Made by a program: the position numbers and the translations under genes
The notes under the pieces: generated by a model
What the model was told of the DNA's origin: nothing
The model's input: only the letters and a program-made list of their open reading frames with translations
The model's database searches: none
DNA from: Paracoccaceae bacterium
Lineage (GTDB): Bacteria > Pseudomonadota > Alphaproteobacteria > Rhodobacterales > Rhodobacteraceae
Direction: 5' to 3'
Assembly (NCBI GenBank): GCA_024642725.1
Contig: JAHEAO010000009.1
Span: 1 to 64,000 of the forward strand
DNA: 64,000 nucleotides
In this document: piece after piece, positions 1-64,000 of the stretch
How the letters are laid out: each line of letters starts with the position of its first letter
Position numbering within the stretch: position 1 is the stretch's first letter

Positions 1-635
1 TGGCGTCGACGGACTTCTCGTCCTACATCGCCCCGGTCCTGAACTCCGGTGCAGATGTTCTGGTTCTGAACCACTACGGCGGAAACATGGTCAACTCGCT
101 GACCCAGGCCGTTCAGTTCGGTCTTCGCGACAAGCAAGTCAACGGCAAGCAGTTCGAGATCGTCGTTCCGCTGTACTCCGAGCTTATGGCAAAGGGTGCC
201 GGCAAGAACATCGAAGGCGTGTTCGGTTCGACCAACTGGTCGTGGAAACTGGAAGACGAAGGCACCAAGGCATTCGTCAAGTCGTTCGGCACCAAATACG
301 GCTTCCCGCCGTCGAACGCCGCTCAGACCTGCTACGCGCAAACGCTGCTCTATGCGGATGCCGTAGCACGTGCCGGCGCGTTCAACCCCTGCGCCGTCGT
401 CGAAGCCCTGGAAGGCTTTGAGTTCGACGGTCTGGGCAACGGCCCGACGCTGTACCGCGCTGAAGACCACCAGTGCTTCAAGGACGTGCTCGTGATGAAG
501 GGCAAGACAGACCCTGAGAACGAGTATGACGCACTTGAGATCGTGGAAATAACGCCCCGTGCACAGGTCGAATATGCACCCGATCACCCGATGTTCGCCG
601 GCGGCGACCTGGGCGCGTGCAACGACGGCGCATAA
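1..635 (+). CDS. HAAT-family ABC transporter substrate-binding protein (3' part)
   Basis: This is the C-terminal part of a periplasmic binding protein of the branched-chain amino acid/amide (HAAT) type; the 5' end lies outside the window and the reading frame is open from base 3 to the TAA at 633-635. It delivers an unknown substrate to the LivHMGF-like membrane complex encoded just downstream. The visible part carries type I periplasmic-binding-protein features such as the VLVLNHYGGNMVN stretch and a Cys-rich C-terminal lobe that could hold disulfides. The assignment rests on the fold-like pattern and the contiguous permease and ATPase genes. The ligand cannot be read from the sequence; amino acids, amides or small carboxylates are all possible. 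Confidence 0.88.
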   Translation, partial: ASTDFSSYIAPVLNSGADVLVLNHYGGNMVNSLTQAVQFGLRDKQVNGKQFEIVVPLYSELMAKGAGKNIEGVFGSTNWSWKLEDEGTKAFVKSFGTKYGFPPSNAAQTCYAQTLLYADAVARAGAFNPCAVVEALEGFEFDGLGNGPTLYRAEDHQCFKDVLVMKGKTDPENEYDALEIVEITPRAQVEYAPDHPMFAGGDLGACNDGA

Positions 636-654
636 GGCGCTTTCCTAGAAAATA

Positions 655-683
655 GCCAGTCGCGCGCTGAACGCGCGGCTGGC
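655..683 (+). terminator. Intercistronic hairpin after the binding-protein gene
   Basis: A 12-bp stem (655-666 with 672-683, one G-T pair) closes a 5-base CTGAA loop in the 114-bp gap before livH. There is no T-run after it. Its place directly after a binding-protein gene fits a partial terminator or mRNA-stabilising hairpin that would let the binding protein be made in excess over the permeases. The role is inferred. Confidence 0.55.
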
Positions 684-749
684 CCGCTGCCGAATTCCGC
701 GCAAGAGGCGCTGAACGGCACCACCACATGTAAATTCCAGGTGGGGACC

Positions 750-1781
750 ATGGACGCAATCCTTCTGCAAATCCTGAACGGGCTCGACAAGGGCTCTGCC
801 TATGCGCTGATCGCATTGGGGCTGACACTGATTTTCGGCACGCTCGGCGTGGTGAACTTCGCGCACGGCGCGCTGTTCATGATCGGTGCCTTCTGCTCGG
901 TGACGATGCAACGGATCCTGACCATTTCCAAGGTCACGATCGACGACACCAAAACAGACTTCCTGGGCAATCCGCTCAAAGTCGAAACGCCATATGCGGT
1001 CGATTGGTTCGGCCCCGATCTCGGCAGTGCGATCATCGACTGGTCCGTTCCCCTTGCAATCCTTCTGGCGATCCCGGTGATGATCGCAATTGGTTTTGCC
1101 ATGGAGCGCGGTCTGATCAAGCATTTCTACAAGCGACCGCATGCCGACCAGATCCTTGTGACCTTCGGTCTGGCGATCGTCCTGCAGGAAATCATCAAGT
1201 ATTTCTACGGCGCGAACCCGATCCCGACCCCCGCCCCCGCTCATTTTACCGGCTCATTCGACTTCGGAGTCTGGCTCGGATTTGAACCCAACGCGATCAT
1301 CTATCCGCTGTGGCGTCTGGTCTATTTCATCTTCTCGCTGATCATCATCGGTGCCGTCTTCGCCTTCCTTCAGCTGACCACCTTCGGCATGGTCGTGCGC
1401 GCAGGGATGGCGGACCGCGAAACCGTCGGACTTCTCGGCATCAATATCAACAAGCGCTTCACCATCATGTTCGGCATAGCAGCAGCCGTCGCTGGCCTCG
1501 CCGGCGTCATGTATGCACCGATCAACTCGCCCAACTACCACATGGGCATGGACTTCCTCGTGCTGTCCTTCGTGGTGGTTGTCGTTGGCGGAATGGGCTC
1601 GCTATCGGGCGCTGTGCTGGCCGGATTCCTGCTGGGCATCCTGGAAAGCTTCGCCTCGATGAACGAGATCAAATCGCTGATCCCGGGCATCGACCAAATC
1701 ATCATCTACCTGATTGCCATTGTCATCTTGCTGACCCGCCCGCGTGGGCTCATGGGCCGCAAGGGCGTGATGGAGGAATAA
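750..1781 (+). CDS. livH: Branched-chain amino acid-type ABC permease, LivH family
   Basis: Inner-membrane permease of the HAAT family, 343 residues from the ATG at 750. I prefer this start over the in-frame GTG at 741 because GGTGGGG lies just before the ATG and the GTG has no ribosome site. The protein is strongly hydrophobic with many membrane segments. It shows the LivH-like N-terminus (ALIALGLTLIFGTLGVVNFAHG) and the conserved loop GGMGSLSGAVLAG near the C-terminus that contacts the ATPases. It pairs with the LivM homologue, whose gene starts 3 bases after its stop. The substrate is unknown. Confidence 0.9.
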   Translation: MDAILLQILNGLDKGSAYALIALGLTLIFGTLGVVNFAHGALFMIGAFCSVTMQRILTISKVTIDDTKTDFLGNPLKVETPYAVDWFGPDLGSAIIDWSVPLAILLAIPVMIAIGFAMERGLIKHFYKRPHADQILVTFGLAIVLQEIIKYFYGANPIPTPAPAHFTGSFDFGVWLGFEPNAIIYPLWRLVYFIFSLIIIGAVFAFLQLTTFGMVVRAGMADRETVGLLGININKRFTIMFGIAAAVAGLAGVMYAPINSPNYHMGMDFLVLSFVVVVVGGMGSLSGAVLAGFLLGILESFASMNEIKSLIPGIDQIIIYLIAIVILLTRPRGLMGRKGVMEE

Positions 1782-1784
1782 GAC

Positions 1785-2975
1785 ATGCTTGGACTTGATA
1801 AACGCGACACGAAGTTCCTCTGGATCGTTATCTTCCTGACCTTGGCCACACCGGTCCTTCTGCAGCCCTTTCCGGAAGGCTCCGCTCTGGCCCAGTTCAA
1901 CGCGGGCTACCCCGACCTGATGCAGCGGTTCGCGATCTTTGGCATCTTCGCCATCGGTTTCAACATCCTCTTCGGCCTGACCGGCTACCTGTCCTTCGGC
2001 CACGCCGCCTTCCTCGGGATCGGCTCCTACTCGGTCGTCTGGATGTACAAGCTGCTGGACTACAACGTGATCTGGGGCCTGCCGCTGGCTGTGATCATGT
2101 CAGGAATCTTCGCGCTCGGGATCGGCTATATCAGCCTGCGACGCTCGGGGATCTATTTCTCGATCCTGACGCTGGCTTTCGCTCAGATGAGCTTTGCGCT
2201 GGCCTATTCGGTGCTGACGCCCCTGACCAACGGTGAAACCGGTTTGCAGGTCTACACCAGCGACAAGCAGATCCTCATGGGGGCAACCGAACCTAACAGC
2301 CCGCATTTCTTCGGTATCGTGATGCGCGACAACTTCTGGCAGCCGAACATCGGCGGTTGGCAGTTCACCTTCAACAACGGCTACTATTTCTGCGCAATCA
2401 TCGCGATCATCGCATTCTATATCAGCATGCGGATCTTCCGGTCGCCCTTTGGCATGATGTTGCGCGCGGTGAAATCAAACCAGCAACGGATGAGCTACAC
2501 CGGCCTCAGCCCACGCCCCTACACGCTTGCGGCTTTCGTGATCTCTGGCATGTATGCCGGTCTTGCCGGCGGTCTGCTTGCCTCGATGGACCCGCTGGCC
2601 GGGGCCGAACGGATGCAGTGGACAGCCTCGGGCGAAGTCGTGCTCATGACGATCCTTGGGGGCGCGGGCACACTTCTTGGTCCGGTTTTGGGTGCGGGTT
2701 TCATCAAGTACTTCGAAAACATTTTCTCCAAGATCAACGACAACGTCCTGCATGGCTGGTTCTCATTCCTGCCGGACGGGCTTGAAGATTTCGTGGTGGC
2801 TGTCATTCACCCCTTCGTGGGCAAGGGATGGCACCTGACACTCGGCCTGCTCTTCATGGCAGTCGTCATCTTCCTGCCAGGCGGACTTGTCGAACTTGGC
2901 CAGCGGATCGGTCGCCTCTTTAGCCGCAAAGCGGCTGAAGACGAAACCACCGCCGATGTGAAACCAGCGGAATAG
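1785..2975 (+). CDS. livM: Branched-chain amino acid-type ABC permease, LivM family
   Basis: Second inner-membrane permease of the importer, 396 residues. GGAGGA lies a few bases before the ATG, inside the end of livH, so the two are probably translationally coupled. Family marks are [20 protein letters not shown] near residues 55-75 and the coupling loop [16 protein letters not shown] in the C-terminal half. A hydrophilic stretch of about 50 residues around 145-195 separates two groups of membrane segments. The C-terminus ends in a charged tail. Gene order with livG and livF matches known HAAT importers. Confidence 0.9.
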
Positions 2976-2984
2976 GAGGGGAAC

Positions 2985-3743
2985 ATGGGTATCCTCGAAG
3001 TCAAAGGCGTCAACAAACGCTTCGGCGGTCTGCAAGCGCTGGGCAATGTAAACCTGTCGATACAGGAAAACACCGTTCACGCGATCATCGGGCCAAACGG
3101 CGCGGGCAAATCAACACTCCTGAACGTGCTGGTCGGAAAACTGATCCCTGACACCGGATCGGTCATGTTCGACGGGCAGTCGGTACTCGGTCGAAAACCG
3201 CATGAAATCAACCAGATGGGCATTTCTCGCGTTTTCCAGACACCCGAGATTTTCGGCGATCTGAACGTCATGGAAAACGTGCTGATCCCCTGCTTTGCCA
3301 AGCGTGATGGTTCCTTCCGCATGCATGCTTTCGAAAGTGTCCCGAACGAAAAGGACCTTATCGAGAAAGCAGAACAGATGCTCATCGACGTCAAGATGAT
3401 CGACAAGCGCAAGATGCATGCTGCATCGATGTCGCGCGGCGACAAGCGGCGTCTGGAAATGGCAATGTGTCTTGTTCAGGAACCGCGTCTGCTGCTTCTG
3501 GACGAGCCGACCGCAGGCATGGCGCGGGCAGATACCAACAACACCATCGACCTGCTCAAAGAGATCAAGGCCAAGCGCGACATCACCATGGCGATCATCG
3601 AGCATGACATGCACGTCGTCTTCAGCCTGGCCGAACGGATCACCGTTCTCGCCCAAGGAACCCCGCTTGTCGAAGACTCGCCGGAAAACATCAAAGGCCA
3701 CCCCAAGGTACAGGAAGCGTATCTTGGTCAGGCGCACGGATAG
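2985..3743 (+). CDS. livG: HAAT ABC transporter ATP-binding protein, LivG family
   Basis: Cytoplasmic ATPase of the importer, 252 residues, starting 14 bases after a good ribosome site (GGAGGGG). The Walker A motif GPNGAGKST is at residues 36-44 and Walker B LLLLDEP at 170-176. The ABC signature is unusual: where most family members have LSGGQ or LSYGQ, this one reads MSRGDKR (150-156). The H-loop lies in IIEHDMHVVF. The rest of the domain is intact, so the protein is probably active. It would act as a heterodimer with the LivF homologue encoded 12 bases downstream. Confidence 0.9.
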   Translation: MGILEVKGVNKRFGGLQALGNVNLSIQENTVHAIIGPNGAGKSTLLNVLVGKLIPDTGSVMFDGQSVLGRKPHEINQMGISRVFQTPEIFGDLNVMENVLIPCFAKRDGSFRMHAFESVPNEKDLIEKAEQMLIDVKMIDKRKMHAASMSRGDKRRLEMAMCLVQEPRLLLLDEPTAGMARADTNNTIDLLKEIKAKRDITMAIIEHDMHVVFSLAERITVLAQGTPLVEDSPENIKGHPKVQEAYLGQAHG

Positions 3744-3755
3744 GGATTCAGAGAG

Positions 3756-4511
3756 ATGGACCAGAAACCCGATTTTTCCAAGAACGCCAATGTGGCCGCG
3801 ACCGCCCCGGCCTTCTTTTCCGCTTGGGACATCCATGCGTACTATGGCGAAAGCTATATCGTGCAAGGGGTCAGCTTCAATATCCACGAGGGCGAGATCC
3901 TCGCCCTGCTCGGCCGCAACGGCGCTGGCAAGACGTCCACCCTGCGCGCCATCGCACGGCTCGACTCGCCGCAACTGCGCGGCGGCGAAGTATGGCTGGA
4001 CCACAAACCCCTGCACAAGATGTCCTCATTTGAAGCAAGTCAGCAAGGCGTCGCGCTCGTGCCCGAGGACCGGCGCATCATCTCCGGACTGACCGTCGAG
4101 GAAAACCTGCAGCTCGCCCAGATCGCTCCGCCAATAGGCTGGTCCCTGGAACGGATCTACGAACTCTTCCCGCGGCTCGGAGAGCGCCGCAAACAGGAAG
4201 GCGTGACGCTTTCGGGCGGTGAACAGCAGATGCTGGCGATTGCCCGCGCGCTGGCCCGCGACATCAAGCTGCTGCTCCTTGATGAGCCCTATGAAGGTCT
4301 TGCCCCCGTCATCGTGGACGAGATCGAAAAGACCCTGAACCTGATCAAGCAGCAAGGCATCACGACGGTCATCGTTGAACAAAACGCGCTCCGGGCGCTG
4401 GCGCTTGCCGACCGGTCGGTGATTCTGGACACAGGGCACGTGGTCTTTGATGGCACCGCGCAGGAGGTGCTGGACAACGACAAGCTCCGCGCCGAATACC
4501 TCGCGATCTGA
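3756..4511 (+). CDS. livF: HAAT ABC transporter ATP-binding protein, LivF family
   Basis: Second ATPase of the importer, 251 residues. Walker A GRNGAGKT is at residues 53-60, the canonical signature LSGGEQQ at 152-158 and Walker B LLLLDEP at 172-178, followed by the LivF-like YEGLAPVIVDEI. The N-terminus has about 22 extra residues before the domain begins (SAWDIHAYYG). The preceding AGAGAG supports the ATG at 3756. It forms the ATPase pair with the LivG homologue. Since this signature is normal and the one in LivG is not, the two ATP sites may not be equivalent. Confidence 0.9.
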   Translation: MDQKPDFSKNANVAATAPAFFSAWDIHAYYGESYIVQGVSFNIHEGEILALLGRNGAGKTSTLRAIARLDSPQLRGGEVWLDHKPLHKMSSFEASQQGVALVPEDRRIISGLTVEENLQLAQIAPPIGWSLERIYELFPRLGERRKQEGVTLSGGEQQMLAIARALARDIKLLLLDEPYEGLAPVIVDEIEKTLNLIKQQGITTVIVEQNALRALALADRSVILDTGHVVFDGTAQEVLDNDKLRAEYLAI

Positions 4512-4521
4512 CGCTATGGTT

Positions 4522-4538
4522 CCGCCGGGCTCCGGCGG
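4522..4538 (+). terminator. Short GC-rich hairpin between livF and acs
   Basis: CCGCCGG (4522-4528) pairs with CCGGCGG (4532-4538) around a 3-base loop in the 57-bp gap before acs. Only a weak T-rich stretch (CATTTC) follows. It may lower read-through from the importer genes into acs without separating the two fully. Confidence 0.4.
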
Positions 4539-4568
4539 CATTTCAGCAAGATACGGAAAGTAGACACC

Positions 4569-6509
4569 ATGACAGACAAGAACGTTTTCCCACCTTCTCC
4601 CGAATTCGCCGCCTCCGCCCATGCGGACAAGGCAAAATACCAAGAGATGTATGCCGAGTCGGTAAATGACCCCGAGGCATTTTGGGGTCGGGAAGGCAAG
4701 CGTCTGGACTGGATCAAGCCCTACACCAAGGTCAAGAACACCACATTCGAATACCCCGATGTCTCGATCAAGTGGTTCGAGGACGGCCAGCTGAACGTCT
4801 CGGCCAACTGCATCGACCGACATCTTGCAACCCGCGCCAATCAAACCGCGATCATCTGGGAAGGCGACGATCCCGCGAACGACAAGCACATCACCTATGC
4901 CGAACTTTCGGAGAAGGTGAACAAGCTGGCGAACGTGATGAAGGGTCTCGGCGTCCATCGCGGCGACCGCGTGGTGCTTTATCTGCCGATGATCCCGGAA
5001 GCGACCTACGCAATGCTGGCCTGCACCCGCATCGGAGCGGTCCATTCCATCGTTTTCGGGGGCTTCTCCCCCGAAGCGCTCGCCTCACGGGTGGACGACT
5101 GCGGCGCCAAGCTGATCGTTACCGCCGATCAGGGCCTGCGGGCCGGCAAGGCAGTTCCGCTCAAGAAGAACGTCGATGCGGCGATGGAATATTGCGGCCA
5201 TGTCCCGACCCTGGTGGTCGAACACACCGGCGGCGACGTGCCGATGGATGCGTCGCGGGATCACTCCTATACCGCGCTCATGGCAAAGGCCTCCGCCGAC
5301 TGCCCGCCCGAGGCGATGAACGCCGAAGACCCGCTGTTCATCCTCTACACATCCGGCTCCACAGGGAAACCCAAGGGGGTTGTCCATACCACGGGCGGCT
5401 ACCTCGTCTTTGCGGCAATGACGCACCAGTACACGTTCGATTACCATGACGGCGACATCTTCTGGTGCACCGCCGATGTGGGCTGGGTCACCGGGCACAG
5501 CTACATCGTCTACGGACCGCTGGCCAACGGCGCAACCACCCTGATGTTCGAAGGCGTCCCCACCTACCCCGACGTGGGCCGGTTCTGGGCCGTCTGCGAA
5601 AAGCACAAGGTCAACCAGTTCTATACCGCACCGACCGCGATCCGCTCGCTGATGCAGTATGGGGATGATCCGGTAAAACCTTATGACCTCTCGTCGCTCA
5701 AGCTGCTGGGCACGGTCGGAGAGCCGATCAACCCGGAAGCCTGGAACTGGTACAACAATGTCGTCGGCAAAGGTAAAGTGCCGATTGTCGACACCTGGTG
5801 GCAAACTGAAACCGGCGGCCACCTGCTGACCCCGCTTCCCGGGGCCACCGCGACCAAGCCCGGATCGGCGACCCTGCCCTTCTTCGGCGTGCAGCCCGTT
5901 GTCCTTGACGCGACCACCGGCAAGGAAATCACCGAAACTGCCGCCGAGGGTGTTCTTTGTATCAAAGACAGTTGGCCGGGACAGATGCGCACGGTCTACC
6001 GTGACCATGAACGCTTCGTGGCCACCTATTTTTCCGACTACAAGGGCACCTATTTCTCTGGCGACGGCTGCCGTCGGGACGAAGACGGCTATTACTGGAT
6101 TACCGGTCGCGTCGACGATGTCATCAACGTATCGGGTCACCGGATGGGCACCGCCGAAGTGGAAAGCGCGCTCGTCGCCCACGCTGCCGTGTCCGAAGCC
6201 GCGGTCGTCGGCTTTCCGCACGACATCAAGGGTCAGGGCATCTACTGCTACGTCACTTTGATGGACGGCTGGGATTATGCCGATGAGCTCAAGACCGAGC
6301 TGCGCAACTGGGTCCGCAAAGAAATCGGCCCCATCGCATCGCCGGACCATATCCAGTGGGCGCCGGGCCTGCCAAAGACCCGGTCCGGCAAGATCATGCG
6401 CCGCATCCTGCGCAAGATTGCCGAGAACGACTACGGCGCGCTTGGCGACACGTCGACGCTGGCCGATCCTGCCGTGGTCGACGATCTGATCAAGAACCGG
6501 ATGAAGTAA
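4569..6509 (+). CDS. acs: Acetyl-CoA synthetase
   Basis: AMP-forming acetate:CoA ligase, 646 residues, the usual length for Acs. It makes acetyl-CoA from acetate, ATP and CoA via acetyl-AMP. Visible marks are the N-terminal ACS motif region ([21 protein letters not shown]), the P-loop-like [12 protein letters not shown], the acyl-binding region [10 protein letters not shown], and [17 protein letters not shown] near the C-terminus. There Lys608 is the catalytic lysine that Pat-type enzymes acetylate in other bacteria. It follows the importer in the same direction and ends before a strong hairpin. It could also reactivate acetate made by the AckA encoded at 43 kb. Propionate may be a side substrate. 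Confidence 0.95.
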
Positions 6510-6516
6510 CCAAACA

Positions 6517-6542
6517 GCCCCATCGGCCAAAACCGATGGGGC
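6517..6542 (+). terminator. Rho-independent-type terminator after acs
   Basis: GCCCCATCGG (6517-6526) and CCGATGGGGC (6533-6542) form a perfect 10-bp stem with a 6-base loop, beginning 7 bases after the acs stop. The following bases GCATTTCC give a short T-stretch. This is probably the end of the importer-acs transcript. Confidence 0.8.
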
Positions 6543-6619
6543 GCATTTCCGGCATCTGGATTTTTGCACGGATTGGGCTAGTCTAGGCCTCACAACCATT
6601 CCATGCGTGGGACCAGATC

Positions 6620-7177
6620 ATGTTTACAAGACGACGCTTGATTGCCAGCGCCGCATCGGTGCTTGTCGTTACACCCGCCTACGCTCAGACCGACACCCCC
6701 TTCGTGCTTCCACCAGAATTCGAACCGCAATACGTGCGCGTGAAGGGCGACTATACACCGGGCCAGATCCTGATCGTACCGCAAACCCATTTCCTCTATT
6801 TGATAACCGACAAGAACAAGGCGATCCGGTACGCCGTAGGCGTCGGCAAGGCCGGTCTGGATTTCCAGGGCTCCGCGATCATTCAGGTGAAGAAAGAGTG
6901 GCCAAGCTGGCGCCCGACCGACGAAATGATCGAACGCTCACCGCAAAACTACCTTCGCTACAAGGATGGTATGCCCGGCGGCCCGACAAACCCGCTTGGC
7001 GCACGCGCGCTCTACCTGTTCAAGGACGGGTATGACACGTTCTATCGAATCCACGGAACCACCGAACCCAAATCGATTGGCCGATCGGTTTCGAATGGTT
7101 GCATCCGGATGCTTAACTCGCACGTCATCGACCTTTATGACCGCGTGCCCATCGGGACACCCGTCACGGTGTTCTGA
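6620..7177 (+). CDS. L,D-transpeptidase (YkuD family), exported
   Basis: Periplasmic cell-wall enzyme of 185 residues that would make 3-3 cross-links in peptidoglycan or attach proteins to it. An N-terminal signal with a twin-arginine-like start (FTRRRLIASA) ends near the AYA-QTD site. The YkuD catalytic motif is complete: His145 in HGTTEP, then SVSNGCIRM with the catalytic Cys161. The length is typical of single-domain members without a peptidoglycan-binding repeat. The gene stands alone between the acs terminator and a convergent ligase gene. Export could be Sec or Tat; the sequence does not decide. Confidence 0.88.
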   Translation: MFTRRRLIASAASVLVVTPAYAQTDTPFVLPPEFEPQYVRVKGDYTPGQILIVPQTHFLYLITDKNKAIRYAVGVGKAGLDFQGSAIIQVKKEWPSWRPTDEMIERSPQNYLRYKDGMPGGPTNPLGARALYLFKDGYDTFYRIHGTTEPKSIGRSVSNGCIRMLNSHVIDLYDRVPIGTPVTVF

Positions 7178-7212
7178 TATGCGGGACCGCAAAGTATCTC
7201 TGAGGCGTTCCT

Positions 7213-8730
7213 CTAGGCAGAGGCCAGACGCGCGCGCAAATCCGTCTTCAGAACCTTGCCATAGTTGTTTTTCGGCAAGTCCGGCACCCAATAATAGACC
7301 TTTGGGCGTTTGAAACGCGCGATTTGCGCAAGACAGTGCGCGTCCAGTTCGGCCCCTGTCACTGCTGATCCGGCCGCCCGCACGATGAAGGCCACGACAT
7401 CCTCACCCCATTCCGCGTTCGGCTTTCCAACGACGGAAACCTCGGCCACCCCGGCATGCGTCATCAGCGCCTCTTCGACTTCGCGCGGGTAAATATTGGC
7501 CCCGCCAGAGATGATCAGGTCCTTGGACCTGTCCTGCATGGTGACATAGCCCTCGCCGTCCATGAACCCGACATCCCCAGTCCAGAGCCAGCCGTCGACG
7601 ATGGTCTTCTCGGTCGCGTCCGGGTTTTGCCAATAACCCGGCATCACCGTTTGACCGCGCACCATGATCTCCCCCACTTCCCCGGCCGGCAGCGGGGCGC
7701 CTTTCTCGTCGCCAATCCGGACCTCGACGACCGATTGCGCCCGGCCGACAGACGCCAGCCTTTCCCGCCAGCGCGGCGCAGTCCGATCCGCAATGTCATC
7801 CCGGCTCAGCGCCGTGATCGACATCGGGCATTCGCCTTGGCCGTAGATCTGGACAAAGATCGGCCCGAAGACCTCGACCGCATCCACGATGTCGGCCAGA
7901 TACATCGGTCCGCCGGCGTAGACGACTGTGCGCAGGCCCTCCCCGGTCTCACCTGTCAGCTTCGCGGTCTCGGTCATCCGCTTGACCATCGTCGGGGCGG
8001 CAAACATGTGAACCGAGCCGAATTGTTGCGCCAGCCCGAAGATTTCCCTCGGGTCGAACCCGCCGGAGACCGGAAAGACATGCCGCGCCCCGGCACGTAC
8101 ATGCATCATGTTGTAAATCCCCGCCCCATGACTGAGCGGTGCGGCATACAGGGCCGCATCCGTCTGCCGCACTAGGTCCGCATCGGCCTGATACGCCAGC
8201 GACATGCCAAGCAGCATACCATGCGTGATCATGACCCCTTTCGGCTTGCCGGTCGTGCCCGAGGTATAGAACAGCCATGCCAGATCATTGTCGTCGCGGT
8301 GCGTCACCTCCGTCAGAGGTTCGGCTTCGCACATCGTGGTGTAATCCCTGCCGCCGACGACGATCACCGGGCAGCGAAGCCCTGCGCCATCAAGGTCCCC
8401 GGCCAGTTCCGGCGTCGCAAAGACCAAGGACGCACCGGCATTCTCCGCGATCCATGCCAGTTCACGGCTATGCAATTTGGAATTTACAGGGACGGCGGCG
8501 GCCCCGGCATACCAGATCGCATATTGCACGATCAGGTAGTCCGGAACGTTCTTCATGAAGATCGCAACCCGATCCCCCGGCCCGACGCCCATTGAAACCA
8601 GGGACCGCGCCAGCCGGGCGGCGGCTTCGTGGAACTGACCGTAGCGCGCAACTTCCCGTTGCCCCAGAAACAGCGCCGGACGGCTTGCCGAGATCTGGGC
8701 CGTCCTCGACAACCAACTGCCAATGTTCAT
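7213..8730 (-). CDS. AMP-dependent acyl-CoA ligase
   Basis: Acyl-CoA synthetase of the adenylate-forming family, 505 residues, which would activate a carboxylic acid with ATP and CoA. The P-loop FYTSGTTGKPKGVMITHG, the adenine-binding QIYGQGECP, the hinge region LWTGDVGFMDGEGYV with DRSKDLIISGGANIYP, and the C-terminal PKNNYGKVLK with the catalytic lysine are all present. The substrate cannot be read; fatty, aromatic and malonate-type acids are used by relatives. The gene is convergent with the transpeptidase gene and has no clear partner. Confidence 0.87.
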   Translation of the reverse strand: MNIGSWLSRTAQISASRPALFLGQREVARYGQFHEAAARLARSLVSMGVGPGDRVAIFMKNVPDYLIVQYAIWYAGAAAVPVNSKLHSRELAWIAENAGASLVFATPELAGDLDGAGLRCPVIVVGGRDYTTMCEAEPLTEVTHRDDNDLAWLFYTSGTTGKPKGVMITHGMLLGMSLAYQADADLVRQTDAALYAAPLSHGAGIYNMMHVRAGARHVFPVSGGFDPREIFGLAQQFGSVHMFAAPTMVKRMTETAKLTGETGEGLRTVVYAGGPMYLADIVDAVEVFGPIFVQIYGQGECPMSITALSRDDIADRTAPRWRERLASVGRAQSVVEVRIGDEKGAPLPAGEVGEIMVRGQTVMPGYWQNPDATEKTIVDGWLWTGDVGFMDGEGYVTMQDRSKDLIISGGANIYPREVEEALMTHAGVAEVSVVGKPNAEWGEDVVAFIVRAAGSAVTGAELDAHCLAQIARFKRPKVYYWVPDLPKNNYGKVLKTDLRARLASA

Positions 8731-8800
8731 GCAACCTCCCCCCTACCGCCGCGCGATTGCAGCACAAGGCATCCAGGTCGGGCAAGCCCTCAACGCGCTC

Positions 8801-8959
8801 CTAGCAAGCCGCAGGCGGAGCCGAATCGATTGTGCGGCTCAAAGATCCGACACCCGGCTCACATTCCCCGATATCTTCCTGAATCGCGTCAGCACATGCA
8901 GTCAGCGTCGCCGCGGCAATCAAGGCCATCAGCAGTTTGATAACACCATGATTCTTCAT
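8801..8959 (-). CDS. Small lipoprotein of unknown function
   Basis: A 52-residue protein starting at the ATG complementary to 8957-8959, directly after a strong ribosome site (GGAGG, 7 bases upstream). A basic start (MKNHGVIK), a hydrophobic segment and the lipobox LTAC with Cys22 predict a lipid-anchored envelope protein of about 31 residues after processing. The mature part has two further cysteines, including the last residue. It is in the size range of entericidin-like lipoproteins, but I do not see enough likeness to name it. Confidence 0.65.
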   Translation of the reverse strand: MKNHGVIKLLMALIAAATLTACADAIQEDIGECEPGVGSLSRTIDSAPPAAC

Positions 8960-9052
8960 TGATATACCTCCTTCCATCCCCGAAATGGCTGCCAAGGACG
9001 CTAGCAGTTGTTGGCACCGGAAGGATTGACCGGAATCAAGACATTCAAACGA

Positions 9053-9078
9053 AAGGGCGCACCTGACGGTGCGCCCTT
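9053..9078 (-). terminator. Terminator after the pyrimidine-region binding-protein gene
   Basis: A perfect 11-bp stem (9053-9063 with 9068-9078) with a 4-base loop lies 20 bases beyond the stop of the binding-protein gene on the minus strand. On that strand it is followed by TTTCGTTTG. It most likely ends the long minus-strand pyrimidine operon. Confidence 0.75.
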
Positions 9079-9098
9079 CCTCGGTTTGCTATGAAGAC

Positions 9099-10082
9099 TT
9101 ATTGCAGCGCCGCATCCGTGATGGCATGGGTCCAGGCCCCTTCGGGTGCCTTGCTGATGACCGGATCGGCACCCGACGACAGCAGCACCTCGACGGTCCG
9201 ATCGAAATCGGCCGGGTCCAGCGCACCGTTCGATCCCGCCGTCAACTTGGCGATTTCGCCCATCATGCGTCGCTGGTGCTTTTCGGTCTGTGCGCCGGTC
9301 TCGTCGTTTTCAAGCACGATGTCTGCGGCGGCATCCGGGTTTTCCTCGGCCCATTTCCAGCCCTTCATCGAGGCCCGCACGAAGCGCGTCAGCTTGTCGG
9401 CCATGGCCGGATCCGCCAGACTGGCCTCGGTGGCGTAAAGCCCGTCTTCCAGCGTGGCGATGCCTTCGTCCTGGTATTTAAACACAACCAGATCATCCGG
9501 CGTCAGCCCGGCGTCGATCACCTGCCAGTATTCGTTGTAGGTCATCGTCGTGGCGCATTCGACCTGCTTTTGCAGCAGCGGATCGACGTTGAAGTTGATC
9601 TTCTGAATGGTCACGCCACCTTCCGACCCATCGGTTGCAAGACCGAGCTTACCCATCCACGAGAACAGCGGAATCTCATTGCCGAAGAACCAGGTCCCCA
9701 GGGTGTGGCCCGGAAAATCTGCGGGGCTGTTGATGCCATGCTCTTTCAGGCAGGTCAGCATCAGGCCCGAAGACTTGAACGGCTGCGCGATGTTGACGAT
9801 CGGCGCGCCCTGCTCCCGCGCGGCCAGCGCTGATGGCAGCCAATCAACCATAACATCCGCGCCACCGCCCATCAGCACCTGCACCGGCGCAATATCGGGG
9901 CCACCCGGCTTGATCGTGACGTTCAGCCCCTCTTCCTCGTAGAAACCCTGATCCTTGGCCACGTAATAGCCAGCGAACTGGGCCTGCGTGACCCACTTCA
10001 ACTGCAGCGTCAGGTCATCCGCGGCCGAGGCCGCACTGGCCAGAAAACCCGCCGCCAGCGCCGTTGTCAGTATCTTTTTCAT
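9099..10082 (-). CDS. ABC transporter substrate-binding protein, NMT1/THI5-like
   Basis: Periplasmic binding protein of 327 residues. The start at 10082 is chosen because GGAGG lies 5 bases before it and a clear Sec signal follows (MKKILTTALAAGFLASAASA). The mature N-terminus (LTLQLKWVTQAQFAGYYVAKDQGF) is the NMT1/THI5-like pattern seen in binding proteins for pyrimidine-type ligands such as hydroxymethylpyrimidine. Together with two permeases and an ATPase, and beside dihydropyrimidinase, it probably imports a pyrimidine, hydantoin or related ring compound. The ligand is inferred from context. Confidence 0.85.
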   Translation of the reverse strand: MKKILTTALAAGFLASAASAADDLTLQLKWVTQAQFAGYYVAKDQGFYEEEGLNVTIKPGGPDIAPVQVLMGGGADVMVDWLPSALAAREQGAPIVNIAQPFKSSGLMLTCLKEHGINSPADFPGHTLGTWFFGNEIPLFSWMGKLGLATDGSEGGVTIQKINFNVDPLLQKQVECATTMTYNEYWQVIDAGLTPDDLVVFKYQDEGIATLEDGLYATEASLADPAMADKLTRFVRASMKGWKWAEENPDAAADIVLENDETGAQTEKHQRRMMGEIAKLTAGSNGALDPADFDRTVEVLLSSGADPVISKAPEGAWTHAITDAALQ

Positions 10083-10110
10083 CTTAACCTCCAGTGTTGA
10101 ACTTATCGTC

Positions 10111-10959
10111 TCAGGCAACCCGTTGCGACGGGTGCCAAAACGTGACTGCTTTCTCAATCAGCGCCACGATTCCGTAAAAGGCAGACCCCGCAATCGCGGC
10201 CACGGTAATCTCTGCCCAAACCATATCAAGCCCCAACCGACCGACCTCGGTCGAAATGCGAAACCCCATGCCGCGAATGGGCGATCCGAAGAATTCCGCC
10301 ACGATTGCCCCGATCAGCGCCAGCGTTGTCGCGATCTTGAGCCCGTTGAAGATGAACGGCATCGCCGCCGGCAGGCGCAGCTTGAACAGCGTCTGCCAGT
10401 AGCTGGCGCCATAAGTCTGCATCAGGTCTCTCTGCATCGCCTCGGAACTCGCCAGCCCCTGCACGGTATTCACCAGCATCGGGAAAAAGACCATCACGAC
10501 GACGACCGCCGCCTTCGACTGCCAGTCGAATCCGAACCACATCACCATGATCGGGGCGGTGCCGATGATCGGAAGGGCGGCAATGAAGCTGGACACAGGC
10601 AACAGGCCGCGCTGCAGGAAACTGGACCGATCGATCAGGATCGCCGTCAGAACCGCCGTCGCGCATCCGATCACATAGCCCGACAAAGCCCCCTTGACGA
10701 AGGTCTGCACGAAGTCCTCCCAAAGCACCGGACCACTGGCACCGATCTTCGATGCAATCGCTGTCGGCGCCGGCAAGATCACGCTGGGAACCTCCAGACC
10801 GCGGACAAGCCCCTCCCAGACCACAAGGATCGTGACACCGAAAATTGCGGGAACCAACAACTTCACGCCCCGCGTGCTCGCCAGTGACGAGGTCGACAAC
10901 CTCGTGTTCAACCACCAGGCCCCGGCCCAGAAGAGCAGCACAAAGATCAGCCAGCCCAT
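10111..10959 (-). CDS. ABC transporter permease (pyrimidine region, first)
   Basis: Inner-membrane permease of 282 residues from the ATG at 10959 (MGWLIFVLLF). An upstream in-frame extension is arginine/glycine-rich, falls in a hairpin-rich spacer and is not credible. It belongs to the NitT/TauT/ThiX-like binding-protein-dependent permease group: several membrane segments and an EAA-type loop (SSEAMQRDLMQTYGASYWQ, then LRLPAAMPFIFNGLKIA). It is homologous to the permease encoded at 11072-11935, so the transporter is probably built from two different permeases. Confidence 0.85.
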   Translation of the reverse strand: MGWLIFVLLFWAGAWWLNTRLSTSSLASTRGVKLLVPAIFGVTILVVWEGLVRGLEVPSVILPAPTAIASKIGASGPVLWEDFVQTFVKGALSGYVIGCATAVLTAILIDRSSFLQRGLLPVSSFIAALPIIGTAPIMVMWFGFDWQSKAAVVVVMVFFPMLVNTVQGLASSEAMQRDLMQTYGASYWQTLFKLRLPAAMPFIFNGLKIATTLALIGAIVAEFFGSPIRGMGFRISTEVGRLGLDMVWAEITVAAIAGSAFYGIVALIEKAVTFWHPSQRVA

Positions 10960-10979
10960 GCAGCGCGCTCCCGGTTCTT

Positions 10980-11063
10980 CTGTTTGGAAATATCCTCGGG
11001 GGGGAATTCGGCCCCCGGGCCGAAGGGGGGGCGGACAGCCCCCCGCCCGGGCGCCGCAGGCGC
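10980..11063. repeat. Intergenic repeat copy A with three stacked hairpins
   Basis: The gap between the two permease genes contains GGAAATATCCTCGGGGGGG, a copy of the AAATATCC repeat found at four other places in the window. It is followed by three GC hairpins: TTCGGCCC/GGGCCGAA (11007-11024), GGGGGGC/GCCCCCC (11026-11044) and GCGCC/GGCGC (11051-11063). Sequences like this are, as far as I recall, common between genes in Rhodobacteraceae. It lies inside an operon, so it may act on mRNA processing or partial termination. Confidence 0.65.
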
Positions 11064-11071
11064 AAACCCTC

Positions 11072-11935
11072 TCATGATTGCATCCCCATCCGCCGCAAGG
11101 TGACCCGTTGCAGGAACCCGATGACGCCCACCAGCCCCGCCGCCACCGCCGCCGCCGCAAAGAGCGCCGCCCATATCTGCACCGTCTGCCCGTAATAGGA
11201 TCCCGACAAAAGTCGCGCACCCAGACCGGCGACCGCACCGGTTGGCAATTCGCCCACGATGGCCCCGACCAGCGAGGCCGCGATCCCGACCTTCAGCGAG
11301 GTGAAGAGATAAGGCATCGACGCTGGCAGCCGCAGCTTCCAGAAGGTCTCGGCCCGGCTCGCGTTATAGGTTCGCATCAGGTCAAGCTGCATCGCATCGG
11401 GGCTTCGCAACCCCGCCACCATTCCGACCACGACCGGAAAGAACGACAGATAGGCAGAGATGATCGCCTTTGGCACCAGCCCCTGCACGCCGACAGAATT
11501 CAGAACCACGATGATCATCGGCGCAATCGCCAGTATCGGGATCGTCTGGCTGGCGATGGCCCATGGCATCACGCTCATATCCATCGCCCGGTTATGCACG
11601 ATGCCGACCGCAAGAAGGATCCCCAGCACGGTCCCGAAGACAAAGCCGAGCAGCGTCGCCGAAACCGTGATCCAGCCATGATAGACAAGGCTGCGCTTTG
11701 AGGTCACCGATTTGTCGATGACGGTGTCATAAAGCTCGACCGCAACCTGATGCGGTGCGGGCAGAACCGGGCGCTCCTGCACCCATGCATCCGCCACGAC
11801 CTCGGAAAACCCGATCTCGACGCCCGCACGCGCCGCCTGATCATAGGTCCATTGACTGTTCAGCCAGACCGCCGCCGCATACCAGATCGCGACGATCGCG
11901 GCGACAACGGTCAGGATTGGCAGCAGCGATCTCAT
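11072..11935 (-). CDS. ABC transporter permease (pyrimidine region, second)
   Basis: Inner-membrane permease of 287 residues with an N-terminal hydrophobic segment, then a periplasmic part of roughly 60 residues before the permease domain. The EAA-like loop reads SPDAMQLDLMRTYNASRAE with LRLPASMPYLFTSLKVG, nearly parallel to that of the other permease. It sits between the ATPase gene and repeat copy A. It is expected to form a heterodimeric channel with the permease at 10111-10959 for the same ligand. Confidence 0.85.
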   Translation of the reverse strand: MRSLLPILTVVAAIVAIWYAAAVWLNSQWTYDQAARAGVEIGFSEVVADAWVQERPVLPAPHQVAVELYDTVIDKSVTSKRSLVYHGWITVSATLLGFVFGTVLGILLAVGIVHNRAMDMSVMPWAIASQTIPILAIAPMIIVVLNSVGVQGLVPKAIISAYLSFFPVVVGMVAGLRSPDAMQLDLMRTYNASRAETFWKLRLPASMPYLFTSLKVGIAASLVGAIVGELPTGAVAGLGARLLSGSYYGQTVQIWAALFAAAAVAAGLVGVIGFLQRVTLRRMGMQS

Positions 11936-11968
11936 CGCGTCCCGGTCTCTCTGTCAGGATCAGCGGGC

Positions 11969-12748
11969 CTAGTCATAGGAATGCCCCGCCCGAAGCCCCT
12001 CACGCACCCGGTGCGCAACCTCGATGAACTCCTTGCTGTCCCGGATATCCAGCGGGCGCTCCTGCGGCAGCGGGCTTTCGATCACGTCGGTGATCCGTCC
12101 CGGACGCGGGCTCATCACCACGATCTTGGTCGACAGATACACCGCCTCGGGGATCGAATGTGTAACGAATCCGATGGTCTTGCCGGTCGAGGCCCAGAGC
12201 TTCAGCAATTGCTCGTTCAGATGGTCGCGCACGATCTCGTCCAAGGCGCCGAACGGCTCGTCCATCAGCAGGATATCGGCGTCAAACGCCAGCGCCCGCG
12301 CGATCGAGGCGCGCTGCTGCATCCCGCCCGACAATTGCCACGGGTATTTCTTCTCGAACCCAGCCAGATCAACAAGATCCAGCACATTCCTCACCCGCCG
12401 GTCCTGTTCGGCGCGGTCGAACCCCATGATCTCCAGCGGCAGTTTCACATTGCCCGCGATCGTTCTCCACGGGTACAGCCCTGCCGCCTGGAACACGTAA
12501 CCATAGGCCCGCGCCCGCCGCGCTTCGTCGGGGCTCAACCCATTCACCGTGACGCTTCCGCCAGTGGCCTGTTCGAGCCCCGCGACGACGCGCAGGAACG
12601 TCGTCTTGCCACAGCCCGACGGCCCGATGAACGATACAAAGTCGCCCTTCTCGATCGACAGGTTGACGTCTTTCAGCGCATGGACTGGCCCATCGTTCGT
12701 CTCGAACGTAAGGTCAAGGTTCCGCGCCTCGATGATCGTTTCGCTCAC
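11969..12748 (-). CDS. ABC transporter ATP-binding protein (pyrimidine region)
   Basis: ATPase of the NitT/TauT group, 259 residues. Walker A GPSGCGKTT near residue 42, signature LSGGMQQRASIARAL, Walker B ILLMDEPFGALD and the switch histidine in FVTHSIPEAV are all intact. It energises the two permeases encoded downstream. The gene follows the dihydropyrimidinase gene by 45 bases on the same strand, which ties the importer to pyrimidine ring catabolism. Confidence 0.9.
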   Translation of the reverse strand: MSETIIEARNLDLTFETNDGPVHALKDVNLSIEKGDFVSFIGPSGCGKTTFLRVVAGLEQATGGSVTVNGLSPDEARRARAYGYVFQAAGLYPWRTIAGNVKLPLEIMGFDRAEQDRRVRNVLDLVDLAGFEKKYPWQLSGGMQQRASIARALAFDADILLMDEPFGALDEIVRDHLNEQLLKLWASTGKTIGFVTHSIPEAVYLSTKIVVMSPRPGRITDVIESPLPQERPLDIRDSKEFIEVAHRVREGLRAGHSYD

Positions 12749-12793
12749 TTAGCCCCTTCCACCCCGGACAGTTCCGAAGGTTCCCCAGTCGTC

Positions 12794-14248
12794 CTAAACC
12801 CCGCTCGCCGGTATTCCCGTCCGCGTCACGGGACGCGGTGCGGTCAGGTCCTTCCATGCGGAAAGCGCCTTGTTCACCGATGTATTCGGCTGCCGCTTCA
12901 CAAACTCACCATGACCCTCCTTGGTCCGTATCTCGCCATCATGCACCGCCACATGCCCGCGTGTCAGCGTGAAGCGCGGCAGGCCCTTGACCTTGTGGCC
13001 CTCGAACACGTTGTAGTCGATGGCCGATTGCTGCGACTTGGCGGAAATCGTCTTTTCCTTCTCCGGATCCCAGACCACCAGATCGGCATCCGCGCCCACC
13101 AGAACCGCGCCCTTTTTCGGATAGCAATTCAATATCTTGGCGATATTGGTTGAGGTTACGGCGACGAATTCGTTCGGCGTCAGCCGCCCGGTGTTGACGC
13201 CATGCGTCCACAGCATCGGCATCCGGTCTTCCAAACCACCGGTGCCATTGGGGATCTTGGTGAAATCGCCGACCCCGAACCGCTTTTGTTCGGTGGTAAA
13301 GGCGCAGTGGTCCGTCGCGACGACCGACAGCGAGCCCGATTGCAACCCGGCCCAGAGCGAATCCTGATGCTGCTTGTTCCGGAACGGCGGTGACATCACG
13401 CGGCGCGCAGCATGGTCCCAGTCGGTGTTGAAATATTCGCTCTCGTCCAAGGTCAGATGCTGGATCAGCGGCTCGCCCCAGACGCGTTTGCCCTGCATCC
13501 GCGCCCGCCGGATCGCCTCGTGGCTGTCCTCGCAGGACGTATGCACGACATAGAGCGGCACACCCGCCATGTCGGCGATCATGATGGCACGGTTGGTGGC
13601 CTCGCCCTCGACCTGCGGCGGGCGGGAATAGGCATGCGCCTCCGGCCCGGTATTGCCCTCGGCCAGCAGTTTCGCCGACAGCTCCGCCACCACGTCGCCG
13701 TTCTCGGCATGAACCAGCGCGATGCCGCCCAACTCGCCGAGCCGTTTGAACGAGGCATACATCTCGTCGTCATTGACCATCAGCGCGCCCTTGTAGGCCA
13801 TGAAATGCTTGAAGGTGGTGATGCCTTCCTGCTCGATGATGGTCTTCATCTCGTCAAACACCTGCTCGCCCCACCAGGTGATCGCCATGTGATAGGAATA
13901 ATCGCAGTTCGCGCGGCCCGACTTGTTGTGCCACATGGCCAGCGCATCGTGCAGCCCCTGTCCCTGCCCCGGCAGCGCAAAATCGACCACCATCGTGGTG
14001 CCGCCCGCAAGGGCCGCCCGCGTGCCGCTTTCGAAATCGTCCGAGGAATACGTGCCCATAAAGGGCATTTCCAGATGCGTATGCGGATCGATCCCGCCCG
14101 GCATGACATAGCAGCCGGTCGCATCAAGGCTTTCATCGCCCTTCAGCCCTTGCCCGATCTCCACGATCCGGCCACCCTCGACCAGCACATCCGCTTTATA
14201 GGTCAGATCGGCAGTGACGATGGTGCCATTCTTTATCACAGTGCTCAT
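12794..14248 (-). CDS. hydA: Dihydropyrimidinase
   Basis: Cyclic amidohydrolase of 484 residues that opens 5,6-dihydrouracil or dihydrothymine to the N-carbamoyl-beta-amino acid, the second step of reductive pyrimidine degradation. Metal ligands are readable: His56 and His58 in PHTHLEMPF, the lysine to be carboxylated Lys147 in TTFKHFMAYKG, and His180 in ALVHAENGD, with spacings typical of the family. The start at 14248 has GGAGG 8 bases upstream. D-hydantoinase activity is possible, but the neighbouring PreAT genes favour dihydropyrimidines. It is also called pydB or dht. Confidence 0.93.
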   Translation of the reverse strand: MSTVIKNGTIVTADLTYKADVLVEGGRIVEIGQGLKGDESLDATGCYVMPGGIDPHTHLEMPFMGTYSSDDFESGTRAALAGGTTMVVDFALPGQGQGLHDALAMWHNKSGRANCDYSYHMAITWWGEQVFDEMKTIIEQEGITTFKHFMAYKGALMVNDDEMYASFKRLGELGGIALVHAENGDVVAELSAKLLAEGNTGPEAHAYSRPPQVEGEATNRAIMIADMAGVPLYVVHTSCEDSHEAIRRARMQGKRVWGEPLIQHLTLDESEYFNTDWDHAARRVMSPPFRNKQHQDSLWAGLQSGSLSVVATDHCAFTTEQKRFGVGDFTKIPNGTGGLEDRMPMLWTHGVNTGRLTPNEFVAVTSTNIAKILNCYPKKGAVLVGADADLVVWDPEKEKTISAKSQQSAIDYNVFEGHKVKGLPRFTLTRGHVAVHDGEIRTKEGHGEFVKRQPNTSVNKALSAWKDLTAPRPVTRTGIPASGV

Positions 14249-14268
14249 GGCTGGGCCTCCTGTAGCAT

Positions 14269-14670
14269 TCAGTTGCTCATGTCTGGCAGGTCGGGGACCA
14301 CAATGCCCTCGCAATGCCCCGGCCCGAGTTCATTTATCGTGTTCACACTGGAAATGACCATGGGAGGAACGACATCCTCGAAGCGATCCTTGCCATTGTT
14401 GTGGTAAGCCGGGACATTCTGAAGTGTGGCGAAAGCTTCCGTAAGCTCAGCCTCCCAGCCCGCCCCTTCGGAAGACGCCTTTGCCTGCGTCGCCCGCATC
14501 GCAATCATGGCCGACGCCAGCATCCGCTTGCCGCCATCTCCCATCAGGTTCGAATATTGCTCTGCGAGCGTGTCCAAAGTGAGTTGCATGTCGCTGCAGG
14601 CATCGGCTGCCATGACGCCCCCGGGCAAGATCAGCGCGCCGGAAATTGCCGAGACCAAAAGAAATCTCAC
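14269..14670 (-). CDS. Secreted protein of unknown function in the pyrimidine operon
   Basis: A 133-residue protein from a GTG at 14670 that overlaps the TGA of the upstream hydrolase gene (GTGA), so translation is probably coupled. It begins with a Sec signal (MRFLLVSAISGALILPGGVMA) cut before ADACSD. The mature part is about 112 residues, mostly helical-looking, with two cysteines (CSDM near the start and GHCEG near the end) that could form a disulfide. I recognise no family. Its place between two catabolic enzyme genes suggests a linked periplasmic role, but none is shown. Confidence 0.7.
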   Translation of the reverse strand: MRFLLVSAISGALILPGGVMAADACSDMQLTLDTLAEQYSNLMGDGGKRMLASAMIAMRATQAKASSEGAGWEAELTEAFATLQNVPAYHNNGKDRFEDVVPPMVISSVNTINELGPGHCEGIVVPDLPDMSN

Positions 14671-15917
14671 CCCACCACCCCCGCCGTTTCCACCACCGCA
14701 TGCATCAGCACATCGGCCCCCGCCGTCGCCCATTCCTTGGAAATCTCCTCGGCCTCGTTGTGGCTGAGGCCATCCACACACGGGCACATGACCATCGCGG
14801 TCGGCGCCACGCGGTTGATCCAGCAGGCGTCGTGACCGGCGCCGGACACGATATCCAGATGTGAATAGCCCAGCCGCTCGGCCGCATTCCGGACCGCGGC
14901 GACACATTTCGGATCGAAAGTCACCGGGTCGAAATGACCGGTCGGCTCAATCTCGATGCCAAGGCCCAGATCGCGGGCGATCTGCTGCGCGGCAAGCTCG
15001 ATCTGAACCCGCATTGATGTGAGCTTGGTCAGTTCCGGGGACCGGATGTCTATGGTGAACACAGCCCGGCCCGGAATGACGTTGCGCGAGTTGGGATAGA
15101 CATTGGCCTGCCCCACGGCGCCGACCGCGTTCGGCTGATGGGCCATCGCGATTTCATGCACCGCTTCGGTAATCCGCGCCATTCCAAGGCCAGCATTGAC
15201 CCGCATGTTCATCGGCGTTGACCCGGTGTGCGCATCCTTGCCCGTCAGCCGGACCTCGAGCCACCACAGGCCCTGCCCATGGGTGACGACGCCGATATCC
15301 TTGCCTTCGGCCTCGAGGATCGGGCCCTGTTCGATGTGCAGCTCGAAAAAGGCGTGCATCTTGCGCGCGCCGACTTCTTCATCACCCTTCCAGCCGATCC
15401 GCGCAAGTTCGTCGCCAAAGGCGATGCCCTCGGCATCCTTGCGACCGTAGGCCCAGTCCTGCTCGTGCATTCCTGCGAACACACCCGAGGCCAGCATGGC
15501 CGGCGCAAAACGTGTGCCTTCCTCATTGGTCCAGTTGGTCACCACGATCGGGTGCTTGGTCTTGATCCCAAGATCGTTCAGCGTCCGGATGATCTCCAAC
15601 CCGCCAAGAACACCCAGCACACCGTCATACTTGCCCCCGGTCGGCTGGGTATCCAGATGCGATCCAACATAGACCGGCAAGGCGTCCGGGTCGGTCCCTT
15701 CGCGCCGCGCGAACATCGTCCCCATCTGGTCGACACCCATCGTCAACCCGGCCTCGTCGCACCACCGCTTGAACAGGTGCCGGCCCGCGCCATCGGCATC
15801 CGTCAGTGTCTGGCGGTTGTTGCCGCCCGCGACACCGGGACCGATCTTGGCCATCTCCATGAGACTGGACCACAGCCTGTCGCCGTTGACTTTGAGGTTC
15901 TCTCCGGGCGCTGCCAT
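14667..15917 (-). CDS. N-carbamoyl-beta-alanine/N-carbamoyl amino acid amidohydrolase
   Basis: Zinc-dependent M20-family hydrolase of 416 residues that would cleave N-carbamoyl-beta-alanine (or its methyl derivative) to beta-alanine, CO2 and ammonia, the third step of the pathway. Metal-binding residues His87 and Asp98 lie in GSHLDTQPTGGKYDG, Glu132/Glu133 in TNEEGTRFAP, and a later His in GAGHDACW. The dimerisation region contains GKDAHTGSTPMNMR. Allantoate and N-carbamoyl-L-amino acid hydrolases share these motifs; the choice of ureidopropionase (PydC-like) comes from the adjacent dihydropyrimidinase and PreAT genes. Confidence 0.88.
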   Translation of the reverse strand: MAAPGENLKVNGDRLWSSLMEMAKIGPGVAGGNNRQTLTDADGAGRHLFKRWCDEAGLTMGVDQMGTMFARREGTDPDALPVYVGSHLDTQPTGGKYDGVLGVLGGLEIIRTLNDLGIKTKHPIVVTNWTNEEGTRFAPAMLASGVFAGMHEQDWAYGRKDAEGIAFGDELARIGWKGDEEVGARKMHAFFELHIEQGPILEAEGKDIGVVTHGQGLWWLEVRLTGKDAHTGSTPMNMRVNAGLGMARITEAVHEIAMAHQPNAVGAVGQANVYPNSRNVIPGRAVFTIDIRSPELTKLTSMRVQIELAAQQIARDLGLGIEIEPTGHFDPVTFDPKCVAAVRNAAERLGYSHLDIVSGAGHDACWINRVAPTAMVMCPCVDGLSHNEAEEISKEWATAGADVLMHAVVETAGVVG

Positions 15918-15927
15918 GATGGGTCTC

Positions 15928-16215
15928 CTATTTCAGTTCAACCTCGACGAAGGACATCACCTTGTCCCCGCCATTTACCACGTTGTGCTCAACCCCCTCG
16001 GTCCGGCGATAGGCCGCCCCGGCGGGCACAAGAACCTCGCGCGTCCCGCCTCCGGGCTCTTCCAGCAGCATAAGGCAATCGGTCAGCGTCGTGATAACAT
16101 AGTCAAAACTGTGCCGATGCCAGCCTGTTTCCGCCCCCGGGGCAAAATCAAAGCGGGTCACGCGCACCCTGTCATCATCGATCACTTGAGTGGCAACCGC
16201 TGCGGCGCGTGTCAT
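15928..16215 (-). CDS. Cupin-domain protein
   Basis: Small single-domain beta-barrel protein, 95 residues from the ATG at 16215; an in-frame ATG at 16248 would add 11 residues and has a GGAG upstream, so the start is uncertain. Cupin-type metal positions are visible in TGWHRHSFDYV and EGVEHNVVNGG. It is the first gene after the RutR-type operator on the minus strand, 10 bases before the carbamoyl hydrolase gene. A role in handling a pathway intermediate, for example a malonic semialdehyde-like compound, is only a guess. Confidence 0.82.
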   Translation of the reverse strand: MTRAAAVATQVIDDDRVRVTRFDFAPGAETGWHRHSFDYVITTLTDCLMLLEEPGGGTREVLVPAGAAYRRTEGVEHNVVNGGDKVMSFVEVELK

Positions 16216-16273
16216 TCCGGGCCTTTCTGATTCTGCCGGCCGTGCCATGCCACAGCTCCGGCACCAAAAGAGT

Positions 16274-16289
16274 TTGACCAAACGGTCAG
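16274..16289. promoter_or_regulatory. RutR-type operator between the cupin gene and rutR
   Basis: TTGACCAAACGGTCAG matches the TTGACCA-N2-TGGTCAA palindrome known for RutR at 14 of 16 positions. It lies 59 bases upstream of the cupin start and 131 bases upstream of rutR, in their shared divergent promoter region. RutR in other bacteria releases DNA on binding uracil or thymine, so the site would induce the catabolic operon when pyrimidines are present. Confidence 0.75.
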
Positions 16290-16420
16290 GAACACGCTAG
16301 CAGAGCAAAAGGGGCAGTCAAGAACTTCAAGCCGCCCCCGTCTAAATGCCACGCCTGACCGGATTGATACGCCACCGGTGCACTCTATTTCATCGTGTAA
16401 GAGTCACGAGGACCCAGTTA

Positions 16421-17038
16421 ATGAAAATGGAACGCCCGAAGACACGTATCCAGCAAAAGAACACCCGGACGATCCTCGACGCCGCCCTCGACGTCTTCTC
16501 GCAGCACGGATTTCGCGGCACGACGCTCGACCAGATCGCGCAGGCGGCAGGACTGTCCAAACCAAATCTGCTTTACTATTTCCCGTCCAAAGAGGCGATC
16601 CACGACGCGCTGCTGATGGAACTGATGGATACGTGGGTCGATCCCTTGCGCCACATCGGAGAAGATGGCCACCCGGTCGAGGAAATCGTCGCCTATGTTC
16701 TGCGCAAGCTCGAAATGTCCCGCGATTACCCGCGCGAAAGCCGGCTTTTCGCCAACGAGATCGTGCAGGGCGCGCCCCGCATCCTCGACCAGATCGAAGG
16801 TCCGCTGCGCGACCTCGTAAACGAGAAGGCAGAGGTGATCCGGGGTTGGATCGCCGCCGGAGAATTGGCCGAGGTGGACCCGCATCACCTGATCTTCTCG
16901 ATCTGGTCGACAACCCAGCACTATGCCGATTTCGACGTTCAGGTCCGCGGTATTCTGCGCCCCGAAGGGGACGCGCATTTCAATGATGCCGCGCAATTTC
17001 TGGAAGCGCTCTACCGACGGACGTTAACGCCTCGTTAG
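16421..17038 (+). CDS. rutR: TetR-family pyrimidine regulator RutR
   Basis: DNA-binding repressor of 205 residues. The start at 16421 has GAGGA upstream; longer forms have no support. The helix-turn-helix (ALDVFSQHGFRGTTLDQIAQAAGLSKPNLLYYFPSKEAI, residues about 22-60) and the C-terminal DPHHLIFSIWSTTQHYADF closely follow the E. coli RutR pattern as I recall it, including the ligand domain SRDYPRESRLFANEI. It is divergent from the cupin-led operon, with a matching operator between them. It senses uracil or thymine in E. coli; the same ligand is inferred here. Confidence 0.88.
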   Translation: MKMERPKTRIQQKNTRTILDAALDVFSQHGFRGTTLDQIAQAAGLSKPNLLYYFPSKEAIHDALLMELMDTWVDPLRHIGEDGHPVEEIVAYVLRKLEMSRDYPRESRLFANEIVQGAPRILDQIEGPLRDLVNEKAEVIRGWIAAGELAEVDPHHLIFSIWSTTQHYADFDVQVRGILRPEGDAHFNDAAQFLEALYRRTLTPR

Positions 17039-17129
17039 CCAAGAGACTAAGTCTTCTATAACATTAACGAAATCCAAACCAAGGTGGCCCATTCTACCGC
17101 CTGTGGGGGCTCCGATTCTGGAGCATGAA

Positions 17130-17474
17130 ATGTCGGAAATCATTGGCTCGAACATCGCAGCCACAACCGCGCTGTCTGCCCGGCCACTCCGCCTGGGGTT
17201 GGGCCCCCAGATCGCGACTGCGGCAAGCAAGACATCGGGCGGCGGCATCGACCAGCCCATTGCGAACCTCGACCCTGTGCCAGCGCATCGGCCCCCTCGC
17301 CTTGACGATCATCCCGGTCCGCCGCCAGCGTTCTCGGCCAGCCTGCTTGACGTCGATACGGACGTTTTGACCGTGATCAAGCGGATGCAGGCAGAACGGG
17401 ACCGCGGGATCGCCGAGGACGCGCTGAAGCCGGCCACCGGCACCGCGCAGCCCGAGGTCAAGCCGGAACCCTGA
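17130..17474 (+). CDS. Conserved-looking hypothetical protein
   Basis: A 114-residue protein starting at the ATG at 17130, with GGAG 7 bases upstream. It is low in complexity, rich in Ala and Pro, with no signal peptide or membrane segment. The C-terminal half (FSASLLDVDTDVLTVIKRM and following residues) looks like a short amphipathic helix preceded by a proline-rich linker (HPGPPPAF). I recognise the general type from Rhodobacteraceae genomes but no function. It follows rutR by 91 bases of relatively AT-rich DNA and is convergent with the SDR gene. Confidence 0.55.
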   Translation: MSEIIGSNIAATTALSARPLRLGLGPQIATAASKTSGGGIDQPIANLDPVPAHRPPRLDDHPGPPPAFSASLLDVDTDVLTVIKRMQAERDRGIAEDALKPATGTAQPEVKPEP

Positions 17475-17500
17475 CGCGGAGCCCGGTCAGCAACCGGGCA

Positions 17501-18139
17501 TCAACTCGCCTCCATGGGTTCGATGGTCAGTTCGCTGATGCGGCTGGCCGGTGACAAGGCCAGCGCCAGCACAATTGTATCGACCACGTCTGCAACAGGA
17601 ATAAGGCCGGGCCCGTCGGCCCCGGTGGCGACATCGCCCGGATTGACGAGCGTCACCGGATGGCGGCCACCCAGCGCGCGGGTCAGAGCGTCGGCCATGC
17701 CGCGCAGCCCCGCCTTCGAAGCGCCGTAGGCCACTTCGGGCGACCCGTTGCGATCCAGCCCCGAGGTCGAGCCGATCAGCACGATCCGGCCGCCCCGAGC
17801 CAGCGCGGGCAGCAGGGCCTGCGTCAACAGGATGGGTGCTGTCAGGTTGACCGCGATGATCCGCGCGATTTCTGCCGGCGGGCTTTGGGCAAAGTCGTAA
17901 TCGGGCGTAAATGCCGCCGCTTCCCAGATTCCGGCCGAATGCACGACCGCGTCCACCGGGCCCACCTGCAAAGCGGCCTCGGCTATCTCTTGCGGCCGGG
18001 ACAGGTCACAGGCCACCCAGCGGCCCACCGCCGGGCGGCTGCGTGACAGGACGGTCACCTCATCTCCGCGTTCATCCAGGCGCGCCGCCAGCGCCGCTCC
18101 TATCCCGCTCGACCCTCCGGTGACGAGCACATGGCTCAC
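17501..18139 (-). CDS. Short-chain dehydrogenase/reductase
   Basis: NAD(P)-dependent oxidoreductase of 212 residues from a GTG at 18139 that overlaps the preA stop (GTGA). The cofactor motif TGGSSGIG is at the very start, followed by the NNAG-equivalent HSAG, the catalytic Ser in IGSTSG and YxxxK as YGASK. At 212 residues it is shorter than most classical SDRs (about 250). Coupling to preA suggests a step linked to pyrimidine breakdown, such as reduction of a semialdehyde, but the substrate is unknown. Confidence 0.85.
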   Translation of the reverse strand: MSHVLVTGGSSGIGAALAARLDERGDEVTVLSRSRPAVGRWVACDLSRPQEIAEAALQVGPVDAVVHSAGIWEAAAFTPDYDFAQSPPAEIARIIAVNLTAPILLTQALLPALARGGRIVLIGSTSGLDRNGSPEVAYGASKAGLRGMADALTRALGGRHPVTLVNPGDVATGADGPGLIPVADVVDTIVLALALSPASRISELTIEPMEAS

Positions 18140-19440
18140 TCTGCCGCCCTTGCCATCGGGTTGTTCGGGTGGGTCGTCCAGTTGGCATAATCCGCCGACA
18201 CCGTGCGACCGGTGCGCGGGTCCACCACGCCTGGTTCGAGCTGTTCCATGGTGATGCAGCCCTCGACGGGGCAAACATCGACGCACAGATTGCAGGCCAC
18301 GCATTCGTCGTCCTGAACCTCGAAAACTCGGTCCGGCGACATCGTGATCGCCTGATGGCTGGTATCCTCGCAGGCGGCAAAGCACCGGCCGCACTTGATG
18401 CAGGCCTCTTGGTCGATCCGCGCCTTGGTGACATAGTTCAGGTTCAGATATTGCCAGTCCGTGACGTTGGGCACCGCCCGCCCCACGATACCGGCCACGC
18501 TGTCATGGCCTCTCTCATCCATCCATTGCGACAGGCCCGAGATCATTTCCTGCACGATCTTGAAACCATAGGTCATCGCCGCCGTGCAGACCTGCACATT
18601 GCCCGCGCCAAGCGCCAGGAACTCTGCCGCGTCGCGCCATGTCGTGACCCCGCCGATGCCCGAGATCGGCAGTCCGGCGGTCTCTGAATCTCGCGCGATC
18701 TCGGCCACCATGTTCAGTGCAATCGGCTTGACCGCCGGGCCACAATACCCGCCGTGGCTGCCCTTGCCGTCAATCGAGGGCAAGGGGCTGAAACTGTCCA
18801 GGTCAACACCCGTGATCGAGGAGATCGTGTTGATCAGGCTGACGGCATCGGCCCCGCCCGCCTTGGCGGCACGTGCCGGCTTGCGGATATCGGTGATATT
18901 GGGCGTCAGCTTGACGATCACCGGCATCCGGGTGTTGGCCTTGCACCAGCGCGCGACCATCTCGATATATTCGGGCACCTGCCCGACCGCCGCGCCCATG
19001 CCGCGCTCGCTCATCCCGTGCGGACAACCGAAGTTCAACTCGATGCCGTCCGCGCCGGTTTCCTCGACGCGCGGCAGGATCGCCTTCCACGCCGCCTCCT
19101 CGCAAGGCACCATGATGCTGACCACCACCGCGCGGTCGGGATAGTCGCGCTTCACCGCCTTGATCTCGCGCAGGTTCACCTCCAGGGGCCGGTCGGTGAT
19201 CAGTTCGATATTGTTCAGCCCCAAAAGCCGCCGGTCCGCCCCCCAGATCGCGCCATAACGCGGCCCGTTGACGTTGACGATCGGCGGACCCTCTTCGCCC
19301 AAGGTCTTCCAGACCACCCCGCCCCAGCCTGCCTCGAAGGCGCGGCGGACGTTATATTCCTTGTCCGTTGGCGGCGCCGACGCCAGCCAGAACGGGTTGG
19401 GAGATTTGATACCCACGAAATTCGATGAAAGATCAGCCAT
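18136..19440 (-). CDS. preA: NAD-dependent dihydropyrimidine dehydrogenase, subunit PreA
   Basis: Catalytic subunit, 434 residues, that reduces uracil or thymine to the 5,6-dihydro form together with PreT. A dihydroorotate-dehydrogenase-like FMN barrel fills residues 1-330, with the active-site Cys in GSHGGYCGPAVKP and the substrate loop IELNFGCPHGMSERGMG. The C-terminus carries two [4Fe-4S] motifs, CIKCGRCFAAC and CVACNLCVDVCPVEGC, which pass electrons from PreT. It follows the DUF1428 gene by 11 bases and overlaps the SDR gene. This is the first step of the reductive pathway. Also named pydA. Confidence 0.94.
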   Translation of the reverse strand: MADLSSNFVGIKSPNPFWLASAPPTDKEYNVRRAFEAGWGGVVWKTLGEEGPPIVNVNGPRYGAIWGADRRLLGLNNIELITDRPLEVNLREIKAVKRDYPDRAVVVSIMVPCEEAAWKAILPRVEETGADGIELNFGCPHGMSERGMGAAVGQVPEYIEMVARWCKANTRMPVIVKLTPNITDIRKPARAAKAGGADAVSLINTISSITGVDLDSFSPLPSIDGKGSHGGYCGPAVKPIALNMVAEIARDSETAGLPISGIGGVTTWRDAAEFLALGAGNVQVCTAAMTYGFKIVQEMISGLSQWMDERGHDSVAGIVGRAVPNVTDWQYLNLNYVTKARIDQEACIKCGRCFAACEDTSHQAITMSPDRVFEVQDDECVACNLCVDVCPVEGCITMEQLEPGVVDPRTGRTVSADYANWTTHPNNPMARAAE

Positions 19441-19451
19441 TGTTGGTTCCC

Positions 19452-19802
19452 CTATACGTCCACAACCGCGTCAAACCCGGCAAAGATCATCCGCTTTCCG
19501 TCAAGCGGCACGTCTTGCATGATTGCCATGCGCGGATCCTGCATCGCCTTTTGCATGCCGGCCTCTTGCGCGGCCTTGTCCGGCCATTCCTGCCAGCCAC
19601 TGACGACCGTTTCGCCCGCTTCGGCTTTCACGGCCAAAGGAAAAGAGGTCAGCTTCCCCGGCGGAACATCCGCGCCCCAGCATTCAACAACGCGAGTCGC
19701 CCCGTATTCCTTAAAGACCTCGGCCATGGCCGAAGCGAGCCGGACGTAGTCGTCCTTCCTGTCCGTCGGAACGGCTGCGACATATGCCATCACGTAACTC
19801 AT
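19452..19802 (-). CDS. DUF1428 family protein
   Basis: Cytoplasmic protein of 116 residues matching the DUF1428 (YbaA-like) pattern: MSYVMAYVAAVPTDRKDDY at the start, RVVECWGADVPPGK in the middle and a C-terminal KRMIFAGFDAVVDV. Family members are small ferredoxin-like-fold proteins of unknown role. It lies between preT and preA with short gaps (35 and 11 bases), so it should be co-transcribed with the dehydrogenase subunits. A link to pyrimidine reduction is suggested only by position. Confidence 0.85.
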   Translation of the reverse strand: MSYVMAYVAAVPTDRKDDYVRLASAMAEVFKEYGATRVVECWGADVPPGKLTSFPLAVKAEAGETVVSGWQEWPDKAAQEAGMQKAMQDPRMAIMQDVPLDGKRMIFAGFDAVVDV

Positions 19803-19837
19803 TGGGCTCCCTCCCGGATGCCGCGCCGACGACCGTG

Positions 19838-21160
19838 TCAGCCGATCAGCGCTCGGTGAATATCCTCGGCCGCGTCACGCCCTTCGGCCACTGCGGTCAC
19901 TGTCAGGTCATCGCCACCGCTGGCACAGTCGCCGCCTGCCCAAACGCCATCGACCGATGTCCTGCCGTCCCCGGAAACCGAGATCTTGCCGCCTTCGATC
20001 CTGACCCCGGATGGCGCCCCGGCCAGAACCTGGCCGATCGCCTTGAAGACCTGATCCGCGGCCAGACGAAACCGTTCCCCGGTCCCTTTCAGACTGCCGG
20101 CTGTCTCGACAGTATACTCCAACTCGATCTCTCCGTCATGCACGGCGACCGGCATCGCGTTGTAGAGGATCCGGACACCCTTGGACGCTGCCAGATCCTG
20201 CTCGAATTCCGACGCACCCATCCGCTCGCGGCCGCGCCGGTAGACGATGGTGACATTTTCGGCGCCCAGCAGCTTCGACTGCACCGCTGCATCGACGGCC
20301 GTCATACCGCCGCCGATAACCACGACATTGCGCCCAATCGGAAGCGTCGTCAGGTCCTTGGACTGGCGAAGCTCGGCAATGAAATCCACCGCATCCCTGA
20401 CCCCGCCACGGTCTTCGCCCTCCGCCCGCAGCGCATTGACGCCGGCAAGACCGATCCCGAGAAAGACCGCATCGAAGTCCTTGCGCAGCGCCTCTAGCGT
20501 CAGACCGCTTCCCAGCGCCTCGCCCAGCCTCACGTCGATGCCGCCGATCTGCAACAGCCACTCCACCTCGGCCTGCGCGAAACCGCCCACCGACTTGTAG
20601 CTGGCGATCCCGAACTCGTTCAGACCGCCGGCCTTGGGTCCGGCATCGTAAACCACGACGTCATGCCCCTTCATCGCCAGCCGATGCGCGCAGGACAGCC
20701 CGGCAGGTCCGCCCCCCACGACAGCAACCCGCTTGCCCGTGGAGGCACCGCGCGCAAACGGATGCGCCCCTTGAGCCATGAGCGTGTCGGTCGCGAATCT
20801 CTGCAGCCGCCCGATCTCGACCGGCTTTCCCTCGGCCACCTCGCGCACACATACCTCCTCGCAGAGCGTCTCTGTCGGACAAACGCGCGCGCACATGCCG
20901 CCAAGGATATTCTGCTCAAAGATCGTCCTCGCCGCGGCTTCCGGTGTGCCGGTCTGGATCTGGCGAATGAACAGCGGAATATCGATTGAGGTCGGGCAGG
21001 CCGTCATGCAGGGCGCATCATGACAGAAATAGCACCGGTCCGACGCTACTGCCGCCTCGTGTGCGTCAAGCGGCGCATGAAGGTCTGAAAAATTCCGTGC
21101 AATCGTTTCTGCCGGCAACCGCCCGGAAACGATGCCCCGCGTCATCTGGCTGTTCGCCAT
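19838..21160 (-). CDS. preT: NAD-dependent dihydropyrimidine dehydrogenase, subunit PreT
   Basis: Electron-input subunit, 440 residues, that takes electrons from NAD(P)H through FAD to PreA. An N-terminal glutamate-synthase-small-subunit-like Fe-S region (CYFCHDAPCMTACPTSIDIP and CARVCPTETLCEEVC) is followed by a FAD motif VAVVGGGPAGLSCAHRLA near residue 145 and an NAD motif VVVIGGGMTAVDAA. The C-terminus has GVWAGGDCASGG, the FAD-contact motif of the family. It is the first gene of the preT-DUF1428-preA-SDR unit, and a palindrome lies about 50 bases upstream. Confidence 0.92.
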   Translation of the reverse strand: MANSQMTRGIVSGRLPAETIARNFSDLHAPLDAHEAAVASDRCYFCHDAPCMTACPTSIDIPLFIRQIQTGTPEAAARTIFEQNILGGMCARVCPTETLCEEVCVREVAEGKPVEIGRLQRFATDTLMAQGAHPFARGASTGKRVAVVGGGPAGLSCAHRLAMKGHDVVVYDAGPKAGGLNEFGIASYKSVGGFAQAEVEWLLQIGGIDVRLGEALGSGLTLEALRKDFDAVFLGIGLAGVNALRAEGEDRGGVRDAVDFIAELRQSKDLTTLPIGRNVVVIGGGMTAVDAAVQSKLLGAENVTIVYRRGRERMGASEFEQDLAASKGVRILYNAMPVAVHDGEIELEYTVETAGSLKGTGERFRLAADQVFKAIGQVLAGAPSGVRIEGGKISVSGDGRTSVDGVWAGGDCASGGDDLTVTAVAEGRDAAEDIHRALIG

Positions 21161-21209
21161 GGAGGTCTCCCTGATCGCAGTTCATTTCAGGATAGCTTGC
21201 CACAGCCAT

Positions 21210-21233
21210 AAATTTTATCAACTGGTAAATTTT
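21210..21233. promoter_or_regulatory. Palindromic candidate operator upstream of preT
   Basis: A 24-bp near-palindrome with the core TTTATCAACTGGTAAA (21214-21229; one mismatched pair in the core, one outside) lies 50 bases upstream of the preT start in AT-rich sequence. It differs from the RutR palindrome but has the same two-base centre. A GntR- or TetR-type regulator is possible; none with an obvious match is encoded next to it. Confidence 0.5.
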
Positions 21234-21314
21234 TACCCGCGAAGGGCGCCTTCAACGGTCCCGCCAAAGCAATCCCGGACGAACAGCCCATCAAACAAAT
21301 CTGCCCATCCCCGC

Positions 21315-21343
21315 TTTTCACCCCCTGCCCGGTCGCGTATAAG
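21315..21343 (+). promoter_or_regulatory. Candidate sigma-70-type promoter for accB
   Basis: TTTTCA (21315-21320) and TATAAG (21338-21343) are separated by 17 bases and match the -35 and -10 consensus at 4 and 5 of 6 positions. They lie 53 bases upstream of the accB start in the divergent preT/accB region. Confidence 0.5.
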
Positions 21344-21395
21344 CACCGGCAGAGAAAGCCTGCAGCAGACAGGCATGGAACCGGTCGAGGATGGC

Positions 21396-21890
21396 ATGGC
21401 TAAACAGAACACCAACGCAGACGTGGATTTCATCAAGGCTCTGGCCGAGCTTCTGAATGAAAACGACCTGACCGAACTTGAGGTCAAACGGGAATTCGGC
21501 GAGGCCGACAGGCTGAATGTCCGGGTGAGCCGCGCCAAACAGGTGATCCAGCAAGCCGCTGTTCACATGCCCGTCGCCCCGGCCGCCGCGGCGCCCGCTG
21601 CTGCGCCAGCAAGCGCCACACTCGCCCCGGAAGGCAATGACGACCCGGCGAAGCACCCCGGCGCGGTGACCTCGCCAATGGTCGGCACCGTCTACCTGCA
21701 GGCCGAACCCGGCACCCCGGCTTTCGTCAAGGTCGGTGACAAGGTTGCCGAAGGCGACACTTTGCTGATTGTCGAAGCGATGAAGACGATGAACCACATC
21801 CATGCCCCGCGCGGCGGTACCGTCAAGCGGATCCTCGTTGCGGATGGCGATCCCGTCGAATATGGCGCGCCGCTGATGATCGTCGAATAG
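21396..21890 (+). CDS. accB: Biotin carboxyl carrier protein of acetyl-CoA carboxylase
   Basis: Carrier subunit of 164 residues that holds biotin for the carboxylation of acetyl-CoA, the first step of fatty-acid synthesis. The C-terminal biotinyl domain is complete: SPMVGTVYLQAEPG, the thumb-like insert and EAMKTMNHI with biotinylated Lys130. An Ala/Pro linker (about residues 60-80) joins it to an N-terminal helical part. The start at 21396 follows a GAGG; longer upstream readings lack support. accC follows after 9 bases, the standard accBC operon. Confidence 0.95.
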   Translation: MAKQNTNADVDFIKALAELLNENDLTELEVKREFGEADRLNVRVSRAKQVIQQAAVHMPVAPAAAAPAAAPASATLAPEGNDDPAKHPGAVTSPMVGTVYLQAEPGTPAFVKVGDKVAEGDTLLIVEAMKTMNHIHAPRGGTVKRILVADGDPVEYGAPLMIVE

Positions 21891-21899
21891 GGGTCGCCC

Positions 21900-23255
21900 A
21901 TGTTCGAAAAAATCCTGATCGCCAATCGCGGCGAAATCGCCCTCCGCGTCATCCGCGCCTGCCGTGAAATGGGCATCCAGTCGGTCGCGGTGCATTCCAC
22001 CGCCGACAGCGACGCGATGCATGTCCGTATGGCGGATGAAGCCGTCTGTATCGGCCCCCCGCCCTCGTCGCAAAGCTATCTTTCGTTTCCCGCCATCATT
22101 TCGGCCTGCGAGATCACCGGCGCGCAGGCCATCCATCCCGGCTACGGCTTCCTGTCCGAAAACGCCAATTTCGTGCAGATCGTCGAAGATCACGACCTGA
22201 CCTTCATCGGCCCGACGGCGGAACATATCCGCATCATGGGCGACAAGATCACTGCCAAGGACACTGCAAAGCGGCTAGGAATCCCTTGCGTCCCCGGCTC
22301 TGATGGTGGCGTCGCCACCGTCGAAGACGCCCGCAAGGTGGCCGCCGAAATCGGCTATCCCGTGATCATCAAGGCCACGGCAGGCGGCGGTGGGCGCGGC
22401 ATGAAACAGGCCCGCAATGACACCGAAATCGAAAACGCCTTCCGCACCGCGCGGTCAGAGGCGAAATCGGCGTTCGGCAATGACGAGGTCTATATCGAGA
22501 AATATCTGCAGACCCCGCGCCACATCGAGATTCAGGTCTTTGGCGACGGCAAGGGCAACGCCGTCCATCTGGCAGAGCGCGACTGTTCGCTGCAACGCCG
22601 CCACCAGAAGGTGCTGGAAGAGGCCCCCGGCCCTGTCATCACTCCTGAACAACGCGCCCGGATTGGCAAGATCTGCGCCGATGCCGTGGCTTCGATCAAC
22701 TATATCGGCGCTGGAACCATCGAATTCCTCTTTGAAGATGGTGAGTTCTACTTCATCGAGATGAACACCCGCCTTCAGGTCGAACATCCGGTGACCGAGG
22801 CCATCTTCGGCATCGACCTTGTGCGCGAGCAGATTCGCGTTGCCGAGGGCCTGCCGATGTCCTTCACCCAAGACGATCTGGTCATCAACGGCCATGCGAT
22901 CGAGGTCAGGATCAACGCTGAAAAACTGCCGAATTTCGCGCCCTCACCGGGCCGGATCAGCCAGTACCACGCGCCGGGCGGCCTTGGCGTCCGGATGGAT
23001 TCCGCGCTTTACGACGGGTATTCGATCCCGCCCTATTACGACAGTCTGATCGGCAAGCTGATCGTTCATGGTCGCGACCGGAACGAAGCCTTGGCCCGGC
23101 TCAACCGGGCGCTCGGCGAACTGATCGTCGACGGTGTGGACACCACGATCCCGCTCTTTCACCAATTGCTCGCAGAAGCTGATATTCAATCCGGCAGCTA
23201 CAACATTCACTGGCTGGAAAAGTGGCTGGACCGCAACCTGCCTCCGAAGCCCTGA
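21900..23255 (+). CDS. accC: Biotin carboxylase of acetyl-CoA carboxylase
   Basis: ATP-grasp enzyme of 451 residues that carboxylates the biotin on AccB with bicarbonate and ATP. Visible are the N-terminal [14 protein letters not shown], the ATP-grasp glycine-rich loop [12 protein letters not shown], the bicarbonate and metal region ([31 protein letters not shown]) and the C-terminal [13 protein letters not shown]. The length is normal. It is co-transcribed with accB. Confidence 0.96.
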
Positions 23256-23273
23256 TATCGCCGATGTCGGGCG

Positions 23274-23918
23274 ATGGATGAACCAGAGCTGACCCCAAGA
23301 CTGCTGTTGCGGGCTTATGCATCTGGGATATTCCCGATGGCCGAAAGTCAGGACGATCCAGAGGTCTTCTGGGTCGACCCGAGCCGCCGCGGCATCCTGC
23401 CACTCGACGCGTTTCACATCTCACGCAGCCTCCGCCGCACCATTCTGTCAGGCCGGTTCGAACCGCGTTTTGACAGTGATTTCGCCGCGACCGTGCAAGG
23501 CTGCGCGCAACGACCCGAGACCTGGATCAACGACACGATCTTCCGCCTCTATCAGGACCTTCACGCGATGGGCCACGCCCATTCGCAGGAAATCTGGCAG
23601 GACAAGGAACTGGTCGGCGGGGTCTACGGCGTGGCAATAGGCGGCGCGTTCTTCGGTGAAAGCATGTTCTCACGCCGCACCGATGCTTCGAAAGTCGCGC
23701 TGGCCTATCTGGTCGACCGGCTGAACCAAACCGGTTTCATCCTGTTTGACACGCAATTCATTACGCCGCATCTGAAAAGCCTCGGCGGGCAAGAGATCGA
23801 CCGCCACGACTATCTCGACCGGCTGGAACGCGCCTTGCAGGTCCGCGCCAATATCCGCCACCTCAAGGAACCGCAAACGCCTCAGGGCGTTATACAGCGC
23901 AATACCCAGACGTCGTAA
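23274..23918 (+). CDS. aat: Leucyl/phenylalanyl-tRNA--protein transferase
   Basis: N-end-rule enzyme of 214 residues that transfers Leu or Phe from tRNA to proteins starting with Arg or Lys, marking them for ClpAP. Family signatures are LLLRAYASGIFPMAE near the start, FWVDPSRRGILPLD, the central WQDKELVGGVYGVAIGGAFFGESMF and the C-terminal FDTQFITPHLKSLGG. The gene lies 18 bases after accC. Its last 37 bases overlap the 3' end of the opposing DUF2155 gene. Confidence 0.94.
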   Translation: MDEPELTPRLLLRAYASGIFPMAESQDDPEVFWVDPSRRGILPLDAFHISRSLRRTILSGRFEPRFDSDFAATVQGCAQRPETWINDTIFRLYQDLHAMGHAHSQEIWQDKELVGGVYGVAIGGAFFGESMFSRRTDASKVALAYLVDRLNQTGFILFDTQFITPHLKSLGGQEIDRHDYLDRLERALQVRANIRHLKEPQTPQGVIQRNTQTS

Positions 23919-24250
23919 CGCGGGTGGTCCAGCGCATCGAGCGCCGGGCTCGAGGCGATCATCCATCCGGTGAAACTCGGCGTCTGATCGCCCGCATTCC
24001 GGATGACCAGATACGCATAGGCATCGCCATTGGGGTTGCCCGCCGGATAGCGGCATTCGCCAAGCGTCACCTGTATGCGTCCCAATTGCTTGGTCTGGCC
24101 GGGGGTCAGATCGAAATCGACGACCTCGCCGGATACCTTGTCCATCGCCCGCAGCAAGACGCCGCCCGGTGCGGTAAGCGCCTGTTGCGCGACTGCAGGT
24201 GAAAAAGCCAAGATCAGCCCGACCGCGGCAAGAACCCGAGCGAACGTCAT
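23882..24250 (-). CDS. DUF2155 family exported protein
   Basis: Exported protein of 122 residues with a Sec signal (MTFARVLAAVGLILAFSPAVA-QQ). The mature part has the DUF2155 pattern: GGVLLRAMDKVSGEVVDFDL, then a Cys in GECRYPAGNPNGDAYAYL, and the C-terminal GWMIASSPALDALDHPRYDVW with a second Cys. The two cysteines could form a disulfide. The function is unknown, but the gene sits next to mlaD and an NDUFA12 homologue as I recall from other Rhodobacterales. Its 3' end overlaps aat on the other strand; its start overlaps the mlaD stop (ATGA). Confidence 0.87.
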   Translation of the reverse strand: MTFARVLAAVGLILAFSPAVAQQALTAPGGVLLRAMDKVSGEVVDFDLTPGQTKQLGRIQVTLGECRYPAGNPNGDAYAYLVIRNAGDQTPSFTGWMIASSPALDALDHPRYDVWVLRCITP

Positions 24251-24699
24251 TCCGCGCTCTGGTCGCCGGTGACGAATTTCAACAGAAGCGACACGATGCT
24301 GACAGAGCCTTGAGTGTCCACAATCTCGGCCCCCGGTTCCAGATTGAACAGCGATCCACCGGGCAGAATCTCGACGAAATTGCCGCCCAGAAGCCCCTCC
24401 GAAGAGACAACGATCGCGGAATCGTCGGGCAAGGCGATCCGATCGGCGACCGTGAACCTTGCATCCGCGCGGAAGGTCTCGGGATTGAGGTCAAGAGATG
24501 TGACAGTCCCGACCTTGACGCCCGACATCCGCACATCGGTCCCCACGGACACGCCCTCTATCGACCGGAACGAGGCCGAGAATTCATGTGCTCCGGCACC
24601 GGTGGAATAGCCCGTCAGCTGGCCAGCATAAATGACGAATCCGACCGCCGCGGCCAGCACCGCGCCCCCCACCAGAACCTCTGTCGTGCTTTCCGCCAT
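24247..24699 (-). CDS. mlaD: MCE-domain lipid transport protein, MlaD-like
   Basis: Single-MCE-domain protein of 150 residues, anchored in the inner membrane by an N-terminal hydrophobic segment (VLVGGAVLAAAVGFVIYAG). The MCE fold covers the rest (SVGTDVRMSGVKVGTVTSLDL, ALPDDSAIVVSSEGLLGGNFVEI). Such proteins form hexameric rings that shuttle phospholipids between the membranes. The usual mlaEFBC partners are not beside it in this window. The start is 9 bases after the NDUFA12 homologue stop. Confidence 0.87.
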   Translation of the reverse strand: MAESTTEVLVGGAVLAAAVGFVIYAGQLTGYSTGAGAHEFSASFRSIEGVSVGTDVRMSGVKVGTVTSLDLNPETFRADARFTVADRIALPDDSAIVVSSEGLLGGNFVEILPGGSLFNLEPGAEIVDTQGSVSIVSLLLKFVTGDQSAE

Positions 24700-24708
24700 T
24701 GGAACTGC

Positions 24709-25092
24709 CTATTCTGGCTGCCATGCCTCGTAGTCGCTCCGGTCCGCCGGTTGCGGACGCCGGATGGACCCCGGCGGGGCATAGGCCATCGCCGTGCCGG
24801 TCAAGTTCTCGACATGCGGCTTTTCCCATGACTTGTGCGGCAGGGGCGATTTGCTCGGCGGTTCCTTGAAGGTCTGGTGCAGCCAGCCGTGCCAGTCCGG
24901 TGACACCCGGCTCGCCTCGGCTTCCCCGTTGAAGATCACCCAGCGGCGAGAACCGTCCTTGGTCGTGTAATAGATGTTTCCTTCAGCATCCTCCCCGACC
25001 TTGACGCCCTTGCGCCAGGTGAAGAACTGGGTGTTGAGCGTCTGACCGTCCCACCAGGTGAAAACGCGCAAGATCGATCTCAGAATGCCCAT
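24709..25092 (-). CDS. NADH:ubiquinone oxidoreductase accessory subunit, NDUFA12 family
   Basis: Homologue of the mitochondrial complex I accessory subunit NDUFA12 (B17.2), 127 residues from the ATG at 25092 with GGAGG 8 bases upstream. The family core is [19 protein letters not shown], the WHGWLH segment and the C-terminal [19 protein letters not shown]. Alphaproteobacterial complex I carries this subunit, which sits on the matrix/cytoplasmic arm. It lies away from any nuo operon, upstream of mlaD. Confidence 0.9.
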
Positions 25093-25164
25093 CGGCTGCC
25101 TCCGGTTTTGTTCGGCCCAGATATGGACCAAGCCGCGCCCAAGGTCCAGTGGCAAGGCCCTCTC

Positions 25165-25695
25165 TCAGTCACCCCAGCGAATCCGCGCGGCAATAAGTTC
25201 GGGCACCGAGTATATGAACACCGCTTCCCCTTCGGCATCTCGCCAATACCAGGACCCGGGCCGTGACAATGCCCCTGTCACCCGGGCAGCGGTTTCCTCT
25301 GTCCATTCACCCTTGCAAACCCCGACCGGGTTCCGATTGCCGGCACTCAGCGTGCCGTCGGGCGTTGGCAACCAGTCTCCGGCATAGACAAACCGCCAGT
25401 CAGACGCCTCCCCTCGTGGCGGCTCGGCTTCGGGGTCCAGCCCAAGATCGACCACGGCATAGGTGCAGGCTTCAGCCTCATCGCCGATGCTGTTCCACTT
25501 CTTGCTGGCCAGAACCCCGGCATAGCGAACCACCCCGTCAAAAACCTCGGAAGCGTAGTTTGGATTGCTGAATACAGCGATCCAGATATGCAGACCGAAA
25601 TAGGCCAGCGCCGGCAAGGAAATCAGCAAACCGGCGAAAAGCAGCGCCACCCGCGCGATGCGCCGGACTACGCCATGTCGCCGACGCCGGGTCAA
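25165..25695 (-). CDS. Membrane-anchored hypothetical protein
   Basis: A 176-residue protein with a basic N-terminus ([12 protein letters not shown]), one hydrophobic segment (about 15-38) and a soluble domain of roughly 135 residues that would face the periplasm. The domain has two cysteines (EACTYAVVDLG and VGVCKGEW) and several tryptophans, but I recognise no family. Its ATG overlaps the stop of the RidA gene (ATGA), so the two are probably translated together. Nothing in the sequence gives a function. Confidence 0.72.
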   Translation of the reverse strand: MTRRRRHGVVRRIARVALLFAGLLISLPALAYFGLHIWIAVFSNPNYASEVFDGVVRYAGVLASKKWNSIGDEAEACTYAVVDLGLDPEAEPPRGEASDWRFVYAGDWLPTPDGTLSAGNRNPVGVCKGEWTEETAARVTGALSRPGSWYWRDAEGEAVFIYSVPELIAARIRWGD

Positions 25696-26090
25696 ACGCC
25701 CGGGGCCGTCTTGGGCACGCGCGCCGTGACCTCGATCTCGATCTTCATCTCAGGTTCCATCAGCCCGGCCTGGATCATCGTCGCCGCCGGCCGCGCCTCG
25801 CCGAACGCAGCGCTCAGGATCGGCCAGCATTTTCGGAACTCCGAAGCATCGGGCAGGATGTAGCGGACCCGGACAACGTCGTTCAGCCCCGCCCCGGCCT
25901 CGGCCAGCGCCTTGTCGATGGTGGCCAGTACATTGCGGCACTGGTCCTCGACGCCATCGGGCATCCGCATCGTCGAATAGTCATAACCAGTCGTGCCGGA
26001 GACGAAAATCCAGCCATCCGCGACGACAGCGCGGGAATAGCCGATATCAGCTTCGAAGGGAGAGCCAGAAGAAATGTGACGCTGGCCCAT
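25692..26090 (-). CDS. RidA (YjgF/YER057c/UK114) family protein
   Basis: Small trimeric enzyme of 132 residues; the family deaminates reactive enamine/imine intermediates. The start at 26090 gives [23 protein letters not shown]. The substrate-binding Arg lies in [10 protein letters not shown], and the C-terminal EIEVTARVP with its conserved Glu is present. The gene is 7 bases after clpX on the same strand. Divergent RidA subgroups have unknown substrates. Confidence 0.87.
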
Positions 26091-26097
26091 ACGGTTC

Positions 26098-27360
26098 CTA
26101 CCCGGCGGTCGCGGATTCTTTCTTGCTGTCTGCATGGATCATCAGCGGAGCGGTCCCGGCGGTCACTGCCTCTTCGTTGACAACGACTTCTTCGACGCTC
26201 GACATTCCGGGCAGATCGAACATCGTATCAAGCAGGATGTCTTCCATGATCGACCGCAATCCGCGGGCGCCGGTCTTGCGAATGATCGCACGCTTGGCAA
26301 TCGCGATCAGCGCATCCTCGGTGAATGACAGCTCGACGTTTTCCAGTTCGAACAGGCGCTGGTATTGCTTGACCAGTGCGTTCTTGGGCTTGGTCAGGAT
26401 CGTGACAAGCGCAGCCTCATCAAGGTCTTCCAGGGTCGCAATCACCGGCAGACGTCCAACGAATTCCGGGATCAGCCCGAATTTCAGCAGGTCTTCCGGT
26501 TCAAGCTCGGTGAACAACTCTCCGACGCCACGGCTGTCGTTATCCTTGACGTCCGCGCCAAAGCCCATGGCGCTGCCCTTGCCGCGCTGCGCAATGATCT
26601 TTTCCAGACCCGAGAACGCCCCGCCGCAGATGAACAGGATGTTGGTCGTGTCGACCTGCAGGAATTCCTGCTGCGGATGCTTCCGCCCCCCCTGCGGCGG
26701 CACCGAAGCGACGGTGCCCTCCATGATCTTCAAAAGCGCCTGCTGCACGCCCTCGCCCGATACGTCACGGGTGATCGACGGGTTGTCGGACTTGCGGGTA
26801 ATCTTGTCGACCTCATCGATGTAGACGATGCCGCGCTGCGCGCGTTCGACATTGTATTCCGACGCCTGCAAGAGCTTCAGGATGATGTTTTCGACATCCT
26901 CACCGACATAGCCCGCTTCGGTCAGCGTCGTTGCATCGGCCATGGTGAAGGGCACATCAAGGATTCGCGCCAATGTCTGCGCCAGCAGCGTCTTGCCGCA
27001 ACCCGTCGGCCCGATCAGCAGAATATTCGACTTGGCAAGTTCGATATCATTCGTCTTGGCGACATGGTTCAGGCGCTTGTAATGGTTATGAACCGCGACA
27101 GAGAGCACCTTTTTCGCATGCGCTTGACCGATGACATAGTCGTCCAGCACATCGCAGATGTCCTTCGGTGTCGGAACGCCATCTGCGGATTTCAGCCCCG
27201 CGGATTTGGTTTCCTCACGAATGATATCCATGCAAAGCTCGACGCATTCGTCGCAGATAAACACGGTCGGGCCAGCGATAAGCTTGCGCACTTCATGCTG
27301 ACTCTTACCGCAGAAAGAGCAGTAGAGCGTGTTCTTGCTGTCGCTGGAGTTGTTTGCCAT
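26098..27360 (-). CDS. clpX: ATP-dependent Clp protease ATP-binding subunit ClpX
   Basis: AAA+ unfoldase of 420 residues that feeds proteins to ClpP. The N-terminal zinc-binding domain has CSFCGKS and CDECVELC, Walker A is GPTGCGKT, the pore loop is GYVGED, Walker B is [10 protein letters not shown], and the sensor/arginine-finger region [13 protein letters not shown] is present. The C-terminal small domain ends with [21 protein letters not shown]. The length is normal. clpP lies upstream on the same strand with a 145-bp gap that may hold a separate clpX promoter. Confidence 0.97.
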
Positions 27361-27429
27361 CGCATTCCCTTACGGCCAATCGCCTGGTCAACAGGCCGCA
27401 CCGGCCCGGTTGGTCTGCCCCTGACGATA

Positions 27430-27458
27430 AGTCTAGGGCAGCCGATTCATGTTCACAA
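27430..27458 (-). promoter_or_regulatory. Candidate promoter for clpX
   Basis: On the minus strand TTGTGA and TAGACT are spaced by 17 bases, each matching the sigma-70 consensus at 4 of 6 positions. They lie about 70 bases upstream of the clpX start. A short hairpin (GTGGCG/CGCCAC, 27476-27491) between this and the clpP stop may cut read-through from clpP. Confidence 0.35.
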
Positions 27459-27505
27459 CGCCAAAATGGTCCCCTGTGGCGCGTTCGCCACGAACCGCTT
27501 CAACC

Positions 27506-28138
27506 TTACTTCTCTGCCGGTTTGACCTTGTCGCGGCTGTCAACAATCTCGTCGATCAGACCCCATTCCTTCGCTGCGGCCGGGTCCATGAAATTGTCAC
27601 GCTCCAGTGCCGATTCCACCGTCTTCAGCTTCTGTCCGGTATGGCTCACGTAAATCTGGTTCAGCCGATCCTTCAGCTTCTGGGTCTCCTGGGCATGGAT
27701 CATGATGTCCGTCGCCTGACCCTGATAGCCGCCCGACGGCTGGTGAACCATGATCCGGCTGTTGGGCAAAGAGAACCGCATCCCCGGTTCGCCCGCCGCC
27801 AGCAGCAGCGAACCCATCGAGGCCGCCTGCCCGATGCAGACCGTCGAAACCTTCGGCTTGATATATTGCATCGTGTCGTAGATCGACAGGCCGGAGGTCA
27901 CGACACCGCCCGGGCTGTTGATGTACATCGCGATTTCCTTGTTGGGATTTTCCGCCTCAAGGAACAGAAGCTGCGCCACGATCACGGTGGCCATCTCATC
28001 ATGGACCGGGCCCGAGACGAAGATGATCCGTTCTTTCAGAAGGCGCGAAAAGATGTCGTATCGAATCGACCCGCGCGAGGTGGTCTCTTCAACCGTCGGA
28101 ATAATGAAGCCCTGAAGGGCTGATACTGGGTCTCTCAT
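27506..28138 (-). CDS. clpP: ATP-dependent Clp protease proteolytic subunit ClpP
   Basis: Serine protease of 210 residues that forms the double-ring chamber used with ClpX (and ClpA). The catalytic triad is readable: Ser107 in IGQAASMGS, His132 in MVHQPSGG and Asp181 in ERDNFMDP, with the same spacing as E. coli ClpP. The N-terminal part before [10 protein letters not shown] would be processed. Co-oriented with clpX, as in most Proteobacteria. Confidence 0.97.
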
Positions 28139-28175
28139 GTCCGTGCCTCACGCTGCTGGGTGGTAGGTTTGCCGC

Positions 28176-28195
28176 AAAACTCTTTCGAGAGTCTT
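28176..28195 (-). terminator. Candidate terminator after the semialdehyde dehydrogenase gene
   Basis: On the minus strand an 8-bp stem (one G-T pair) with a CGAA tetraloop ends in TTTT, 73 bases past the stop of the dehydrogenase gene and 38 bases before clpP. It would separate the sugar-acid genes from clpP. Confidence 0.55.
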
Positions 28196-28267
28196 AGTAT
28201 TGCGTCCCGGGGGCTGCAAGGGCAGGTCGCGATCCGCGTCCCTGCCCCAACGGCACGGCGCCCGTCC

Positions 28268-29794
28268 TCAGACCAGATCGTCGGGCAGAATACCGTCCGG
28301 CATGTTCTGATAGCAGACCGGGCGCAGAAAGCGGCGGATCGACAAAGTGCCCACGCTGGTCGCGCCGAAATTGGTCGAGGCCGGATAGGGCCCGCCATGC
28401 ACCATCGCATCCGCGACCTCGACGCCCGTGGGAAAGCCGTTCGCCAGCACCCGGCCGGCCTTGCGTTCCAGAACCGGCATCAACTGGCGCGCCAGCGCCG
28501 TGTCGCCCTTGTCCAGATGCAGGGTGCAGGTCAGCTGCCCCTGCAGGGACCGGGCAATCCTCTGCATCTCCTCGGCATCCGACACACGCACGATCAGCCC
28601 CAAAGGCCCGAATACCTCTTCGCCCAACTCGTGATTGTCCAGCCAGTTTTTTCCCGTTGTTTCATATAGATACGGCGTGGCGTTGCGAAGGTTGCAAACG
28701 CTCGTCAGAACCTCTTGCACGCCTTTCGATCCGGCCACCCGATCACGACCCTTGCGGTAGGCCTCGGCGATTCCATCGGTCAGCATCACCTGCGAACCGA
28801 TACCTGCAACCGCCCCCTTGGCCGCCGCGACGAAAGCATCGGCATCGGGACCGTCGATCAGCACCGCGATCCCTGGATTGGTGCAGAACTGCCCTGCCCC
28901 CATCGTCAGCGATCCGGACCAACCCTTGGCAATCTCGCCACCGCGCGCCTGAAGCGCGCCCGGCAGAAGGAACATCGGATTGACGCTGCCCAGTTCACCA
29001 AAGAACGGAATCGGCTCAGGCCGTGCGGCGCACAGATCGAACAGCGCCCGGCCGCCTCCAAGCGACCCGGTGAAACCAACCGCCTTGATCAGCGGATGCT
29101 GCACAAGCGTCGTCCCGGTCGCCCGCGTGCCCCCCTGAATCAACGAAAAGACACCGGCCGGCATACCGCACGACCTTATCGCCGCCAGAATCGCCTCGGC
29201 GACGATCTCGCCGGTGCCGGGATGCGCCGAATGGCCCTTGACGACCACCGGGCAACCAGCGGCCAGTGCCGCCGCCGTGTCTCCTCCGGCCGTCGAAAAA
29301 GCCAGCGGAAAGTTGGAAGCGCCGAATACCGCCACCGGCCCGATCGGACGCTGCATCAGCTTCAGATCCGGTCGCGGCAACGGCTGGCGGTCCGGCAAGG
29401 CTTCATCATGCCGCCGGTCCAGATAGTCGCCCTTCAGGATATGGCTCGCAAACAGCCGCAGCTGTCCCGTGGTGCGCCCCCGCTCCCCCTGCAATCGGGC
29501 CTCCGGCAGCCCCGTTTCCGCACAGCCGATCTCGGTGATCGCCGCCGCCCGCGCCTCGATCTCGTCGGCGATGGCGTTCAGGAAAGCGGCCCTTTCAGCG
29601 CGCGAGGAATAGCCGTAGCTCCAGAAGGCCTGTTCAGCCGCCTCCACCGCCGCGTTGACATGCTCTGGCGTGCCGACGGAAAACTCATGGGCTCCGCCAT
29701 GTGCAGGCTCATTTGCAAACCGCGCCTCACCCGCGACCCATTCCCCGGCGATCAAATGCTTTCCGTGGGGTGTGAATACTGATTTATCCAACAT
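28268..29794 (-). CDS. 2,5-dioxovalerate (alpha-ketoglutarate semialdehyde) dehydrogenase-type ALDH
   Basis: Aldehyde dehydrogenase of 508 residues in the group that oxidises alpha-ketoglutarate semialdehyde to 2-oxoglutarate with NAD(P). Catalytic Cys lies in MGAGQFCTNPG, the general-base Glu in FFGELGSVNPMF, and the cofactor region in VKGHSAHPGTGEIV and GFTGSLGGGRALFD. The N-terminal LIAGEWVAG and long C-terminal part fit this group. The sugar-acid dehydratase gene upstream supports a role at the end of an oxidative pentose (Weimberg-type), or possibly hydroxyproline or glucarate, pathway. The exact aldehyde is inferred. Confidence 0.85.
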   Translation of the reverse strand: MLDKSVFTPHGKHLIAGEWVAGEARFANEPAHGGAHEFSVGTPEHVNAAVEAAEQAFWSYGYSSRAERAAFLNAIADEIEARAAAITEIGCAETGLPEARLQGERGRTTGQLRLFASHILKGDYLDRRHDEALPDRQPLPRPDLKLMQRPIGPVAVFGASNFPLAFSTAGGDTAAALAAGCPVVVKGHSAHPGTGEIVAEAILAAIRSCGMPAGVFSLIQGGTRATGTTLVQHPLIKAVGFTGSLGGGRALFDLCAARPEPIPFFGELGSVNPMFLLPGALQARGGEIAKGWSGSLTMGAGQFCTNPGIAVLIDGPDADAFVAAAKGAVAGIGSQVMLTDGIAEAYRKGRDRVAGSKGVQEVLTSVCNLRNATPYLYETTGKNWLDNHELGEEVFGPLGLIVRVSDAEEMQRIARSLQGQLTCTLHLDKGDTALARQLMPVLERKAGRVLANGFPTGVEVADAMVHGGPYPASTNFGATSVGTLSIRRFLRPVCYQNMPDGILPDDLV

Positions 29795-29883
29795 TGTCCG
29801 ATCCTCTGTCTCATGGCCCCAAGGGCCCGGTTTTCCTTCGCGTCCGCCGCTGCGGACATTTCGACACGACCTTCGGCATCATT

Positions 29884-29913
29884 CGTCCCAAATATCCCCG
29901 CCGGAGGCATTAC
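29884..29913. repeat. Intergenic repeat copy B
   Basis: CGTCCCAAATATCCCCGCCGGAGGCATTAC matches copy D at 39148 almost base for base. It lies in the 159-bp gap between the dehydratase and dehydrogenase genes and is followed by AT-rich sequence (TTATTTATTTCATGAC). Confidence 0.7.
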
Positions 29914-29953
29914 TTATTTATTTCATGACTTTACGATCCATCTCTCATCTTTT

Positions 29954-31708
29954 CTAGAAGATCACCGGTTCCGAAACCGGCGCGCCGTAATCCGTCCTCA
30001 GGAAATCGAAATCGCACCCCTTGTCGGCCTGCTCGATATGAGAAGAAAACATCTGGCCATACCCCCGCTCGTAGATCGGCGCCGGCGCAACCCAGGCTGC
30101 GCGGCGCTCTGCCAACTCCGCCTCTGGCACACGCATGTTCAGACTGCGGTTCGGCACGTCGATTTCAACGATATCGCCGGTCCTGAGCAACGCCAGCGGC
30201 CCGCCGACGAAGCTTTCCGGCGCGACATGCAGAACGCAGGCGCCGAACGCCGTGCCCGACATCCGCGCGTCCGACAGCCGCAGCATGTCGCGCTGGCCCA
30301 GCTTGAGCAGCGCCTTGGGCATCGGGATCATGCCCCATTCCGGCATTCCCGGCCCGCCCTGCGGCCCGGCATTGCGCAGGACGAGCACGGTGTCAGGCGT
30401 CATCGGATAGTCGGGGTCGTCAATGATGGCCTTGAGTTCGGGATAGCTGTCGGCCACCAGTGCGGGGCCGGCATGGACATGGAACCTCGGGTCGCAGGCC
30501 GCAGGTTTGATCACCGCACCGTCAGGCGCCAGATTGCCCTTGAGAACCGCCAGCGACCCCTCGTGGTAAACCGGACGTGAAAGTGGCCGTATAACATCTT
30601 CATTGTAAACGGTGATCTGCTCCAGACCCTCGCCAATCCCGACCCCCGCCACGGTCAGTGCTGCCCCGTCCAGCCGGTCTCCCAACTGCTTCATCAGCGC
30701 GCGCAGGCCGCCTGCGTAGAAGAAATCCTCCATCAGGTAGTCCTTGCCCGACGGCCGCACATTGGCCAGAACCGGGGTCACGCGCCCGATCCGGTCGAGG
30801 TCTTCCAGTTCCAATGGCACGCCCGCCCGCCGCGCCATTGCGATCAGGTGAATGATGGCATTAGTCGAACAGCCCGTCGCCATCGCCACCGTAACGGCAT
30901 TCCTGACCGCGCTCGGGGTGATGATCCGGTCCGGGGTCAGGTCCTCCCAGACCATATCCACGATGCGTCGCCCGCAGGCCGCCGACATCCGCTGATGCCC
31001 ACTGTCCGCCGCCGGGATCGAGGACGCCCCCGGCAGGCACAGCCCCATCGCCTCGGCGATCGCGGTCATGGTGCTTGCGGTGCCCATCGTCATGCAATGG
31101 CCGTAGCTGCGCGCGATACCGGCTTCGATACCGAACCATTCCTTGGCGTCGATCGTGCCGGCGCGCCGCTCGTCCCAGTACTTGAACGCATCCGTTCCAG
31201 ATCCAAGTGTCCGCCCGGCATAATTGCCACGCAGCATCGGGCCGGCGGGCAGGTAGATGAACGGCAGCCCGGCACTCACGGCCCCCATCACCAGCGCCGG
31301 CGTGGTCTTGTCGCAGCCTCCCATCAAGACCGCGCCGTCCACCGGATGGCTGCGCAGCAGTTCCTCGACCTCCATCGCCAGCATGTTGCGGTAGAGCATG
31401 GTCGTCGGCTTGACGAACATCTCGGCCAGCGACATCGCCGGCAGTTCCAGCGGCAGCCCTCCGGCCTGCAGAATGCCCCGCTTCACCCAGTCGGCGCGCT
31501 CGCGCAGATGAACGTGGCAGGGATTGATCTCTGACCATGTGTTGATGATCGCGATCGCGGGGCGCCCGTCCCAGTCCTGGTTGTCATACCCCATCTGAAC
31601 GAACCGCGACCGGTGCCCGAAGGACCGGAAATCATCCGGCGCAAACCAGCGGGCCGACCGAAGATCGGCATAGGCCTTGCGTCGCTTTGCCGAATGATCA
31701 GAACTCAC
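29954..31708 (-). CDS. IlvD/Edd-family sugar-acid dehydratase (L-arabinonate dehydratase-like)
   Basis: Fe-S dehydratase of 584 residues that removes water from an aldonic acid to give a 2-keto-3-deoxy acid. Cluster cysteines are visible in LMGGCDKTTPALVMG and SYGHCMTMGTAST, with further family motifs RIVDMVWEDLTPDRIITP and RMSGTAFGACVLH. The start GGARWFAPDD-like region (SARWFAPDDFRSFGHRSRF) is typical of pentonate dehydratases rather than IlvD. With the adjacent semialdehyde dehydrogenase it fits L-arabinose or D-xylose oxidation. No sugar dehydrogenase or second dehydratase is in the window. Confidence 0.86.
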   Translation of the reverse strand: MSSDHSAKRRKAYADLRSARWFAPDDFRSFGHRSRFVQMGYDNQDWDGRPAIAIINTWSEINPCHVHLRERADWVKRGILQAGGLPLELPAMSLAEMFVKPTTMLYRNMLAMEVEELLRSHPVDGAVLMGGCDKTTPALVMGAVSAGLPFIYLPAGPMLRGNYAGRTLGSGTDAFKYWDERRAGTIDAKEWFGIEAGIARSYGHCMTMGTASTMTAIAEAMGLCLPGASSIPAADSGHQRMSAACGRRIVDMVWEDLTPDRIITPSAVRNAVTVAMATGCSTNAIIHLIAMARRAGVPLELEDLDRIGRVTPVLANVRPSGKDYLMEDFFYAGGLRALMKQLGDRLDGAALTVAGVGIGEGLEQITVYNEDVIRPLSRPVYHEGSLAVLKGNLAPDGAVIKPAACDPRFHVHAGPALVADSYPELKAIIDDPDYPMTPDTVLVLRNAGPQGGPGMPEWGMIPMPKALLKLGQRDMLRLSDARMSGTAFGACVLHVAPESFVGGPLALLRTGDIVEIDVPNRSLNMRVPEAELAERRAAWVAPAPIYERGYGQMFSSHIEQADKGCDFDFLRTDYGAPVSEPVIF

Positions 31709-31755
31709 GCCCGCCCCCAGTTCCGTCCCCGAAGCGGGGTCGGCATTCGCGGTAT

Positions 31756-31769
31756 TTGGTATACCGAAG
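31756..31769. promoter_or_regulatory. GntR-type operator candidate upstream of the dehydratase gene
   Basis: TTTGGTATACCGAA contains the perfect palindrome GGTATACC and resembles the TTGGTATACCAA sites bound by UxuR/ExuR-type GntR repressors of sugar-acid genes. It lies 48 bases upstream of the dehydratase start. No GntR gene is beside it. Confidence 0.5.
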
Positions 31770-31791
31770 CCGCGCGACTTTCAATCCGCGA

Positions 31792-32856
31792 TCACTTCAC
31801 GATGAGATCCGAGGCGTCCTCGCATTTGGCGCGGTTGTAGCTAATGGACGACCACAACGCGATGCCGATCAAGGCGGCGCCGATCAGACCGGTCACCATT
31901 TCGGGAATGACCCACATGGTCTGGGCGAACATGATCACCGACAGGGCAAGTATCGAATAGAACGCGCCATGTTCCAGATACCTGAACTCGGCCAGCGTCT
32001 TTTTCTCCACGATCATGATCGTCATCGACCGCACATACATCGCGCCGATACCCAGACCGATGGCAATCAGAAAAAGGTTCTGCGTCAGGGCAAAGGCACC
32101 GATCACCCCGTCAAACGAAAAGCTCGCGTCAAGGACCTCAAGATAAAGAAACGCTCCCAGCCCCCCCATCCGGGTCACTCGCGACGCCTCGTCCTGACGA
32201 TCCAGAAGCCGCCCGATGATCTCGACCAGGGTGAAAACCACCAGTCCGAACAGTGCCGAGAACAGGAATTCGGCGACAACCGCGTCCGGGATCATGGTGG
32301 CAAACCCCAGAACGACCACCAGAACCAGAGTGATCTGCAACCCCCTGATATTCGCCAGTTGTCGCAGCCGGCACTCCAGGATCCGGATCCAGTCAACTTC
32401 CTTGGCCTCGTCAATGAAATAGGTCAGCGCCACCATCATCAGGAAAGCGCCACCGAAAGCGCCGATGCTGACATCCGCGCCTTCCATGATCTCTGCATAT
32501 TCCTGCGGATGGCTTGCCGCCAGTTTCAGCGTCGCCCAGGGGCCGAGATGCGCCGCGAAGGCAACCACAGCCAGCGGAAAGATGATCCGCATGCCGAAGA
32601 CCGCGATGATGATACCCCATGTCAGGAACCGCCGCTGCCAGACCGGATCCATCTGCTGCAGCTTGTTGGCATTGACGATGGCATTGTCGAAGGACAGGGA
32701 GATTTCCAGAACCGCCAGAACCGCGCCAGTCAACAGAAAGGAAAGTGCGCCGCCCAAGGCGCTGGTGTAGTACCAGCCCAAGACAAAACTCAGAACCAAG
32801 CCCACCACGGTTACGAAGATCGGCCACTTCAGGTATCGGACCGTCGTATCGAGCAT
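31792..32856 (-). CDS. DUF475 (TerC-like) integral membrane protein
   Basis: Polytopic inner-membrane protein of 354 residues with about nine hydrophobic segments. The TerC/DUF475 signature is present twice: LEISLSFDNAIVNANKLQQM near residue 50 and LEVLDASFSFDGVIGAFAL near residue 225, each with the acidic residues thought to bind a metal ion in the family. TerC-like proteins are linked to metal loading or export, but no substrate can be read here. The gene stands alone, 83 bases from the dehydratase gene. Confidence 0.85.
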   Translation of the reverse strand: MLDTTVRYLKWPIFVTVVGLVLSFVLGWYYTSALGGALSFLLTGAVLAVLEISLSFDNAIVNANKLQQMDPVWQRRFLTWGIIIAVFGMRIIFPLAVVAFAAHLGPWATLKLAASHPQEYAEIMEGADVSIGAFGGAFLMMVALTYFIDEAKEVDWIRILECRLRQLANIRGLQITLVLVVVLGFATMIPDAVVAEFLFSALFGLVVFTLVEIIGRLLDRQDEASRVTRMGGLGAFLYLEVLDASFSFDGVIGAFALTQNLFLIAIGLGIGAMYVRSMTIMIVEKKTLAEFRYLEHGAFYSILALSVIMFAQTMWVIPEMVTGLIGAALIGIALWSSISYNRAKCEDASDLIVK

Positions 32857-33063
32857 GAAGAAAAATCCTGTGGCGGAAGCCTGTCCAGATTTAGACCCGC
32901 CGGCACCGGGCTACAAGCTGCGTGCCCGGTTATTTTTGCAAAGGGCCGGCGTCTGCGGGGAAACGGCCCCCCTTTCCGGCTGCAAACGGCCCATCCGCCA
33001 TCCAGCGCCATCGGGCTTGACACCGATCAATCGTCCGGCTTGCTGTTCTGATAGGCTGAGACA

Positions 33064-33618
33064 ATGGCAAAACACCTTCATCTCGCCAGCATCGCTCTTG
33101 CGCTGATGGCCGCGCAACCCGCGACACCACATATTCTCGCCGAATCCCTGCCAGTGAAAAAGGGCGCGACCCCGGTGGAACTGCGTCCCGACCGAACCTT
33201 CCGCACCACCGAACTCGTCGCCGAGCTGCTCGACTGGATCGTGGCTTCGACCGACTACGCCCCGGCCCTGCCGCCCCCAGAGATCGTTTTCTGCGAGACC
33301 GGCGATTGCATCCCCTATGAAACCGGGACCGTCATCGTCGGAGAGACACTGAATGGCGCCTACGACAGGCACAACGCACGGATCGTGCTGATCCGGCCCT
33401 GGGATGTGACCGATACGCGCGACCAGTCGATCCTGCTGCACGAACTCGTTCACCATGTCCAACTCGGCAATCGGGACTTCGACTGCCTTGCCGCAACAGA
33501 ACTCGAAGCCTATCGGCTTCAGGATGCCTATCTCTCACAGCACGGCATCGCCTCGGGCTTCGACTGGTCTCAGATCAACCTGCTGTCAAGCTGCCCGCCT
33601 GCAGCGCACTCGCGTTGA
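33064..33618 (+). CDS. Exported protein with a HExxH zinc-site motif (DUF6647-like)
   Basis: A 184-residue protein with a probable signal peptide (MAKHLHLASIALALMAAQPATPH). Around residues 124-133 it has LLHELVHHVQ, the HExxH zinc-binding and catalytic motif of metalloproteases, with His126, Glu127 and His130. A downstream Glu in AATELEAYRLQ could be the third ligand. Four cysteines (77, 82, 141, 177) could form two disulfides in the periplasm. The arrangement resembles small minimal gluzincin-like domains. Protease activity is inferred from the motif only. Confidence 0.75.
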   Translation: MAKHLHLASIALALMAAQPATPHILAESLPVKKGATPVELRPDRTFRTTELVAELLDWIVASTDYAPALPPPEIVFCETGDCIPYETGTVIVGETLNGAYDRHNARIVLIRPWDVTDTRDQSILLHELVHHVQLGNRDFDCLAATELEAYRLQDAYLSQHGIASGFDWSQINLLSSCPPAAHSR

Positions 33619-33639
33619 AGACAGGCCCGCTGCTGTCCC

Positions 33640-33978
33640 TCAGGCCGTGTCGGACCCTTTCGAGAACAGGTCATTTCCCATCTCGATCAGCTTGCCGCTC
33701 TCGGCGGCATATTGATCCAAGGCATCGCGCAGGAACCGGGTCTGAATGCCCTGGACCTCGGTGATGTCCTTGGCATGCAGAATCTCGTGCTGGGTCTTGA
33801 CGTCCTCCTTGATCCGGTCCGCGACGAAGCGCATCACCTCGCCACTCATATCGCCAAGACCGGTGATCCACCCGGTTCCCATCCAGGCCATCGGCCCGAA
33901 CCCGGCTTTCTGCCATTCGGCAAAGGCCGCAGCCGCGGATTGCATCGGATCTTCAGTCGTTTTCGATTTCTCGGTCAT
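33640..33978 (-). CDS. Phasin-family protein
   Basis: A 112-residue, fully soluble, helical protein with the phasin-like middle part MRFVADRIKEDVKTQHEIL and VQGIQTRFLRDALDQYAAE. Phasins coat polyhydroxyalkanoate granules. The short length and the aromatic stretch (GFGPMAWMGTGW) are usual for the alphaproteobacterial group. No PHA synthase is nearby. It is convergent with the HExxH protein gene. Confidence 0.78.
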   Translation of the reverse strand: MTEKSKTTEDPMQSAAAAFAEWQKAGFGPMAWMGTGWITGLGDMSGEVMRFVADRIKEDVKTQHEILHAKDITEVQGIQTRFLRDALDQYAAESGKLIEMGNDLFSKGSDTA

Positions 33979-34064
33979 ATCCTTGGGCCCCCTTGGATTG
34001 GTGAAATAACTTGAAAATTATACACCGGGGCGACGAACAGCGCCTTGATATGACGCAAGGCAAA

Positions 34065-34094
34065 GGGGCAGCGACGGATCTGCGTCACTGCCCC
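34065..34094 (-). terminator. Terminator of the tauABC operon
   Basis: A hairpin with outer 7-bp (34065-34071 with 34088-34094) and inner 4-bp arms lies 28 bases after the tauC stop. On the minus strand it is followed by TTTGCC. It is the likely end of the tauABC transcript. Confidence 0.7.
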
Positions 34095-34122
34095 CCGCAA
34101 GAGTACTGGCCGAAAACCCCGC

Positions 34123-35397
34123 TCAGCTGCGGCCCTTCCACGGCACCAGCCATTTCTCGGCAATGCGCATGAGGATATCGATGCCGTAACCGATCACTCC
34201 GATCAGCACGATCCCCATGATCACGATATCGGTCAGCTGGAACTTCGAGGCTGCGATGATCATCATCCCCGCGCCCTTCTGCGCGGCCACCAGTTCGGCG
34301 GCAACAACCGTGCCCCAGCACACCCCCATCGCCACCCGCGCGCCCGTGAAAATCTCGGGCAGCGAGTTCGGAATGATGACATGCCGCATGATCTGCCACT
34401 TCGAGGCGCCCAGCGAATAGGCCGCGTGAATCTTGGTGATATTGACCCCCGAAACACCGGCCCGCGCCGCGATCGTCATGATCCAGAGTGCGGCCAGGAA
34501 CAGCAGGATGATCTTGCCGGTCTCCCAGATTCCGAACCAGATGATCACCAGCGGGATCAGGGCCAGCGGCGGCACCGGGCGCATGAACTCGACAATCGGG
34601 TCGAACCAGCCGCGGAACCAGCCCGACAGCCCCATCGCATAGCCCAGCGGAATGCCCACAACCGACCCGGCGATGAAGCCCGCGAAGACCCGCATCAGCG
34701 ACGATCCCAGATGCTGGGCAAGGCTGAAGTTCTGGTATCCGTTCTTGGCAATCTCCCAGAACCGGTTCCAGACCGCCTCGGGCGACGGCATCCAGATCGG
34801 CTCCATCTGCAGGCCCTTCTTCGGGGTAAAATTCAACGTCCCCTTGTCGGTCATCGAAACCCTGCCATCGGCCACACTGACTTCGCCGCCCGGCAAGATC
34901 GGCTGTCCATCGACGGCGACAACCTGGTAGCCGTCGTCGTTGCCGCCCTCGTCATTGGACTGCACCTTGATCAATCCGCTGCGCCACGCGCCTACCTTTG
35001 CGCCAATGTCCTTGGCAAAGCCCTCACCGGGGGCAATCTCGGGCACCGTTGCCTGATCTTCGATCCGGTGCACCGTCACATAGGCGGTCGCGGCATCTTC
35101 CTGCCCGGCGGCATTCTTGGCGGTATAGGTGAAACTGGTGTCCCCGATGAACGGCCCCGGCACATGGAATGGCACCAGTTTGGAACCGGTGAATGCGCCC
35201 CAGATCAGAAAGATCGTCACGATCGACACGACCGAGGCGATCCGGTTCGGCGTCACAGCGCTTTCATCGCCAAAAGTGACCGTCTTGAGGCTGGTGAAGT
35301 CATGCTTGTCCTGCCGTCGCTGAACGAAGATTTTGACCGCCCATGCCGAAACGGCAAAGATCGCGATATAGACCAGAAGGATTACAAGACCCGTCAT
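34123..35397 (-). CDS. tauC: Taurine ABC transporter permease with a large periplasmic insert
   Basis: Inner-membrane permease, 424 residues from the ATG at 35397, which overlaps the tauB stop (ATGA). The C-terminal 250 residues are a normal TauC-type permease (SLMRVFAGFIAGSVVGIPLGYAMG; EAA-like loop IHAAYSLGASKWQIMRHVIIPNSLPEIF). The N-terminal half is unusual: one membrane segment, a basic loop, a second segment near residue 55, then about 110 residues of soluble sequence before the permease. The insert (GDTSFTYTAKNAAGQEDA, TAYVTV, SMTDKGTLNFTP) resembles a beta-sandwich, cadherin-like repeat. Taurine as ligand follows from the tpa/xsc context. Confidence 0.86.
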   Translation of the reverse strand: MTGLVILLVYIAIFAVSAWAVKIFVQRRQDKHDFTSLKTVTFGDESAVTPNRIASVVSIVTIFLIWGAFTGSKLVPFHVPGPFIGDTSFTYTAKNAAGQEDAATAYVTVHRIEDQATVPEIAPGEGFAKDIGAKVGAWRSGLIKVQSNDEGGNDDGYQVVAVDGQPILPGGEVSVADGRVSMTDKGTLNFTPKKGLQMEPIWMPSPEAVWNRFWEIAKNGYQNFSLAQHLGSSLMRVFAGFIAGSVVGIPLGYAMGLSGWFRGWFDPIVEFMRPVPPLALIPLVIIWFGIWETGKIILLFLAALWIMTIAARAGVSGVNITKIHAAYSLGASKWQIMRHVIIPNSLPEIFTGARVAMGVCWGTVVAAELVAAQKGAGMMIIAASKFQLTDIVIMGIVLIGVIGYGIDILMRIAEKWLVPWKGRS

Positions 35398-36200
35398 ACC
35401 GCTGCCTCCGACCGGCCCATGATTTCTTCTTCCATTTCCCAAATCATCGACAGGATTTCGTCGCGGGTCTCGGAAAAGCCTTCGGATTTCTTGACCGCTC
35501 GCAGATCCGCCGCGACGCCGCGTTCGGCAAATGGCAGCCGGTATTCCTTGTGAATGCGTCCCGGTCGTGGCGCCATCACAACCAGCCGCTCTCCCAGCAA
35601 CAGCGCCTCTTCCACCGAATGGGTGATCAGAATCACCGTCTTGCCGGTCTCTTTCCAAAGCTTCAGAACCAGCCCCTGCATCTTTTCGCGGGTCAGCGCG
35701 TCAAGCGCGCCCAGCGGCTCGTCCATCAGGATCACATCGGGATCGTTCGCAAGGCACCGCGCAAGCGCAACCCGCTGCTGCATGCCGCCCGACAATTCGT
35801 AGACCGCCTTGTCCTTGAATGCGCCCAGACCTACCGTCTCAAGCAGGGAATCGGTCACGATGTCGCGCTCTGTCTTGGGCATCCCTTTCATCTTCGGGCC
35901 GAACTCTACGTTGTGCCGCACGCTCATCCACTCGAACAGCGCACCTTGCTGGAACACCATTCCCCGGTCCGGCCCCGGCCCCCGCACCGTTTCGCCGTTC
36001 AGCACGATCTTGCCCTCCGTCGGGGCCAGGAACCCGGCAAGGATGTTCAGTAAGGTCGTCTTGCCGCAGCCCGACGGCCCCAGCACGCTCATCAACTCGC
36101 CTTCCTTTAGGTCGAGCGACACGTTCTTGAGTGCCTGTACCGACGTGCCATTGGGCAGGTCGAACCGCATAGAGATATTCTGGATGGAAAGTCCGGTCAT
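35394..36200 (-). CDS. tauB: Taurine ABC transporter ATP-binding protein
   Basis: ATPase of 268 residues from the ATG at 36200 (MTGLSIQNISMRF). Walker A GPSGCGKTT, signature LSGGMQQRVALARCL, Walker B VILMDEPLGALDAL and the switch His in LITHSVEEALLL are intact. A C-terminal tail of about 45 residues ends in a run of acidic and methionine residues (IWEMEEEIMG). It overlaps tauC by four bases. A strong hairpin separates it from tauA. Confidence 0.9.
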   Translation of the reverse strand: MTGLSIQNISMRFDLPNGTSVQALKNVSLDLKEGELMSVLGPSGCGKTTLLNILAGFLAPTEGKIVLNGETVRGPGPDRGMVFQQGALFEWMSVRHNVEFGPKMKGMPKTERDIVTDSLLETVGLGAFKDKAVYELSGGMQQRVALARCLANDPDVILMDEPLGALDALTREKMQGLVLKLWKETGKTVILITHSVEEALLLGERLVVMAPRPGRIHKEYRLPFAERGVAADLRAVKKSEGFSETRDEILSMIWEMEEEIMGRSEAAV

Positions 36201-36234
36201 AGCGCCGCAGCCCCCGAAATGTCGTGGCAAAAGC

Positions 36235-36258
36235 GGGGGCGGCTTTCGCGCCGCCCCC
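36235..36258 (-). terminator. Attenuator-like hairpin between tauA and tauB
   Basis: GGGGGCGGC (36235-36243) and GCCGCCCCC (36250-36258) form a perfect 9-bp stem; on the minus strand GCTTTTG follows. It sits 17 bases after the tauA stop and upstream of tauB. It probably gives partial termination, so that the binding protein is made in excess. Confidence 0.65.
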
Positions 36259-36275
36259 AGTGGCGTGAGTGGCCG

Positions 36276-37280
36276 TTACATCCCGCTGGCGGCCGTCAGC
36301 GGCCCGGTGTTGACCGCATCCGCATAGGAATCACGCGCGGCGGGAATGCTGCCGGCATCGACGAACACCTGTGCCACACCCTTCATGAAATCCTGCGCGC
36401 CGCCGCCCAGCCATTTCTGGCCAAGCTGATCTTCGACGGACGGGAAAACAAAGGTTGCCAGCGTATCGGCGGTCGCCGCTTCATCCATACCGGCGTCCTT
36501 GGCGATCACCGGGATCATCGCGGCGGCACCGTCACCACCGGCGTTCCACATGGCGTTGGCATCTGCCGTCACCTTCAGGAATTTCGCCAGAAGCTCGGAT
36601 TCTTCGGCGGCAAAGCTGGCGGGAACCGAGGTCACGTCAAACACCAGAATGCCCAGCTCTTCCTTCTCGGCACCGGTCAGCAGAACGTTGCCGTTCTCTT
36701 TCATCCGGCGCAGCGCCCCGCCCCAGCCGCAAACCATGTCAAGGTTGCCCTGCGCGAAAGCGGCCGCGCCATCGGGTGGCGCCATGTCAACGATTTCCAT
36801 CGTCGAGATATCGACGCCGAAGTGATCCATCTGGCGCAGGAATCCATAATGCGCGGCGGTTCCGATCGGCACGCCGACCTTCTTGCCCGCAAGTTCACCG
36901 GCGCTGTTCTTGTCGATCTCCAGATCGGAACGGACCACGCAGTTGTCGTTGTCGGCGTAGCTCACAGCGACGTCCACAACCTGAAGGTCCTGCCCTGCCG
37001 AAGTCGCAACCACGAAGGGCGGCACGCCTTGGCTCACAGAGATCTGCACATCGCCCGAGGCCATCGCTGCCGACATCGCTGTGCCGGTGTCGAACGAACG
37101 CCAGTTGATCTTGACGCCCATCTCCTCTTCGTAGGTGCCCATCACCTTCGCATATTCGAACGGCATCGGCCATTCGAGGAAATAGGCCACGGTGATCTCG
37201 TCCAGCGCGGCAGCCGGCATCGCGCCGGTCATCAGGGCAAGCCCTGCTGCAGCTCCGGCAAGTTTGGTCTTAAGTCTCAT
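36276..37280 (-). CDS. tauA: Taurine ABC transporter substrate-binding protein
   Basis: Periplasmic binding protein of 334 residues with a Sec signal (MRLKTKLAGAAAGLALMTGAMPAAA). The TauA/SsuA pattern appears in VAYFLEWPMPFEYAKV, the GTAMSAAMASGDVQI loop and GKKVGVPIGTAAHYGFL. It is the first gene of tauABC and is divergent from tpa. Repeat pairs that look like TauR sites lie in the intergenic region. Confidence 0.9.
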   Translation of the reverse strand: MRLKTKLAGAAAGLALMTGAMPAAALDEITVAYFLEWPMPFEYAKVMGTYEEEMGVKINWRSFDTGTAMSAAMASGDVQISVSQGVPPFVVATSAGQDLQVVDVAVSYADNDNCVVRSDLEIDKNSAGELAGKKVGVPIGTAAHYGFLRQMDHFGVDISTMEIVDMAPPDGAAAFAQGNLDMVCGWGGALRRMKENGNVLLTGAEKEELGILVFDVTSVPASFAAEESELLAKFLKVTADANAMWNAGGDGAAAMIPVIAKDAGMDEAATADTLATFVFPSVEDQLGQKWLGGGAQDFMKGVAQVFVDAGSIPAARDSYADAVNTGPLTAASGM

Positions 37281-37584
37281 GAATTTTACCCCTTGTTGGT
37301 TTCATTTCGGCGTCCGGGTGATCCCGGACGTGAACCCTTGTTCATTATGATCCGCTTCGGACCTTGCGCATAGGATTGTTTTCGCCCATCCCTTGATGTG
37401 CAAAAGCATAAGGATGGCACAGCGCACCTGACAACGGTCCTGCTACACTGGCCTTATCGCATGACGCATTCTGGCCCTATTCGCGCAACCGCGTCTGGGG
37501 CAGATTCCACAACTGTACATCCCTTCGGCTCCGATGCCGCTTTTTGCGCCGTCCGAAGGACCCGATCATAAGGAAACCGGAACA
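37281..37584. other. Divergent tauA/tpa control region
   Basis: This 304-bp gap holds no convincing gene. It contains the candidate TauR repeats at 37448-37480, about 105 bases before tpa and 168 bases before tauA, and a short hairpin GTCCGGGTGATCCCGGAC (37312-37329) close to the tauA start. Promoter hexamers could not be fixed by eye. Confidence 0.6.
37448..37480 (+). promoter_or_regulatory. TauR-type direct repeats between tauA and tpa
   Basis: CTGGCCTTAT (37448-37457) and CTGGCCCTAT (37471-37480) are direct repeats whose starts are 23 bases apart. They resemble the CTGGACYTAA repeats that, as I recall, bind TauR in Rhodobacter capsulatus. A 23-base step places both on roughly the same face of DNA two turns apart. 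They would serve tpa and possibly tauABC. Confidence 0.65.
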
Positions 37585-38964
37585 ATGAACAGCAGCATTC
37601 AGGCAAACGATCTGACCGAGGTCATCGAATCGGACCGCGCGCATCTGTGGCACCACCTGATGCAACACAAGCCGCTGGAGACAAACGATCCGCGCATCAT
37701 CGTCGAAGGCAAGGGCATGCGGGTCTGGGACGCGACAGGCAAGGAACATCTCGACGCCGTTTCGGGCGCGGTCTGGACGGTCAATGTCGGCTACGGGCGC
37801 GAGTCGATCGCCAATGCCGTGCGCGACCAGCTGATCAAGATGAACTACTTCGCACAGTCCGCAGGCTCGATCCCCGGCTCGAACTTCGCCAAGCGCCTGA
37901 CATCGAAGATGCCGGGCCTCAGCCGCGTCTACTATGCCAACTCGGGTTCGGAAGCGAATGAGAAGGTCTTCAAGATGGTCCGCCAGATCGGCCATCGTCA
38001 CCATGGCGGCAAGAAGACCAAGATCCTGTATCGCGAACGCGATTACCACGGCACCACGATCACCTGCCTGTCTGCGGGCGGCCAGCCCGAACGCAACGCG
38101 CTTTACGGCCCCTTCACACCGGGCTTCATCGAAGTCCCGCACTGCCTTGAATACCGCAAGCAATGGGACGTCGAGGATTACGGGCGCCGCGCTGCGGATG
38201 CGATCGAAGAGGTGATCCTGCGCGAGGGCCCGGATGAGATCGGCCTGCTCTGCCTCGAACCCGTCACCGCTGGCGGCGGCGTCATCACCCCGCCCGAAGG
38301 CTACTGGGACCGGGTGCAGGAGATCTGCAGGAAATACGACATCCTGCTGCATATCGACGAGGTCGTCTGCGGCGTCGGTCGTACCGGCACATGGTTCGGC
38401 TACCAGAATTACGGCGTTCAGCCCGATTTCGTCACCATGGCCAAAGGTGTCGCCTCCGGCTATGCGGCGATTTCCTGCATGGTCACGACCGAGGCCGTGT
38501 TCGAGCAGTTCAAGGACGCCCCCGACGACAAGCTTTCATACTTCCGCGACATCTCGACCTTCGGCGGCTGCGCCTCCGGTCCGGCTGCCGCGCTGGAGAA
38601 CATGCGTATCATCGAGGATGAGGACCTTCTGAACAATACGCTGAGAATGGGCGAGCGGATGATGAAGAACCTCCACGGGCTGATGGACAAGCACCGCGTT
38701 GTTGGCGATGTCCGCGGCAAGGGCCTGTTCTGCGGTGCCGAACTGGTCGCCGACCGGACGACCAAGGAACCGGCCGAAGAAAAGAAGGTCCAGGCTGTCG
38801 TCGCCGACTGCATGGCGCAGGGCGTCATCATCGGCATGACCAACCGGTCGCTGCCGGGGCTCAACAACACGCTGTGCTTCTCGCCGGCGCTGATCGCGAC
38901 GCCCGATGACATCGACCAGATCACCGATGCTGTCGACAAGGCGCTGACCCGGGTCTTCAGCTGA
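37585..38964 (+). CDS. tpa: Taurine--pyruvate aminotransferase
   Basis: Class III PLP aminotransferase of 459 residues that converts taurine and pyruvate to sulfoacetaldehyde and alanine. The start at 37585 follows AAGGA. The cofactor lysine is Lys287 in TMAKGVASGYAAIS; other marks are YYANSGSEANEKVFKMVRQ, HIDEVVCGVGRTG and the N-terminal HLWHHLMQHKP typical of Tpa. Position between tauABC and tauR and upstream of xsc makes taurine the likely amine, over the many other substrates of this class. Confidence 0.92.
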   Translation: MNSSIQANDLTEVIESDRAHLWHHLMQHKPLETNDPRIIVEGKGMRVWDATGKEHLDAVSGAVWTVNVGYGRESIANAVRDQLIKMNYFAQSAGSIPGSNFAKRLTSKMPGLSRVYYANSGSEANEKVFKMVRQIGHRHHGGKKTKILYRERDYHGTTITCLSAGGQPERNALYGPFTPGFIEVPHCLEYRKQWDVEDYGRRAADAIEEVILREGPDEIGLLCLEPVTAGGGVITPPEGYWDRVQEICRKYDILLHIDEVVCGVGRTGTWFGYQNYGVQPDFVTMAKGVASGYAAISCMVTTEAVFEQFKDAPDDKLSYFRDISTFGGCASGPAAALENMRIIEDEDLLNNTLRMGERMMKNLHGLMDKHRVVGDVRGKGLFCGAELVADRTTKEPAEEKKVQAVVADCMAQGVIIGMTNRSLPGLNNTLCFSPALIATPDDIDQITDAVDKALTRVFS

Positions 38965-39000
38965 AAGGTCTTGCGCCGCGGGCTGCGCCCGCGTCGCGGT

Positions 39001-39173
39001 GCCTCCGGCGGGGATATTTAGCGACGACTGATGAAGACACCCTGCCAGTTTCCTGACAGGGTGCATCACTCGTCACGGTCATCGGCGTCCCCGCCTGTAC
39101 CGTGCAAACACTCAATCAGGTCGCGGTTAACAATCCATTACATCAGTCGTCCTCAAATATCCCCGCCGGAGGC
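39001..39173. repeat. 173-bp element with 33-bp inverted ends (repeat copies C and D)
   Basis: The ends, 39001-39033 and 39141-39173, are inverted repeats identical at 30 of 33 positions; both contain GCCTCCGGCGGGGATATTT, the repeat also found at 29884. The 107-bp centre has a hairpin (39038-39063) and no gene. The element fills much of the 311-bp tpa/tauR gap. Before it lies GGCTGCGCCC-type GC sequence, after it GC hairpins (for example GACGCC/GGCGTC at 39215-39229). It could be two repeat units that face each other, or a small non-coding mobile element. Confidence 0.75.
39038..39063 (+). terminator. Hairpin after tpa, inside the inverted-repeat element
   Basis: CACCCTG/CAGGGTG (39038-39044 with 39057-39063) plus an inner CAG/CTG pair form a stable stem with a TTTC loop, 73 bases after tpa. 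No T-run follows. It may end the tpa transcript. Confidence 0.45.
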
Positions 39174-39240
39174 GTTACCCGAGCCGCCCCGCGGGGTGGC
39201 GTGACAAAAGACGTGACGCCGCAGGCGTCTCCGTTTACCT

Positions 39241-39272
39241 ATAAGTCCAGTTGCAAAGCCGGATAGGGCCAA
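39241..39272 (-). promoter_or_regulatory. Inverted-orientation TauR-type repeats over the tauR start
   Basis: On the minus strand TTGGCCCTAT (39263-39272) and CTGGACTTAT (39241-39250) lie 22 bases apart and just before the tauR ATG at 39276, covering its ribosome-binding region. The orientation is opposite to the sites before tpa and xsc. This would fit autorepression of tauR. The second half-site has one mismatch in CTGG. Confidence 0.5.
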
Positions 39273-39275
39273 TTC

Positions 39276-40748
39276 ATGCAGATCGCCGAGGCCAATTTCA
39301 TCCTCGACCCGACCTTCGACGGCACCCTGCAACAGCAGATCCAGCGCATGGTGAGCGAGGGTATTCTGGCCGGGCGTTTCCGCCCCGGCCAGCGCCTGCC
39401 CTCCAGCCGCGGGCTGGCACGGCACCTTGGTGTCAGCCGGATCACCGTAACCCTCGCCTATACCGAATTGCTGTCAGGGGATTACCTGACCGCCCGTGGA
39501 CGTTCCGGTTACTATGTATCCGACACCGCCCCACGACCGTCGGATTTCAACGTGACCCGCAGCGCGCGCACCGACACCGTCGACTGGGCCCGCGCCATCG
39601 GCCAGCGCTATTCCGGCCAGCCCTCGATCAGCAAGCCACCGGACTGGCGCCGCTACCCCTATCCCTTCATCTACGGGCAGGCCGACGCCACGCTCTTCGA
39701 CCACCAGAACTGGCGGCAATGCGCATTGCAGGCGCTTGGCCAGCGGGATTTCGAGGCGCTCACCACCGATTATTTCGAACGCGACGACCCCAGGCTCGTT
39801 GAATTCATCGCCCGCCATATCCTGCCCCGCCGCGGTATCGACGCCCGCCCCGAGGAAATCCTGCTGACCCTGGGCGCCCAGAACGCGCTTTGGCTCTCGG
39901 CACAGATCCTGCTGACCCAGCGCCGCACCGCCGCGATGGAAAACCCCAGCTATCCCGGCCTGCGCGATATCCTCAGCCAGACCCGTTGCAACCTGATTTC
40001 CGTCGATGTCGATGACGACGGCCTGCCGCCCGACGACCTGCCGCATGGTGTCGACGTCGTTTTCACCACGCCCAGCCACCATTGCCCGACCAACGCCACC
40101 CTTCCCGTCGAACGCCGCCGCCACCTGCTCGATCTTGCCGACAGGAACGATTTCCTGCTGGTCGAGGATGACTATGAGTTTGAGATGTCCTTCCTGTCTC
40201 CGCCCTCCCCGGCGCTCAAATCGCTCGATAAGCACGGCAGGGTGATCTATATCGGGTCGTTCTCGAAATCGCTGTTTCCCGGCCTTCGCCTCGGCTACCT
40301 GGTCGGTTCCGAACCGTTCATCCGCGAGGCCCGCGCGCTCCGCGCCACGGTCCTGCGCCACCCGCCGGGCCATATCCAGCGCACCGCCGCCTATTTCCTG
40401 TCGCTCGGCCATTACGATGCACAGATCAACCGGATCGGGCAGGCCTACAAGACCCGCCGGGCGGTGATGGATCAGGCGATCCGCGACCATGGGCTGAGCG
40501 TGGCGGGACGCGACAGCTTCGGCGGTTCCAGCTTCTGGATGCGCGCACCCGATGACGTCAACACGTCGCTGCTGACGATGGAATTGCGCGATCAGGGGGT
40601 TCTGATCGAACCGGGGCGGATTTTCTTTGACCAGCATGACGGCCCGGCGAATTACTACCGGCTCGCCTATTCCTCGATCCCGGCTGCGAAAATCCCCGCC
40701 GGCATCGCATTGATTGCCAAGGCCCTGACCCGAACTGGACCTAACTAG
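39276..40748 (+). CDS. tauR: MocR-type transcriptional activator TauR
   Basis: GntR/MocR-family regulator of 490 residues: an N-terminal winged helix-turn-helix (about 15-80; ILAGRFRPGQRLPSSRGLAR, LGVSRITVTLAYTEL) joined to an aminotransferase class I-like domain. The PLP-binding lysine is Lys331 in IGSFSKSLFPGLRLGYL, and SYPGLRDIL and EDDYEFEMSFL also fit the family. In R. capsulatus TauR activates taurine genes. The position between tpa and xsc and the matching repeat pairs support the same role here. Confidence 0.88.
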   Translation: MQIAEANFILDPTFDGTLQQQIQRMVSEGILAGRFRPGQRLPSSRGLARHLGVSRITVTLAYTELLSGDYLTARGRSGYYVSDTAPRPSDFNVTRSARTDTVDWARAIGQRYSGQPSISKPPDWRRYPYPFIYGQADATLFDHQNWRQCALQALGQRDFEALTTDYFERDDPRLVEFIARHILPRRGIDARPEEILLTLGAQNALWLSAQILLTQRRTAAMENPSYPGLRDILSQTRCNLISVDVDDDGLPPDDLPHGVDVVFTTPSHHCPTNATLPVERRRHLLDLADRNDFLLVEDDYEFEMSFLSPPSPALKSLDKHGRVIYIGSFSKSLFPGLRLGYLVGSEPFIREARALRATVLRHPPGHIQRTAAYFLSLGHYDAQINRIGQAYKTRRAVMDQAIRDHGLSVAGRDSFGGSSFWMRAPDDVNTSLLTMELRDQGVLIEPGRIFFDQHDGPANYYRLAYSSIPAAKIPAGIALIAKALTRTGPN

Positions 40749-40767
40749 ACACAGGAACTGGCCCTAA
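40735..40767 (+). promoter_or_regulatory. TauR-type direct repeats upstream of xsc
   Basis: CTGGACCTAA (40735-40744) and CTGGCCCTAA (40758-40767) are direct repeats 23 bases apart, the same step as the pair before tpa. The first overlaps the last codons of tauR. They lie 77 bases before the xsc start, fitting activation of xsc-tauE-ackA from its own promoter. Confidence 0.7.
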
Positions 40768-40777
40768 CCCAACTGCT

Positions 40778-40798
40778 TGGCAAAGGCGTAGTTTGCCA
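40778..40798. promoter_or_regulatory. Inverted repeat in the xsc leader
   Basis: TGGCAAA (40778-40784) and TTTGCCA (40792-40798) form a perfect 7-bp inverted repeat with a 7-base spacer, 11 bases after the TauR-type repeats and 45 bases before xsc. It could be a second protein-binding site or an mRNA hairpin. The spacing does not fit a sigma-54 promoter. Confidence 0.45.
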
Positions 40799-40843
40799 CA
40801 GACAACTCCGCCGCCGCGGTTCAGCCCATCCGAGGATTTCCCG

Positions 40844-42622
40844 ATGAAAATGACCACCGAAGAAGCTTTCGTAAAAACGCTCCAGATGCACGGGATCGAA
40901 CATGCCTTCGGCATCATCGGTTCCGCCTTCATGCCGATCTCGGACAATTTTCCGGCCGCGGGCATCACCTTCTGGGACTGCGCCCATGAGGGGTCCGGCG
41001 GCATGATGGCCGACGGCTTTACCCGCGCTTCGGGCAAGATGTGCATGATGATCGCGCAAAACGGCCCCGGCATCACCAATTTCGTGACTGCCGTCAAAAC
41101 CGCCTACTGGAACCACACGCCCTTGCTGCTGGTCACGCCGCAGGCCGCCAACAAGACCATCGGCCAGGGTGGCTTTCAGGAAGTCGAACAGATGGCGCTC
41201 TTCAAGGACATGGTCGCCTATCAGGAAGAGGTCCGCGACCCGTCCCGCGTCGCCGAGGTGCTGAACCGCGTGATCCTGCAGGCGCATCGCCGCTCTGCCC
41301 CGGCTCAGATCAACATGCCGCGCGATTACTGGACGCAGGTGATCGACATCGACCTTCCCGCGGTCGTCGAGTTCGAACGCCCCTCGGGCGGCGATAACGC
41401 CATCGCCGAGGCCGCAAGACTGCTGTCCTCGGCCAAGTTTCCCGTCATCCTGAACGGAGCCGGTGTGGTTCTTGCCGGCGCGATCCCTGCCTCGGCGAAA
41501 CTGGCCGAGCGGCTCGATGCGCCGGTTTGCTGCGGCTACCAGCACAATGATGCCTTCCCCGGCTCGCATCCGCTGTTCGCCGGTCCCCTCGGCTACAACG
41601 GGTCAAAGGCGGGCATGGAACTGATTGCGCAAGCCGACGTCGTTCTCTGCCTCGGCACAAGGCTCAACCCGTTCTCGACACTGCCCGGCTATGGCATCGA
41701 CTATTGGCCCAAGACCGCGAAGATCATTCAGGTCGACCTGAACCCCGACCGGATCGGGCTGACCAAGAAGGTCACCGTCGGCATCGTCGGCGATGCAAAG
41801 AAAGTCGCCACCGCGATTCTCGACAAGCTTTCGGGCACCGCCGGCGATGCCGGCCGCGCCGAACGCAAAGCCAAGATCGCCCAAACCAAATCCGCATGGG
41901 CGCAGCAACTGTCCAGCATGGACCACGAGGATGACGATCCGGGCACCACTTGGAACGAACGCGCCCGCAAGGATAAGCCCGACTGGATGAGCCCCCGGAT
42001 GGCGTGGCGGGCAATCCAGGCGGCCTTGCCAAAAGAGGCGATCATTTCCTCGGACATCGGCAACAACTGCGCCATCGGCAACGCCTATCCGACATTTGAA
42101 AGCCCGCGCAAATACCTTGCCCCCGGTCTCTTCGGGCCATGCGGCTATGGCCTGCCCGCCGTCATCGGCGCCAAGATCGGCTGCCCCGACACGCCGGTCG
42201 TCGGTTTTTCGGGCGACGGGGCTTTCGGCATCGCAGTCACCGAACTGACCGCCATAGGGCGCAAGGAATGGCCCGCGATCACGCAGGTGGTCTTCCGCAA
42301 TTACCAGTGGGGGGCCGAAAAGCGCAACTCGACGCTCTGGTATGACGACAATTTCGTCGGCACCGAACTGGACGAAGACGTCAGTTATGCCGGGATTGCC
42401 AAGGCCTGTGGCCTGCAGGGCGTCATCGCCCGCACGATGGAGGACCTGACCGAGGCCCTGCGCAAGGCCATCGACGACCAGATGAAGCATGGCAAGACCA
42501 CACTCATCGAAGCGATGATCAATCAGGAACTGGGCGAACCGTTCCGCCGCGACGCGATGAAGAAACCGGTCTCGGTTGCCGGGATTTCCAAATCCGACAT
42601 GCGCCCGCAGAAAGGCGCATGA
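40844..42622 (+). CDS. xsc: Sulfoacetaldehyde acetyltransferase
   Basis: Thiamine-diphosphate enzyme of 592 residues that splits sulfoacetaldehyde with phosphate into acetyl phosphate and sulfite, the carbon-sulfur bond-breaking step. The start at 40844 follows CGAGGA. The three-domain layout of the acetolactate-synthase superfamily is visible: N-terminal EEAFVKTLQMHGIEHAFGI with the cofactor Glu in CAHEGSGGMMADG, and the C-terminal ThDP motif beginning GDGAFGIAVTEL and running to NYQWGAEKRNSTLW, which is specific for Xsc. It heads the xsc-tauE-ackA unit. Confidence 0.94.
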   Translation: MKMTTEEAFVKTLQMHGIEHAFGIIGSAFMPISDNFPAAGITFWDCAHEGSGGMMADGFTRASGKMCMMIAQNGPGITNFVTAVKTAYWNHTPLLLVTPQAANKTIGQGGFQEVEQMALFKDMVAYQEEVRDPSRVAEVLNRVILQAHRRSAPAQINMPRDYWTQVIDIDLPAVVEFERPSGGDNAIAEAARLLSSAKFPVILNGAGVVLAGAIPASAKLAERLDAPVCCGYQHNDAFPGSHPLFAGPLGYNGSKAGMELIAQADVVLCLGTRLNPFSTLPGYGIDYWPKTAKIIQVDLNPDRIGLTKKVTVGIVGDAKKVATAILDKLSGTAGDAGRAERKAKIAQTKSAWAQQLSSMDHEDDDPGTTWNERARKDKPDWMSPRMAWRAIQAALPKEAIISSDIGNNCAIGNAYPTFESPRKYLAPGLFGPCGYGLPAVIGAKIGCPDTPVVGFSGDGAFGIAVTELTAIGRKEWPAITQVVFRNYQWGAEKRNSTLWYDDNFVGTELDEDVSYAGIAKACGLQGVIARTMEDLTEALRKAIDDQMKHGKTTLIEAMINQELGEPFRRDAMKKPVSVAGISKSDMRPQKGA

Positions 42623-42625
42623 CCC

Positions 42626-43375
42626 ATGACGCTGCCATTCGGCCTGACCGGCGGGCTGGCAGCGGTGCTGGCGGTGGCGCTTCTGGCCGCCGCCTATGTG
42701 CGCGGCTACTCGGGCTTTGGCTTCTCGGCGATCTTCATCGCCTTCGCCGCGCTCTTCATCAATCCGGTCCCCCTGATCCCGGTGGTCTTCATGTGTGAAA
42801 TCGCGATGACCGCCTTTCAGGCCCGGGGCATCCGGCCGCATATCGACTGGCCCCGCGCCCTGATGCTTCTGGCGGGTGCCGCACTGGCAACGATCCCCTC
42901 GATCTACGTCATGGCCCGCCTGTCCGAGGATACCGCCCGCCTCACGATCTCGACCCTGATCCTTGCGCTCAGCCTGCTGCTCCTGTCTGGCTGGCGGCTC
43001 AAACGCCCGATCGGGCGCGCCGGCCACGTCGGGGTCGGCGTCGCCTCGGGCATGGCCAACAGCGCCGGCGTCGGCGGCCTGCCGGTCGCGGCCTTCATGG
43101 CGGCACAGCCGATCCCGGCGGCCACCTTCCGCGCCACGATGGTCGCCTACCTGACCGGAATTGACGTGATGGCGATGCCGGTGATGTGGGCCAACGGGCT
43201 TGTGCACATGGGAACGCTCTTCGCCGCCGCCCTCGCCTTCCCGATCCTCGGCCTCGGGGTCTGGCTCGGCGGCCGCCAGTTTCTGTCCGCCTCGCCGCAG
43301 CAGTTCCGCCGCGTCGCGGTCACGCTCCTGCTCTGCCTGTCGCTCATCGGGATCGCCCGGGCGGTGATGGCATGA
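42626..43375 (+). CDS. tauE: TSUP-family (TauE/SafE) membrane exporter
   Basis: Inner-membrane protein of 249 residues with about eight hydrophobic segments, in the sulfite exporter TauE/SafE family; the family fold shows as two halves starting near YVRGYSGFGFSAIFIAF and VGVASGMANSAGVGGLPVAAF. It follows xsc by 3 bases and overlaps ackA (ATGA). Position makes export of sulfite from Xsc the likely task. The family also moves sulfolactate or other organosulfonates, so the substrate is inferred. Confidence 0.8.
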   Translation: MTLPFGLTGGLAAVLAVALLAAAYVRGYSGFGFSAIFIAFAALFINPVPLIPVVFMCEIAMTAFQARGIRPHIDWPRALMLLAGAALATIPSIYVMARLSEDTARLTISTLILALSLLLLSGWRLKRPIGRAGHVGVGVASGMANSAGVGGLPVAAFMAAQPIPAATFRATMVAYLTGIDVMAMPVMWANGLVHMGTLFAAALAFPILGLGVWLGGRQFLSASPQQFRRVAVTLLLCLSLIGIARAVMA

Positions 43376-44526
43376 CGGCCCGGACCGACATTCTGGTTCT
43401 CAACGCGGGCTCCTCCTCGATCAAGTTCGCGGTGTTCGGGCCGGACCTCGCGCGCAAACTTTCCGGCAGCGCGACCGAAATCGGCGGCGCGTCACAGCTC
43501 GAAATCGGCGGCAAGGTCACCTCGGAACATTTCGCCAGCCACAAGGCCGCGCTGTCCGCGATCCTGAACGCACTGGCCGGCCACGGCGTCAACACCCAGA
43601 CGCTCGCCGCCGCCGCACACCGCGTCGTGCATGGCGGCCGGAACCTGACAAAGCCCGTGCGCATCACCCCCGAGGTTCTGACAGAGATCACCAACTGCTC
43701 TCCGCTGGCGCCCCTGCACAACCCCCATAACCTCGCCGCGATCGAGGCGCTGGCCGATATCGCCCCCGACCTGCCGCAATACGCCAGCTTCGACACCTCC
43801 TTTCATGCCACCAATCCGAAAGTGGCCACGCGCTACGCCATCCCCAAGACGATGGAGACACGCGGCATCCGGCGCTACGGCTTCCACGGCCTGAGCTATG
43901 CCAGCCTCGTGCGCAACCTGCCCGAGATATCGGGCCAGAAACTGCCCTCCCGCCTGCTGGCCTTCCACCTTGGCAACGGCGCCTCGATCTGCGCCATCCG
44001 GAACGGCGAAAGCATCGCGACCACGATGGGCTACTCGCCGCTCGACGGGCTGACGATGGGCACGCGCTCGGGCGGGATCGACGCCAATGCGGTCCTGCGT
44101 CTGGTCGAGGATTACGGCGTCGCCCGCACCAAGGCGATCCTGAACAACGAAAGCGGGCTTCTGGGGCTGTCGGGCGGCACTTCGGACATGCGCAAGCTGA
44201 TGCTCGAACACAGCGCCGACAGCGATTTCGCAGTGGAACATTTCGTCTACTGGACGGTTCGTCACGCCGGCGGGCTGATCGCCGCGATGGAAGGGCTGGA
44301 CGCCATCGCCTTCACCGGCGGCATCGGTGAAAACGCCTTTGGCGTGCGCGCCCGCATCCTGCGCGCTTTCGGCTGGCTCGGCGTGGCGATGGACCCCGAC
44401 TACAACGTCAAGGGCGCCACCCGCCTGCATGCCGATGTCTCGCGCGTTGCGATCTGGGTCGTGCCAGCCGAAGAAGAACGGATGATCGCCGCCGATGCGC
44501 TGGACCTGATGCAGGAGCAATCATGA
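43372..44526 (+). CDS. ackA: Acetate kinase
   Basis: Kinase of 384 residues that turns acetyl phosphate and ADP into acetate and ATP. Motifs: LNAGSSSIKFAVF, HRVVHGG, FDTSFHATNP, RRYGFHGLSY, HLGNGASICAI and the C-terminal FTGGIGENAFGVRARI. Its ATG overlaps the tauE stop. In this operon it would gain ATP directly from the acetyl phosphate made by Xsc, an addition to the usual Pta route. It is convergent with pta. Confidence 0.94.
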   Translation: MTARTDILVLNAGSSSIKFAVFGPDLARKLSGSATEIGGASQLEIGGKVTSEHFASHKAALSAILNALAGHGVNTQTLAAAAHRVVHGGRNLTKPVRITPEVLTEITNCSPLAPLHNPHNLAAIEALADIAPDLPQYASFDTSFHATNPKVATRYAIPKTMETRGIRRYGFHGLSYASLVRNLPEISGQKLPSRLLAFHLGNGASICAIRNGESIATTMGYSPLDGLTMGTRSGGIDANAVLRLVEDYGVARTKAILNNESGLLGLSGGTSDMRKLMLEHSADSDFAVEHFVYWTVRHAGGLIAAMEGLDAIAFTGGIGENAFGVRARILRAFGWLGVAMDPDYNVKGATRLHADVSRVAIWVVPAEEERMIAADALDLMQEQS

Positions 44527-44536
44527 CCCCCCGGCC

Positions 44537-45385
44537 TCAAACCATGGCAAGCATCACTGCGACGACGGCCACGATATCCTCGGCATCGGCGCCCCGGCTC
44601 AGATCCGACACCGGATGCCGGAACCCCTGCAGGCACGGCCCGACCGCCTGTGCCCCGGCCAGTTCCTGGCAAAGCTTGTACGCGATATTGCCCGCGTCCA
44701 GCGACGGGAAGACCAGCACATTCGCCTCTCCCCCGGCAAAGCCCTTCTTGGCGGCGATCCCCGCGTTCAACGCGGCATCCGCCTGCACCGGCCCGGCAAA
44801 GCCCGCGGCCTCTGCCGCGCTGCGCACCATATCGACGCTTGGGCCAGCGCCAGATGCGCCGGTCGAATACGACAGCATCGCCACCTCCGCGCGGCCCAGA
44901 AGCGCCTCTGCCGACCGCGCCGAAGCCCGCGCGATCGCCGCAAGCTCGTTGGCATCGGGTGCCACGTTCAGCGCGCAATCGGCAAAGATGATCTCGCGCC
45001 CGTCGGGAAAGACCATCAGGAAGAAGGATGACGGCACGCTGACACCTTCGGCCAGACCGATGCCGAAACTCGCGGCCTCGATCACCCGCCGGGTCGAAGT
45101 CGCGGCCCCCGCGACCATCGCATCCGCCAGTCCCGCCGTCACCATCGCCGCGGCCCGGTACAGGGGCTTTTCCAGAAACTTCCGCGCCAGCGCCTCTTTC
45201 ATCGGCCGCACGGACAGCATCGCGGCGACAAGTTCATCGGACACCTCCGCGACCGGCACCACCTCGGCCAGATTGCGGGCCTCAAGCTCAGCCGCCGCCG
45301 CCTTGATCCGGGGATCGTCTTCGGGCAAGACCACCCGTCCTGCCCGCGCCCGCGCCCGTTCAAACGCCCGTTCCAATGCCGCCAT
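44537..45385 (-). CDS. pta: Phosphate acetyltransferase
   Basis: Enzyme of 282 residues that makes acetyl-CoA from acetyl phosphate. The start at 45385 follows GGAGG; a longer reading to 45490 is unlikely because it crosses repeat copy E. Motifs: VVLPEDDPRIKAAA, KFLEKPLYRAAAM, AGAATSTRRVIEAA, FADCALNVAPDANELA and VQADAALNAGIAAKK. It is shorter than the usual 320-330 residues, chiefly in the first third. It is convergent with ackA with a 10-base gap, and divergent from citrate synthase. Confidence 0.92.
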   Translation of the reverse strand: MAALERAFERARARAGRVVLPEDDPRIKAAAAELEARNLAEVVPVAEVSDELVAAMLSVRPMKEALARKFLEKPLYRAAAMVTAGLADAMVAGAATSTRRVIEAASFGIGLAEGVSVPSSFFLMVFPDGREIIFADCALNVAPDANELAAIARASARSAEALLGRAEVAMLSYSTGASGAGPSVDMVRSAAEAAGFAGPVQADAALNAGIAAKKGFAGGEANVLVFPSLDAGNIAYKLCQELAGAQAVGPCLQGFRHPVSDLSRGADAEDIVAVVAVMLAMV

Positions 45386-45450
45386 GCCATGCCCCTCCGC
45401 CCGGCCATTTCTCCGCTCCGCCCGGGCGCAGGTCAACCCTGCCCCCCTCA

Positions 45451-45490
45451 TCTGTTCGCAAATATCCCGGGGTGTGGGGCAGCGCCCCAC
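45451..45490. repeat. Intergenic repeat copy E with hairpin
   Basis: TCTGTTCGCAAATATCCCGG followed by a 7-bp hairpin GTGGGGC/GCCCCAC (45474-45490). It resembles copy A (TTCTGTTTGGAAATATCC plus GC hairpins). It lies in the 140-bp divergent gap between pta and the citrate synthase gene. Confidence 0.6.
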
Positions 45491-45525
45491 TCCGGACCAT
45501 CCCCTCGAACCAACGGCCCTTGCCC

Positions 45526-46659
45526 ATGACTGACCCCGTCAAGATCAACCGCGGCCTCAAAGGGGTCTATTTCGAACGCTCCGGCGTCAGCGAGATCGAC
45601 GGCGCAGCCGGTACATTGTCGTATCGCGGCTATTCGATCCACGACCTTGCGACCCGGTCGAGCTTCGAGGAAACCGCCTATCTCCTGCTCTACGGCGAAC
45701 TGCCCACCATCGCCGAACTCGCCGCCTTCGACGCCAGTCTCAAGGCCGCCCGCTTCCTGCCGCCCGAGATTGCCACGATCATCGACGCCACGAAGACCGG
45801 CCACCCGATGGATGTCTTGCGCACCTGCGTCTCGGCCCTCGCCGCCCTAGAACCGGCCAGCCAGCAAGTGGGAGAGGAAGCCTTCCTTGCCAACGGCATC
45901 CGCCTGACCAGCCAGATTCCGATGATCGTCGCCGCCCATCACCGCATCCGGCAGGGCCTCGCCGCCATCGCCCCCGATCCCGACCTTGGCCATGCCGCCA
46001 ACTGGCTCTGGATGCTGCAAGGCAAAATCCCCTCGACCGAAACCGCGCGCCTTGCCGATACCGACTTGATCCTGCATGCCGAGCATGGCTCGAACGCCTC
46101 CAGCTTCGCCGCCCGCGTCACTGTCGGGACCGAAGCCAACCTGCATGCCGCGATCACCACCGCCATCGCCACGCTTTCGGGCCCCGCCCATGGCGGCGCT
46201 GCCGAAGACGTGATGAAAATGGTGCAGGACATCGGCACGCCGGAAAACGCCGCCGCCTACGTCAAGGCCAAGCGCGCCAACCGCGAGGCCGTCACCGGCT
46301 TCGGCCACCGCGTCTACCGCACCGAAGATCCCCGCGCGCGCCACATGCGCGACGGCGTCGCTGCTCTGGGCCGCGAGATGGGCCAGCCCGAATGGTACGA
46401 GATCCTGCAGGCCGTCACCGAAGCCATGCAGCCCTATGCCCGCCACGGGCTGAACGTGAATGTCGACTTCTATTCCGGCGTCCTCTACCAGTTGCACGGC
46501 ATTCCCGAAGACCTCTACGTGCCGATCTTCGCCATCGGCCGCACGCCGGGCTGGGTCATTCAATGCATCGAACAACAGCGCCAGAACATCCTGATCCGGC
46601 CGCTGACCGAATACAACGGCCCGGCGCCGCGCGCCTACCTGCCGATCAAGGACCGCTGA
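45526..46659 (+). CDS. Citrate synthase-family enzyme
   Basis: Citrate or 2-methylcitrate synthase of 377 residues, the short (type II-like) form. The catalytic residues lie in ILHAEHGSNASSF, SGPAHGGAAEDVM, GFGHRVYRTEDPRA and NVNVDFYSGVLY. The start at 45526 gives MTDPVKINRGLKGVYFERS, usual for this group. It condenses acetyl-CoA (or propionyl-CoA) with oxaloacetate. The place next to pta and upstream of soeA suggests it takes up C2 units from taurine. A methylcitrate role is possible, but no prpB/prpD is present. A 5-bp hairpin (46694-46707) follows. Confidence 0.88.
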   Translation: MTDPVKINRGLKGVYFERSGVSEIDGAAGTLSYRGYSIHDLATRSSFEETAYLLLYGELPTIAELAAFDASLKAARFLPPEIATIIDATKTGHPMDVLRTCVSALAALEPASQQVGEEAFLANGIRLTSQIPMIVAAHHRIRQGLAAIAPDPDLGHAANWLWMLQGKIPSTETARLADTDLILHAEHGSNASSFAARVTVGTEANLHAAITTAIATLSGPAHGGAAEDVMKMVQDIGTPENAAAYVKAKRANREAVTGFGHRVYRTEDPRARHMRDGVAALGREMGQPEWYEILQAVTEAMQPYARHGLNVNVDFYSGVLYQLHGIPEDLYVPIFAIGRTPGWVIQCIEQQRQNILIRPLTEYNGPAPRAYLPIKDR

Positions 46660-46728
46660 TGCCGCATCTCATGGAAATACCGCTCGCCCGTGACCGGCTT
46701 TCGCCGGAAAGCTGCTAGAAAGGCCCCT

Positions 46729-49548
46729 ATGAATCAGCCCAAGATCAACCTCTCGCCCGCCGTTTCCGACGAGATCCGCCAGACCACCTGCTACATGTGC
46801 GCCTGTCGCTGCGGCATCAACGTGCACATCAAAGGCGGCGAGGTCAGCTATATCGAGGGCAACCGGGACCATCCCGTCAACAAGGGCGTGCTCTGCGCCA
46901 AGGGCTCGGCGGGCATCATGCAACACAACGCGCCGTCGCGGCTGCGCGCGCCGCTCAAACGCACCGGCCCCCGCGGCTCCGGAGAATTCACGGAAATCAG
47001 CTGGGAAGAGGCGCTGACCCTCGCCACCGAATGGCTGAAGCCGATCCGCGACACCGCCCCTGAAAGGCTCGCCTTCTTCACCGGCCGCGACCAGAGCCAA
47101 AGCTTCACAAGCTGGTGGGCGCAGGCCTATGGCACCCCGAATTACGCCGCGCATGGCGGGTTCTGTTCCGTCAACATGGCCGCCGCCGGCATCTACACGA
47201 TGGGCGGCGCCTTCTGGGAATTCGGCCAGCCCGACTGGGACCGCACCAAGCTCTTCATGATCTTCGGCGTCGCCGAGGATCACGATTCGAACCCGATCAA
47301 GATCGGACTCGGCAAGCTGAAGAAGCGCGGCGCGAAAGTCATCGGCGTCAACCCGATCCGCTCGGGCTACAACGCCGTTGCCGACGATTGGGTGGGTATC
47401 ACGCCGGGCACCGATGGCCTGTTCATCCTCGCCCTCGTCCACGAACTCCTGAAGGCCGGCAAGATCGACCTCGACTACCTTGCCCGCTGGACCAACGCGC
47501 CGGTGCTGATCGACTGCGATCCGAAATCGCCGCGCCACGGGTTGTTGTTGCGGGACGGGGATGGAAAAGACCTCGTAATCGACAGCAAGACCGGCAAACC
47601 CGCGCCCTTCGACCAGAAAGGCGTGCGGCCCGACCTTGGCGGCAAGCACCGCACCAAGGGCGTGACCCATGTCACCGTGTTCCAGCGCATGGCCGAACGC
47701 TACCTCTTGCCCGAATACGGTCCCGAAGCCGTCGCCGAACAAACCGGCATCCCGGCGGCCAGGATCAGACGGATCGCTGCCGAACTGGCCGATGTCGCCT
47801 TTAACCAGGCGATTGAAATAAAACAGGAATGGACTGATTTCCGCGGCGAAACCCACAAGACGATGACCGGCCGGCCCGTCAGCTTTCACGCCATGCGCGG
47901 CATTTCCGCCCATTCCAACGGCTTCCAAACCGCCCGCGCGCTGCACATGCTGCAAATCCTGCTGGGCAGCGTCGAAACCCCCGGCGGCTTCCGCTTCAAA
48001 CCGCCCTACCCCAAACCCGCCACGGCACATCCCAAACCGCATTGCAAGGTCACGCCCGGCAAGCCGCTCGACGGCCCGCATCTGGGCTACCCGCAAGGCC
48101 CCGACGACCTCTGCCTGACACCCGATGGTCAGCCAGCCCGCATCGACAAGGCGTTTACCTGGGAAAACCCGATGTCGGCGCATGGGCTGATGCATATGGT
48201 CATCTCGAACGCCCATGCGGGCGATCCCTACAAGATCGACACCCTGTTCCTCTACATGGCAAACATGGCGTGGAATTCCTCGATGAACACGCGCGGCGTC
48301 ATCGACATGCTGACCGACACCGATGCCAACGGCGACTATGTGATCCCGCGCATCATCTACTCGGATGCCTATTCGTCGGAAATGGTCGCCTATGCCGACC
48401 TGATCCTGCCCGACACGACCTATCTCGAACGCCACGACTGCATCAGCCTGCTCGACCGCCCGATCTGCGAGGCAGAGGCCGCCGCCGATGCCATCCGCTG
48501 GCCGGTCGTCGAACCCGACCGCGATGTGCGCGGCTTTCAGTCGGTGCTTTGCGATCTTGGCCACCGGCTGCGCCTGCCGGGTTTCGTGGCCGAGGATGGC
48601 AGCGCGAAATTCAAGGACTATGCCGATTACATGGTGAACCACCAGCGCCGCCCCGGTGTTGGCCCGCTGATCGGCTGGCGCGGCACCGATGGCCAATCCA
48701 CCGGACGCGGAGAGGTCAATCCCGACCAGCTCGACCGGTATATCGAGAACGGCGGCTTTGCCGTCGCCCATATCCCGCAGGCGGCGCAGTTCTACAAGCC
48801 GTGGAACAAGGCCTATCAGGATTGGGCCGTGCAGATCGGCCTCTACGACGCGCCGCAGCCCTATCTTTTTCAGCTTTACGCCGAACCCCTGCGCCGCTTC
48901 CAACTTGCCGCCGAAGGTCAGGGCAGCCGCCAGCCGCCCGAACATCTGCGCGAACGGATCAAGGCGACGCTCGATCCGCTGCCGATCTGGTATCCGCCGT
49001 TCGAGGATGGCCACTCCGACCCGGTTGAATATCCGGTCCACGCCCTGACCCAGCGCCCGATGGCAATGTATCATTCATGGGGCTCGCAAAACGCCTGGCT
49101 GCGCCAGATCCACGGACATAACCCGCTCTATGTCCCGACAGACATCTGGGAGGCCAACGCCTTTACCGAAGGCGACTGGGCAGAGGTCACCTCGCCTCAT
49201 GGCACAATCACGGTCCCCGTCGCGCTGATGGCGGCCCTCAACCCGTCAACGGTCTGGACATGGAACGCCATCGGCAAGCGCAAAGGCGCATGGGCTCTGG
49301 ATGACGCCGCGCCCGAGGCGACGCGCGGGTTCCTGCTGAACCACCTGATCCATGAACTCCTGCCACCGAAAGGCGACGGCTTGCGCTGGACCAATTCCGA
49401 CCCGGTGACCGGACAGGCCGCGTGGTTCGACCTTCGCGTAAAAATCCGCAAGGTCCCCGCCCCAACCGAATCGCACCCCGTGCTGCCACCGATCAAGTCA
49501 CCCGTCGGTAAAGGCAGCGCCCGGAAGATACCGGAGGTAAAAAAATGA
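46729..49548 (+). CDS. soeA: Cytoplasmic sulfite dehydrogenase, molybdopterin subunit SoeA
   Basis: Molybdenum oxidoreductase of 939 residues in the DMSO-reductase superfamily, proposed SoeA, which oxidises sulfite to sulfate at the cytoplasmic side. The [4Fe-4S] motif is at the N-terminus (TTCYMCACRCGINVH, then KGVLCAKG). There is no Tat signal, in agreement with a cytoplasmic enzyme. Molybdopterin-binding regions include GVAEDHDSNPIKIG and HGLMHMVISNAHAGDPY. It precedes a four-cluster Fe-S protein and a DmsC-like anchor, the SoeABC set, and sits beside the sulfite-producing taurine genes. Other substrates (polysulfide, DMSO) are less likely. Confidence 0.87.
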   Translation: MNQPKINLSPAVSDEIRQTTCYMCACRCGINVHIKGGEVSYIEGNRDHPVNKGVLCAKGSAGIMQHNAPSRLRAPLKRTGPRGSGEFTEISWEEALTLATEWLKPIRDTAPERLAFFTGRDQSQSFTSWWAQAYGTPNYAAHGGFCSVNMAAAGIYTMGGAFWEFGQPDWDRTKLFMIFGVAEDHDSNPIKIGLGKLKKRGAKVIGVNPIRSGYNAVADDWVGITPGTDGLFILALVHELLKAGKIDLDYLARWTNAPVLIDCDPKSPRHGLLLRDGDGKDLVIDSKTGKPAPFDQKGVRPDLGGKHRTKGVTHVTVFQRMAERYLLPEYGPEAVAEQTGIPAARIRRIAAELADVAFNQAIEIKQEWTDFRGETHKTMTGRPVSFHAMRGISAHSNGFQTARALHMLQILLGSVETPGGFRFKPPYPKPATAHPKPHCKVTPGKPLDGPHLGYPQGPDDLCLTPDGQPARIDKAFTWENPMSAHGLMHMVISNAHAGDPYKIDTLFLYMANMAWNSSMNTRGVIDMLTDTDANGDYVIPRIIYSDAYSSEMVAYADLILPDTTYLERHDCISLLDRPICEAEAAADAIRWPVVEPDRDVRGFQSVLCDLGHRLRLPGFVAEDGSAKFKDYADYMVNHQRRPGVGPLIGWRGTDGQSTGRGEVNPDQLDRYIENGGFAVAHIPQAAQFYKPWNKAYQDWAVQIGLYDAPQPYLFQLYAEPLRRFQLAAEGQGSRQPPEHLRERIKATLDPLPIWYPPFEDGHSDPVEYPVHALTQRPMAMYHSWGSQNAWLRQIHGHNPLYVPTDIWEANAFTEGDWAEVTSPHGTITVPVALMAALNPSTVWTWNAIGKRKGAWALDDAAPEATRGFLLNHLIHELLPPKGDGLRWTNSDPVTGQAAWFDLRVKIRKVPAPTESHPVLPPIKSPVGKGSARKIPEVKK

Positions 49549-49646
49549 CTCAACGTTGCGCCGTCGAAACGTACAAACACGGGCTTCCAGCCAAGTACAA
49601 AACGTCCCTTTACGGTTGTACCAACTTCACAGAGGCCCATTCGTGA
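49545..49646 (+). CDS. 33-residue small protein between soeA and soeB
   Basis: A small reading frame with the signs of real translation: GGAGG 8 bases before its ATG, an ATGA overlap with the soeA stop (49545-49548) and a GTGA overlap with the soeB start (49643-49646). The product begins MTQRCAVETYKHG, is basic and rich in Tyr, Thr and Lys, has cysteines at 5 and 25, and has no signal or membrane segment. I recognise no family. It could be a small subunit or assembly factor of SoeABC, or a peptide that only couples soeB translation to soeA. Confidence 0.6.
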   Translation: MTQRCAVETYKHGLPAKYKTSLYGCTNFTEAHS

Positions 49647-50386
49647 CCAGTTTGCCGACCCATACCGAAAAGAAGCTCGGCCTCGTCATCGACCTCGACA
49701 TCTGCGTCGGCTGCCACGCCTGCGTCACCGCCTGCAAAGGCTGGAACGATCAAGGGTATGGCGCGCCGCTCTCGGACCAGAAACCCTATGGTGATGAACC
49801 CGAGGGCACCTTCCTGAATCGCGTGCACAGCTTTGAAATTACACCCGAAAATGGCCCTGCGCAGATCGTCCACTTCCCCAAATCCTGCCTGCATTGCGAC
49901 GATGCGCCTTGCGTCACCGTCTGCCCCACCGGCGCCAGCTACAAGCGGTCCGAGGACGGCATTGTCCTCGTCAACGAAGACGCCTGCATCGGCTGCGGCC
50001 TTTGCGCATGGGCCTGCCCCTACGGCGCCCGCGAAATGGACCAAGCCGCTGGAATCATGAAGAAATGCACGCTGTGCGTTGACCGTATATACAACGAAAA
50101 CCTCCCCGAGGCCGACCGCGAACCCGCCTGTGTTCGTACCTGCCCAACCGGGGCGCGGGCCTTTGGCGACCTTGCCGATCCGACCAGCGCAGTCAGCAAG
50201 TCGGTTGCTGATCGCGGCGGTTTCGACCTGATGCCCGAACTTGGAACGAAGCCAGTAAACCAGTATTTATTCCCTCGCATCAAGGATTTCGAAGGCGACC
50301 TTGATGTTCTCTCTCCGCTCCTGGACATCCAACCCGAGGCGACCGGAATCTCGGGATGGCTCGACAAACTCTTGGGAAAACTCTGA
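49643..50386 (+). CDS. soeB: Cytoplasmic sulfite dehydrogenase, iron-sulfur subunit SoeB
   Basis: Electron-transfer subunit of 247 residues from the GTG at 49643 (AGAGG 8 bases upstream); the next residues TSLPTHTEKKLGLVIDLD fit the family N-terminus. Four [4Fe-4S] cysteine groups follow in DmsB order: CVGCHACVTAC, CLHCDDAPCVTVCPTGA, CIGCGLCAWACPYGA and CTLCVDR paired with CVRTCPTGARAFG. It passes electrons from SoeA to the membrane subunit SoeC. Its stop overlaps the soeC start by one base (TGATG). Confidence 0.88.
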   Translation: MTSLPTHTEKKLGLVIDLDICVGCHACVTACKGWNDQGYGAPLSDQKPYGDEPEGTFLNRVHSFEITPENGPAQIVHFPKSCLHCDDAPCVTVCPTGASYKRSEDGIVLVNEDACIGCGLCAWACPYGAREMDQAAGIMKKCTLCVDRIYNENLPEADREPACVRTCPTGARAFGDLADPTSAVSKSVADRGGFDLMPELGTKPVNQYLFPRIKDFEGDLDVLSPLLDIQPEATGISGWLDKLLGKL

Positions 50387-51261
50387 TGAATCCGGCTCCA
50401 TCCGTCATATTGTTCACGGTTCTGTCCGGCGCCGGATTCGGTCTGCTCGGCTTCCTTGGCCTTGGCGTTATCTCGCCTACAGGATTGATTGCATTCAGTT
50501 ATTTTACGCTCGCCTTTGCCATGGCTGTCGGCGGCCTCCTCGCCTCGACGCTTCATCTCGGCAATCCCCGCAATGCGCTGAAGGCCTTCAGCCAGTGGCA
50601 AACCAGTTGGCTCTCCCGCGAGGCATGGCTGGCCGTCCTGACACTTGCCGTCATGGGACTCTACGCCATCGGCGCAATCTTCTTTGGCAAACACCTGTCT
50701 GTTCTTGGCATCCTGGGGGCAGACCTTTCGTTCCTGACGGTGTTCGCTACATCAATGATCTACGCCCAGCTCAAGACTGTTCCCCGTTGGAACCAGTGGC
50801 TTACACCATTGTTATTCCTATCCTTCTCCCTGTCCGCCGCGACCATGCTGACCGCCCAGAACGGGCTCGCCGTCGCGCCGCTGGCAGTCACGGGAGTACT
50901 CCTGATCCTGCACTGGCTATCGGGCGACAAGAGGTTTTCCGCCTCGGGCAGCACCATCGAGACAGCCACCGGACTCGGCGGCATCGGCAAGGTCAGGCTG
51001 CTTGCGCCACCCCACACCGGGTCCAATTATCTCATGAAAGAGATGATCTATGTCGTCGGTCGAAAACACGCCCTGCGCCTGCGCTGGATCACTCTGGCAC
51101 TTGCCGTGGTGCTTCCGGCGCTGATCCTGCTTCTTGCCCCCGCCTCGGTGCTTACAACAGCTTTGGCCTTCATCCTGCACCTGATCGGAGCCTTCGCCGC
51201 GCGCTGGCTGTTCTTTGCAGAGGCCGAGCATGTTGTCGGTCTATATTACGGTAAACGCTGA
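50386..51261 (+). CDS. soeC: Sulfite dehydrogenase membrane anchor SoeC (DmsC family)
   Basis: Inner-membrane anchor of 291 residues with about eight hydrophobic segments, in the DmsC family, which would give electrons from sulfite to the quinone pool. It starts MNPAPSVILFTVLSGAGFGLLG, the usual DmsC-like start. A cytoplasmic loop of about 40 residues (LSGDKRFSASGSTIETATG) lies past the middle. It ends 5 bases from the convergent dehalogenase stop with no visible terminator. Confidence 0.85.
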   Translation: MNPAPSVILFTVLSGAGFGLLGFLGLGVISPTGLIAFSYFTLAFAMAVGGLLASTLHLGNPRNALKAFSQWQTSWLSREAWLAVLTLAVMGLYAIGAIFFGKHLSVLGILGADLSFLTVFATSMIYAQLKTVPRWNQWLTPLLFLSFSLSAATMLTAQNGLAVAPLAVTGVLLILHWLSGDKRFSASGSTIETATGLGGIGKVRLLAPPHTGSNYLMKEMIYVVGRKHALRLRWITLALAVVLPALILLLAPASVLTTALAFILHLIGAFAARWLFFAEAEHVVGLYYGKR

Positions 51262-51266
51262 GTTTT

Positions 51267-54200
51267 CTACAGATCGACCTCGACCACACCGCCCTCGTTC
51301 AACGCGCGACTCTGGCACAGGATGATCGCCGTCTCACGCTGCTTTTTCGACAGCACGAAGTCGCGATGCTCCACCTCGCCAGAGATCAGCCCGCATTTGC
51401 AGACACCGCAAATGCCATCCGAACATTTCACATCGACATGTATACCGTTCTCCGCGAGCACATCCGTCGCCGTCCTGTCCGCAGGCACCATCAACTCTCG
51501 CCCGGATCGCGCCAGCCGCAACGTGAACGGGTGGTTAACCCAGTCCGGGACCTCTGGCACCGAGAAGTATTCCAGGTGCCGTGCATCCTCTGGAAAACCT
51601 TGTTTTTCTGCAGCTTGAATGACCGAGTTCATGTATCTTTCGGGTCCGCATGTATAGACATGCCAGCCCTCCTGGCAACCGGCGAGAACCCGATCCAGAT
51701 CTGCGCGAGACCCGTCGGTCGAAAAATGCAGAAACACATGTTCGGACCAGGGAACCGCCTTCAGGTCGTCCAGATACCCTGCGGTTTCGGGGGATCTGGC
51801 CGAGTAATGCAACTCGAACTCCGCCCCGATCCTATGCAGGCGGTGGGCCATGGCGATCATCGGCGTGATGCCGATACCACCCCCCATCAGGAATGTCCGA
51901 GATGCGGCTTCAACAAGAGGAAAGTGGTTGATCGGCTTGGAAATAAACACCTTTCGGCCTTCCGAGAAGATCCGGTGCATCAATTTCGACCCGCCCCGGC
52001 CAACATCTTCGCGCAATACGCCGATCTGGTATTTCGACCGATCCGCGGGATCGCCCGACATTGAATACTGCCGCAGGAATTCCGGCGCGACGACAATGTC
52101 GAGATGCGCGCCCGCCGTCCATTCCGGCAGATCAGAACCATCGACGGCTCGAAATTCGTATTTTGTCACATCCGGCGTCATCCGTTGTGCCTTGCTGACT
52201 TCGACCCTGATCACTGGCGCATCGTCATAGCCGGGATAGCGATGCACCAGCCGGTCTTCGCCGCGCCCCAGTCTCTCTTGATATTCCTCTGCCGTTACAA
52301 GCGCTTGATAGGCTTCGATGCCCTTCTCCCTGTCCATCGGGAAAGGATAGGGCCATGGATGCGGTGCAAGTGGCGCAGGATAGACCGCGAGTGTCTGGTC
52401 CTCGTATTTCAGGTCCAGCTCCCTTTGCAATCCACGCGCATTGACCTCGTGTTTCGTTGGCCGATAAGCGCCGTCTGCATCCAGTTCCAGATCCCACCAC
52501 CATTTCTTGACCGGGTTCAGCCCGCCATTGCCCACGGCGTCGTCCAGACGCGCGAGCACAGGTGCGGCCGCCGGAATGTTCATCGCAGCCCACCGAAAAG
52601 GCGCCTCAGCGAAAAGCCCTTCCAGGTTCCACGGACAGGTCTTCATGCATCGCCCGCACATCGCTCCGCCGGGTGTCGTGATACGGTAGGTCGCACATTT
52701 CTGACTGTCCGACTTCCAGATTTCGTAGCCGTTGAACATCAGCTTTGGACCGGCCGTAATCGCCCCCGAAGGGCATTCCCGAGCGCATTTGTTACAAGAC
52801 TCGCAGAAATTCTGCAGCCCGAAATCAATCGGCTTGTCATGGGCCAGAGGCAGGTCGGTCGTCACGACGCCGGATTTCAACCTCGGTCCAAGGTAAGGAT
52901 TGAGGATCACTTCACCGATGCGACTGACCTCACCAAGCCCGGACAGCAACAGCAACGGTGGCTGCAAAACCTCTCCGTCCATCACGCTGTGCGCTTTAGC
53001 TTTGTATCCCAACCTTCTGATTTGCTTTGCGATCACGCCACCAAGTAAGGAGAATCTGAGATATGCGCGCATGGATTGCGCGACCGAAATCCAGTCATCA
53101 CCCGATGCACCCTCCATGGTCTCGTAACCCTGGTCGATGATCATGCTGATGGCATTGTCATGCGGCGGCGTGATGGGTTCGCCAGTGGCGTCATGCGAAT
53201 ACCACGCCCACTCCGGACAGCGCGAGATCCCGACCGCATCCACACCCAGAAAATAGCTTGCAGCCTTGATCAGGTCGGCCGCCCCCTTGGGGTCCAGCAG
53301 CGTTTTCGCCGGCGCGGATTCTCCATCCTGCAAAAGGACAAACGCCCCCAAAGCGCGCCGCTGCGCCATGGAAGGCGCTGCTTTTCGCGCATAATGTCCG
53401 CCCTTCGCGCCCTCCTGCAGCGCCTTTCCCATGTCACCGAACTGTGCCCGAGCGAACATGTCGGCGCGCTTGGGGACCCGCGCCACATTCGCCTCGTCGA
53501 TATAAGTAGTCGGCTTACCGACCCGCTTGAGCGCCTCGAACGGATGCCCCCCGTCCGCATATCTGCGCCGCGCATAGGGATCGCGGCTCAGCGCGCTCTT
53601 CGCGGAATTCTTACCGAGCCACCACGCCAACCCCTTGACCCGGATCGCGGACTGCTTTGCCATCGGCGCAAGCGGCATGTCGGGGGTCAGCGCGAAATTC
53701 GTCGTCACCCCCGCCAAGCCAAACCTCATGCCCAAATAGGGGTTAACCAGCACCCCGCCTTCGGCTGTCGCCAGCCCCGAGGCAACGGCAAGCCGGTTCA
53801 GATCGACATCGCTCGACGTCATGCTGTGGGCTTTCGCGTCAAACCCCAGCACGCGCAGGTAATTTGCGATAACCACTGCCGTTTCCGTGGCCCGCAGGCA
53901 GGCCCGCTCCGCCTGGGCATCCATGATCCAGTCGGCACCCGGTTCCTCGGGCTTCGGATCGCGGTAATGCTCATAGAGAAAGACGATCGCGTGACCGTGG
54001 CCCGCGATCGTTGCCGGAGGAGCCTCCATCGACTCCTTGAGATCCGCCATGATCACATCAATTCCGGATGCCAGGGTCTTGGTCTGCCGGGTCCGAAGAT
54101 CCTCTGCCAGCCGATCAATATCAGGGTTCCTTATCGGCTCGGCCAGCCGGTCCGCTTCATCCAGAAGGCAGGTTCCAACCATCGACGCATCCGAAAAATA

Positions 54201-54479
54201 ACCAAATGCTTTCAGATGGTTAGATCGCTCTGTTGGATCGGCGGGACACTCTGATTGCACCTTGGCAACCAGCCCGTCACGGATCGCATCCATCATCGCC
54301 TGATACTCTGCCATCGCATTCACGACGGATTGCGGACTGTCGGGTCGGTGAAAGCTCAGCCGGCGCATTGGCGGGACGTCCCCGATCTGCGCTGCCGAGT
54401 TGCGGCGTGCCAGCCGCTCCAACGGATAGGGGCCCAGATGAACCGGCCTGTTGCGGTCCGAAAAGATGCGGAGCGTCAT
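51267..54479 (-). CDS. rdhA: Self-sufficient reductive dehalogenase fused to a flavin/2Fe-2S reductase
   Basis: Multidomain enzyme of 1070 residues, of the BhbA/NpRdhA catabolic (oxygen-tolerant, cytoplasmic) type, which removes halogen from an aromatic compound using cobalamin. There is no Tat signal. Two B12-domain-like halves are seen: AKAHSM...NPYLGMRFG (215-254) and AKAHSV...NPYLGPRLK (494-535). Two [4Fe-4S] motifs follow: Cys559/562/565/569 and Cys595/608/611/615. From about 755 a phthalate-dioxygenase-reductase-like part has RQYSMSGDP (803-811), GGGIGITPM and a plant-type 2Fe-2S site Cys1019/1024/1027/1055. Tyr427 could be the catalytic tyrosine. The sulfatase gene lies 10 bases upstream. 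The halogenated substrate is unknown. Confidence 0.9.
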   Translation of the reverse strand: MTLRIFSDRNRPVHLGPYPLERLARRNSAAQIGDVPPMRRLSFHRPDSPQSVVNAMAEYQAMMDAIRDGLVAKVQSECPADPTERSNHLKAFGYFSDASMVGTCLLDEADRLAEPIRNPDIDRLAEDLRTRQTKTLASGIDVIMADLKESMEAPPATIAGHGHAIVFLYEHYRDPKPEEPGADWIMDAQAERACLRATETAVVIANYLRVLGFDAKAHSMTSSDVDLNRLAVASGLATAEGGVLVNPYLGMRFGLAGVTTNFALTPDMPLAPMAKQSAIRVKGLAWWLGKNSAKSALSRDPYARRRYADGGHPFEALKRVGKPTTYIDEANVARVPKRADMFARAQFGDMGKALQEGAKGGHYARKAAPSMAQRRALGAFVLLQDGESAPAKTLLDPKGAADLIKAASYFLGVDAVGISRCPEWAWYSHDATGEPITPPHDNAISMIIDQGYETMEGASGDDWISVAQSMRAYLRFSLLGGVIAKQIRRLGYKAKAHSVMDGEVLQPPLLLLSGLGEVSRIGEVILNPYLGPRLKSGVVTTDLPLAHDKPIDFGLQNFCESCNKCARECPSGAITAGPKLMFNGYEIWKSDSQKCATYRITTPGGAMCGRCMKTCPWNLEGLFAEAPFRWAAMNIPAAAPVLARLDDAVGNGGLNPVKKWWWDLELDADGAYRPTKHEVNARGLQRELDLKYEDQTLAVYPAPLAPHPWPYPFPMDREKGIEAYQALVTAEEYQERLGRGEDRLVHRYPGYDDAPVIRVEVSKAQRMTPDVTKYEFRAVDGSDLPEWTAGAHLDIVVAPEFLRQYSMSGDPADRSKYQIGVLREDVGRGGSKLMHRIFSEGRKVFISKPINHFPLVEAASRTFLMGGGIGITPMIAMAHRLHRIGAEFELHYSARSPETAGYLDDLKAVPWSEHVFLHFSTDGSRADLDRVLAGCQEGWHVYTCGPERYMNSVIQAAEKQGFPEDARHLEYFSVPEVPDWVNHPFTLRLARSGRELMVPADRTATDVLAENGIHVDVKCSDGICGVCKCGLISGEVEHRDFVLSKKQRETAIILCQSRALNEGGVVEVDL

Positions 54480-54489
54480 CGGCGAACCC

Positions 54490-56196
54490 TCATTCCGTCT
54501 TGCCTTCCGGCTCCGGCTCGGCCGAATCCAAATGGTTCTGCCGAGCCTTGCCAGTCAGTTTGGCCCGCACATCCGCAGAAACTTCGCTTTGATCGAACAC
54601 ACCAAGCAGAATGCCCTTGCGGTCGGATCCCCCACGACTTGCCAGGATCTCGGCATCCGAACGTGTCGTCCGCTGCGACATCCGCCGCCCCCAGGTCGCG
54701 AGCCGATCATACATCATCGCTACAATATCGGCATGATCCGGGCTGGCCCCAAGGTCATTGTATTCGTCAGGGTCCGCCTGCAAATCGAAAAGCATCGGCC
54801 GGAATCCCCCTTCGGCATGCATCATCTTCCAGCTTTTGTCGGCTACCATGAACAAGCGCGCGTCACGTGGCGAAACGCCAAGCCTGGCCGCCATCCCCGT
54901 CGCGGAATAGTCGTATTCGCTGATAGCAAATTCTCTCCAACTTGCCGGCGCTTCGCCCCTCAGGAACGGTAATAGGGAATGCCCCTCTAGGATGTGCCCC
55001 GGAATCTCCTGACCCGATACCTCGACAAAAGTTGCCGAGAGATCGATCGCTTCCACCAATTCGTCGCAGACCGTCCCGCGCGTGCCATCCGCCTTGGCAG
55101 AGGGATCAAAGATGATCAGCGGAACCTTTGCCGAGGCATCGTGAAACAGGTCCTTCTCGCCCAGCCAGTGATCGCCCAGATAATCCCCATGATCCGAGGT
55201 CAGGACAATCAGCGTATCTTCGATCCGTCCGGACTGTCTCATATGCCCGAGCAGCCGACCCAGCTCGTCATCGCATTGCTTTATTAATCCCATATAGGTG
55301 GGAATGACCGCATCTCGGACTTCATCGCGGGAAAAGGCGCGGCCAATCGGATTGGCCATGAACTGTGCATAGACCGGATGCGGATTGGCGCGCTCGCAAT
55401 CCCGACGTTTTGCCTGAGGAACATGTTGCTTGCCGAACATCGCGTGGTAGGGCGCCGGGACAATATACGGCCAGTGCGGTTTGATGTAAGAGAGATGCGC
55501 AAGCCATGGCTTGTCGCTCGCCCCCCTGTCATCCAGAAAGTCGATCATACGACTGGTCAGCCAAGGCGTCTCGGAATCCTCGTTGCGGATATTGGCCGGA
55601 CGGGCCGCGTGCTTCATGAACCAGCCGGACGCCATCTCCCCCGCTTCGTCGACACCGGCATTCGCATAGTCCTGCCAGGGGTTGGTTCCATCATATCCTT
55701 GCAAATTCAGGTAGGCGTTATAAGGCGATCGCTGCTGGTCGTAGAACCCGTCCGGCCCTTCCGCCCAAAGCCCGTCATCGCGCACATGGACATCGAATCC
55801 GCATTCAGACACCCGCGCGCCGATCACGCCCCCACGAGAGATGCCCAGTCGCTCCATCCCTGCTTCGTCTACGCGCATATGGGTCTTGCCCACAAGCCAG
55901 CATTCCATGCCGGCCTTTCTTAGATGGTCGCCAAGTGTCATCTCGCCGACTTTCAGAGGCACATTGTTCCACGCTGCACCATGACTTTGCACGTAGCGCC
56001 CGGTATAGGTGCTCATTCGCGACGCACCACATACCGGAGATTGCACATAGCAGCGCGAAAACCGAACCCCGTTCTCCGCCAGCCAATCCATGTTCGGCGT
56101 CCGAAGATGCGGATGACCCGCGCAACTGAGATAATCCCACCTCAGTTGGTCATACATGATGAACAATATGTTTTTGACATTGCGCCGCATGTCCAA
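54490..56196 (-). CDS. Sulfatase/phosphonate monoester hydrolase-family enzyme
   Basis: Hydrolase of 568 residues in the alkaline phosphatase superfamily. The formylglycine site is Cys56 in SPVCGASRMSTYTGR (CxASR form). Metal-site residues appear in LFIMYDQLRWD (Asp16) and VLTSDHGDYLGDH. The segments YIKPHWPYIVPAPYHAMFG and IKQCDDELGRLL are close to phosphonate monoester hydrolases, which also cleave sulfate esters. There is no signal peptide, so it acts in the cytoplasm. It is the first gene of a two-gene unit with the dehalogenase. The maturation enzyme (FGE or anSME) is not in the window. Confidence 0.88.
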   Translation of the reverse strand: MDMRRNVKNILFIMYDQLRWDYLSCAGHPHLRTPNMDWLAENGVRFSRCYVQSPVCGASRMSTYTGRYVQSHGAAWNNVPLKVGEMTLGDHLRKAGMECWLVGKTHMRVDEAGMERLGISRGGVIGARVSECGFDVHVRDDGLWAEGPDGFYDQQRSPYNAYLNLQGYDGTNPWQDYANAGVDEAGEMASGWFMKHAARPANIRNEDSETPWLTSRMIDFLDDRGASDKPWLAHLSYIKPHWPYIVPAPYHAMFGKQHVPQAKRRDCERANPHPVYAQFMANPIGRAFSRDEVRDAVIPTYMGLIKQCDDELGRLLGHMRQSGRIEDTLIVLTSDHGDYLGDHWLGEKDLFHDASAKVPLIIFDPSAKADGTRGTVCDELVEAIDLSATFVEVSGQEIPGHILEGHSLLPFLRGEAPASWREFAISEYDYSATGMAARLGVSPRDARLFMVADKSWKMMHAEGGFRPMLFDLQADPDEYNDLGASPDHADIVAMMYDRLATWGRRMSQRTTRSDAEILASRGGSDRKGILLGVFDQSEVSADVRAKLTGKARQNHLDSAEPEPEGKTE

Positions 56197-56433
56197 CCTG
56201 TCCTGTTCGCAGCAAAACCAAAGATTGGATTTGCTTTCATAGTCTCCTTAGCCGTCCTGACTCATATCGTCTCAGATTTTTTGCTCAAGGAACCGCATCC
56301 AACGAATGATCATACTTGGGTTTGACCGTGATGATGCTTAGTTCGTCATTGCGAGTTTTAATGTCATGCTTTTTTGTCTAAGGCATACACCGAATGGTTA
56401 CCTCTCGGGCGATACAAGTATAAGAAGGGCCAA
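56197..56433. other. AT-rich divergent region between the sulfatase and ABC exporter genes
   Basis: This 237-bp gap is clearly richer in A and T than the rest of the window (for example GAGTTTTAATGTCATGCTTTT). It should hold the promoters of the sulfatase-dehalogenase unit (minus) and of the exporter (plus). I see no confident gene or operator. An in-frame TTG at 56374 upstream of the exporter has no ribosome site. Confidence 0.5.
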
Positions 56434-58230
56434 ATGGCTAAGACTGCTGCAGGACAGAACGACGAAGAACTCAGTTCCTATCGCGCCGTCGCTCGGTTGA
56501 TCCGGGAGGCCCTGCTACCACGCTGGAAACTCTACAGCCTGTCTCTCATCAGCATGATAAGCGTCGCGGCCTTCACCGGCCTGCTGGCTTATTCGACCAA
56601 GCTTGTTGTGAACGACGTCTTCAGCGAAAAACAGGCGACGAATGCCTATTGGGTGGCCCTGCTCGTGGTCATTGTATCCGTCGGCAAGGGCGTATCAGGC
56701 TATGTGAACAACGTGGTCGCGCTGCGGTTCAGCAGATCGATAAACTCGGAATACCTTGTCCTGATATTTGCAAAATACATGAGCAGCGAGGTAAACTATT
56801 TTGCGGGCCGGCACGCTTCGAAACACATGGCAAAGATCCGCATATTCGGACGCGCAGCCGGGTCTATCGTCACGAACGTTTCAAACAGGATCCTGACGGA
56901 CGCATTGACGCTCGTCGCGCTCATTGCGGTCATGGTTTTCCAGGACCCCTTCCTTTCACTGATTGCTGCGGTTCTGTTCCCGCTCGTTCTCTATCTCGTC
57001 AATATCTTGACGCGGCGCGTCAAACAGATCGTTTCTGCCGAGACCGAAGCCGAAGGTGGAATGCAAGGCGTCGGAACCGAAGCTATCGAGGGGATCAAGA
57101 CCGTCAAATCCTACGGCTTGGAAGAGAAAAGCATCACAAAGTTCACCGAAGCGGTAAAGGCTCTGGAGGAACGAGGCCTGAAGATTGGCCGGGCGACGTC
57201 GCTCATGCTGCCGCTCATGGAAGTCATCGGTGGCGTCACGATAGCGCTTTTTGTCATTTATGCGAGTTTTGAGACGATTCAGGGGGGGCGCTCACCGGGT
57301 GAATTCACCGCCTTTATTACGGCGTTTCTTCTCGCCTATCAGCCCGGAGAGAGGATTTCGAAGAGCATCGTTGAAATGCAGCGCCAGCTATTTCACCTGA
57401 AGTCTCTCTACCAGATTCTTGACGAACCCATTCCGACGCATGAGGGGGAACTCGAGGTATTGACTTCAGCCACCTCTGATCTGGAGTTTCAAGAGGTTTC
57501 CTTTGCATTCAATAAATCCACCCCGGTGCTCCGGAACATCAATTTCAAATCGAAGCCTGGTGAACGGATCGCCATCGTCGGACCATCCGGGGCCGGTAAA
57601 ACCACGTTGATTGACCTCGTGCAGGGCTTCTATGCGCCAACGGAGGGTGCAATCCTGATCGGAGGAAAGAACGTCAGTTCGATCGCGCGCGACCAACTGC
57701 GGTCAAAGATCGCACTCATCTCGCAAGATGTGTTCCTGTTCGAAGGTTCGATCCGGGAAAATATCGCCGATGGGAACCCCTCCGCGACATCCGAGCAAAT
57801 AGAGGCCGCCGCCGAACGGGCAGCTGTGACAGGTTTCGCTTCCGGGATGCCTGAGGGGTTAGACAGTTCGGTCGGGCCCAACGGCTCGGCCCTTTCGGGC
57901 GGTCAGAAGCAGCGCGTCGGCATTGCGCGTGCGCTCGTCAAGGATGCACTTATCTATATCTACGACGAAGCCACAAGCGCGCTCGATGGCGACAACGAGC
58001 GGATGATAATGGGTTCGGCCATCGACTATGCAAAGGATAGCACGGTGCTTTTCGTCACGCATCGCCCCTCGACCCTGAAATGGGTGGATCGGGTGATTTA
58101 CCTTAACGAAGGTAGACTGGTCGCATTTGACACGCACGATAACCTGGTCGAAACGAACGAGGCTTACAGGTCGCTGTTCAATATGCATTCAGACGAAGAT
58201 CTGGAGCGTCTGGCGGAACAAGACGCATAA
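56434..58230 (+). CDS. ABC exporter, fused membrane and ATPase domains
   Basis: Half-transporter of 598 residues from the ATG at 56434 (AAGAAGGG upstream). Six hydrophobic segments in the first 330 residues precede the ATPase: Walker A GPSGAGKTTLIDL, Q-loop ALISQDVFL, signature LSGGQKQRVGIARAL, Walker B LIYIYDEATSALD and switch His in FVTHRPSTL. It would act as a homodimer of the MsbA/lipid-A or peptide/drug exporter type. The substrate is unknown. Its codon use looks less GC-rich than that of the genes before 51 kb. It is divergent from the sulfatase gene. Confidence 0.88.
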   Translation: MAKTAAGQNDEELSSYRAVARLIREALLPRWKLYSLSLISMISVAAFTGLLAYSTKLVVNDVFSEKQATNAYWVALLVVIVSVGKGVSGYVNNVVALRFSRSINSEYLVLIFAKYMSSEVNYFAGRHASKHMAKIRIFGRAAGSIVTNVSNRILTDALTLVALIAVMVFQDPFLSLIAAVLFPLVLYLVNILTRRVKQIVSAETEAEGGMQGVGTEAIEGIKTVKSYGLEEKSITKFTEAVKALEERGLKIGRATSLMLPLMEVIGGVTIALFVIYASFETIQGGRSPGEFTAFITAFLLAYQPGERISKSIVEMQRQLFHLKSLYQILDEPIPTHEGELEVLTSATSDLEFQEVSFAFNKSTPVLRNINFKSKPGERIAIVGPSGAGKTTLIDLVQGFYAPTEGAILIGGKNVSSIARDQLRSKIALISQDVFLFEGSIRENIADGNPSATSEQIEAAAERAAVTGFASGMPEGLDSSVGPNGSALSGGQKQRVGIARALVKDALIYIYDEATSALDGDNERMIMGSAIDYAKDSTVLFVTHRPSTLKWVDRVIYLNEGRLVAFDTHDNLVETNEAYRSLFNMHSDEDLERLAEQDA

Positions 58231-58255
58231 GGACCATCTTGCGCCGGCACGACGG

Positions 58256-59056
58256 TCATTCGTTCGTGTCCGGATAGGCGCCAACGACCTGCTGATCAAA
58301 GTCAATCACTGACCCGGTCATCACGCCCGAAGCAGGGCCGAGCAAGTAACTTGCCAATCCTGCCACATGGGTCGGTTTGACCAGCATTCCGAACGGCATC
58401 CGGGCTTCGGCCCGGGCAAGCCAATCGTCACCTGCGCCGTGCCACTTCCGCTGTGTGACGTCTTCGCCGGGCGTGTCCATCCAGCCTACATTGATGCCGT
58501 TCACACGAATTCTATGTTCCGCGAGTGCGTGTGCGGAATTTTTCGTAATGTTAAGAAGTGCAGCCTTGGACGCCGAGTACGGCGCAAGGAATGGCAGGCC
58601 GCAATGGACGACAACGGATAGAATATTGACAACAGATGCCGGGTGACCGCCCTCAACCGCAAGCTGCGCAACGCGTTGCAACGCGAAAAATGCACCCTTG
58701 GCATTCACATCCATGATCGCATCCCATCTCTCTGGTGTCGTATCCAGTATTGATCCACGATCGGTATTGGCCGCGGCATTCACAAAAGCTGTAATTCGCC
58801 CCATCGTGTCATGCGCTTCATTGACCATGGCACGCACCGCAGCAACATCCCCCATCCCGACAGCAAGAAAACGAACGTCAACACCATCCTTCGACAAGTC
58901 AGCGGCAACTTTCATGCCCCTATCCATATCCCTGCTGGCGATGACCAGCTTGCGGCAGCCTTCGTCAATCAACTGCCGCGCAATTGCCAAGCCAAGCCCC
59001 TGAGTGCCCCCTGTGATCAGGGCGGATGTTTCCCGGTGCATCATGTCAAGTTTCAT
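58256..59056 (-). CDS. Short-chain dehydrogenase/reductase
   Basis: Classical SDR of 266 residues from the ATG at 59056 (AGGAAGG upstream). The cofactor motif is TGGTQGLGLAIA, the NNAG-equivalent reads VNAAANTDRG, and the active site has a Ser in NILSVVVH and YSASKAALLN. The C-terminus ends with MTGSVIDFDQQVVGAYPD. It is convergent with the exporter. A role in a catabolic step shared with the dehalogenase-sulfatase pair is possible but rests on position only. Confidence 0.86.
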   Translation of the reverse strand: MKLDMMHRETSALITGGTQGLGLAIARQLIDEGCRKLVIASRDMDRGMKVAADLSKDGVDVRFLAVGMGDVAAVRAMVNEAHDTMGRITAFVNAAANTDRGSILDTTPERWDAIMDVNAKGAFFALQRVAQLAVEGGHPASVVNILSVVVHCGLPFLAPYSASKAALLNITKNSAHALAEHRIRVNGINVGWMDTPGEDVTQRKWHGAGDDWLARAEARMPFGMLVKPTHVAGLASYLLGPASGVMTGSVIDFDQQVVGAYPDTNE

Positions 59057-59217
59057 GGTTGGAGACCTTCCTGCAAACCCGGATTCCGCGCCCTGCCAGA
59101 CAATCCTAGTCATTGGACGCAGCGGTTGGCAATGCCACACACAGAACCCCGATGTATCAACACCGTATGTCCCTTGTCACTGCTGCCCCGCTCCTCGATA
59201 ATAACCAATGCTCAATT

Positions 59218-59868
59218 ATGGGCGCATGGGTGGGGTTGAACGAAGTGACGGCCGAAGGCATAGCCAACAAGGACCTTATTGCGTGTCGGCAATGCGATGC
59301 GCTCTACAGAGACATCGAACCGGACGACGAGCACAGGGCGATCTGTTCTCGCTGCAGCGCAACGCTATATGCCCCCCGCGAAGGCTCCTTCCTTCAGGTC
59401 TTTGCATTTGCCCTGACGGTTCTGGTGTTGATCGTGGCTGCCTTGTGGTTCCCGTTCATTTCTATCAGCAAGGCCGGGCTGCATCACACATCTTCTATCT
59501 TTGATGTAGTCTTGTCCTTCAGCACGACCGAAATGATCCCTCTAACCCTGGCGGTCGCGGCGATGATCCTGTTGCTCCCTGCGCTAAGGGTCCTCCTGAC
59601 CCTGTACGTTCTCGGCCCACTTCTGGCGGACAAGGCCCCATTGCCTCATGCCGCACTTGCCTTCAGGATCTCCGAAAGGCTGCGGCCTTGGGCAATGGCA
59701 GAGATCTTCGTGCTGGGCGTCGCGGTCGCGCTCGTCAAGATTCACGCACTCGCTCACGTCAGCCCAGGACCTGCCTTCTGGATGTTTATCGCCCTGGCAC
59801 TGATCGCAACGATGCAGGACCGGGCCGCCTGCAGCCTGACGATCTGGAAGGCCCTGGAAAACAAATGA
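59218..59868 (+). CDS. pqiA: PqiA-like membrane protein, first half-size copy
   Basis: Inner-membrane protein of about 216 residues in the paraquat-inducible protein A family. A zinc-ribbon-like N-terminus (CRQCDALYRDIEP, CSRCSATLY) is followed by four hydrophobic segments (for example VFAFALTVLVLIVAALWFPFISI). The start is uncertain: ATG 59218, GTG 59230 or GTG 59245 are possible and none has a strong ribosome site. E. coli PqiA has two such halves in one chain; here the second half is the next gene (ATGA overlap). Confidence 0.82.
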   Translation: MGAWVGLNEVTAEGIANKDLIACRQCDALYRDIEPDDEHRAICSRCSATLYAPREGSFLQVFAFALTVLVLIVAALWFPFISISKAGLHHTSSIFDVVLSFSTTEMIPLTLAVAAMILLLPALRVLLTLYVLGPLLADKAPLPHAALAFRISERLRPWAMAEIFVLGVAVALVKIHALAHVSPGPAFWMFIALALIATMQDRAACSLTIWKALENK

Positions 59869-60470
59869 TCGAAACCGCAAAGTCTGCCGGGTTGGCCGCC
59901 TGCACCACCTGCGCCCGTGTCTGGCCGCACGATCAGGCCCGCTGCGACAGGTGCGGCAGCCCGATCGTTGACCGGGACAGGCGCGGTCTGCAACCGGTCT
60001 GGGCATGGTGGTTCGCGGGATTGCTGTGCTACATACCGGCCAACATCTACCCGATGCTGCGCACAAAGACGCTATTAGCGTATCAGGAGAACACGATAAT
60101 CGGCGGAGCGGTCGAGCTTGTAGCTCATGGTTCTTACGGCGTGGCGGCAATCATTCTTATTGCCAGCGTGCTGATCCCAGTCATAAAATTCCTGTCGATC
60201 GCCTATCTGGCGCTCAACATCCGTGACCGGCGGCGCATGTCGCAGCACAGCAGACATCAGCTATATGAGGTTGTCGAATTCGTCGGAAGATGGTCCATGG
60301 TTGACGTATTCGTCGTGGCGATTCTGTCCTCGTTGATCCAGCTTCAGGATGTGGCGAGCATCAATCCCGGCCCGGCCGCGATGACTTTTGCGTTGTCTGT
60401 CATCTTCACGATGCTCTCGGCACAGAGTTTTGACCCCCGGCTGATCTGGGATAGCGAGGACCAAGCTTGA
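59865..60470 (+). CDS. pqiA: PqiA-like membrane protein, second half-size copy
   Basis: Inner-membrane protein of 201 residues, homologous to the preceding one. It has the ribbon CTTCARVWPHDQARCDRC, four hydrophobic segments starting WAWWFAGLLCYIPANIYPM, and the family segment VVEFVGRWSMVDVFVVAIL. PqiA works with the MCE protein PqiB to move lipids between membranes. The start overlaps the stop of the previous gene and its own stop overlaps the pqiB start (TTGA). Confidence 0.86.
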   Translation: MIETAKSAGLAACTTCARVWPHDQARCDRCGSPIVDRDRRGLQPVWAWWFAGLLCYIPANIYPMLRTKTLLAYQENTIIGGAVELVAHGSYGVAAIILIASVLIPVIKFLSIAYLALNIRDRRRMSQHSRHQLYEVVEFVGRWSMVDVFVVAILSSLIQLQDVASINPGPAAMTFALSVIFTMLSAQSFDPRLIWDSEDQA

Positions 60471-62557
60471 GCATTCCTGAACCAAAGATCGTCGGACCTA
60501 AGGATAAAGGCAGCTTCGCCTATTCTCTGATCTGGCTCGTTCCAATCTCCGCCTTGGCGATCTCGCTCTTCGTGGTCTGGAAGACCTATAATGACCGCGG
60601 CCCGCTGATCGAGATAGCTTTTCAGGAGGCCACGGGCATCCGCACTGACGAGACCGAACTGCGCTACCGGGACGTCACCGTCGGACAGGTCGAAAAGCTG
60701 GAATTTGGCGAGGATCTCAAAACCGTCATCGCCAAAGTCAGGGTCGAGAAATCGATTGCCCGTTTCATTGATGCCGACAGCCAGTTTTGGCTGGTCCGTC
60801 CGGAGGTAACGACTCGCGGCGTCTCTGGTCTGGACACCGTCCTGTCCGGTGTCTTTATCGAAGGCACATGGGACGCCACAATTGCCCAAGAGCCGGACAT
60901 CTTTACTGCCCTGCCACGTCGGCCTCTCGCCTTGGCCGGCGAACTCGGACTGCAGTTCATGTTGTTTTCAGACAACGGAAAGGGAATGGTCGATAACGCA
61001 CCGATCCTGTACCGCGGCCGTGAAATTGGCCGGATCGGCAACCTGCGTCTGGCAGGTGACGGGCAGTCAATCATCGCCGATGCTTTCGTGCCCTTCCCAA
61101 ATGACCGGCTCATAACATCCTCAACGAAATTCTGGGACACATCCGGTTTCGATCTTAGTTTCGGCCCTTCCGGCGCCAAACTGAACGTCTCGAGCTTGGC
61201 CTCTCTGGTTTCCGGAGGCATCAGCTTTGACACGCTCGTTTCAGGCGGGCGCAAGGTTGGTTCGGGTGCCGCGTTCCAGCTCTATGCCAACGAAGGCGAA
61301 GCCCGCAGCAACGTCTTCGCCGGGCCAACTCGGGCCGGTGAACAGCTCTCGATCGTCTTTGAAGGCGACGTCAGCGGTCTTGCCGTTGGCGCGACGGTCG
61401 AGCTGCGCGGGGTCACTATTGGCGAGGTGACCGCCCTGACCGGCATCGTTGACGAGGACCGCTTCGGTGATCAAAGTGTCAGGCTTCTGACGACGATTAC
61501 AATCAATCCGGGCCGTCTCGGGATCGCAATTGATGAAGATGTTCTGGACTTTCTTTCTGAACAAGTCCGGAAAGGCCTCCGGGCGCAGTTGACGAATGCC
61601 AGCCTGCTGACCGGCGGGCTCAAGATTGTTCTTGTCGAATTGCCAGACTCACCGCCGGCGGAGCTAAACCGAAATGCCGACCCGTTCCCGATGCTGCCCA
61701 GCACAGATGCAGATATCGCCGACGTTTCCGCGACCGCCGAGGGCGTCTTTGAGCGGATCAACAACCTACCGATCGAGGATGTTCTGAATTCGACCATTTC
61801 GATGATGGACAGCGCGACTAGGTTGCTGAATACCGACGGGGTCAAGGAAGCGCCGGACGAAGCGCTCGCCCTGTTGGGCGATGCACGGAGATTCGTTGGC
61901 TCAGACGGAGTCCAAGGCCTGCCAGACCAGTTCGCCGAGACAATGGAGAATCTGAACACCGCGATCGGGGACCTCCGCGGTATCGCTGCCACGATCGCAG
62001 AACAAGAAGTCATTGGCAACCTCAGCCGCTCGGTCGAAGCCATACGCCAGGCAGCCGACGATGCGAGTCTGGCTGTAGCGGGGTTGCCCGAACTGGTGGA
62101 AACCACCAGCGCCTTTGTCAAAAAGACCTCTGACCTTCCGCTTGCCGAACTCGCGGATGATGCCGATGCCCTACTAAAATCCATCGATGGCATCACTAGT
62201 CAGGATTCTGCGCGCGCCATTCCGGAAATGCTGAACACCGCCCTTGACCAGTTGAGCAGTACGCTGGCCGAACTTCGTGATGGCGGGCTTATTGAAAATG
62301 CGAACAAGACGCTCGACGCGACCAACATTGCTGCGGGCAGCATTGCAGATGCCACGACCCGCCTTCCTGAAATCGTCGCAAGGATCGAGGACCTGTTGGG
62401 CCAGGCCGAAAGTACGCTGGCCGGACTTGACCGAAACGGCCCGCTGACCACTGAAACCCGCGCCACCTTGCGCGAAATCAGAGATGCAGCCAGTGCAGTC
62501 AATTCTCTTGCGCGAACGATCGAACGGCGCCCCAATTCCCTGTTGATAGGACGATAG
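60467..62557 (+). CDS. pqiB: MCE-domain protein PqiB
   Basis: Membrane-anchored periplasmic protein of 696 residues from a TTG at 60467, supported by GAGGA 6 bases upstream and by the overlap with the previous gene. One N-terminal membrane segment (FAYSLIWLVPISALAISLFVVW) precedes MCE domains, roughly 43-135, 160-270 and 280-390. A long C-terminal part (about 420-690) is predicted coiled coil or helical (SVEAIRQAADDASLAVAG, LNTALDQLSSTLAELRDGG). It is longer than E. coli PqiB (546 residues). Such needles span the periplasm. Confidence 0.88.
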   Translation: MSIPEPKIVGPKDKGSFAYSLIWLVPISALAISLFVVWKTYNDRGPLIEIAFQEATGIRTDETELRYRDVTVGQVEKLEFGEDLKTVIAKVRVEKSIARFIDADSQFWLVRPEVTTRGVSGLDTVLSGVFIEGTWDATIAQEPDIFTALPRRPLALAGELGLQFMLFSDNGKGMVDNAPILYRGREIGRIGNLRLAGDGQSIIADAFVPFPNDRLITSSTKFWDTSGFDLSFGPSGAKLNVSSLASLVSGGISFDTLVSGGRKVGSGAAFQLYANEGEARSNVFAGPTRAGEQLSIVFEGDVSGLAVGATVELRGVTIGEVTALTGIVDEDRFGDQSVRLLTTITINPGRLGIAIDEDVLDFLSEQVRKGLRAQLTNASLLTGGLKIVLVELPDSPPAELNRNADPFPMLPSTDADIADVSATAEGVFERINNLPIEDVLNSTISMMDSATRLLNTDGVKEAPDEALALLGDARRFVGSDGVQGLPDQFAETMENLNTAIGDLRGIAATIAEQEVIGNLSRSVEAIRQAADDASLAVAGLPELVETTSAFVKKTSDLPLAELADDADALLKSIDGITSQDSARAIPEMLNTALDQLSSTLAELRDGGLIENANKTLDATNIAAGSIADATTRLPEIVARIEDLLGQAESTLAGLDRNGPLTTETRATLREIRDAASAVNSLARTIERRPNSLLIGR

Positions 62558-62558
62558 A

Positions 62559-63122
62559 ATGAACAGAATTTCCGCAATCGCCCTAACGATCGCAGCACTG
62601 GTCGCCGGTTGCGGCGCGACGCCGACCCGCATCACCTTGCCGCCCGTTCAAACGACACAATCGATCAAGGTCAGCGTTCGCTCTGTTGAAGTCACGCAAG
62701 TATCGTTGCCACTCTACGCGGAATCCGAGGAAATCGCGGTGGCCGCCGACAATGGCACCCTGACAAGCGACAAGGCCCTTCTGTGGGCCGACGATCCCAA
62801 GCGCGCGGTCACGCAGGCGCTGGTGACGAACTTGGCGGATCTGACGTCCGCGAAAGTTGCAGCGGAACCTTGGCCCTTCGATCAATATCCCGACGTCCGC
62901 CTGATCGTGCGCTTCGATCAGTTTCTGCCGAGATCAAACGGAATTTTTCAAATCGCAGGGCAATATTATGTTGCGCGGGTGAATTCAAACGTCAGGGAAA
63001 GCGCCCAGCGCTTTGATCTGACCACGAATTATACGGCCGGCGATCCGGTTTCTCTGGCCGCGGCACAGGCCGGGCTCTTGCGCGATCTGGCGGCGAAAAT
63101 TGCATCCGCGTCCCTGAAATAG
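62559..63122 (+). CDS. pqiC: PqiC-family outer-membrane lipoprotein
   Basis: Lipoprotein of 187 residues with a lipobox ending in Cys18 (ALVAGCGATPTRITLP). The ABC-auxiliary-lipoprotein (YmbA/PqiC) pattern is visible in VSVRSVEVTQVSLPLYAESEEIAV, LLWADDPKRAVTQALVTNL and the C-terminal AAAQAGLLRDLAAKIA. In E. coli PqiC docks the PqiB needle to the outer membrane. It starts one base after pqiB and ends the operon at a hairpin. Confidence 0.87.
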   Translation: MNRISAIALTIAALVAGCGATPTRITLPPVQTTQSIKVSVRSVEVTQVSLPLYAESEEIAVAADNGTLTSDKALLWADDPKRAVTQALVTNLADLTSAKVAAEPWPFDQYPDVRLIVRFDQFLPRSNGIFQIAGQYYVARVNSNVRESAQRFDLTTNYTAGDPVSLAAAQAGLLRDLAAKIASASLK

Positions 63123-63157
63123 AAGGGGCCGAAACGGTCTCCCGCTCCGGCCCCTTC
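63122..63157. terminator. Bidirectional terminator between pqiC and the aminotransferase gene
   Basis: GAAGGGGCCG (63122-63131) and CGGCCCCTTC (63148-63157) form a 10-bp stem with a 16-base loop between two convergent genes. It has A/T ends on both sides and can serve both transcripts. Confidence 0.7.
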
Positions 63158-63173
63158 CCAGTTCGAAAACACA

Positions 63174-64000
63174 TCACATCTGAAGCGCGGTCTCCAGCAT
63201 GTTCAGACCTTCTTCGAGATGCGAATCGTCTATGGTCAGCGGCGCCAGAAGCCGGATCGTGTTGGCGTAATAACCGCAGGACAAGAGGATCAGGCCCGCA
63301 TCAAGCGCTGCCGATGTCACATGCTTGATCGCATCTGGGTCCGGATCATTGGTGCCACGCTCTTTCACGAGTTCAAACGCGACCATGGCACCCAACCCGC
63401 GCACATCACCAATTGGACGCAATGTGTTGGATGTCTTGAATTTATTGATCCGGTCGACCATGATCTTTCCGATGCGGTTCGACCGGTCGCACAGCTTCTC
63501 TTCCTCGATAATGTCCAGCACGGCCAACGCAGCGGCAACCGAAACAGGATTGCCTCCATAGGTTCCGCCAAGCCCACCCGGTTCAGCTGCATCCATGATC
63601 TCGGCTTTGCCGATAACGCCGGAAATTGGGAAACCGCCGCCCAGAGCTTTGGCAATCGGTATCAAGTCTGGCTCTACATCATAATGCTCAATGGCGAAGA
63701 CCTTGCCGGTCCGCGCAAATCCGGTTTGCACTTCATCGGCAACGAGGCAGATTCCATGCTCGTCACAAATTTCGCGAAGCCGCTTCATAAAGGATTTGGG
63801 GGTCTGGTAGAACCCACCCTCACCCTGCACTGGTTCGATCACGATGGCGGCAACGTCTGACGGACCGATATCGGCCTTGAAGACATGATAGAGCGCCTTG
63901 AGCGCGTCTTCTTCGGTTACGCCGTGATGCGGGATGGGGAATGGCACATGGAAAATGCCGATCGCCGGCGGTGTACCTTTGGTGCGGTACGGCACGGCCT
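63174..64000 (-). CDS. gabT: Class III aminotransferase, 4-aminobutyrate type (C-terminal part)
   Basis: PLP-dependent transaminase cut off by the window end; 275 residues are visible and the N-terminal third is missing. The motifs EPVQGEGGFYQTPKSF, VADEVQTGFARTGKVF and PIAKALGGGFPISGVIG with the cofactor lysine fit 4-aminobutyrate--2-oxoglutarate aminotransferase (GabT). Substrate specificity in this family is broad, so other omega-amino acids are possible. The GTG at 63995 is an internal Val codon and not a start. Confidence 0.87.
   Translation of the reverse strand, partial: AVPYRTKGTPPAIGIFHVPFPIPHHGVTEEDALKALYHVFKADIGPSDVAAIVIEPVQGEGGFYQTPKSFMKRLREICDEHGICLVADEVQTGFARTGKVFAIEHYDVEPDLIPIAKALGGGFPISGVIGKAEIMDAAEPGGLGGTYGGNPVSVAAALAVLDIIEEEKLCDRSNRIGKIMVDRINKFKTSNTLRPIGDVRGLGAMVAFELVKERGTNDPDPDAIKHVTSAALDAGLILLSCGYYANTIRLLAPLTIDDSHLEEGLNMLETALQM

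Follow-up and report, generated by a model that had tools for sequence, protein, structure and literature searches.

The window analysed here is a stretch of 64,000 nucleotides from a Paracoccaceae bacterium, whose family is rich in marine species, and it carries on its minus strand two genes that appear to form an operon-like unit. The first gene of the unit (54490..56196) was assigned to an SpAS2-type arylsulfatase from domain, family and PDB matches and from alignments; after a gap of 10 bases (54480..54489), it is followed by rdhA (51267..54479; ATG start, 1070 amino acids), which domain, family and PDB matches assign to a fused, self-sufficient reductive dehalogenase of the catabolic type. 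The coordinates and strand of both genes agree with a first-pass annotation of this DNA, and its claim of an operon-like unit is supported by the shared strand, the short gap and the position of the sulfatase gene upstream of rdhA. In the sequence, a GAGGG run resembling a ribosome-binding site overlaps the stop codon of the sulfatase gene. The sulfatase would be 568 amino acids long from a TTG codon or 566 from an in-frame ATG at 56190, which is the start that we prefer. A scan of promoters and terminators gave no better results than shuffled sequences (3 and 6 sites versus 2.4 and 4.6). The window also carries other sulfur genes, of the taurine type. A literature search returned no paper that we recognised as describing a sulfatase–rdhA pair. 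Both enzymes belong to known families, in which they are unremarkable, and the novelty lies in their pairing.

RdhA matched the dehalogenase model TIGR02486 in two stretches, with 205.6 bits for a cut-off of 160.35, and its best solved relatives are 6ZXU (543 bits) and NpRdhA (4RAS, 542 bits); solved relatives span nearly all of RdhA and of the sulfatase. The eight cysteines of the ligand region (C559, C562, C565, C569, C595, C608, C611 and C615) do not vary among the 12 aligned proteins, in keeping with a core that holds cobalamin and two [4Fe-4S] clusters, and neither do S469, Y473, K535, R599 and all 12 Fe-S cysteines. Codons 559-615, which hold this ligand region and R599, lie at 52635..52805 on the minus strand (positions worked out manually from the residue numbering), and R599 aligns with R552, a residue of NpRdhA that contacts the substrate hydroxyl. 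The alignment with NpRdhA, over residues 2-113 and 160-736, and the two TIGR02486 stretches reveal a vestigial duplicated N-terminal domain, while the C-terminal part matches phthalate dioxygenase reductase (2PIA, residues 756-1061) and Fer2 (990-1059), corresponding to a fused flavin/NAD(P)H reductase with a [2Fe-2S] centre. The dehalogenase had been annotated as self-sufficient, and these matches bear this out. A respiratory dehalogenase is thought unlikely, considering the fused reductase, the lack of any hydrophobic or twin-arginine leader visible by eye and the fact that no RdhB was noticed beside rdhA, where the flanking open reading frames were named otherwise or, for 50356-51261, had no NCBIfam match. 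The Pfam model PF13486 (Dehalogenase) matched nothing in the bacterium's own genome nor in 14 control genomes; its silence was thus uninformative and the model was dropped. CobN is present in the own genome. By analogy with JtRdhA and NpRdhA, and from the conserved residues, RdhA is predicted to dehalogenate ortho-halophenols with NAD(P)H.

The sulfatase matched PF00884 with 135.8 bits, and its best solved relative is SpAS2 (4UPL; 780 bits over residues 7-550). Numbered from the TTG start, it carries a formylglycine site, C56-G-A-S-R60, of the form C-x-P/A/S-x-R that is kept throughout 42 relatives including the window protein (34 CGASR, 5 CGSSR and 3 CGPSR). The residues expected to bind metal and act in catalysis, D16, Q17, D335, H336 and K348 (same numbering), align with those of 4UPL and are invariant in 4 of 4 aligned proteins, their roles being read across from the portion of PMC12421950 that was accessible. 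No export signal was seen by eye, the protein starting at a core strand aligned to residue 17 of 4UPL, so that the lack of an export signal stated in the first-pass annotation is borne out as far as the eye can tell. The same annotation had left open a phosphonate substrate. In the accessible part of PMC12421950, the kinetic values of SpAS2 are 2.1e5 for p-nitrophenyl sulfate, 4.0e2 for phosphonate and 5.6 for phosphate, which is an approximately 500-fold preference for the aryl sulfate over the phosphonate. Because SpAS2 is the closest characterised relative found, and because the PehA phosphoric/sulfuric ester hydrolase model NF045661 scored 303 bits, far below its cut-off of 900, a phosphonate or a phosphodiester is unlikely to be the main substrate. 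We infer from homology that the enzyme cuts aryl sulfates. One FGE-family gene lies above cut-off in the own genome, where an anaerobic sulfatase-maturing enzyme was not found at E 0.001.

We consider it fairly probable that the two genes encode a cytoplasmic module that processes halogenated aryl sulfates in two steps, desulfation and then dehalogenation of one shared substrate. In the window, no importer or ring-cleavage gene adjoins the unit. An aryl sulfate anion would enter the cell, and the arylsulfatase, activated to its formylglycine form by the FGE of the genome, would cleave the sulfate ester and expose a phenol. In the next step the fused RdhA would draw on NAD(P)H, relay the electrons via its built-in flavin and Fe-S centres to cob(I)alamin, and put hydrogen in the place of the halogen ortho to the freed hydroxyl, most likely a bromine; the dehalogenated phenol might finally go to ring cleavage by protocatechuate 3,4-dioxygenase. 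Desulfation should come before dehalogenation, because S469, K535 and R599 are conserved counterparts of S422, K488 and R552, which hold the substrate hydroxyl in NpRdhA according to the accessible part of PMC7565698. The catabolic RdhAs characterised so far act specifically on phenols halogenated in the ortho position (PMC10463259, as far as its text was available) and want a free phenol hydroxyl ortho to the halogen, so that import, desulfation and debromination is the likely order. We infer three things here: a single molecule passes through both enzymes, it is a halogenated aryl sulfate, and the genes are co-transcribed. The natural candidates that would fit best are bromophenols carrying sulfate, for instance the red algal lanosol-4,7-disulfate, which the part of PMC9322897 at hand places among the major metabolites of a Vertebrata lanosa extract.

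Finding the pair in one strain only was the outcome that the first-pass annotation had set against its proposal, and uniqueness to the source strain can be rejected. An SpAS2-type sulfatase lies within 10 kb at 10 of 188 distinct RdhA loci; among all the RdhAs counted, five are less than 60% identical to that of the window and one of them (L267, 38%) may be of another kind. It lies directly upstream on the same strand at 4 of the 177 distinct loci with at least 2 kb of upstream DNA, namely the window, L122, L135 and L141 (L141/G064). Longer same-strand runs, with genes of a TRAP-type importer, were found at L112 (=L146), with sulfatase, alkylsulfatase-type, DctM, TAXI, SDR and rdhA genes, and at L095, with sulfatase, DctM, TAXI and rdhA genes. 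In a class sample of 385 genomes, RdhA was matched at E 1e-150 in 13, over the full length in 9 of these, and the close pair was seen only in the window. Plasmid records with RdhA numbered 8 and those with the sulfatase 66; among 60 listed of these 66, two hold both genes, nowhere adjacent (Nitratireductor OM-1, about 351 kb apart, and Yoonia SS1-5, about 43 kb apart).

In a family sample of 295 genomes, both genes are common among the matches listed: the sulfatase occurs in 137 genomes and fused RdhA in 113, the latter being those whose open frame spans 650 amino acids or more, while ten genomes with a best RdhA match in the range from E 1e-18 to 1e-32 were treated as lacking it (the RDH cut-off was exceeded in 110 genomes, fused and unfused together). 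Being so frequent, the two genes might be chance neighbours or have gathered in a catabolic island, the sulfatase serving as a sulfur scavenger; the window has taurine-type sulfur genes as well. We regard this as improbable, since the pairing exceeds chance: among the matches listed, the sulfatase lay within 10 kb of RdhA in 7 of 113 genomes versus 0.77 expected (P 1.6e-5; 6 without the window, P 1.5e-4) and directly upstream in 2 versus 0.006 expected (one without the window, P 0.006). The two genes are 10 bases apart in the window, 5 in L122 and 6 in L135, and each of these sulfatase stops has a purine-rich run, which argues in the same direction. Genome-wide, the sulfatase was present in 84 of 113 fused-RdhA genomes versus 53 of 182 others (odds ratio 7.1), and the control choline sulfatase, although commoner (224 of 295), was more weakly associated (95 of 113 versus 129 of 182; odds ratio 2.2, p 0.01); all these tests cover the matches listed and ignore genome size, habitat and tree. 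A choline-sulfatase-like gene also lies within 6 kb of RdhA at L244 and L267 of this sample, not in operon order.

Considering that choline sulfatase does associate with RdhA, part of the co-occurrence probably reflects lifestyle. The two genes could belong to a co-regulated kit for algal aromatics in general in which each enzyme has a substrate of its own, plain aryl sulfates for one and free bromophenols for the other. The sulfatase sits beside TRAP-TAXI-like genes without an adjoining rdhA in three genomes: G120 and G199, which carry a fused RdhA on another contig, and G263, without a listed fused RdhA, whose sulfatase copy (72%) is the nearest in the family sample among the matches listed. 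Furthermore, 53 of the 137 sulfatase genomes have no fused RdhA among the matches listed, and 178 of the 188 RdhA loci have no such sulfatase within 10 kb in the DNA fetched, which fell short of 8 kb on one or both sides at 46 loci. We nevertheless find this explanation rather unlikely: the four direct-upstream, same-strand cases, whose sulfatases are not one clade, argue for a tighter link, and desulfating a bromophenol sulfate would yield the type of substrate that RdhA uses.

The trees rejected a single clade of all four pair sulfatases (p 0.0005), a set that was named, like the RdhA set, before the trees were seen. Of two three-member sulfatase sets named afterwards, L141 with L122 and L135 was rejected (p 0.004) and the window with L122 and L135 was not (p 0.55), while the corresponding RdhA clade of the window, L122 and L135 was weakly rejected (p 0.034). 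The trees may also be compatible with one old pairing followed by many separations. Tentatively, Alphaproteobacteria, many of them marine according to database records, may have repeatedly built a module for halogenated aryl sulfates that imports, unmasks and debrominates, the cytoplasmic arylsulfatase freeing the hydroxyl needed by RdhA.

A last explanation is that the unit detoxifies, stripping bromide from toxic bromophenols freed from a sulfate store and bringing no carbon gain. No ring-cleavage gene was found among the window neighbours scanned, and it has been proposed that algae keep bromophenols in store as inactive sulfates (accessible part of PMC9322897). However, the clusters at L122 and L135 hold an importer and catabolic-type genes (amidohydrolase, aminotransferase; also a Rieske oxygenase at L135), the own genome has two PcaH genes (protocatechuate 3,4-dioxygenase) above cut-off, and a detoxification that takes the sulfate off a less active compound would be surprising. 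We judge detoxification very improbable.

The similar pairs in a few other bacteria suggest a way of feeding on algal compounds that are both sulfated and brominated. Part of the algal bromophenols is esterified with sulfate, and the catabolic dehalogenases characterised want free phenols; a linked sulfatase would explain how bacteria access the sulfated pool, hint at a natural substrate for the RdhA genes so frequent in the family and give SpAS2-type arylsulfatases a natural role. If so, the module would join the marine organosulfate and organobromine cycles through aerobic heterotrophs, and the TRAP-TAXI carriers of some clusters would be aryl sulfate importers.

Among known systems, JtRdhA of the marine bacterium Jhaorihella thermophila resembles the window RdhA by its description in the accessible part of PMC10463259: same domain order, no TAT signal and a fused phthalate-dioxygenase-reductase-like domain. 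It is driven by NADPH and active with and without air, and the word sulfatase is absent from the main text of that paper. NpRdhA of Nitratireductor pacificus (4RAS, 6ZXU) lacks the reductase domain (PMC10463259), unlike the window RdhA, which keeps its Y426, K488, R552 and S422 and has V466 in place of its A419. BhbA of Comamonas sp. 7D-2 is, according to the same text, a full-length fused RdhA in a catabolic cluster; the record NC_021077.1 encodes an RdhA 51% identical to that of the window over the whole length, and the cluster serves bromoxynil on a plasmid that is not among the 60 listed of 66 sulfatase-bearing ones. Finally, SpAS2 of Silicibacter pomeroyi (4UPL) shares with the window sulfatase the aspartate-glutamine and SDHG surroundings in the alignment, the nucleophile motif being CGSSR in SpAS2 and CGASR in the window.

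The sulfatase gene (54490-56196, minus strand) lies directly upstream of rdhA, the reductive dehalogenase gene (51267-54479, minus strand), in the direction of transcription. At their junction, the sulfatase stop codon is followed by ten bases and then by the rdhA ATG, and a GAGGG run overlaps this stop codon. A molybdopterin oxidoreductase unit of three ORFs (46690-51261, plus strand) converges on rdhA and ends 5 bases from it, while on the other flank a plus-strand gene starting at 56374 encodes an MsbA-like ABC protein that scores below the MsbA model cut-off. Since the pair is flanked by genes of opposite strand, the unit consists of these two genes only. It presumably has a promoter of its own; a promoter and terminator consensus scan gave matches no better than those in shuffled sequence. 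In the molybdopterin oxidoreductase unit, the top NCBIfam match of the large ORF was PhsA (thiosulfate reductase; 197 of 694 bits), and a 301-aa ORF was without NCBIfam match.

The closest solved relative of the window sulfatase is 4UPL (780 bits), which is SpAS2, an arylsulfatase of Silicibacter pomeroyi with reported values of 2.1e5 on p-nitrophenyl sulfate, 4.0e2 on a phosphonate and 5.6 on phosphate (PMC12421950). The window protein has a CGASR formylglycine site and the D16/Q17/D335/H336/K348 set; its sulfatase domain starts from residue 8, with no signal peptide visible by eye. One gene of this genome scored over the Pfam cut-off for the formylglycine-generating enzyme, and no match to an anaerobic sulfatase maturase was found at E 0.001.

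RdhA scored 205.6 bits against TIGR02486 (cut-off 160.35); residues 2-113 and 160-736 align with NpRdhA of Nitratireductor pacificus, and residues 756-1061 are covered by a phthalate dioxygenase reductase alignment. Read across from an ungapped stretch of the NpRdhA alignment, S422, Y426, K488 and R552 of NpRdhA correspond to S469, Y473, K535 and R599, which were invariant, like the 12 Fe-S cysteines, in 12/12 aligned fused RdhAs. In NpRdhA, S422, K488 and R552 bind the substrate OH and Y426 is the proton donor (PMC7565698). Another study describes specificity for ortho-halogenated phenols in all catabolic RdhAs characterised to date, and reports that JtRdhA of Jhaorihella thermophila uses NADPH as donor, is active with and without air and converts brominated and iodinated phenols, chlorinated ones being inhibitors only (PMC10463259). 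CobN is encoded in the window's genome, consistent with it making its own cobalamin. Several family genomes have a second TIGR02486 match alongside the fused RdhA, in short frames of ~390-460 aa that are probably a separate, unfused kind (among the matches listed, for example, G038:C8:31416-32009 and G055:C1:2887337-2887906).

The recurrence of this pairing was examined at 198 RdhA loci (188 distinct), drawn from the window, from 80 titled contigs that were the best 80 of 566 relatives, and from 112 other family genomes and 4 class genomes with their fused RdhAs. An SpAS2-type sulfatase lay directly upstream on the same strand at 4 of the 177 distinct loci with at least 2 kb upstream: the window, Alphaproteobacteria MAG Vin_25 (L122), Hyphomicrobiales MAG IP29b_bin.146 (L135) and family genome G064 (L141). 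Ten of the 188 had one within 10 kb, namely these four, L095, L142, L144, L145, L201 and Rhodobacteraceae HIMB11 (L112=L146), which has the same RdhA as G176; nine of these ten sulfatases share the rdhA strand, and that of L144 is downstream. At the other 178 loci, the fetched sequence showed no linked SpAS2-type sulfatase, so either the partner gene is located at a distance or free bromophenols are the substrates of many RdhAs.

Among the 295 genomes of the family sample, the sulfatase was found in 84/113 with a listed fused RdhA versus 53/182 others (odds ratio 7.1), and 7 loci had it within 10 kb, where uniform placement would give 0.77 (P 1.6e-5; without the window, 6 loci and P 1.5e-4), both tests treating genomes as independent and uncorrected for genome size or habitat. 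The family sample, which includes G176, suggests kinship between the window's genome and Rhodobacteraceae. For choline sulfatase, a control that occurred in 224/295 of these genomes, the odds ratio was 2.2 (p 0.01, again with genomes as independent and uncorrected for genome size or habitat). Choline-sulfatase-like genes lay within 6 kb of RdhA at two family-sample loci (L244 and L267), in neither case in the upstream, same-strand position; at L096, a more distant one lies 3 kb upstream. Among 385 class-sample genomes, 13 had an RdhA match at E 1e-150 and 49 the sulfatase, and the two were close together only in the window.

A quick tree was built from a selection of 42 fetched sulfatases. It rejected a single clade for the four that belong to pairs (p 0.0005) and a clade of L141, L122 and L135 (p 0.004), and did not reject a clade of the window, L122 and L135 (p 0.55). 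A second quick tree, from 40 selected RdhAs, weakly rejected the corresponding RdhA clade (p 0.034). Read most simply, these trees give the pairing at least two origins, perhaps three; a single old pairing, separated later in most lines, is a possible alternative.

L122 (1766-23197) and L135 (1838-22983) share a cluster encoding a dipeptide-type ABC importer, the sulfatase, RdhA (its gene separated from that of the sulfatase by 5 bases in L122 and 6 in L135), an alpha/beta hydrolase, an MMPL protein, an aminotransferase, an amidohydrolase, an AraC-type regulator and a choline-sulfatase-like protein; a Rieske oxygenase comes next in L135, where the available L122 sequence stops. Speculatively, the shared cluster might serve an aromatic amino acid that is both halogenated and sulfated, for instance a bromotyrosine sulfate. 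HIMB11 carries on one strand (L112 3210-13213; L146 2413-12416) genes for the sulfatase, an alkylsulfatase-type metallo-beta-lactamase, TRAP DctM, an NMT1-like binding protein that we take to be TAXI, an SDR and RdhA; further sulfatase genes lie just past this run (L146 15855-19999). The locus is a good experimental model. L095 has, on one strand, the sulfatase, DctM (73% identical), TAXI (78%) and rdhA. In G263 (L147/L284), G120 (L152) and G199 (L154), the SpAS2-type sulfatase adjoins TRAP-TAXI-like transporter genes with no rdhA alongside (binding proteins 37-46% identical), and in G120 and G199 a fused RdhA is on a separate contig. These transporters are candidate aryl sulfate importers. 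Such gene neighbourhoods fit sulfatases acting in the cytoplasm on imported anions. Organosulfur genes also look abundant in the window at 34123-44526, where a taurine-type block encodes a TauC-like permease (below the TauC model cut-off), a class-III aminotransferase, a MocR-family regulator, a TauE-type exporter and acetate kinase; its 609-aa ORF (40793-42622) may, guessing from context, encode a sulfoacetaldehyde acetyltransferase.

The first-pass annotation proposed that both enzymes could act on one molecule, for example a halogenated aryl sulfate. In the simplest mechanism, the sulfatase would unmask such a substrate by releasing the phenol that RdhA requires, dehalogenation would follow, and ring cleavage via protocatechuate 3,4-dioxygenase could come next; two beta-subunit matches to the latter scored over cut-off in the window's genome. 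We infer the substrate, the in vivo order and the co-transcription of the two genes. Lanosol-4,7-disulfate, among the major metabolites in Vertebrata lanosa extract, is 2,3-dibromo-5-hydroxybenzyl-1',4-disulfate (PMC9322897); from its 2,3-dibromo name, the C3 bromine adjoins the C4 sulfate. It is a known natural compound carrying both groups in place. A Roseobacter RdhA that debrominates 2,6-dibromophenol is described in a 2026 paper from which the word "sulfatase" is absent (PMC13101508). Both gene types have been reported, with no link between them stated in the accessible part of the article, in Desulfatiglans single cells (PMC6129605).
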